Shown here in pieces: positions 1 through 28,933 of a stretch of 28,933 nucleotides of DNA. A program made the translations under genes and the position numbers. The stretch is taken from positions 1 through 28,933 of IMG/VR virus record IMGVR_UViG_3300045738_000682. One strand, 5' to 3'. The stretch is from a virus. The first letter of the stretch is position 1. Each line of letters starts with the position of its first letter. Below the pieces are notes generated by a model. The model saw only the letters and a list, made by a program, of their open reading frames with translations. It searched no databases and had not been told where the DNA came from.

Positions 1-2
1 GA

Positions 3-113
3 AAAAGACCTACAAGATCTAAAAAGGGAACCATTATATTTAATGAAATAACTGAAAAATTTGAAGGATACGACGGAAAGAAATGGAGGAGTCTAAATTG
101 GGAGGAAGATTAA
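3..113 (+). CDS. 3' end of an unknown gene (partial)
   Basis: The frame beginning at base 3 is open from the window edge to a TAA at 111-113 and encodes 36 residues, rich in Lys, Arg, Glu and Trp, ending in NWEED. The stop sits one base before the ATG of the next gene, and that gene's ribosome binding site (GGGAGG near 100) lies inside this frame, which is the packing seen throughout the window. A second frame ending at base 51 is shorter and leaves a larger gap. Too little is visible to assign a function. Confidence 0.5.
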   Translation, partial: KRPTRSKKGTIIFNEITEKFEGYDGKKWRSLNWEED

Positions 114-114
114 C

Positions 115-639
115 ATGAAAACACCGAAAGGTATGACTGAACAACAGGTCGTGGATCAGATAAAAGTTGTTTGTAATAGGATTGCACCCAGATATACATT
201 TTACGGATACACAGTTGAAGACATAAAACAAGAATCTTTCATAATTTGTATGGAAGCCCTTAACAGATATGATGAAGAACGCCCTTTGGAAAACTTCCTG
301 AGTGTAAATTTGTCAAATCGTCTAAAAAATTTCGTAAGGGACAATCACTTTATTGGGAACGAGAATGAAGAGCGTCAAAAAGTAGCTCAACCGGCACAAT
401 TAGATTACGATGACAGCATCGTTGACGAGGCTGGCAAGTACGAAACATCTCATGACAAGATTGAGTACGAGGAAATGATCTATGCTATTAATACATACCT
501 TCCTGCAAACCTGCGGATGGACTACCTCAAGATGATTAATGACGTTTATATTACAAAACAGCGACGAGAAGAGATAATTGATATTATTAAGGGCATTTTA
601 GGGGAGCATGGATACCATGAAGAAGGGCCGAATCTCTAA
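115..639 (+). CDS. T4 gp55-like late transcription sigma factor
   Basis: The 174-residue product resembles a minimal phage sigma factor. Residues about 24-78 fit sigma-70 region 2: an aromatic FYGYT start, then DIKQESFI, an EALNRYDEERP turn, and a basic helix NRLKNFVRDN. This order and the total length are close to T4 gp55, which directs host RNA polymerase core to late promoters. Residues about 118-163, with YLPANLRM followed by a short helix-turn-helix-like stretch, could be a reduced region 4. An AGGAAG site precedes the ATG. Three copies of a TATAAT-containing motif before late genes in this window are plausible targets. The 3' end overlaps the next gene. Assignment rests on pattern recognition of region 2; an unrelated helical protein is possible but less likely. 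Confidence 0.72.
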   Translation: MKTPKGMTEQQVVDQIKVVCNRIAPRYTFYGYTVEDIKQESFIICMEALNRYDEERPLENFLSVNLSNRLKNFVRDNHFIGNENEERQKVAQPAQLDYDDSIVDEAGKYETSHDKIEYEEMIYAINTYLPANLRMDYLKMINDVYITKQRREEIIDIIKGILGEHGYHEEGPNL

Positions 640-1429
640 GGAAGAGGAAAATTTCATTAGAGAGAACATAGATCTGGATTGTAACCAACTTGCAATCGAA
701 CTAGACCGAGACCCAGACAGTATTCTCGGTTTTATTAAGAAAAAGGTTGCTAAGGGCGATCTTCCAGCACCAAGCTGGCTGGGTGGCAGACAAGATGAAG
801 AAAAGGCTTACTATGATCTTACTCGTAGACCATACTGGTCAGAACTCAAGCTGCAATTCACCGAGGGGGAGCTTAAGCTTTTTCAGTATCACTGGGCAAG
901 AATCATTTCCCAATTCAAAGATGACGTAATTCCAACCGAAGAATTACAAGTTGTCGATCTCATCAAGCTAGAATTGCTCATGAACCGTGGATTAAAATAT
1001 AATAAGGATAATATAGAGCAGATATCGGCCTTAGAAGCCCTCATAAGCATTGAGAGGCAGCGTGACCGAGATCAGGTAGATTCAGACACACTGTTTAATA
1101 TGGAGCGTCAGGTGGCCTCTCTGAAGGCGTCACAGGAATCCCTGAATAGAGACTACCGCGAACTACAAACCAAAAAGAATTCCATGCTCAAAGAAATGAA
1201 GGCTACCCGAGAACAACGTGTCAAGCGACTAGAAGATAGTAAGCAAAACTTTACAAGCTGGATGGCTTATCTCATTAGTAATCCAGAGGTCACTCGCTCC
1301 TACGGAATAGAGATGGAAAAAATGAGACTAGCCATGGAGAAGGAAAAGGAGAGGCTATCAGAATATCATAAGTTCAGTGACGAGACTGTTGATCAACCAT
1401 TCTTAACACCAGAGACAACTAAGGGATAA
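617..1429 (+). CDS. HTH plus coiled-coil protein; possible small terminase subunit
   Basis: About 270 residues. The N-terminus (first 45 residues, ISKEEENFIRENI onward, then LAIELDRDPDSILGFIKKK) reads as a Myb-like or homeodomain-like helix-turn-helix. Residues about 60-140 are helical with several aromatics (PYWSELKLQF, FQYHWARI), and about 150-250 form a long charged coiled coil. A DNA-binding HTH followed by an oligomerising helical core is how phage small terminase subunits are built, and no other candidate lies in the window, but this is inference and the protein is long for that role. A late-transcription co-factor working with the upstream sigma is an alternative. I chose ATG 617 over ATG 608 because GGAG at 603-606 is only 1 base from 608 but 10 bases from 617. 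It overlaps the sigma gene. Confidence 0.5.
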   Translation: MKKGRISKEEENFIRENIDLDCNQLAIELDRDPDSILGFIKKKVAKGDLPAPSWLGGRQDEEKAYYDLTRRPYWSELKLQFTEGELKLFQYHWARIISQFKDDVIPTEELQVVDLIKLELLMNRGLKYNKDNIEQISALEALISIERQRDRDQVDSDTLFNMERQVASLKASQESLNRDYRELQTKKNSMLKEMKATREQRVKRLEDSKQNFTSWMAYLISNPEVTRSYGIEMEKMRLAMEKEKERLSEYHKFSDETVDQPFLTPETTKG

Positions 1430-1430
1430 T

Positions 1431-1991
1431 ATGGAAACTAGAACCAAGGAATGTAGTAAGTGTGGAGAAGAGAAGGCGATGGAGGAGTTTGCTGTGGACA
1501 ACTCACTCAAGAGTGGGAAACAATCAAGATGTAGGGCGTGTTACTCGGAAGCATATCATGAAGATAAGAGCTATAGTCAATCGTATTATCAAAAAAACAG
1601 AGAGAAGCTCATTAAATATCAGCTTGAATTCAACAGGGGATATAAGAGAGAATATAGGAAGCGTACACCCGTAAGGATATATAGGCTACAAGCAAACAGA
1701 ATGAGGAAGCTATTAAAAAGTGTTGGGAATGAGAAGTCTTTGAGAACTGTTGAGTATCTAGGCTGTAGTGTTGAGGAGCTAATGAAGTACTTAGAGCAAC
1801 AATGGCAATCGGGAATGAGTTGGGACAATTATGGCTATGAGGGCTGGCATATAGATCACATCAGGCCATGCAATTCATTTGACCTGACCGACGCGGAACA
1901 GCAGAAGATATGCTTCCACCACACGAATTTACAGCCGCTTTGGGCGGAGGATAACTTGAGGAAATCTAATAAATGGAAGGGATGCACATGA
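1431..1991 (+). CDS. Free-standing HNH homing-type endonuclease with zinc ribbon
   Basis: 186 residues. An N-terminal zinc-binding pair of CxxC motifs (C8, C11, C34, C37) is followed by a basic, Tyr- and Lys-rich helical linker (residues about 45-100) likely to contact DNA. The C-terminal HNH nuclease is complete: HIDH with H140, D142 and H143, then HTNLQPL with N166, and DNLRKSNK with N175 and K178. This layout is common in mobile HNH endonucleases of phages. The ATG follows the previous stop by one base, and the 3' end overlaps the gmd start by ATGA. Such genes usually spread by homing between related phages; no intron or interrupted gene is visible beside it. A host-genome or packaging role is also possible. 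Confidence 0.85.
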   Translation: METRTKECSKCGEEKAMEEFAVDNSLKSGKQSRCRACYSEAYHEDKSYSQSYYQKNREKLIKYQLEFNRGYKREYRKRTPVRIYRLQANRMRKLLKSVGNEKSLRTVEYLGCSVEELMKYLEQQWQSGMSWDNYGYEGWHIDHIRPCNSFDLTDAEQQKICFHHTNLQPLWAEDNLRKSNKWKGCT

Positions 1992-3052
1992 AGGCAATTA
2001 TTTTTGGAGTAACAGGACAAGACGGAAGCCATTTATCCGATCTGCTCCTAGAGAAGGGCTACCATGTCGTCGGTGTAATCAGAAGAACTAGTACGGACAG
2101 CACACCCAGAATCAAACACATACTTGACAATCCAAGTTTTGAACTGGCTCAAGGAGACATTACTGACGCACACAGTGTTATTCAGATACTTAAAAAACAC
2201 GAAAGTGTAGATGAAATCTATAATCTAGCGGCACAGTCGCACGTCGCTGTGTCTTTCAAACAACCTGCTCTCACTTGGGATATCACGGGTAAGGGATGTC
2301 TAAATATACTACAGGGAATGGCAGACCTTGGAATGATTAGGGCGAGGTTTTATCAGGCTAGCTCCAGTGAAATGTTTGGTTCCTCCTTTGACATCGGGGC
2401 CGATATGGAGAAATATCAAGATGAAGATACCAAGTTCCTTCCTCAGTCACCATACGCTATTGCTAAATGTGCAGCACACTACATGACCAGACTATTTAGG
2501 GAGGGGTACGGATTTCATGCCAGTGCCGGTATTTTGTTTAACCACGAGGGGCCACGACGCGGCGAGGCATTTGTAACAAGAAAAATAACTAAGTGGATTG
2601 GGGACTTCGTAAAGTGGAAAATACTTCACGACCTTTCGGATCTTACTTTCTCCGAAGATAATGTCCATATACACCCGAAAGCAACGGGGGGGGTACTTGA
2701 GTCCAAGTTTCCAAAGCTCCGCCTAGGCAACCTAGAGGCGTTTCGTGACTGGGGTTATGCTGGAGATTATGTAGAAGCAATGTGGATGATTCTACAGCAG
2801 GATGTTCCAGACGACTATGTTATCTGTACGGGAGAAACTCATACAATTCGAGACTTCTTAGATGTAGCATTCAAGCATGTCGGAATAGATGGTTGGGAAA
2901 ACTTTGTGGTTGTAGATAAAGCGTTTTATAGACCGGTAGAAGTGGATTATTTAAGAGGATCTAATACTAAAGCCAAGGAGAAATTAAACTGGGAACCAAA
3001 GCATGACTTTGAGGACTTAGTTAAGCTCATGGTGGACTATGACACACAATGA
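1988..3052 (+). CDS. gmd: GDP-mannose 4,6-dehydratase
   Basis: 354 residues, the usual length for Gmd, an extended short-chain dehydrogenase. It converts GDP-mannose to GDP-4-keto-6-deoxymannose, the precursor of GDP-fucose, GDP-rhamnose and perosamine. Visible motifs: NADP-binding GVTGQDG (residues 7-13), ASSSEMFG (124-131) containing the Ser/Thr and Glu of the active site, YAIAK with Y156 and K160, NHEGPRRGEAFVTRKI (185-200), and the C-terminal VDYLRGSNTKAKEKLNW. Compared with the bacterial enzyme, about six extra residues lie between the Ser/Thr-Glu motif and Tyr156. An upstream in-frame ATG at 1973 exists, but AAGGGA at 1977-1982 fits ATG 1988, which also overlaps the HNH stop as ATGA. 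No partner epimerase or reductase is in the window. It probably alters host surface polysaccharide during infection. Confidence 0.93.
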   Translation: MKAIIFGVTGQDGSHLSDLLLEKGYHVVGVIRRTSTDSTPRIKHILDNPSFELAQGDITDAHSVIQILKKHESVDEIYNLAAQSHVAVSFKQPALTWDITGKGCLNILQGMADLGMIRARFYQASSSEMFGSSFDIGADMEKYQDEDTKFLPQSPYAIAKCAAHYMTRLFREGYGFHASAGILFNHEGPRRGEAFVTRKITKWIGDFVKWKILHDLSDLTFSEDNVHIHPKATGGVLESKFPKLRLGNLEAFRDWGYAGDYVEAMWMILQQDVPDDYVICTGETHTIRDFLDVAFKHVGIDGWENFVVVDKAFYRPVEVDYLRGSNTKAKEKLNWEPKHDFEDLVKLMVDYDTQ

Positions 3053-3312
3053 AAATTTATGTGATACAGCTAGATTGTTCTCTGGTAATGGGCAGGTTAC
3101 GAAAATTTAGATTACGTGAATTTAACTCTGAATACCCCATGATTTTTGTTGAGGCTGCAAATCCCGACGAGGCGTGCTATTTGACTTATTGCAAATTTTC
3201 CGAGACCATACTCAAACAAGACGACAGCATAGCCACGGCACTTTTAATTAAAGACGTTATGATTGATATCAGGATAACAAAGGTTTACTGTAAAGATGAA
3301 AAGAAACTATGA
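3049..3312 (+). CDS. Small unknown protein
   Basis: 87 residues, unrecognised. The ATG overlaps the gmd stop (ATGA), so translation is probably coupled. The product starts with a hydrophobic strand (MKIYVIQLDC), carries a basic stretch (MGRLRKFRLREF), then FVEAANPDEACYLTYCKF, which looks like a small alpha/beta fold, and ends VYCKDEKKL. There are four cysteines but no clear zinc motif, no signal peptide and no membrane segment. The 3' end overlaps the next gene by 17 bases. Expression in this operon is likely; function is unknown. Confidence 0.65.
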   Translation: MKIYVIQLDCSLVMGRLRKFRLREFNSEYPMIFVEAANPDEACYLTYCKFSETILKQDDSIATALLIKDVMIDIRITKVYCKDEKKL

Positions 3313-3562
3313 AGATCCGATTTATAAAGACTGGAGAATGAAGGTGAAACGCCGAGATGGCTTTACCTGTCAAATGCCTAACTGCGGATCTAAAAAGAGG
3401 CTACACGCTCACCACATAACAAAATGGGCATCAGCTTCATCCCTTAGATACGAAACTAACAATGGCATAACATTGTGTTACCCGTGCCACAAACAAGTAA
3501 CTGGACATGAAAATATTTACGAGAATTTGTTTAAGGAAATAGTGAGACATAAAAATGTCTAA
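3296..3562 (+). CDS. Small HNH endonuclease, packaging-associated type
   Basis: 88 residues forming little more than one HNH domain. The N-terminal YKDWRMKVKRRDGFTCQ is the classic start; zinc is probably held by C25, C30, C61 and C64 (CQMPNC and CYPCH). The catalytic core is HAHHI (H39, H40) with N56 (NNGITLC) and H65. Such stand-alone HNH proteins sit beside terminase genes in many cos- and pac-type phages, where they help genome cleavage during packaging. Here it is about 1.4 kb upstream of the large terminase. The ribosome binding site is weak (AAGG near 3280), and the gene overlaps both neighbours, suggesting coupled translation. A defence or homing role is less likely given the lack of a DNA-binding extension. 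Confidence 0.85.
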   Translation: MKRNYEDPIYKDWRMKVKRRDGFTCQMPNCGSKKRLHAHHITKWASASSLRYETNNGITLCYPCHKQVTGHENIYENLFKEIVRHKNV

Positions 3563-4061
3563 AGCACCAGCATATACAGTCATCAAAGACAGTAGAGAGC
3601 AGGATGGCTATACCTTTGAAAGGTTCAACGGTAGATACCATCAATGCGACGGCATGGTTGTCAGAAAACTTGATACTGGAGATTATTCTTTAGAAGGGCT
3701 TGAAGACAAGGTTTGTATCGAAAGGAAAGCTAGGGTTTCCGAATTAGCAATAAATCTTGGCAAAGATAAACGCAGGTTTATGGACGAGATTGAACGAATG
3801 AAAGTCTTTCCCTTTAAATTCTTAATACTAGAATTTACTCTAGAGGATGTAATGGATTTTCCCGAGAGGTCAGACATACCAGAGGAGAAGTGGAATTCCA
3901 TTGTTATTACTAACAAGTATATGCTCAAGATGTTAATAGAGTTCCAAATGTATGATGATATTCATGTAATCTTTTGTGGTAATAGAAAAAATGCGAAACT
4001 AGTAGTTTCTAGCATACTCAAAAGGGTCAACGAATACTATTCTGTTGGGAGGAAGAAGTGA
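3555..4061 (+). CDS. ERCC4/XPF-type nuclease
   Basis: 168 residues matching the ERCC4 nuclease fold of XPF, MUS81 and phage relatives, which cut branched or flapped DNA. Visible motifs: DSREQ (D12, R14, E15), TGDYS (G42, D43), IERK (E56, R57, K58) and RRFMDEIERM (74-82). In the canonical GD...ERKxxxD signature the last Asp is replaced here by Ser62, followed by Glu63. The key acidic and Lys residues are otherwise present, so activity is plausible. The C-terminal half (FKFLILEF, IHVIFCGNR) supplies the core strands of the restriction-like fold. There is no helicase or HhH domain. It may resolve branched phage DNA before packaging, since it lies between an HNH nuclease and the packaging genes. 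The start overlaps the HNH stop. Confidence 0.8.
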   Translation: MSKAPAYTVIKDSREQDGYTFERFNGRYHQCDGMVVRKLDTGDYSLEGLEDKVCIERKARVSELAINLGKDKRRFMDEIERMKVFPFKFLILEFTLEDVMDFPERSDIPEEKWNSIVITNKYMLKMLIEFQMYDDIHVIFCGNRKNAKLVVSSILKRVNEYYSVGRKK

Positions 4062-4711
4062 GTATCAATATAGATACAATACCCGACATAAACACGTATG
4101 GGGTTGACGTTACAAATAGGGAAATATATTTACATAGCTACATAGCCAACAGCGAAGAAGATCCGGGCATCGATTATAAAATGGCATCAATTTTTTATAA
4201 AAACCTTCGTATGCTGGACACGATCAGCCACGATCCAATTATTATACATATGAACAGCGTTGGTGGCAGCTGGAATGATGGCATGACAATTTTTGATGCG
4301 ATTACCATTTGTCAATCCTACGTAACTATTGTTACTTACGGGCAAGCTGAATCTATGAGTAGTGTGATATTACAGGCAGCAGACAAGAGGGTAATGACGC
4401 CAAATTCATACTTTATGTGTCACTTTGGCTCCAGCTTGTACTCCGGTAATTTTTTAGATGTGCAAAAGTGTGCCGCATTTGAAAAAAAGGGAGCCTCCCT
4501 GATGCTAGACATATACACGGGTGCATGCATGGCCGGAAAGTATTTCAAGGAACACTACACAGAACTTTCTTACGATAAGGTTAAAAACTTTCTCAAGAGA
4601 AAGCTGAAGGATGGAGACTGGTACCTAGATGCCAATGAGTCTGTGTATTATGGATTTGCGGATTGCGTACTTAATACAAAGAAATATATGAATATTAACA
4701 GCTTAAAATAA
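4058..4711 (+). CDS. ClpP-like serine protease
   Basis: 217 residues with the ClpP/crotonase fold. Signature segments: MNSVGGS (residues 65-71, the oxyanion Gly-Gly strand), GQAESMSSVILQAAD (95-109) with catalytic Ser99, MCHFGSS (120-126) with His122, and GDWYLDANESVYYGFAD (186-202), where Asp187 fits the third triad residue. It starts with GTG at 4058 overlapping the ERCC4 stop, served by GGGAGGAAG at 4047-4055. There is no propeptide or ATPase partner. Phage ClpP relatives often act as head maturation proteases, but this phage also has a separate protease-scaffold next to the capsid gene. It may therefore be a second maturation protease or one that acts with host Clp ATPases. Family assignment is firm, role is not. 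Confidence 0.85.
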   Translation: MSINIDTIPDINTYGVDVTNREIYLHSYIANSEEDPGIDYKMASIFYKNLRMLDTISHDPIIIHMNSVGGSWNDGMTIFDAITICQSYVTIVTYGQAESMSSVILQAADKRVMTPNSYFMCHFGSSLYSGNFLDVQKCAAFEKKGASLMLDIYTGACMAGKYFKEHYTELSYDKVKNFLKRKLKDGDWYLDANESVYYGFADCVLNTKKYMNINSLK

Positions 4712-4725
4712 AGGGGTGTGAAGCT

Positions 4726-4929
4726 ATGGATATGCAGGGTACGGCTAGAATACTGCTTGTTTCCTTTTTTTGTGGAATTTTTCTATGGGATCTTGCAATG
4801 ATGCTTTTAGCTAAAGATCCAAGCTCTACAATTAGCTGGGCTTTATATTCAATATCGTGTGAACACCCCATCATAGCCTTTGCGTTCGGCCTTTTATGTG
4901 GGCACGTTTTCTGGCCTCTTAAGTCGTGA
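4726..4929 (+). CDS. Small two-helix membrane protein
   Basis: 67 residues. Two hydrophobic segments are visible, about residues 7-28 (ILLVSFFCGIFLWDLAMMLL) and 47-63 (HPIIAFAFGLLCGHVFWP), joined by a short polar loop with DPSSTISWALYSISCE. AGGGG at 4712-4716 lies 9 bases before the ATG. I recall similar short membrane proteins beside phage terminase genes, but their function is unknown. A holin is conceivable from size and topology; against it, no endolysin is adjacent and the C-terminus (PLKS) has little positive charge. Confidence 0.7.
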   Translation: MDMQGTARILLVSFFCGIFLWDLAMMLLAKDPSSTISWALYSISCEHPIIAFAFGLLCGHVFWPLKS

Positions 4930-4934
4930 GATAA

Positions 4935-6929
4935 ATGAAAAGCAAACTAAAAGAGATAAATGAGGCTTGGTTAAATTTAGATATAAACGACGCCGAACTA
5001 TTCAATCCATTTGATTTCGTTAATTTTAACAACGATGACTACCACTATAGAACTTTGTGGTTAATAACTAGGCCAGAATACTTTTCTTTTTTATGTAAGC
5101 ACATATTCAATATTAGTATATTGCCTTCGCAGGCACTCTTCTTGTGCGAAATATGGGGTAGAAGATTTCCCATGTTAATTGCTAGTCGTGGTTTTGGCAA
5201 GTCTTTTATCTTATCCTTGTATGCACTGCTCCGTGCCTTACTAATACCGGAGAGAAAAGTGGTAGTGGTAGGTGCTGCTTTTAGACAATCTAAAGTGCTG
5301 TTCGAGTATATGGAGACGATTTGGAATAGTGCCCCGATATTTAGGAGCCTGTGCGATGGCAATAGCGGGCCAAGGCGAGATGTTGACCGGTGTGTTATGC
5401 GTATAAACAAGTCTCGTGTGACATGCCTCCCATTGGGTGATGGTACTAAAATTCGTGGTCAGCGTGCCAACGACATCATAAGTGACGAGTTTGCATCAAT
5501 ACCTAGAGATATTTTTGAGACCGTTGTGGCGGGTTTTGCTGCTGTTAGACATGATCCCATAGATAATGTAAAAAGGATTGCCTCAAAGAAAAGGGCAGAT
5601 GAACTTGGAATATCACTGGAGTCCGACGAAGACGCAGTAGCTAGCCATAAAGACAACCAAATAATACTCTCGGGAACTGCCTACTATGATTTTAATCATT
5701 TTGCCGAATACTGGAAAAAGTGGAAAGCTATAATAAACAGTAGGGGTCGAAAGTCGAGACTAAGAGAGGTGTTTGGCGGTGATGACCCGCCCAAAGATTT
5801 CGACTGGAAAGATTATTCTGTGATTAGAGTTCCATACGAACTTTTACCAGAAGGCTTCATGGATGCCGCACAGGTCGCCAGATCAAAAGCTACAGTCCAT
5901 GCTGGTATTTATCAAATGGAGTTTGGAGCATGCTTTACGCGAGACTCTCAGGGCTTTTTCAAGCGTACGCTAATTGAGTCCTGCGTTACAGACGAAAACT
6001 ACAACAACAAGCAACCAATTAAGGATTCTCAGGGTGAACTCATATCATTCCCAGCGAAGCTGATGGGCGATTCAGACAAAGCATATATTTTTGGTGTTGA
6101 CCCTGCATCAGAAGTAGACAATTTTAGTATAGTTGTTCTAGAACTGCATAAAGATCACAGAAGAATAGTTCATTGTTGGACGACCAACCGGTCAGAGCAC
6201 AAGGAAAAGGTTAAGAGTGGATTCTCGAAAGAAAGCGACTTCTATGCATATTGCTCAAGGAAAATCAGAGACCTTATGAAAATCTTCCCGTGTGTACACA
6301 TATCAATGGACGCCCAAGGTGGCGGCATTGCGGTTATGGAATCTCTGCATGATTCAGACAAGATTCAGGATGGAGAGGTGCCCATCTGGCCCACAATAGA
6401 CGAGGAAAAAGAAAAAGATACGGACGACGAGAGAGGTTTGCATATCCTAGAAATGTGCCAGTTTGCCAAATACGATTGGCTGGCAGAAGCAAACCACGGG
6501 CTAAGAAAAGACTTTGAAGATAAAGCGATTCTTTTTCCAATGTTTGACTCTGTTACCCTCGGCATTTCTAACGCCGAAGACGGCTTAAAGGGGCGGACGT
6601 TTGACACTCTCGAACAATGTGTTATGGAAATTGAAGACCTCAAAGATGAACTGACAATGATACAGATAACCCAAACCGCTGGCGGTCGAGACAAATGGGA
6701 CACGCCAGAAACCATTATAGGAACGGGCAAAAAGGGCAAGCTTAGAAAAGATCGTTATTCCTCTTTGGTCATGGCAAACATGGCCGCTAGAATTCTAGCA
6801 AGATTGCCAGAAGCGTCTATCTATAATTTCTATGGGGGTTTTGCAACTGTATCTAAAGAATTAAAAACTAAAGGAGATCTATTTTCCGGCCCAAACTGGT
6901 TTACGGACGGTATGGACGGAGTTTACTAA
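4935..6929 (+). CDS. terL: Terminase large subunit (packaging ATPase and nuclease)
   Basis: 664 residues. The N-terminal ATPase shows a variant Walker A, SRGFGKS (84-90), Walker B IISDEF (181-186) with catalytic Glu185, and the coupling motif SGTAYYD (246-252). The C-terminal RNase H-like nuclease has its acidic residues in FGVDPAS (D389), ISMDAQGGG (D459) and KDRYSS (D606). All core motifs are present, so the enzyme should be active. It pumps DNA into the prohead through the portal and cuts concatemers. The ribosome binding site is weak (GTGAG at 4926-4930), suggesting coupling to the membrane-protein gene just upstream. Portal follows after a 62-base gap holding a promoter-like motif. Confidence 0.95.
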   Translation: MKSKLKEINEAWLNLDINDAELFNPFDFVNFNNDDYHYRTLWLITRPEYFSFLCKHIFNISILPSQALFLCEIWGRRFPMLIASRGFGKSFILSLYALLRALLIPERKVVVVGAAFRQSKVLFEYMETIWNSAPIFRSLCDGNSGPRRDVDRCVMRINKSRVTCLPLGDGTKIRGQRANDIISDEFASIPRDIFETVVAGFAAVRHDPIDNVKRIASKKRADELGISLESDEDAVASHKDNQIILSGTAYYDFNHFAEYWKKWKAIINSRGRKSRLREVFGGDDPPKDFDWKDYSVIRVPYELLPEGFMDAAQVARSKATVHAGIYQMEFGACFTRDSQGFFKRTLIESCVTDENYNNKQPIKDSQGELISFPAKLMGDSDKAYIFGVDPASEVDNFSIVVLELHKDHRRIVHCWTTNRSEHKEKVKSGFSKESDFYAYCSRKIRDLMKIFPCVHISMDAQGGGIAVMESLHDSDKIQDGEVPIWPTIDEEKEKDTDDERGLHILEMCQFAKYDWLAEANHGLRKDFEDKAILFPMFDSVTLGISNAEDGLKGRTFDTLEQCVMEIEDLKDELTMIQITQTAGGRDKWDTPETIIGTGKKGKLRKDRYSSLVMANMAARILARLPEASIYNFYGGFATVSKELKTKGDLFSGPNWFTDGMDGVY

Positions 6930-6930
6930 A

Positions 6931-6945
6931 TTTTTGTGTATAATT
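6931..6945 (+). promoter_or_regulatory. Putative phage late promoter, copy 1 (before portal)
   Basis: TTTTTGTGTATAATT, starting one base after the terminase stop and 46 bases before the portal ATG. The same 14-base core TTTTTGTGTATAAT occurs at 9012 and 12124, each time in a gap before a head or fibre gene. It contains a perfect TATAAT box, and I see no consistent -35 box, as with gp55-type late promoters. Promoter function is inferred. Confidence 0.65.
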
Positions 6946-6991
6946 AATTAACAGTCCAATTACAATCCAACTGTTTGATAGGAAAACACTC

Positions 6992-8983
6992 ATGTCTAAT
7001 GACTCTTTTATAACTTGGAATGACAATGATAGCTCTGGCAAGGCTAAAGCCCTTGAGCAATTTTCAGACTCAGTAAACGCTTATGAGGGAATTTCCCGTG
7101 GTAACCGTAGGGATTTTCTGGATGTGGAGCCGAATAGATCTGTCAGACCTGGGTTTACCGGTCAGGATTACTACGCCTTTAGATCAGAGGAGCAGGTTCC
7201 CCGCAAGCAAAAACGCATTATAAAGATGTGCATGGACGCGTATGACAAGGTGGGCATTATAAGGAATGTAATCGACTTAATGGGCGATTTCGGTAGCCAA
7301 GGTATAAACGTGGTGCATGAAGACAGAAGTGTTGAAAAGTTTTTTAAGCAATGGTTTAAGAAGGTAGATGGGAAAGAAAGGTCTGAAAGATTTTTAAATA
7401 ACCTTTATCGTACTGGTCAAGTTTTTACCTATAAAAGTTACGCAAAGATAACGCCAGAGATCAAAAAATACATAAAGTCACTAGGTCACGACATTACTGT
7501 AAAAGTTCCATCCTTTGAGAGTTCTGTGGTACCTTGGAGATATAATTTCTTCAACCCGTTAACAATTGACATAAAGGATGGTGACATCAGCCTATTTCTG
7601 GGCAAGAGGAGCTTTCAAATTCACGCCGGTTCCTTTTTTGATAATTTTAAGAGCGGTGCAATTCCAGTCAAGGTTTTGGAAACTTTACCTCGCAATGTTA
7701 AAATGGCGATCAAGAGGGGTGATAAAAAAATCGTACTAGATCCAGAAAGGCTTTCTGTTTTTTACTACAAAAAAGATGACTGGCAGCAATGGTCACACCC
7801 CCTAGTATATGCTATCCTTGACGACATTATAATGCTAGAAAAAATGCGGCTTGCCGATCTATCCGCGTTAGACGGTGCTATTTCTAATATTAGATTATGG
7901 ACGCTGGGTAGCCTAGAACACAAAATACTTCCAAACAAGACAGCTATTAACAAGCTCCGTAACATTTTAGCTAGCAATGTGGGTGGGGGTACGATGGAGC
8001 TTGTTTGGGGGCCGGAATTAACCTATACTGAATCAAACAGTCAAGTATATAAGTTCCTCGGTTCTGAGAAATATCAATCCGTACTTAATAGTATCTATGC
8101 TGGTCTTGGCGTGCCTCCGACATTAACGGGAATGGCAAGTAATGGTGGTGGATTTACAAACAACTTTATTTCACTCAAGACCTTACTTGAAAGGCTTCAA
8201 TATGGGCGAGATCAACTAACCAAGTTCTGGGAAAAAGAACTAGAGTTTGTTAGAAAATCTATGGGCTTTAGAAAACCAGCACATGTAGTGTTTGATCAAA
8301 TGAGCCTGTCGGATGAAGCCTCCGAAAAGAACCTGTTGATACAGTTAGCAGATAGGGACATAATTAGCCACGAAACCATACTAGAAAGATTTAAAGAGGT
8401 TCCGTCTGTCGAGAAGATGCGTCTCAAAAGAGAGCAGAAGGAAAGGGATAACGATGCCTATCCAGACAAAGCTAGCCCGTTCCATAATGCCAACCATAAG
8501 CAGGAGATTGAAAAAATAGATAAGCAAGCTAAGATCAATAAGACAGAAAAGGAGTCAAAAGAGGTGAAAGACAATGGAAGACCACCCTTTAAGCAAGACG
8601 AAAAACCACGGAAGAAAAGGGTTGATACCCCGAAATCAAAACCGGGCCTAGCGGATATGATCGTCTGGACATCCACGGCCTTTGATTCCCTTTCTTGTAT
8701 TTCTAAGGCTTACCTAGGAACCAAAAGTAAATCAAATATGCGTCAGCTAACTAAGTCTGAGTCCATAGAATTAGAAGACCTTAAGTTACAAGTTTTAAGC
8801 AACCTAGAACCCATGTCTCAAATTACCGATGGCATCATTTTTAACGCCTTAGCGTCAGACCAAAAAACGCCACAGAACTTTAAAAACACGCTAAAATCAT
8901 CTGATATATCTCCCGACACCATGACTATGGACGCGTACAAAAAGGCTGTAGTGGGGGCTTTTGTCGAACATTTCTTTTCTTAA
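6992..8983 (+). CDS. Portal protein
   Basis: 663 residues, following the terminase as portals usually do. It forms the dodecameric ring at the head vertex through which DNA is packed. Supporting features: an N-terminal half with NVIDLMGDFGSQGINVV and a wing-like mixed region, the DDIIMLEKMRLADLSALD helix (about 277-294), the GVPPTLTGMASNGGG loop (about 373-387), and a following long helix region with ISLKTLLERLQYGRDQLTKF. The last 160 residues are longer than a minimal portal, with a Lys-rich linker (about 505-550) and a second helical domain that may act inside the head. The start has AGGA near 6979-6983 and the promoter-like motif 46 bases upstream. Confidence 0.85.
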   Translation: MSNDSFITWNDNDSSGKAKALEQFSDSVNAYEGISRGNRRDFLDVEPNRSVRPGFTGQDYYAFRSEEQVPRKQKRIIKMCMDAYDKVGIIRNVIDLMGDFGSQGINVVHEDRSVEKFFKQWFKKVDGKERSERFLNNLYRTGQVFTYKSYAKITPEIKKYIKSLGHDITVKVPSFESSVVPWRYNFFNPLTIDIKDGDISLFLGKRSFQIHAGSFFDNFKSGAIPVKVLETLPRNVKMAIKRGDKKIVLDPERLSVFYYKKDDWQQWSHPLVYAILDDIIMLEKMRLADLSALDGAISNIRLWTLGSLEHKILPNKTAINKLRNILASNVGGGTMELVWGPELTYTESNSQVYKFLGSEKYQSVLNSIYAGLGVPPTLTGMASNGGGFTNNFISLKTLLERLQYGRDQLTKFWEKELEFVRKSMGFRKPAHVVFDQMSLSDEASEKNLLIQLADRDIISHETILERFKEVPSVEKMRLKREQKERDNDAYPDKASPFHNANHKQEIEKIDKQAKINKTEKESKEVKDNGRPPFKQDEKPRKKRVDTPKSKPGLADMIVWTSTAFDSLSCISKAYLGTKSKSNMRQLTKSESIELEDLKLQVLSNLEPMSQITDGIIFNALASDQKTPQNFKNTLKSSDISPDTMTMDAYKKAVVGAFVEHFFS

Positions 8984-9011
8984 AAAGAGTGTTTTTCTTA
9001 AAATTTTATTT

Positions 9012-9026
9012 TTTTTGTGTATAATT
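9012..9026 (+). promoter_or_regulatory. Putative phage late promoter, copy 2 (before protease-scaffold)
   Basis: TTTTTGTGTATAATT, identical over 15 bases to the copy at 6931, in the gap between portal and the protease-scaffold gene, ending 15 bases before its ATG. The preceding sequence is very T-rich. Only a weak 4-5 bp hairpin (8985-8999) precedes it, so no strong terminator separates portal from this unit. Transcription from here would cover protease, scaffold, decoration and capsid genes up to the terminator at 12091. Confidence 0.68.
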
Positions 9027-9041
9027 GTCTGAGGTTAACTA

Positions 9042-10505
9042 ATGAGTATAAAAATTTTCCAACGAGAAATAGATGACGGCCTTGGCGAGGTTGTTAAAAG
9101 CACCGCTAGCGTTGCATATTGCTCGGAAGCCACGATACATAAAGGCTCTGTAGACACAGTAAGAGAAGTTATTGAAAATCAAGATATTTTAGATAAAATC
9201 CTTGCTGAAAACAAAGATCAGATTGACCTACACTACATAGAGTCTATTTTGGTTTCTACGGGCTGGAACAAAAATGACGACGTATTTCTCAGTGAAGCTA
9301 CTTGGTCGGCCAGAAACACGCCGGAAGACAAACAGTTTAACTTTATGCACGATGAGAACGATATCATCGGGCACATCACCGGCAGCTACGTTCTGGATAA
9401 GAACGGAAAATCGGTTGCCGACGATGAAGCTATGCCAGAAGAGTTTGATATTATAACTCAGGCTGTTCTTTATAATAGCTGGACCGAATCAGAGAACAAA
9501 GATCGGATGGGGAAAATTATAGCCGAAATAGAAGAAGGGGAGTGGTTTGTCTCTATGGAGTGCCTTTTTTCTGGTTTTGACTACGCCTTAACCAACTCGG
9601 ATGGCGAAAAGAAACTTTTAGCTAGAAGTGAAGATTCTGCGTTCTTAACAAAACATCTCAGGGCCTACGGAGGTTCTGGGGAGTACGAGGGTTACAAGGT
9701 AGGACGTGCTCTATCTAACATCTCGTTTTCCGGTAAAGGGTTGGTTTCTAAACCCGCCAACCCCAGAAGCATTATACTAAATAGTAAAAGCACAGCACAA
9801 TTTAATGTAACAGAGATGAATTCTAACCTTTCTATAGTAGGAGATCTTAATATGTCAGATTCGACACTGTTGGAACAACAGTTGGCCGAAGTGCAGTCTG
9901 AGCTTGTTAAAGCTAAGGCTGAAAACGAGGCTATTAAAGCGAAAATCGAAGACGCAAAAGACAAAGAGTTTGCATCTACGATTGAGGCTTTTGAAGACGA
10001 TTCTCAAAATCGTGCCCAAGAAGTCGTTGGTCTAGAAGAGACCATTAAAACTCAGAAGGCTAACATTGCCGAGCTTGAAGACTCTTTGGTCCAAAGGGCA
10101 GAAGAGCTTACCGAAGCAATGAACGCTTTGGGAGAGCAGAAGCAACGAGAGAGGCAGCAAAAGCGTCTGGCTAGTCTTGTCGAGGCAGGCTTTAATGACG
10201 AAGAAGCAGAAGAGTCACTTGCTCTGTATGATGCGTTGGATGATGAAGCTTTTGACGCTATCGTTGCCAAGTTTGACTGGTTCGATAAGAAGAAGAAGAA
10301 GAAGGACGAAGATAAGGACAAGGACAAAGAAAAGAAGGATGCTAAGTCCGAAGACGCCGAAGAAGCTGAAGTTACAGCGGAAGCTTTTGAGGAGCTAGAA
10401 TCTTCTGAGGCAACATTGGTTGAGTCCGAAGAAGTAGACGAACTCGAAACAACCAGAGCGAGCGTTGCTGACTGGTTTGCTAATCACGTACTTTCTACCA
10501 AGTAA
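9042..10505 (+). CDS. Capsid maturation protease fused to scaffold
   Basis: 487 residues. Residues about 1-250 look like a herpesvirus/HK97-type prohead protease: FMHDENDIIGHI carries the likely catalytic His103, GEWFVSMECLFSGFDY the likely nucleophile Ser171, and ALSNISFSGKGLVSKPANP is the usual end of the protease core. Residues about 271-487 form a scaffold: a long coiled coil (LLEQQLAEVQSELVKAKAEN onward), then a highly charged Lys/Asp/Glu region (about 416-470, with KKKKKKDEDKDKDK) and a helical tail ADWFANHVL. Position between portal and capsid fits. The protease would cleave scaffold and capsid N-termini during maturation. An internal start at Met271 probably yields scaffold alone. Protease family identity is moderately sure; the third catalytic residue is not assigned. 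Confidence 0.82.
   Translation: MSIKIFQREIDDGLGEVVKSTASVAYCSEATIHKGSVDTVREVIENQDILDKILAENKDQIDLHYIESILVSTGWNKNDDVFLSEATWSARNTPEDKQFNFMHDENDIIGHITGSYVLDKNGKSVADDEAMPEEFDIITQAVLYNSWTESENKDRMGKIIAEIEEGEWFVSMECLFSGFDYALTNSDGEKKLLARSEDSAFLTKHLRAYGGSGEYEGYKVGRALSNISFSGKGLVSKPANPRSIILNSKSTAQFNVTEMNSNLSIVGDLNMSDSTLLEQQLAEVQSELVKAKAENEAIKAKIEDAKDKEFASTIEAFEDDSQNRAQEVVGLEETIKTQKANIAELEDSLVQRAEELTEAMNALGEQKQRERQQKRLASLVEAGFNDEEAEESLALYDALDDEAFDAIVAKFDWFDKKKKKKDEDKDKDKEKKDAKSEDAEEAEVTAEAFEELESSEATLVESEEVDELETTRASVADWFANHVLSTK
9839..9843 (+). promoter_or_regulatory. Internal ribosome binding site for nested scaffold
   Basis: AGGAG lies 8 bases before an in-frame ATG at 9852 (codon 271 of the protease-scaffold gene). 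Its strength and spacing equal those of true gene starts here, and it falls exactly at the protease-scaffold junction. Confidence 0.55.
9852..10505 (+). CDS. Nested scaffold protein from internal start
   Basis: In-frame internal gene of 217 residues beginning MSDSTLLEQQ, sharing its stop with the protease-scaffold gene. It would be made from AGGAG at 9839-9843, 8 bases upstream. The product consists only of the coiled coil, the Lys/Asp/Glu-rich region and the C-terminal helix, the expected content of a free assembly scaffold. Lambda C/Nu3 and several other phages make scaffold this way so that it outnumbers protease. The start is inferred from sequence; expression is not shown. Confidence 0.55.
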   Translation: MSDSTLLEQQLAEVQSELVKAKAENEAIKAKIEDAKDKEFASTIEAFEDDSQNRAQEVVGLEETIKTQKANIAELEDSLVQRAEELTEAMNALGEQKQRERQQKRLASLVEAGFNDEEAEESLALYDALDDEAFDAIVAKFDWFDKKKKKKDEDKDKDKEKKDAKSEDAEEAEVTAEAFEELESSEATLVESEEVDELETTRASVADWFANHVLSTK

Positions 10506-10535
10506 GTAAATCATAACACTTAAAGGAGATTAAAA

Positions 10536-11033
10536 ATGGCTCTTAAAGCAGATAGATATGAAGAATCCACAGATATCAGCTTCTTCTCGTCGACTACTGG
10601 CGTTAGAGGAATGGTTGTTTGTTTGGACGCTGCGGCAGTTGCTGGGGCGTCAGGGGCAGGTATGGATCAGGGCGAAAACACGGTTTCGCCAATTGCGGCC
10701 CTCCCTGCTTCAGTTCCCGTTGGCATTATTCTTAATGATGTTGTCAACAAAGATTTAACCAGAACGCATCTTAATCAATATAAAGATGAAGTGCAGTTGG
10801 GCGGCAAGGTTACCGTTATGACTCGTGGGTGGGTTGTAACAAACAACATCACTGGCACTCCAAAGGCAGGCGACGTGGCTTATGCCTCCAATACCATTGG
10901 TACGATTGATGTTGTCGCTTCCAACGCGGCAGCGACTGGAAATTTGGCTATTGGTCGCTGGATGTCTCGCAAGGACGCCGATGGTTATGCCAAGTTGTAT
11001 GTTAACCTTCCTAATCACGGCGGCTCCGCTTAA
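10536..11033 (+). CDS. Candidate head decoration protein
   Basis: 165 residues just upstream of the capsid gene, where head decoration or stabilising proteins commonly lie. The sequence is Ala-, Gly-, Val- and Thr-rich and beta-like, with VPVGIILNDVVNKDLTRTHL, GGKVTVMTRGWVVTNNI, PKAGDVAYAS and a final strand YAKLYVNLPN. This alternation suits a small beta-tulip or barrel such as those that bind capsid surfaces. A strong AAAGGAG lies before the ATG, and codons favour the GCT/GGC/CGT types also used by the capsid gene, fitting high expression. No promoter or terminator separates it from its neighbours. Decoration role is inferred from position and composition; another abundant head protein is possible. 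Confidence 0.6.
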   Translation: MALKADRYEESTDISFFSSTTGVRGMVVCLDAAAVAGASGAGMDQGENTVSPIAALPASVPVGIILNDVVNKDLTRTHLNQYKDEVQLGGKVTVMTRGWVVTNNITGTPKAGDVAYASNTIGTIDVVASNAAATGNLAIGRWMSRKDADGYAKLYVNLPNHGGSA

Positions 11034-11060
11034 GCCCTAAACTCAAAAGGAGATAAATAA

Positions 11061-12068
11061 ATGTCATATACAGAAAGACCTAGTGATGAATTTATCGCAC
11101 TTCTGAAAAGAACTGGCGATAGTGATCAGAATGTGGCTTACGCGGCACAGCGTGAGTTTGCAAAAGCTTTGGAACTTCCTTTGCGTAAGGGCGTTCTTCT
11201 TGGAAATATCCTTGGTGATATTTTTGAAACCATCGTTGTCGAACCGGGTGCTTCTACCGAATATCCGCTCGACTTGATTTCCCCGGGCCTTGAAGGTGAG
11301 CACGTTGCCTACACCAATCCCGGTCACGGTCGTATTCCTGAAAGAGCAGTAGAAAGTGACTACGTGTCGATTCCTACTTACAGCATTACAAGTAGTATTG
11401 ATTACTTGCTTCGTTTTGCTCGTGAAGCTCGTTGGGATGTGGCTGCTCGTGCTATGCAGGTTTTGGAAGCTGGCTTTGTAAAGAAGATGAACGACGACGG
11501 CTGGCATACACTACTTGCCGCTGGTGTTGATCGTAACATCTTGGTTTATGATGGCGATGCTACCGCTGGCCTGTTTAGCAAGCGACTTGTTTCTTTGATG
11601 CAGACTGTTATGCGTCGAAATGCTGGTGGCAACACTGGTTCTGCCAATCGTGGCCGTTTGACTGATCTTTATGTTTCTCCAGAGGCGTTGGAAGATGTCC
11701 GAAACTGGGGTCTCGATCAGATTGACGAAGTTACGCGTCGTGAGATTTATACTGCCTCTGAGGGCGGTGCTCCAATTACCAGAATCTTTGGTGTCAATCT
11801 CCACGACCTAGATGAGCTTGGAGAGGGTCAGGAATACCAAACGTTCTTCACTGATGGACTAGGCGGTGCCGTTCAGGCTGCCGACCTTGAGTTGGTGGTT
11901 GGTCTTGATCAGTCGTCGAAAGACAGCTTTGTCATGCCAATGAAGCAGCAATTGGAAGTATTTGAAGATCCGACTCTCCACAGACAGCAACGTGCTGGTT
12001 ATTACGGATTCGCTGAACTTGGATTTGGCGTCCTTGATAATAGAAGGGTCATCTTGGGTTCCCTCTAA
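11061..12068 (+). CDS. Major capsid protein
   Basis: 335 residues, placed after protease-scaffold and decoration genes and ended by a terminator, the normal site for the major capsid gene. The protein reads as an HK97-type fold: helical N-terminus (residues 1-45), then an extended and beta region (IFETIVVEPGASTEYPLDLI), a long spine-helix candidate (about 120-155, with FAREARWDVAARAMQVLEAG), and a C-terminal P-domain-like part with LYVSPEALEDVRNW and GVNLHDLDELGEG. AAAGGAG lies 10 bases before the ATG. Codon choice is biased (many CGT for Arg), consistent with very high expression. I cannot name the closest capsid family from sequence alone. Confidence 0.85.
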   Translation: MSYTERPSDEFIALLKRTGDSDQNVAYAAQREFAKALELPLRKGVLLGNILGDIFETIVVEPGASTEYPLDLISPGLEGEHVAYTNPGHGRIPERAVESDYVSIPTYSITSSIDYLLRFAREARWDVAARAMQVLEAGFVKKMNDDGWHTLLAAGVDRNILVYDGDATAGLFSKRLVSLMQTVMRRNAGGNTGSANRGRLTDLYVSPEALEDVRNWGLDQIDEVTRREIYTASEGGAPITRIFGVNLHDLDELGEGQEYQTFFTDGLGGAVQAADLELVVGLDQSSKDSFVMPMKQQLEVFEDPTLHRQQRAGYYGFAELGFGVLDNRRVILGSL

Positions 12069-12090
12069 TAAAGTAGTTAACTTGCTACTT

Positions 12091-12128
12091 AGAGCCATTC
12101 TCGTATTAACGGGGGTGGCTCTTTTTTT
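12091..12128 (+). terminator. Intrinsic terminator after the capsid gene
   Basis: AGAGCCA (12091-12097) pairs with TGGCTCT (12116-12122). The stem can extend inward by about five more pairs, several of them G-U, leaving a loop of about 8 bases, and a run of Ts follows to 12128. It lies 22 bases after the capsid stop. Its T-run is also the T-run of the promoter-like motif at 12124. Confidence 0.85.
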
Positions 12129-12138
12129 GTGTATAATA
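12124..12138 (+). promoter_or_regulatory. Putative phage late promoter, copy 3 (before fibre genes)
   Basis: TTTTTGTGTATAATA, matching the copies at 6931 and 9012 in 14 of 15 positions. It begins within the terminator's T-run and ends 50 bases before the ATG at 12189. It would start transcription of the fibre genes right where the capsid unit ends. Confidence 0.65.
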
Positions 12139-12188
12139 GATTGTAATTCGTGTTTTACAGTAGGATTTTAACAAAGGGGAAATACCTT

Positions 12189-12671
12189 ATGACAGCTTTA
12201 TCAGATTATTTGGAGTCGGGGTTACTCCACCATATCTTTAGAGGGCAAGATTTTAACAAGCCTAGCGGTGTAACCATTGCCCTCTGTAGCGGTGTCCCAA
12301 GCGAGTCTGACACGGGCGAAACCATACCCGAATTGCCCGTAAGTATAGACGGTGCAGATACTGGCTATGAAAGATATGTATTAGGACGACCCAATGACGT
12401 AGCTGGCGGAACTGCTAGCGGCGACTTTTACTGGACATACGACATAGCTGACCACAATGCGGGAAGTGGGCTAATAAAAAATAGCAATACACTTATCTTT
12501 TCTAATGCTTTAGTAGACTGGGGATGGGTCTCTGGGATTGCTGTTTGCGATTCTGGGGAAGTTGGCTCAGGAAATATGCTCATGTATGCAGAACTAAACA
12601 ACCCTAGAATTATCTATAAAGGGGATTCGGTAAAATTTGATTCCTCCACGTTACAAATTAGCTTTAAATAG
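12189..12671 (+). CDS. Small virion or tail-fibre-type protein
   Basis: 160 residues from ATG 12189, chosen because AAAGGGGA ends 8 bases upstream; an in-frame ATG at 12150 has no such site. The pattern MTALSDYLESGLLHHIF, then VTIALCSGVPSESDTG, a Tyr-Glu-Arg segment, NALVDWGWVSGIAVCDSG, then MLMYAELNNPRIIYKGDSVKF, matches a widespread family of short phage proteins usually annotated as tail fibre or virion protein. They have an N-terminal helix and a beta sandwich ending in a GDS turn and a final strand. Molecular function is not settled. It is first in the unit after the putative promoter at 12124 and precedes the large fibre genes, so a role in tail or fibre attachment is plausible. Confidence 0.65.
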   Translation: MTALSDYLESGLLHHIFRGQDFNKPSGVTIALCSGVPSESDTGETIPELPVSIDGADTGYERYVLGRPNDVAGGTASGDFYWTYDIADHNAGSGLIKNSNTLIFSNALVDWGWVSGIAVCDSGEVGSGNMLMYAELNNPRIIYKGDSVKFDSSTLQISFK

Positions 12672-12679
12672 GTTAAATC

Positions 12680-14275
12680 ATGATTTTAACAAAATCAGAG
12701 TATCTTAGCTCTATAAATGCACTTCTTCCAGATAATTCCACCCAAGAAATCTCCCCCCTCGACCTTAGAACAAGTTTAACACATATTGTCGATTCCGTTC
12801 ATAACTTTTTGGACGGAAAAAGGATAAATACCCTAAACTTTTCTAGTCCAGATACGAGAACAACTCGGGGTGGCGACCATGCACTTAACAATATGTCGCT
12901 GGCGGGAAGATCTAGTGTAGATAACTCTGCTTTTGGATATGCCTCGCTGAGAGGCAATTACAACGGTATAGAAAATACCGCCATTGGTTCCCACTCTCTT
13001 TCTTGCAATTTGTTTGGAAGCAACAACACGGCGGTTGGTTTTCAGTCATTAGCTGGCAATACGGATGGGTCTGGCAATGTTGGAATAGGTAGCTATGCCC
13101 TAAACAATGGAAAAGAGGGTGATTTTAATATAGCTATCGGTCATGGTGCTGGATACTATATCGGGAAAAATGATAACTATAAGTTTTATTTAGGCTCTTT
13201 TGGTATTGGTTCTGGTGATCTGTGTGTTGATGATATACCAGTAACAAGCGGTGATGCACCGCTTCTCTTTGGCAACCTAGACCCCACTAATCATCAATTG
13301 GGGGTTGGAGTTAACTCCCTACATAACTATGGGATGGTTCAAGTCTCTGGAGATATTTCTCCTTCAATTAGTGGTTCTTTTTCTCTAGGTAACAGCCAAT
13401 ACTCATGGAATTCCATTAACGAGGAAGTCTTCTTTTCCGGTGGGGCAGTTGGTGTTGGCGGTCAACCTTCCGGTGCGGCACAAAATGTGGCTGACGGAAG
13501 GCTTACCGTTTACGGAGATTTAGTACCCAGTCTAGACGAGAGATATGCCCTCGGTCATCCAAACTTGAAGTGGGATGCATACCTAAATGATGTAATCGTT
13601 AGCGGCAATCTAACAGTTAATGATTTACAATATACCACAATAAATCAATGCTTGTATGACTGTAAAACTCTACACTTGGCAACAAGCGGTTTTTGTGATC
13701 CTACCGACGAGGGTTTTCACAACTCTTCTGTGTGTGGATTTCTTGATGACACCTCCCTAGATGGTGCTGGACTAGAAGTGCATTCTAGTGGTGCGACCTA
13801 TCGTAGAGATTACAGATTCATTTACAGATACCCAGACCCCGCATTGGACTGTTTAGAGGTAGACAGTCCGTTTTCGCGTTCAAGGTGGGAGTCAAACATT
13901 TCCCTTGAGGTGGAAAGCGGGAGGGCTTTCATCGGTGAAAGAGTTCTGGGCAGAAATAAATTAGCAAATATTATTCAAAGCGGCTGCATGGGCATCTTCT
14001 TAGAGCCATATGCGGTATCTGGCCAAAGAGTTATTGTAGGACAAGAGCCACACGTAAACAATAGTTACGCAACGCTTCAGGATATAAACTTTATTTCTCG
14101 CTCTGGAACACACCTAGGTGTGGACGGCAATCCTTCGGGTTATGATTACTCTGTTATGTATGGAACCGTTGACTCGGGCGTCAAGATTACTCATCAACTA
14201 GCAAGTAGAATTAAAACCTCCTCAAGCATACGTGGCTTTAGTATTGTTTATCATGACGAATTTGATCAGGAATAA
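12680..14275 (+). CDS. Tail fibre protein with 17-residue beta-roll repeats
   Basis: 531 residues. The N-terminus (1-45, with INALLPDNSTQEISPLDLR and IVDSVHNFL) looks like a virion-attachment module. Residues about 82-160 hold five repeats of the NTAIGxxSL type, with the Asn at 82, 99, 116, 133 and 150, exactly 17 residues apart. This resembles the trimeric YadA-like head and related phage fibres. Two later modules, DISPSISGSFSLGNSQYSW and DLVPSLDERYALGHPNLKW, are related to each other and are followed by VIVSGNLTVNDL, a common shaft motif. Residues about 330-531 are a distinct, Ser- and Gly-rich beta region of unknown fold, possibly receptor-binding. The ribosome binding site is weak (TAGG), so coupling to the previous gene is likely. 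Confidence 0.75.
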   Translation: MILTKSEYLSSINALLPDNSTQEISPLDLRTSLTHIVDSVHNFLDGKRINTLNFSSPDTRTTRGGDHALNNMSLAGRSSVDNSAFGYASLRGNYNGIENTAIGSHSLSCNLFGSNNTAVGFQSLAGNTDGSGNVGIGSYALNNGKEGDFNIAIGHGAGYYIGKNDNYKFYLGSFGIGSGDLCVDDIPVTSGDAPLLFGNLDPTNHQLGVGVNSLHNYGMVQVSGDISPSISGSFSLGNSQYSWNSINEEVFFSGGAVGVGGQPSGAAQNVADGRLTVYGDLVPSLDERYALGHPNLKWDAYLNDVIVSGNLTVNDLQYTTINQCLYDCKTLHLATSGFCDPTDEGFHNSSVCGFLDDTSLDGAGLEVHSSGATYRRDYRFIYRYPDPALDCLEVDSPFSRSRWESNISLEVESGRAFIGERVLGRNKLANIIQSGCMGIFLEPYAVSGQRVIVGQEPHVNNSYATLQDINFISRSGTHLGVDGNPSGYDYSVMYGTVDSGVKITHQLASRIKTSSSIRGFSIVYHDEFDQE

Positions 14276-14279
14276 ATAA

Positions 14280-16982
14280 ATGAAAGATAGACTATCAATA
14301 CACGTAGACAATGGCCAATCTGAAATATTTGAGGCTATTTCTATACTCAGGAATGGTGGTACCACGGCTCAGTCTGGCCTCGTGGGTATTACCAATAAAA
14401 CTCACACCTCTGCAGAAGCTCCAGTTCTTCCAGAAACAATACTCAATGTACAGTCTTCTGGGCACTCTGACGTGCGATTCTCAAGTGGGCCGTCTAAATT
14501 TTATAGAAGCAGTTTAGAACTGATTAGCAATGGTAACACCAGAGCCTCTGGTTTACATATTACCTATGATCCAGAACTCGACGACGCTTTTATTGTCCCA
14601 GATGATGGCACGGGATATGGTTATGACCCGCGTGTCAACCCAGGTAGTTTGGATAATACAGTTGTTGATTTTTCTTTAATCAGACCTAGTGGTACAGAGG
14701 GAATGGAATTTTCTTGGATGTCCGTTTCCGAACGTGGCTATGTAGCGATTGGTCAGACAAGGGCACATAAAGATAGACACTACCACCCGAACGCCCCCTT
14801 AACCATCGCTTTTGCTTCTGATGGGCACGCAGATAGTGGCACGCTTTCTATGCACGAACAGTCTACTGCCCCAGAAGACCATAGTGCGTTTGGAAAAGTA
14901 TATGTTAAACCGTACACCACTGGGGGAAGAACCCAAGCTATCTATTTTAAGGATGACGGAGGAAATGAAACCAATCTTATTTTATCCCAAGACCTAGAAC
15001 CCACAAACTCAATACATGGGCTTATTTGGGGTGATGAGCATGGAAATTCTTACGGCGGATGGCACACCCCCTGCGAGAGGGTTTCTCAAAGCGATCAGAC
15101 GCGGAATACATACTATGGTTGGGGTGCAGGCTTTAGTATTCCCTGCACTGACGGTGCGTCATACTGCAATACGCTCATAGGCTACCTAACTGGGAGTGGC
15201 TTAGAGTCCCCCAGTGTAAATAATACTATTATAGGTTGCAAAAACCTTACTGATTTTACTTCAGCCAATAGAAATGTCATTCTGGGTGATAACAATGTAA
15301 ATGGCGGAGGCGGTGGCTTTGGAGGAATGGATGAATCCATCCTAATCGGTAGAGATCTATATTTTGGCAACGTGCCCGACGATGGAACGCTTGCCATAGG
15401 ATTCGGTGGTGATTCAACTATTCTTCCGGGCGGCTTCACATCCCCGCTTGTTTCTGGAATGCTGATTGGCTCTAACAGGCTTTTCTCAATTAATGACGCC
15501 ACATTTTCTGTTTTAGATACTAGTGATTCAGAGTTCTCTATAAGACACGAATTTGATAATCCGAACTCTAGATTTACTACTGTCTTTGATATTATAGATT
15601 ATTCTCAGGGCGGCAGTAGTTACGGCAGGAATAACTTTAAATTTAAGTTTTCTAATGAGGACGGCCTAGCAAACACCCTATTCCAATTAGATCCTCTGGG
15701 CGGAGTTATGTCTAACTCTCCGTCTTACGAGTTGCCAGCAACGACGACTCCGTTTGCACAGCTAGAGGGCGACTTTAAACTACGCGGTGCCTTAAGATTC
15801 CAAGACGGAACATCACTTTCTGGTATATCAGATTTCGAGTTAATCCCAATTGTTGCCACTTCTGGTGTAGCTAAGAGGGTACAGGGTAGTAAAAATTATA
15901 TCGTTTTGGATCTCTCAGAACTCCCCTTAGCTGGTACTGTTTCAAGCAATATTTTAGCGAGCAATACCTATATTTCAGCACAGCTGGAGGGTGCAGATTC
16001 AAACCTTGTTGGTAAAATTTCACTAGAGGGCTTGGCCGACTACGTTGGTAGTGGTTTTGCTAGCGTTGCTGAAAATTGCAATGTTCTATTTGCAAATCCC
16101 GAAGCGGAAGTAAATATCAATACGGCCGTCAATGCTGCAACGGTTTTCATAGGGTGTGACGTTGCCCAGAATGCCAGCGGATGGAAGAATGCCGTTATTA
16201 TAGGTGCTAATGCGGGTACGAACGCAAGCACCCCAAACCCGACGCTAACGACCGATACGGCGGTAGTTTTCATTGGTCATAAAGCTGGTACAAACGCGGA
16301 CGACATTTCAAATTCAATTTTCATCGGTGAAGATGCTGGTTCTGAAGCACAGGGTTCTGAAAAGTCTATCTTCATAGGGCCTAATGCCGGTCAATATACC
16401 ACCACTAATAATTCTATAGGGCTAGGTTTCAACGCCCTGCGTGGCAGCGAAACAACCAGCGTGATTGAAGATGCAGAGAACAACATTGAAATAGTCGCAG
16501 GTAAGCTTGACAACCAAAGATTAATGTTTGAGCAAACCCTGTCAGACAGATTAAATATACAAAATACTATTGCTGGACGTACTGACTCTAGGAATATTTC
16601 TATTGGGGATGCACGGCTTACTCCCACCGCACCGTTAGAAGTTAGAAGAGATAGTATTATTCACGCCTCTAATGGTAATGATTATGTCCAAGCTTGGTAT
16701 TGTGATGACGAACTAGTTGCCAGCTTGGATTGCGAGGGTAACCTTGTCTCTGTTGGTGGTGGAGAGGGGATGTTCGTAGAGGGAACATTAGCTGGTACTT
16801 TAACCGCTGGTACTTTAACTACCGCTTCTACACAACAGCTTAATATTTATGAGGCGGGCGTGAGCAAGGGCACTACTGTTACTATTTCAAACAGAGATGC
16901 AAACCTAACGGCTATTGGGGGAACCTTTGTTGTAGCTATCAAGATGGGAACTGAATATAGGCCAGTTTGGGTAAGCTGTTAA
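14280..16982 (+). CDS. Large tail fibre protein with two beta-roll repeat blocks
   Basis: 900 residues. The N-terminus (RLSIHVDNGQSEIFEAISIL) differs from its neighbour, followed by beta-rich modules. Two blocks of IG-type repeats occur: about residues 297-360 (NTLIGY, NTIIGC, NVILGD, SILIGR) and about 615-725 (VIIGANAG, VFIGHKAG, IFIGEDAG, IFIGPNAG, IGLGFNAL), the second mostly at 17-residue spacing. A shaft-type module GDFKLRGALRFQDGTSLSG sits near 498-516. The C-terminus has a short tandem GTLTAGTLTT and a compact end domain with VVAIKMGTEYRPVWVSC. AGGA lies about 8 bases before the ATG. It is likely a trimeric fibre or adhesin partner of the 531-residue protein. No enzyme motif is seen. 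Confidence 0.7.
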   Translation: MKDRLSIHVDNGQSEIFEAISILRNGGTTAQSGLVGITNKTHTSAEAPVLPETILNVQSSGHSDVRFSSGPSKFYRSSLELISNGNTRASGLHITYDPELDDAFIVPDDGTGYGYDPRVNPGSLDNTVVDFSLIRPSGTEGMEFSWMSVSERGYVAIGQTRAHKDRHYHPNAPLTIAFASDGHADSGTLSMHEQSTAPEDHSAFGKVYVKPYTTGGRTQAIYFKDDGGNETNLILSQDLEPTNSIHGLIWGDEHGNSYGGWHTPCERVSQSDQTRNTYYGWGAGFSIPCTDGASYCNTLIGYLTGSGLESPSVNNTIIGCKNLTDFTSANRNVILGDNNVNGGGGGFGGMDESILIGRDLYFGNVPDDGTLAIGFGGDSTILPGGFTSPLVSGMLIGSNRLFSINDATFSVLDTSDSEFSIRHEFDNPNSRFTTVFDIIDYSQGGSSYGRNNFKFKFSNEDGLANTLFQLDPLGGVMSNSPSYELPATTTPFAQLEGDFKLRGALRFQDGTSLSGISDFELIPIVATSGVAKRVQGSKNYIVLDLSELPLAGTVSSNILASNTYISAQLEGADSNLVGKISLEGLADYVGSGFASVAENCNVLFANPEAEVNINTAVNAATVFIGCDVAQNASGWKNAVIIGANAGTNASTPNPTLTTDTAVVFIGHKAGTNADDISNSIFIGEDAGSEAQGSEKSIFIGPNAGQYTTTNNSIGLGFNALRGSETTSVIEDAENNIEIVAGKLDNQRLMFEQTLSDRLNIQNTIAGRTDSRNISIGDARLTPTAPLEVRRDSIIHASNGNDYVQAWYCDDELVASLDCEGNLVSVGGGEGMFVEGTLAGTLTAGTLTTASTQQLNIYEAGVSKGTTVTISNRDANLTAIGGTFVVAIKMGTEYRPVWVSC

Positions 16983-16992
16983 GGAGCTATCA

Positions 16993-19900
16993 ATGGGAAG
17001 GCCAAACACATGTCACACTTGCTGCCCAACCGATCCAATCGTTGATCGAGACGCTTCTGAGTGCGAGAAGCTTGTCTGTGTAGCTCTCGTTGATTCCAAC
17101 GCTGAGAGTGCGGAGACCTTTGAAGCGAAGATGGCCCAGTGGATAGAGGCTTATCCAAGCAGACTTCTTTTTGTTATGGACGTTGCTTCTACTGAGAATG
17201 TCTCCTACCCTGACAATTTTAAAACTTGGGCACACGCGTTCTCTTATTTTACAGAAATGTCCGAGAAGGTCATTAGGGATAATGGTAGTCTTACCAGTCG
17301 CACGGACGTGTGGGATAAAATTACTACAATAGTAAACTCTAAATCTACTGACATACAAGCACTTTTCACGGCGGCTAAAGAAGTTAGCATATACGTCAAT
17401 GATGCCGGTAGCATGACCGCAGAGCAAGTTGCGGGTGCTGTTGCACTGTTAAAAACCGAAATTGTGGATGCTGGCAAAAAGGTGGTAGATAGCCTCGCTG
17501 GTCTTGGCGGGGATGTGCTTTGCCCCTTCTCCTTTGAGCAGTGTTGCATCAATGAGGCTGCAAGCGATTTACGTGTATTATGTGGTCACGATGCGTGTTT
17601 TGATCCGGACTCCTCGACAATCCACTGGGGGCTGAAGCCCGCTGGGGCTTTTGTTGTTGATGACCCCTGTGACCCTGCTACTGGAGATCCAACAGATGCA
17701 TGCACCCCTTGTCCAGATGTAAAAACCTCCGATCACACGGCAAAATATAAAGCTTACGTCAAAGCGGCAGATGGTCAAATACTCGATTACCCAACAATCA
17801 ACTATACTATTCAGGCAAGAAATTCAAGCGATGATGATTGGCAAGATATTTATAACCTACCAGATGCCCTTAGTAATGTTGAACAATCTTTAGACCTGCT
17901 GCTAAAGATTTGGGGTGGTAGCAAACAATGGCAGAAGATGGGGGGTAATATTTTTGGCGAAGCGGAGGGTGATGAGAGTGGATTCTCTGTTTCTTTGAGT
18001 GACGACGGAACGGTAGTGGCCATCGGAGCACCTAGAAATTCTGGTGGGGCACCACTGTTTCCACCAAACGCAGGTCGTGGCCATGTACGAGTGTATGCTT
18101 GGGATGGGAGTGAGTGGACTCAGAGGGGCAATGATATTGACGGCGAAGCGGATGATGATGCTAGTGGACACTCTGTTTCTTTGAGTGGCGATGGAACCGT
18201 AGTGGCCATCGGAGCACCTGGATCTGACGGTGCTGGCTCTAATGCAGGTCGTGTGAAAGTGCATGCTTGGAATGGGAGTGCGTGGACTCAGAGGGGCGGC
18301 GATATTGACGGCGAAATGATTGATGATGTTAGTGGATGGTCTGTTTCTTTGAGTAGCGATGGAACCGTAGTGGCCATCGGGGCTACAGGCAATGATGGTG
18401 TTGGCTCTAATGCAGGTCATGTGCGAGTGTATGCTTGGGATGGGAGTGAGTGGACTCAGAGGGGCAATGATATTGACGGCGAAGCGGAGGGTGATGAGAG
18501 TGGATTCTCTGTTTCTTTGAGTGACGACGGAACGGTAGTGGCCATCGGAGCACCTAAAAATGAGTCCCCTCGGCCACCGTTCGATCATGTCTACAACGAT
18601 GCAGGTCATGTGCGAGTGTATGCTTGGAATGGGAGTGCGTGGGTTCAGAGGGGCAACGATATTGACGGCGAAATGTTATATGATTGGAGTGGACACTCTG
18701 TTTCTTTGAGTGGCGATGGAACCGTAGTGGCGATTGGGGCAATCTACAATGATGGAAACGGGAATGCTTCAGGACATGTGCGAGTGTATGCTTGGAATGG
18801 GATTGCATGGATTCAGAGGGGCAACGATATTGACGGCGAAGAGGAGATGGATCAGAGTGGATTCTCTGTTTCTTTGAGTAACGATGGAACCATAGTGGCG
18901 ATTGGGTCACCAGAAAACGGCCATGATTACAGCGGCAATGTTGCAGGTTGGCGGGCCATGGGGGAGGGGCAGGTGGAAGTGTATGCTTGGATGGAGGGTC
19001 TTGGAGGGGGTGCATGGGTGCAGGTTGGTGCTGATATTGAGGGCGAAGTAAAAATGGGTAAGAGTGGATTCTCTGTTTCTTTGGTGAGTAGTAGTGACAG
19101 CGTCACGGTGGCGTTTGGAAGTCCACAATTCTATGCTAGTGCCCCGAGCGTGGCTGGCCCGAACCCACTCGGGGGGTGGGTTAGCGTCTTTAATTTTGTA
19201 AAATCTTCTGCGTGCCACCCACTTATCTCACAATACGGTAGCATTGGCTCTTGCGAAGAATATGTAGATGTGCCCATAGGAGGCACCTGCAGTAGACGTG
19301 TATTTAAAAGGGACTTTAGAATAAAAGCCGAAACAGAAGGTCTGGATGCGATTTATTCATCTGTCTTTAAATTGTATAAATACATATATCAGAAGGACAA
19401 GGACTCTGGGAGTGGAAGTTGGAAGAGTTGTTCTGATTTGGCGGATGGTGGTAGTGTGAGATACGGGGGCACAAATACTTATATATATAGAACCTACCTT
19501 AATAACCTTGAGAGCCATGACTACAAGAATTCCCCTCAAGACCCGAGGCTTGCCGTGTGGCCAGCTGGTAATAACCTTGTAGTTGATAATGCCCCACTCG
19601 GGTGGATGCACCAATATACTGGGAAAGACGCTATTCATCATAATCGCGTTGTTCGTGCTTCAACATCGCATTACAATGAAACCTTGACACACGCCATTGA
19701 ATTTAACCTTGATAAGGATTGCAATTATACTTGGCCAGAGGCAAATTCCCGGGTCAATGCACACCCGTGCCCTGATTGGGATGGAGATAGGCCCACTATT
19801 CACGACACGGGTTGGGAGAAATTGAAGTTTGAGGATTCGTGCGGATATGTTCTGGATGGCCCGAATACCATTTCCACCAACGACCGAGCCAGTGTTACTT

Positions 19901-21378
19901 TTGTAGCTTCTGGGGTTCCACCAGTCAACGCTAATTCGCTTGCCCAAGTCCGTGTTTCCTGGCACTCGCTCAACCGAGTTCCTTACGCTGGTGGTTCCGT
20001 TGATGGTTCTGCCGTGCCACCACGGTATGATGGTACGCAGTCTTTGGATCTACTGCAACTGGGCATCGGCTACACTCTTGATCCGGTTCATATTGTGGCC
20101 ATAAACCCCAGCCAACCCTGTGATGGCCCTCTCCCAGACTTTGATCTGACGGGAAGAGGACACACGGCTGACCACTGGCATGATCCAAAAGCTGGTGAGT
20201 GTCCGCATATAACTTTCCAAAAGAAGATGCTCTATTATCGTGAGAAAAGGCACGTTATTGCTGTAGCCGCGAAAAATGACGCCACCGGCGATTTTGGTTT
20301 TTGGTTTTACAAATTCCAATTAAATGACATGAACCTAAGAAACAAATGGCAGCCGATGTTAGGCTCTTATTTTTCGTGGCACCACCTTCAAGAAAACTCT
20401 ACCCGCAGCTATCGCCAGCCACACCCCAGCGACACCCCGTTTGTTCCCGTGCCCGAGGTGAGCGAGGGGCTGCGGATTGGCAATTATCATAGGGTGGAAT
20501 TGACCAAGGCTATGTTTAGCGAAGATGGCAATATGTTGGTAGCAATTTATAACACGTATGACAGAGATGCATATGGCTGGAAGGATGGTGGCGTATTCAA
20601 TCGGGCCGTAATTTATACGTTTAGGTCTTTCCCCGCTGTTGCGACTGGATACGCCCCCAACGGGGAGGGTTATTTCAAGATTGTTAACAGAGTCACCTTG
20701 AATAACGAGTCCCTATTTGTTACTGGGGCTGCATTAAGCTGTGATGGTAATAGATTGCTTATAGAAGAGCATATACCCACCGAGGAAGTTGACGCTCAAC
20801 CGATGCCTCAGACTTCACGAATGTATGGTAATGGTAGGATTAAACGATTTAGGATGATGGTTTGGGATGGATTGCAATGGATAGAAAGGGCTCGATTCAA
20901 CCTCGCTGACGAAGAAAGCCCCCTGTCCGGTCGCCCACTAGCGGACACGAAATTCCTTTATAGGACATTGACAACAAATTGGGATTGCTCTAAATTTTCT
21001 ATTGTTGCAAATGAATCAGGGGGTGGTTCGGGTGGTACCTCAGCCATCCAAAAGGGCAACATATGGACGTTCTTTTTTGATGGAGATGAAATCAAACCCA
21101 TACACCGCATGACTGGCCCCGCTTACCGATATGGAAATGAATATTGGCCATATCCTGAAGGCTATCCCCGATCTTCAGAAGGAACCACCGCCTCTCCGCC
21201 TTTGCTGCGAGATAGAGACTTTAGAGGGGATATATCAATGTCTTTGGATGGCAAGATGCTGCATATGTATACTAGGAGCAGGAATTTGATAGTACAGGGA
21301 CCGGGAGCCGCCAAGGGGCAAAATGATCAAATGATAGAAGAGTATTTCCTTAGAACTTTTAAATGGAAATCTAGTTAA
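16993..21378 (+). CDS. Giant adhesin: vWA-like domain plus seven-bladed FG-GAP-type propeller
   Basis: 1461 residues. (1) A Cys-rich N-terminus (13 Cys in 240 residues, beginning CHTCC) encloses a vWA-like domain, about 28-165, with LVCVALVDSN and the pseudo-MIDAS VNDAGSMT at 135-142. (2) Residues about 313-738 carry seven blades, each with W-Q-x-G, DI-GE, SG-SVSLS-DGTVVAIGAP and HVRVYAW, as in FG-GAP/integrin alpha propellers. (3) Residues about 740-1100 are unrecognised, rich in His, Tyr and Trp. (4) About 1170-1461 contain four weak blade-like units (MFSEDGNMLVAI, ALSCDGNRLLI, NWDCSKFSIVA, SMSLDGKMLHM). AAGGAG overlaps the previous stop, 6 bases from the ATG. Likely role: host binding at the tail tip. 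Domain identities are by pattern; glycan versus protein receptor is unknown. Confidence 0.72.
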   Translation: MGRPNTCHTCCPTDPIVDRDASECEKLVCVALVDSNAESAETFEAKMAQWIEAYPSRLLFVMDVASTENVSYPDNFKTWAHAFSYFTEMSEKVIRDNGSLTSRTDVWDKITTIVNSKSTDIQALFTAAKEVSIYVNDAGSMTAEQVAGAVALLKTEIVDAGKKVVDSLAGLGGDVLCPFSFEQCCINEAASDLRVLCGHDACFDPDSSTIHWGLKPAGAFVVDDPCDPATGDPTDACTPCPDVKTSDHTAKYKAYVKAADGQILDYPTINYTIQARNSSDDDWQDIYNLPDALSNVEQSLDLLLKIWGGSKQWQKMGGNIFGEAEGDESGFSVSLSDDGTVVAIGAPRNSGGAPLFPPNAGRGHVRVYAWDGSEWTQRGNDIDGEADDDASGHSVSLSGDGTVVAIGAPGSDGAGSNAGRVKVHAWNGSAWTQRGGDIDGEMIDDVSGWSVSLSSDGTVVAIGATGNDGVGSNAGHVRVYAWDGSEWTQRGNDIDGEAEGDESGFSVSLSDDGTVVAIGAPKNESPRPPFDHVYNDAGHVRVYAWNGSAWVQRGNDIDGEMLYDWSGHSVSLSGDGTVVAIGAIYNDGNGNASGHVRVYAWNGIAWIQRGNDIDGEEEMDQSGFSVSLSNDGTIVAIGSPENGHDYSGNVAGWRAMGEGQVEVYAWMEGLGGGAWVQVGADIEGEVKMGKSGFSVSLVSSSDSVTVAFGSPQFYASAPSVAGPNPLGGWVSVFNFVKSSACHPLISQYGSIGSCEEYVDVPIGGTCSRRVFKRDFRIKAETEGLDAIYSSVFKLYKYIYQKDKDSGSGSWKSCSDLADGGSVRYGGTNTYIYRTYLNNLESHDYKNSPQDPRLAVWPAGNNLVVDNAPLGWMHQYTGKDAIHHNRVVRASTSHYNETLTHAIEFNLDKDCNYTWPEANSRVNAHPCPDWDGDRPTIHDTGWEKLKFEDSCGYVLDGPNTISTNDRASVTFVASGVPPVNANSLAQVRVSWHSLNRVPYAGGSVDGSAVPPRYDGTQSLDLLQLGIGYTLDPVHIVAINPSQPCDGPLPDFDLTGRGHTADHWHDPKAGECPHITFQKKMLYYREKRHVIAVAAKNDATGDFGFWFYKFQLNDMNLRNKWQPMLGSYFSWHHLQENSTRSYRQPHPSDTPFVPVPEVSEGLRIGNYHRVELTKAMFSEDGNMLVAIYNTYDRDAYGWKDGGVFNRAVIYTFRSFPAVATGYAPNGEGYFKIVNRVTLNNESLFVTGAALSCDGNRLLIEEHIPTEEVDAQPMPQTSRMYGNGRIKRFRMMVWDGLQWIERARFNLADEESPLSGRPLADTKFLYRTLTTNWDCSKFSIVANESGGGSGGTSAIQKGNIWTFFFDGDEIKPIHRMTGPAYRYGNEYWPYPEGYPRSSEGTTASPPLLRDRDFRGDISMSLDGKMLHMYTRSRNLIVQGPGAAKGQNDQMIEEYFLRTFKWKSS
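17956..18034 (+). repeat. 79-bp exact direct repeat, copy A (blade 1)
   Basis: Identical base for base to 18478-18556. It begins GGCGAAGCGGAGGGTGATGA and ends GGAGCACCTA, covering the core strands of blade 1. Confidence 0.9.
18478..18556 (+). repeat. 79-bp exact direct repeat, copy B (blade 4)
   Basis: Identical to 17956-18034 and 522 bases (174 codons) downstream, in the same frame. Recombination between the copies would remove or add exactly three blades without a frameshift. Confidence 0.9.
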
Positions 21379-24300
21379 TGTTTAAAATATCAGATAGAGT
21401 AAAAGAAATATCGACAACGACTGGTAGCGGATCAGTTGTCTTGGGCGGTGCGTATGGTTCATTTCGGGCGTTTTCGGAAACGCTTAGTAGTGGAGATGTT
21501 ACGTTTTACTGCATCGAAAACCTGACTAGTTGGGAGGTTGGTAGCGGTACGTATGATTCGTCATCTAACTCCCTATCTAGAGATCATGTTCTTTCAAGTT
21601 CTGACAGCGGCGACAAGATTAATCTTGGCGGAACGTCCACGGTTTTCTGTACCCTACCGGCAGATAGAACTTTTGTTTTAGATCCAGACGGAGAAACCAC
21701 TGTCCTTGGTTTGCTTGGCGGTAGCGGCATTGTATCAACGCTACGTGCAAGCGACCTTTTAGTGAAAAACAACGCGGTTGTTAGTGGTGTAACCAACCTG
21801 AAGGGCGATGTTACGGCGGACCAAGACATAACCGTAACACAAGAAATAAACGCGAACAATATTAACTCGTCTGGGGAGATAACCTCCAGTGGGTTCTTAA
21901 CACTCCTTCGCCCTGATTCTGCGGGTAATTATTTCCATGCCTACAAGAATGACGTTTCTAAACAAACGATTGCGTTACATACAGACGGCAGTGCTTCCCC
22001 GCTGTGGAAGCTTGGGCTGAAGACATCTCCGTCTAGCCAGACAGATGCACCAACATTTGCCTATATTTATGCTAGGGATGGATCTGCTGGTATAGTTGGA
22101 AATACATCAAACTATGTGTCTATATCAAGTTCTGACGGACTTACAACACATCACGATTCTCACAGTATCTTTATTGTTGACTCTGACAATGGCGGTATTT
22201 TTGATGCTAAGTCTACCACTAGTCCTGCCCTGAGAGTTCAGGGTGCGGCCCTGATGACCGGCGACCTACAGAGGTGGGAAAAGTCTGACAGTACTGTTTT
22301 ATCGGTTGTAGATAGTGGTGGTAAGGTTGGTATATTAACCTCTTCTCCCTCATATGAACTTGAGGTTGCAGGAACTGGTTCATTCGATACGGTACGGTGG
22401 GCTGATGGAACTATTCAAACCACAGCCGCTGCTGGGGGAGATAGCTTACCAGCCGCTAGTGGTGCTAACATAACTCAAAATACTGTCGATATTGGTACGG
22501 TTTCTGGATTGATACCTAGTTCAAGTTCTTTCCTTCCGGCGGCTAGCGGCGGTACGATTACTGCTATTAGCGGATGGGCTGGATCAACAATAACAAACGA
22601 GATTGCTTCATTAGTAGATAGTGCCCCAGCAGCCCTAGATACCCTCAATGAGATAGCTGCTGCCATTAACGATGATGCAAATATAGCAACTACGCTAACG
22701 AATTCAATTACTTCTAATACAACGGCTATTAACGCCTCTGGAAATTATCTTCTTGGTGAGATTCGTGATAACTCGGCCAGCGGGACAACGAACGCATCGA
22801 ATATAACCTCTAATACTTCCCTTGTCCACTCGTCGGGTAATTACCTTTTAGGAGAGGTTAGAGCTAACTCGGCAAGTGGATCTACCAACGCGTCGAGCAT
22901 AACCTCTAATACAGCTTTAGTCCACTCTTCGGGGAATTACTTACTTGGGGAGGTTAGGGCAAACTCAGCCAGTGGGACGCAGAATGCTTCAGATATAGTT
23001 GTTGTTTCTGGCTTGACCGGTGGTGGTGGATTACCAGTAGCTAGTGGTGCTAAGATTACAGCAAACACTACTTTAATCCATTCGTCAGGCAATTACCTTC
23101 TCGGTGAAATTAGAGCCAATTCAACCAGTGGGACAGCGAATGCATCGAATATAACCTCGAACACTTCACTTGTTCATTCTTCCGGTAACTACCTACTTGG
23201 GGAGATTAGGGCTAATACTGCAAGCGGAACAGCCATAAGTGGATGGGCCGGATCTACCATAACAAATGAAATTAATTCGTTGATAGATGGTGCTCCCGGT
23301 ACTTTAGATACACTTAACGAAATAGCTGCCGCTATTAATGACGACGCGAATATATCCACTACATTAACTAATTCAATCACGGCGAACACCACGCTTATAC
23401 ATTCTTCAGGTAACTATCTACTTGGAGAGGTTAGGGCAAATTCAGCTAGTGGGACAACCAACGCATCGAACATAATAGCAAATACATCCCTTGTTCACTC
23501 GTCGGGGAACTACCTTCTCGGAGAGGTTAGAGCAAATTCAGCCAGCGGGACGACTAATGCGTCAAGCATCACAGCAAACTCTGTCAGCGGAGTAGCGATT
23601 TCTGGTATAGCTGCTTATGCTTCTGGTATTTTTAACGGAGCAATTGATGAAGCTAATTTAAAGGTAACGAACACCCCCACTGATAACTACCTCTTATCCT
23701 ATGATCACGCCTCGACTGGTTTCACTTGGGTCGCAGCCGCTGGTGGGGGCAGTATGTCTAACTTCATTATCACTGATGGCTCCACACCACAAACAGTTGA
23801 TGACGGCGAAACAATCACGTTTACGGACGGCACTGGTGCCGAGTTTGTAACTTCGGCCACGAACACCGTAACTGTAAATAGTGTAGATAGCGAAATCGTT
23901 CATGATAATCTTAGTGGGTTTGTTGCAAATGAACATCTTGATTGGACTAATAGTGTTGGCACGATACACGCAGGCAACTATACAGATACAGTTTATACTC
24001 TACCAGAAGCAAACGCAACTACAAAGGGTGGAATAGAATTATTCAGCAATACTGACCAATCTGTTGCCGCTACTGCCGTAAGTGCCACAGCAGCGAGAAC
24101 TTATGGTTTACAATTAAATTCTGATGGACAGGGGGTTGTCAATGTACCTTGGGTTGATACTAATACAACTTATTCGGTAGGCGATGGTGGTTTAACAACT
24201 AATGATTTTACTAGTGCTGACCACACTAAGTTAGATGGTATAGAAGCAAGTGCTACTGCCGATCAAACTAATGGAGAAATAAAAACTGCTATTGAAGCTG

Positions 24301-27300
24301 GTACGGACATTGCTCTTGGGGGTAATCCTACAACTACAACTCAATCAGCAGCTAATAACTCAACTAGAATAGCAACGACTGCTTATGCAGATGCTGCTGC
24401 TGCTGCGGTAGTAGACTCGGCTCCCGGAGCACTTAACACTTTGAATGAACTAGCTGCTGCCCTAGGCGATGATGCTAGTTTCTCAACAACTGTAACCAAC
24501 TTGATTGCTACCAAGATGCCTTTAGCTGGTGGTGCATTTTCTGGAGCAGTCACAACTAATAGTACTTTTGATGGGGTAGACATAGCTGTCAGAGATGCAA
24601 TCTTAACAACCACAACAACTACTGCTAATGCGGCTTTGCCAAAAACAGGCGGTGCAATGACAGGTGCTATTACTACTAATAGTACATTTGACGGAGTAGA
24701 TATAGCTACAAGAGACGCTGTGTTAACTTCAACTACTACAACAGCAAACGCAGCTTTACCCAAAGCTGGCGGAGCAATGGTTGGGGCAATTACAACTAAC
24801 TCTACATTTGATGGTAGAGACGTAGCTACAGATGGAACTAAATTAGATGCTATAGAGGCAAGTGCTACGGCAGACCAGAGTGATTCAGAAATAAAAACTC
24901 TTTTAGAAGATGGTATTGATAGTGTTCATTATGTAGACGGAAGTATTGACCTAATTCATCTGGCAGCAGACTCTGTTGATGGCACAAAGATAGCAGACAA
25001 CGCAATAAACTCAGAACACTATACAGATGGGTCAATTGATGAACCCCATTTAAATGTAACGAATACTCCCTCTGACAACTTCCTCTTATCCTATGACCTT
25101 GCTACGACTGGTTTCACTTGGGTTGCAGCCGCCGGTGGCGGCAGCATGTCTAGCTTCATCATCACCGATGGTTCCACGTCGCAAACAGTAGACGACGGTG
25201 AAACAATCACGTTTTCGGATGGTACTGGTGCCGAGTTTGTAACCTCGGCTACGAACACGGTAACTGTAAATAGTGTAGACAGCGAAATTGTACATGATAA
25301 TCTTAGCGGATTTGTAGCCGCCGAGCATCTTGACTGGACTGCTAACGTTGGCACTATACACGCAGGCAATTATACCGATACTAATACACAGCTATCGCAG
25401 GAGCAGGTCGAAGATTATGTTGGCGGGATGCTTGGGGGAACTGAGACCCTTATCGCCGTTACTTATCAAGACTCCACTGGCGATATCGACTTCGTGGTTG
25501 ACAATGATCTTTCTAACTATGACAATTCCTCTTCAGGGTTCATCACGGCGACCCTTACCACGGAAGCGGTTCAAGATATCGCTGGGGGTTTAATTACAGT
25601 CGCAGGAGGGACTAAAACAGGTATATCTATTACCTATGATGACACCAACAATAACATGGACTTCGTTGTTGATCATGATGCTGCCAGCAATTTTGTAGCG
25701 AACGAGCATGTTGATCATACCTCTGTAACACTTACTGCTGGAGACGGACTAACTGGTGGTGGAACGATAGCTGCTAACAGAAGCTTTGCTGTAGACATCA
25801 ACGGAACTGCGGATTTAGCCAGTCCTGCTGTCGCTGATGAACTATTGATTTCTGATGCAGATGATAGCAACACCGTTAAAAAAGCAGACTTGGCTAGTAT
25901 TGTAAATCTTGCAGACCACGACGCATTAACTAATTTTGTAACCGCCGAGCACGTTGATTGGGCTGCGTCCAGTGCTGGCACAATACATGCAACTAATTAT
26001 ACTGATACAACTTATTCGGTAGGCGATGGTGGATTAACTCAAATCAACTTTACTTCAGCGGACAACAGTAAGCTAGATGGTATTGATGCTAGTGCTAACA
26101 ATTACACTCTACCAAGTGCCTCTCTTACAGTGGTTGGTGGTGTCGAGTTAGCTACAACCGGAGAAACAACTACAGGAACTGACGCAACTAGGGCCGTTAC
26201 ACCAGCAGGTGTACAAGCAGCTATAGATGCATTGGTTGGTGGTGCTCCGGGAGCATTAGACACCCTAAATGAATTGGCAGCAGCAATAAACGATGATGCA
26301 AGTTATGCAAGTACAATAACAACCGCATTAGCACTCAAGTCAACTATAGCAAGCCCAACGTTTACAGGTACAGTTGCAATTCCGAGTATATCTGACTTAG
26401 AAGCGGCTGTTACAGCTAACACAGCTAAAGCAACAAACGTATCTACAAATCTTTCTGCTACAGCTAATGGGACTTCCCTAACTGTAGAGTCTAGTGATGG
26501 CACCAATGTCGCTCTTCCAGCTGCTACAATATCAGCTTGGGGAGTAATGAGTGATGACCAAGCAACTAAACTAGATGGTATAGAAGCTAGTGCTGATGTA
26601 ACTGATGCCACCAATGTAGCCGCAGCGGGTGCGTTGATGGACAGTGAGCTAACTGACATAGCTGCTGTAAAAGCTACTGAAGACCCGTTCACAGCGGCTC
26701 TCTTATCAAAGCTAAACGCTATAGAGGCAAGTGCGGATGTAACTGATGCCACCAATGTAGCCGCAGCGGGTGCGTTGATGGATTCAGAAGTAACAAATCT
26801 CGCATTTGTAAAAGCCTTAGCTAAAGGTATTTCAGATGGAAATGTTTTAACAGCCAATGACGTAGTAGCAGACGATGATTTTCTTAGAATCAATGGAACA
26901 GAAGTAGAAGGTTTGACCGTAGCTGAAGTCCTAACTGCATTAAATGTAGAAGCAGGAGCAGATGTAACTGATGCCACCAACGTAACTGCTGCTGGTGCAT
27001 TAATGGACAGCGAATTAGCTGGAATTGTAGCAGTCAAAGCGACTACAGGTACTTTCCTATCAGCAGATGAAAGCAAACTAGACGGTATAGAAGCTAGTGC
27101 TGATGTAACAGACGCTACCAATGTAACCGCAGCAGGTGCATTGATGGATAGTGAATGTGCTGGTCTTGCAGCCTTAAAATTAACTACTGGCACTTTTCTA
27201 ACAGCAGACCAAACCAAACTAGATGGTATAGAGACAAGTGCAGATGTGACTGATGCCACCAATGTAACCGCAGCCGGTGCATTAATGGACTCAGAGGTTA

Positions 27301-28613
27301 CAAACCTTGCAACAGTAAAAGCTCTAGCTATAGGTATTAGCGATGGAAATTTCCTAACAGCCAACGATGTGGTTGCAGACAATGATTTTCTTAGAATAGA
27401 TGGAACAGAAGTAGAAGGTCGCACCGCTTCAGAAGTTCTCTCAGATATCGCAGCAGCACCAGCGGCGGGTAACTCCAGTATTGTTACCGTAGGAACTATT
27501 GGCACAGGCACATGGCAGGGAACTGCGATTGCCACTACCTACATTGCTGACGATGCAATTACTCTGGCTAAGTTGGCAGGTGGAACTGATGGACAAATTA
27601 TTACTTTTGATGCTGACGGTGACCCTGTAGCAGTTGGCCCGGGCACAGATGGACAAGTTTTAACAAGTACAGGAGTAGGTTCACCACCCGCGTTTGAAGA
27701 TAGCGGTGGTGGTCTCGATGCTGCTAACGGAGCGAGTGATAGAATTGCGACCTTCTCGGACTCAGACAGTTTAAACGGCGAAGCAAATCTAACCTTTGAT
27801 GGAGGTATACTAACCCTCAACGGGGGTTTAGTAAAAAACACTGATACAGTTACTGCCACCACCTACACGGTGGATGCTACCGGAACAGACAGCATCATTC
27901 TTGCTGACGGCACCTCCAATGCAATAGCTATAACATTGCCTGATGCTGCCGTGGGAATAGTGGGCAGGATATTGACAATAAAGAAAATAGATAGCAGCAC
28001 TAATGCCGTTGATATTATTGGCTCTATTGCTAGTGGATATGGGGCAGACGATATTGATGAATTTGATCAAAAATATGTTTTATATGTACAACACGACACG
28101 ATTACAATTGTATGTGGAGAGGGAGACGGCACTGCTAGCAATTATCAATGGTGGATTATAGCTGAAAAAGTTCAGCCTCATAACGCTTTGCTTTTACAGA
28201 CATCTGCCCAGTCGATAGCTAACAACACATCTACAGCCATAACTATGGATAGCGTCTCTTTTGAACAGGGTGCTGATGGCGATGCGGGAAACAACCAGAT
28301 AAAAATAACGAGGCCGGGAAAGTATCTTTGTGGAGGAGGGTTAACTATGACTGGGATGACTAACGCAAAAATGGCGAGAGTCTATATTGGTCACTATGAT
28401 GCTTCAGCAACAACCACAATATACTATGCTGCGTCAAGGGGAAGCTCTACGTCTGACGGTAACCCACAGATGCTCACTTCTGTGCTTCTCGATTTGGCTG
28501 TTAATGATACCATAAAGCTTTACTCCTCACATCTTAGCGGTTCTTCTGAGAATACAGGCTCCGCTACTGGGGGAACTTTTAGAGGCACACTTTGGGTACA
28601 GGAGGTTAAATAA
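21378..28613 (+). CDS. Giant modular tail fibre with C1q-like tip
   Basis: 2411 residues. Residues 1-110 (RVKEISTTTGSGSVVLGGAY, SLSRDHVLSSSDSG, VFCTLPADRTFV) match a common phage fibre N-terminus that anchors to the virion. A shaft module (RWADGTIQTTAAAGG near 340-355) precedes seven 32-residue stalk repeats with SGNYLLGE (452-738). Then come duplicated 116-residue modules (756-871 and 1220-1335), GDGGLT/KLDGIEAS units, four APxxLxTLNExAAA units and five ADVTDATNV units (about 1732-1978), all typical of long phage fibres. Near 2170-2225 a SIILADGTSNAIAITLPDA domain follows, and the last ~135 residues (ITRPGKYLCGGG, LDLAVNDTIKLYSS, GGTFRGTLWVQE) resemble a C1q/TNF jelly roll, the likely receptor-binding tip. 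The ATG overlaps the previous stop (TAATG). No frameshift is seen despite the repeats. Confidence 0.82.
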   Translation: MFKISDRVKEISTTTGSGSVVLGGAYGSFRAFSETLSSGDVTFYCIENLTSWEVGSGTYDSSSNSLSRDHVLSSSDSGDKINLGGTSTVFCTLPADRTFVLDPDGETTVLGLLGGSGIVSTLRASDLLVKNNAVVSGVTNLKGDVTADQDITVTQEINANNINSSGEITSSGFLTLLRPDSAGNYFHAYKNDVSKQTIALHTDGSASPLWKLGLKTSPSSQTDAPTFAYIYARDGSAGIVGNTSNYVSISSSDGLTTHHDSHSIFIVDSDNGGIFDAKSTTSPALRVQGAALMTGDLQRWEKSDSTVLSVVDSGGKVGILTSSPSYELEVAGTGSFDTVRWADGTIQTTAAAGGDSLPAASGANITQNTVDIGTVSGLIPSSSSFLPAASGGTITAISGWAGSTITNEIASLVDSAPAALDTLNEIAAAINDDANIATTLTNSITSNTTAINASGNYLLGEIRDNSASGTTNASNITSNTSLVHSSGNYLLGEVRANSASGSTNASSITSNTALVHSSGNYLLGEVRANSASGTQNASDIVVVSGLTGGGGLPVASGAKITANTTLIHSSGNYLLGEIRANSTSGTANASNITSNTSLVHSSGNYLLGEIRANTASGTAISGWAGSTITNEINSLIDGAPGTLDTLNEIAAAINDDANISTTLTNSITANTTLIHSSGNYLLGEVRANSASGTTNASNIIANTSLVHSSGNYLLGEVRANSASGTTNASSITANSVSGVAISGIAAYASGIFNGAIDEANLKVTNTPTDNYLLSYDHASTGFTWVAAAGGGSMSNFIITDGSTPQTVDDGETITFTDGTGAEFVTSATNTVTVNSVDSEIVHDNLSGFVANEHLDWTNSVGTIHAGNYTDTVYTLPEANATTKGGIELFSNTDQSVAATAVSATAARTYGLQLNSDGQGVVNVPWVDTNTTYSVGDGGLTTNDFTSADHTKLDGIEASATADQTNGEIKTAIEAGTDIALGGNPTTTTQSAANNSTRIATTAYADAAAAAVVDSAPGALNTLNELAAALGDDASFSTTVTNLIATKMPLAGGAFSGAVTTNSTFDGVDIAVRDAILTTTTTTANAALPKTGGAMTGAITTNSTFDGVDIATRDAVLTSTTTTANAALPKAGGAMVGAITTNSTFDGRDVATDGTKLDAIEASATADQSDSEIKTLLEDGIDSVHYVDGSIDLIHLAADSVDGTKIADNAINSEHYTDGSIDEPHLNVTNTPSDNFLLSYDLATTGFTWVAAAGGGSMSSFIITDGSTSQTVDDGETITFSDGTGAEFVTSATNTVTVNSVDSEIVHDNLSGFVAAEHLDWTANVGTIHAGNYTDTNTQLSQEQVEDYVGGMLGGTETLIAVTYQDSTGDIDFVVDNDLSNYDNSSSGFITATLTTEAVQDIAGGLITVAGGTKTGISITYDDTNNNMDFVVDHDAASNFVANEHVDHTSVTLTAGDGLTGGGTIAANRSFAVDINGTADLASPAVADELLISDADDSNTVKKADLASIVNLADHDALTNFVTAEHVDWAASSAGTIHATNYTDTTYSVGDGGLTQINFTSADNSKLDGIDASANNYTLPSASLTVVGGVELATTGETTTGTDATRAVTPAGVQAAIDALVGGAPGALDTLNELAAAINDDASYASTITTALALKSTIASPTFTGTVAIPSISDLEAAVTANTAKATNVSTNLSATANGTSLTVESSDGTNVALPAATISAWGVMSDDQATKLDGIEASADVTDATNVAAAGALMDSELTDIAAVKATEDPFTAALLSKLNAIEASADVTDATNVAAAGALMDSEVTNLAFVKALAKGISDGNVLTANDVVADDDFLRINGTEVEGLTVAEVLTALNVEAGADVTDATNVTAAGALMDSELAGIVAVKATTGTFLSADESKLDGIEASADVTDATNVTAAGALMDSECAGLAALKLTTGTFLTADQTKLDGIETSADVTDATNVTAAGALMDSEVTNLATVKALAIGISDGNFLTANDVVADNDFLRIDGTEVEGRTASEVLSDIAAAPAAGNSSIVTVGTIGTGTWQGTAIATTYIADDAITLAKLAGGTDGQIITFDADGDPVAVGPGTDGQVLTSTGVGSPPAFEDSGGGLDAANGASDRIATFSDSDSLNGEANLTFDGGILTLNGGLVKNTDTVTATTYTVDATGTDSIILADGTSNAIAITLPDAAVGIVGRILTIKKIDSSTNAVDIIGSIASGYGADDIDEFDQKYVLYVQHDTITIVCGEGDGTASNYQWWIIAEKVQPHNALLLQTSAQSIANNTSTAITMDSVSFEQGADGDAGNNQIKITRPGKYLCGGGLTMTGMTNAKMARVYIGHYDASATTTIYYAASRGSSTSDGNPQMLTSVLLDLAVNDTIKLYSSHLSGSSENTGSATGGTFRGTLWVQEVK
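22731..23591 (+). repeat. Seven 96-bp coding repeats (stalk)
   Basis: Copies start at 22731, 22827, 22923, 23079, 23175, 23400 and 23496. Each encodes a 32-residue unit beginning xSSGNYLLGEVRANSASG. Copies adjacent in tandem are exactly 96 bases apart; two insertions separate 3 from 4 and 5 from 6. Protein copies are nearly identical while codons differ widely. Probably a trimeric coiled-coil or beta stalk. Confidence 0.9.
23643..23990 (+). repeat. 348-bp direct repeat module, copy 1
   Basis: Encodes 116 residues from IDEANLKVTNTP to HAGNYTDT. By eye it matches copy 2 (25035-25382) at 103 of 116 residues with no gap. Confidence 0.88.
25035..25382 (+). repeat. 348-bp direct repeat module, copy 2
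   Basis: Encodes 116 residues from IDEPHLNVTNTP to HAGNYTDT, the same length as copy 1 and 1392 bases downstream in frame. The two copies flank a 1044-base segment of KLDGIEAS- and GGAMTGAITT-type modules. Confidence 0.88.
26571..27310 (+). repeat. Five ADVTDATNV-AAGALMDSE repeats (coding)
   Basis: Five units centred at about 26593, 26735, 26961, 27101 and 27242 encode DVTDATNV(A/T)AAGALMDSE, several preceded by KLDGIEAS. A larger unit, with GISDGN-LTANDVVAD-DFLRI-GTEVEG, occurs twice (near 26826 and 27331), giving a nested repeat pattern. Confidence 0.85.
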
Positions 28614-28933
28614 TGGCTAGCATAGAAATTTCAACAAATCATAACATTCCTACAATAGTCGGGCTTGCCGGTGGCAGCTTAGAAATGGAAAATTATTGGT
28701 ACGACGATGGAAGCTTATATGTGCAGGATGTAACACAAGAAGCTCTTGACGCAGCTTTGGTGACATATAATTCTGATTTAGAAACCCATCTCTTGCAACC
28801 ACTGAGAACAATAAGAAAAGATGAAACTTCACAAGCCGCTGCTGATTTTATATCAGAAACATACCCCTCATTTAGACGAGAATTATTTATAGCCCTAGCA
28901 GAAGAAGCTCGCAATTCTGGATTAACCAATAGG
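28613..28933 (+). CDS. Small fibre-associated protein (partial, runs off the window)
   Basis: An open frame from ATG 28613 continues to the window edge (107 codons, no stop). The ATG overlaps the giant fibre's stop (TAATG), and GGAGG at 28601-28605 lies 7 bases upstream, so it is well translated and coupled. The visible part starts MASIEISTNHNIPTIVGL, then MENYWYDDGSLYVQDVTQEA, and ends in helices with SQAAADFISETYPSFRREL. Small proteins after phage fibre genes are often assembly chaperones or baseplate links; the helical end with a YPSFRRE-type segment faintly recalls that group. No firm family is recognised. Confidence 0.75.
   Translation, partial: MASIEISTNHNIPTIVGLAGGSLEMENYWYDDGSLYVQDVTQEALDAALVTYNSDLETHLLQPLRTIRKDETSQAAADFISETYPSFRRELFIALAEEARNSGLTNR

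Follow-up and report, generated by a model that had tools for sequence, protein, structure and literature searches.

A start signal conserved at the RNA level predicts a scaffold gene nested in the capsid-protease gene of a mostly marine phage family

In phage T4 the capsid protease (gp21) and the scaffold (gp22) are encoded by separate genes. In phage Mu, an annotated internal start (Z) lying in frame within the protease gene (I) gives the C-terminal part of the protein a second time, and has the sequence CAGGAG-AACAAACCC-ATG with a 9-nt spacer. Phage lambda carries an in-frame, 3'-coterminal scaffold gene (nu3) within its protease gene (C), an overlap described by Shaw and Murialdo (1980, as cited in PMC8508860); as a Shine-Dalgarno control lambda nu3 is weak, its GGGAG being distant from the annotated ATG. 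The UL26.5 gene of herpes simplex virus (HSV) starts midway through UL26 and encodes the C-terminal 329 residues of the latter (PMC12474303). The DNA analysed here (the window) is an entire virus record of 28,933 bases, and its ORF 9042-10505 very probably represents a further case, i.e. a conserved nested scaffold gene inside a capsid-protease gene, of the lambda C/Nu3, Mu I/Z and HSV UL26/UL26.5 kind. Given these precedents the mechanism is of a known kind, and it is the window family that is new to it; no report of a nested start in this phage family was found in the literature consulted, most of it outside subscription journals.

According to the proposed mechanism, the ORF would give rise to two proteins ending at one stop. 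Translation from nt 9042 would yield a capsid-assembly protease fused to a scaffold, and independent initiation at the internal AGGAG/ATG (9839/9852), nearly the signal of Mu Z, would yield a 217-residue scaffold alone, which we infer to be made and to outnumber the fusion. Together with the capsid protein, the free scaffold would form the core of the procapsid. Fusion molecules, fewer in number, would, we infer, co-assemble by way of the scaffold part common to both proteins, which would bring the protease into the shell to degrade the scaffold ahead of DNA packaging. The features of the locus are collected in Table 1. The order portal, protease-scaffold ORF, cement and capsid corresponds to that of lambda, in which C/nu3 are followed by D and E (decoration and major capsid proteins), and it was universal where testable: a portal gene precedes the ORF in 182/182 testable loci, the cement gene lies downstream of it in 185/185, and a major capsid gene is present in 152/152. 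Elsewhere in the window, an ERCC4-type nuclease gene (nt 3555-4061; PF02732, phrog_3490) is found a short way upstream of the packaging genes, the region 12680-14275 encodes repeats of the GSNNTAVGFQSLAG/GSGNVGIGSYAL type, similar to the head repeats of trimeric adhesins, and is probably a fibre gene, and a minus-strand open frame of 410 codons (26303-27535), lying inside a 2411-codon gene (21378-28613), is probably a shadow frame.

Table 1. Features of the protease-scaffold locus and neighbouring genes in the window
Feature	Position (nt)	Strand	Basis or remark
Terminase gene	4935-6929		phrog_2; upstream of the 9042-10505 ORF
Portal protein gene, probable	6992..8983	+	phrog_64, E 8e-5
Full-length protease-scaffold fusion ORF, 487 aa	9042..10505	+	equal extent in all homologue loci examined
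Protease domain, residues 59-250, predicted gp21/assemblin fold	9216..9791	+	model pLDDT 84.8; Z 9.7, Z 9.0
His103, invariant, candidate catalytic residue	9348..9350	+	205/205; putative role
His111, invariant, candidate catalytic residue	9372..9374	+	205/205; putative role
Ser171, invariant (VSME motif), candidate nucleophile	9552..9554	+	205/205; putative role
Internal Shine-Dalgarno sequence AGGAG	9839..9843	+	[A/G]GGAG in 204/204 homologues, frozen synonymous codons
Internal start codon ATG (Met271)	9852..9854	+	ATG in 204/204; GTG in MaeS
Nested gene, 217 aa, predicted capsid scaffold	9852..10505	+	frame and stop of the long ORF; composition, helices
Long helix / coiled coil, residues 276-381	9867..10184	+	DSSP on low-confidence model
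Conserved C-terminal helix, residues 467-482	10440..10487	+	Trp478 in 199/205; possible capsid-protein contact
Capsid cement protein gene	10536..11033	+	PF22758, PF23982, both above cut-off
Major capsid protein gene, probable	11061..12068	+	weak similarity to phage G major head protein, E 2e-4

The N-terminal part of the fusion is supported as a capsid maturation protease with a predicted gp21/assemblin fold. Residues 1-250 were modelled from an alignment with 97 relatives, and the model matched the VZV protease (VIA Z 9.7) over 115 residues at 2.6 A and T4 gp21 (5jbl; Z 9.0) over 126 residues at 3.1 A; the best 37 structural rows were all herpes or T4 capsid proteases, the next row, an unrelated one, falling to Z 5.1. 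Foldseek alone gave a weaker result (E 0.013), and its matches in a viral library included many prohead proteases. Besides the residues listed in Table 1, His205 is likewise invariant and is a further candidate for a catalytic role. Neither the window protein nor 97 protease domains gave a phage protease family when scanned against Pfam and PHROGs, whereas Mu I matches PF10123, and the S49 profile was not matched in Pfam scans of the window protein and 97 members; curated profiles may not extend as far as this family. The likeness to lambda C/Nu3 proposed in an earlier note on this sequence holds for the nested, 3'-coterminal arrangement but apparently does not extend to the enzyme, as lambda C is annotated as an S49 peptidase while the window protease is modelled with the gp21/assemblin fold, making HSV UL26/UL26.5, which shares both the protease fold and a nested start, the closer parallel by fold. 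The herpesvirus pair differs in belonging to a eukaryotic virus, the signal in the phages being a Shine-Dalgarno (SD) site, and no sequence-level relationship was found between the window family and UL26/UL26.5. T4 gp21 resembles the window protease in its fold and differs in gene arrangement. A protease fold match to the window protein was also seen in Bacillus phage G (L350:2341-3243), in a protein annotated only as gp19, which stands alone at 300 aa and carries no scaffold tail.

The AGGAG and the in-frame ATG (Met271) to which the earlier note drew attention were confirmed, with a spacer of 8 nt and 217 codons from codon 271 to the shared stop. The site is also placed as that note described, at the boundary between the protease and the coiled coil: the last predicted protease strand comprises residues 245-249, residues 236-274 are of low confidence, and the long predicted helix begins at residue 276. 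In the window sequence alone, the motif is within chance expectation and unremarkable. Among the window's 644 ATGs, 28 show anti-SD pairing as strong or stronger, and within ORF 9042-10505 itself Met172 reaches -7.6 kcal/mol compared to -7.3 at Met271. Synonymous resampling retained the motif in 10.8% of draws, and 11-13% of synonymous recodings gave one as good. Relatives must decide the question.

Scans of IMG/VR with close members of the family returned at least about 600 relatives per scan, and a scan of GTDB genomes added L262 (60% identity), L263 (43%, from a Flavobacteriales bin) and L264 (37%, from a Gemmataceae bin). When used as a query, L263 opened a second clade. After leaving out identical ORFs and those shorter than 400 codons, 146 ORFs of clade 1 (the window and L262 among them) and 58 of clade 2 were kept among the matches listed. 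As the sequences were collected with a small number of similarity queries, relatives of great divergence are under-represented. Sequence counts do not equal independent events, for which tree-based counts of changes correct in part. The Gemmataceae-bin protein found no match in IMG/VR, and a tblastn search of 50,697 phage records with the full window protein was likewise negative.

Among the matches listed, the ATG at the Met271 column is invariant and is preceded by [A/G]GGAG in all 204 distinct ORFs of the two clades; loss of the site in close homologues was looked for and no instance was found. At other internal Met columns, a 5-base SD at proper spacing occurs in 4 of 143 at most. The spacer is 8 nt in all 146 members of clade 1, and in clade 2 it is 6 nt in 54 and 9 nt in 4. 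The codon for Gly267 in clade 1 is GGA in 146/146, with 0 parsimony changes over a tree length of 24.8 substitutions per site, compared to 31-53 changes in each of 16 other conserved Gly columns. The base 5' of this GGA is A in 144 of the 146, both exceptions being Met codons, even while the residue that it helps to encode varies among I, K, L, V, Q, T, E and S. Clade 2 has a different junction, [AAG/AGG/CAG] GAG NNN NNN ATG (with one extra codon in four members), in which the I-G-[D/E] residues of clade 1 are absent and the SD occupies another reading frame, spanning a K/R/Q codon and a Glu codon. The latter is GAG in 58/58 with 0 changes, while other Glu columns of this clade show 2-11. A signal kept in a different frame with other residues is not a protein motif, and an RNA signal that outlives the protein sequence in this way argues against a protein-motif cause, a cleavage site included. 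The more distant L264 has AAGGAG-AGCAAGTCA-ATG (codons ACC AAG GAG AGC AAG TCA ATG), an arrangement obscured by the automatic alignment, which put a Val into the start column and so produced the single V among 205. The residue following the start Met is S, A, T or P in 204/204, in keeping with a genuine N-terminus from which Met is removed. In the alignment check that the earlier note had proposed, the AGGAG/ATG is thus clearly conserved at the RNA level beyond what the protein needs, with no synonymous drift in clade 1, a switch of frame in clade 2 and a GTG start in Microcystis phage MaeS (see below).

Other RNA features of the region were also considered. Folding of five stretches gave no excess stability in those containing the site (the window, L263 and the Bacillus phage Stahl), the other two (L040 and L019) having begun too far upstream to include it, which makes this a thin test, and a sequestering hairpin in clade 2 (UCCU/AGGA) was dropped since L263 did not fold in this way. 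An internal promoter was likewise rejected: a simple scan detected no promoter near the nested start, where the positions that are conserved belong to the SD and the start codon. A separate feature of clade 2 (L263, L268-L347) is a set of frozen codons, TTC TCT GGT and GTT, aligned to window residues 226-243 and lying about 90-140 nt before the nested ATG; several are identical in 58/58, whereas clade 1 varies freely at these positions, and an additional RNA-level constraint is possible.

The 217-residue product would contain no Cys or Pro, has 19% Glu and a net charge of -32, and is mostly helical in a low-confidence model. From its position, composition, helices and gene order, and from precedent, it is probably a capsid scaffold. 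A real nested start with a product of some other role, such as a protease inhibitor or targeting partner, is improbable. The 217 residues gave no significant match to a scaffold or any other family in Pfam and PHROGs (only PF04977, DivIC, below the cut-off), which suits that reading, and a sequence search of the PDB returned only coiled coils and other rows at chance level. Against it, the window has no long plus-strand ORF between the portal and capsid genes besides the fusion ORF and the cement gene, the product is acidic and helical, and the products of the characterised nested cases compared (lambda Nu3, Mu Z and HSV VP22a) are all scaffolds. Within the scaffold part, a run of AAG codons (nt 10288-10312) encodes a Lys-rich linker, the length of which varies widely among relatives. 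Production of the free scaffold in excess, as the earlier note predicted, is plausible. The nested SD is predicted to be stronger than that of the protease itself in 143 of the 146 clade-1 loci, while in clade 2 this is so in just 13 of 58, and since the nested SD is there usually predicted to be the weaker, an excess is not favoured in that clade.

A free scaffold could also arise by self-cleavage of the fusion, in which case the I-G-D/E preceding Met271 would be a cleavage site of the T4 gp21 type (I/L-x-E). Capsid proteases of T4 and of herpesviruses do cleave their own fusions or scaffolds. Most clade-1 members carry an I-G-[D/E] where the two domains meet, and the herpes protease has a described R site (PMC12474303). 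A cleavage site, however, requires neither GGA in preference to GGT, GGC or GGG, nor a preceding A whatever the residue, and clade 2 has [K/R/Q]-E-N in place of the motif but keeps the SD. The frozen synonymous codons, together with a clade that lacks the motif, led to rejection of I-G-E as a T4-type cleavage motif, and self-cleavage as the source is regarded as very unlikely, although cleavage elsewhere in the fusion could occur alongside an internal start. Least likely of all is a role for the SD-like sequence in braking elongation, without any initiation, to let the protease fold ahead of synthesis of the coiled coil: its location exactly at the domain boundary would suit such a role, but pausing requires no invariant start codon (ATG in 204/204, GTG in MaeS), no start-like spacing and no S/A/T/P thereafter.

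Of 97 window-family proteins, 45 weakly matched phrog_16389 (best E 7e-4), a hypothetical protein of the Bacillus Slashvirus phages Stahl, Slash, Staley and Stills, and of Microcystis phage MaeS. These proteins resemble the window protein in their position after the portal, their protease-like N-terminus with SM and PANP motifs, their helical tail and, in MaeS, Stahl and Stills, a nested SD and start at the boundary between protease and tail; they differ in being shorter (339-354 aa), and their sequence similarity to it is remote. The boundary reads AAGGAGG...GTG (AAGGAGGAAAAAGTC-GTG) in MaeS, AGGAGG...ATG (AGGAGGTATTGGC-ATG) in Stahl and AAGGAGG...ATG (AAGGAGGTCATGGGAAA-ATG) in Stills. The in-frame ATG of Stills is 11 nt from the AGGAG, a long spacer that counts against a nested start in this phage. 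In the same region of Stills (L349:833-853, AAGGAGGTC-ATG-GGAAAATGA), an out-of-frame ATG just 3' of the SD opens a frame of three codons ending in a TGA that overlaps the in-frame ATG of the nested start, a layout that may allow reinitiation. The database records of the Slashvirus phages and MaeS show a single hypothetical CDS with no nested gene, so standard annotation misses it there, in agreement with the earlier note's statement on gene calling. It is tempting to view the nested start as an ancestral, selected part of a gp21/assemblin module, shared by descent among the marine phages, Slashvirus and MaeS, and ultimately with UL26/UL26.5, with the signal drifting between frames while the output is kept, but this is improbable.

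Few nested protease/scaffold genes are known, and the current study extends them by a large, apparently uncultured and mostly marine phage family, to whose head protease-scaffold gene no curated family of phage proteases or scaffolds gave a match. Natural variants of the start signal are now available in the hundreds, and an unannotated scaffold gene is predicted in the Bacillus Slashvirus phages, which can be cultured. A signal kept in two reading frames represents a clear case of an RNA-level signal constraining protein sequence, and could help to train gene callers in the recognition of nested genes.
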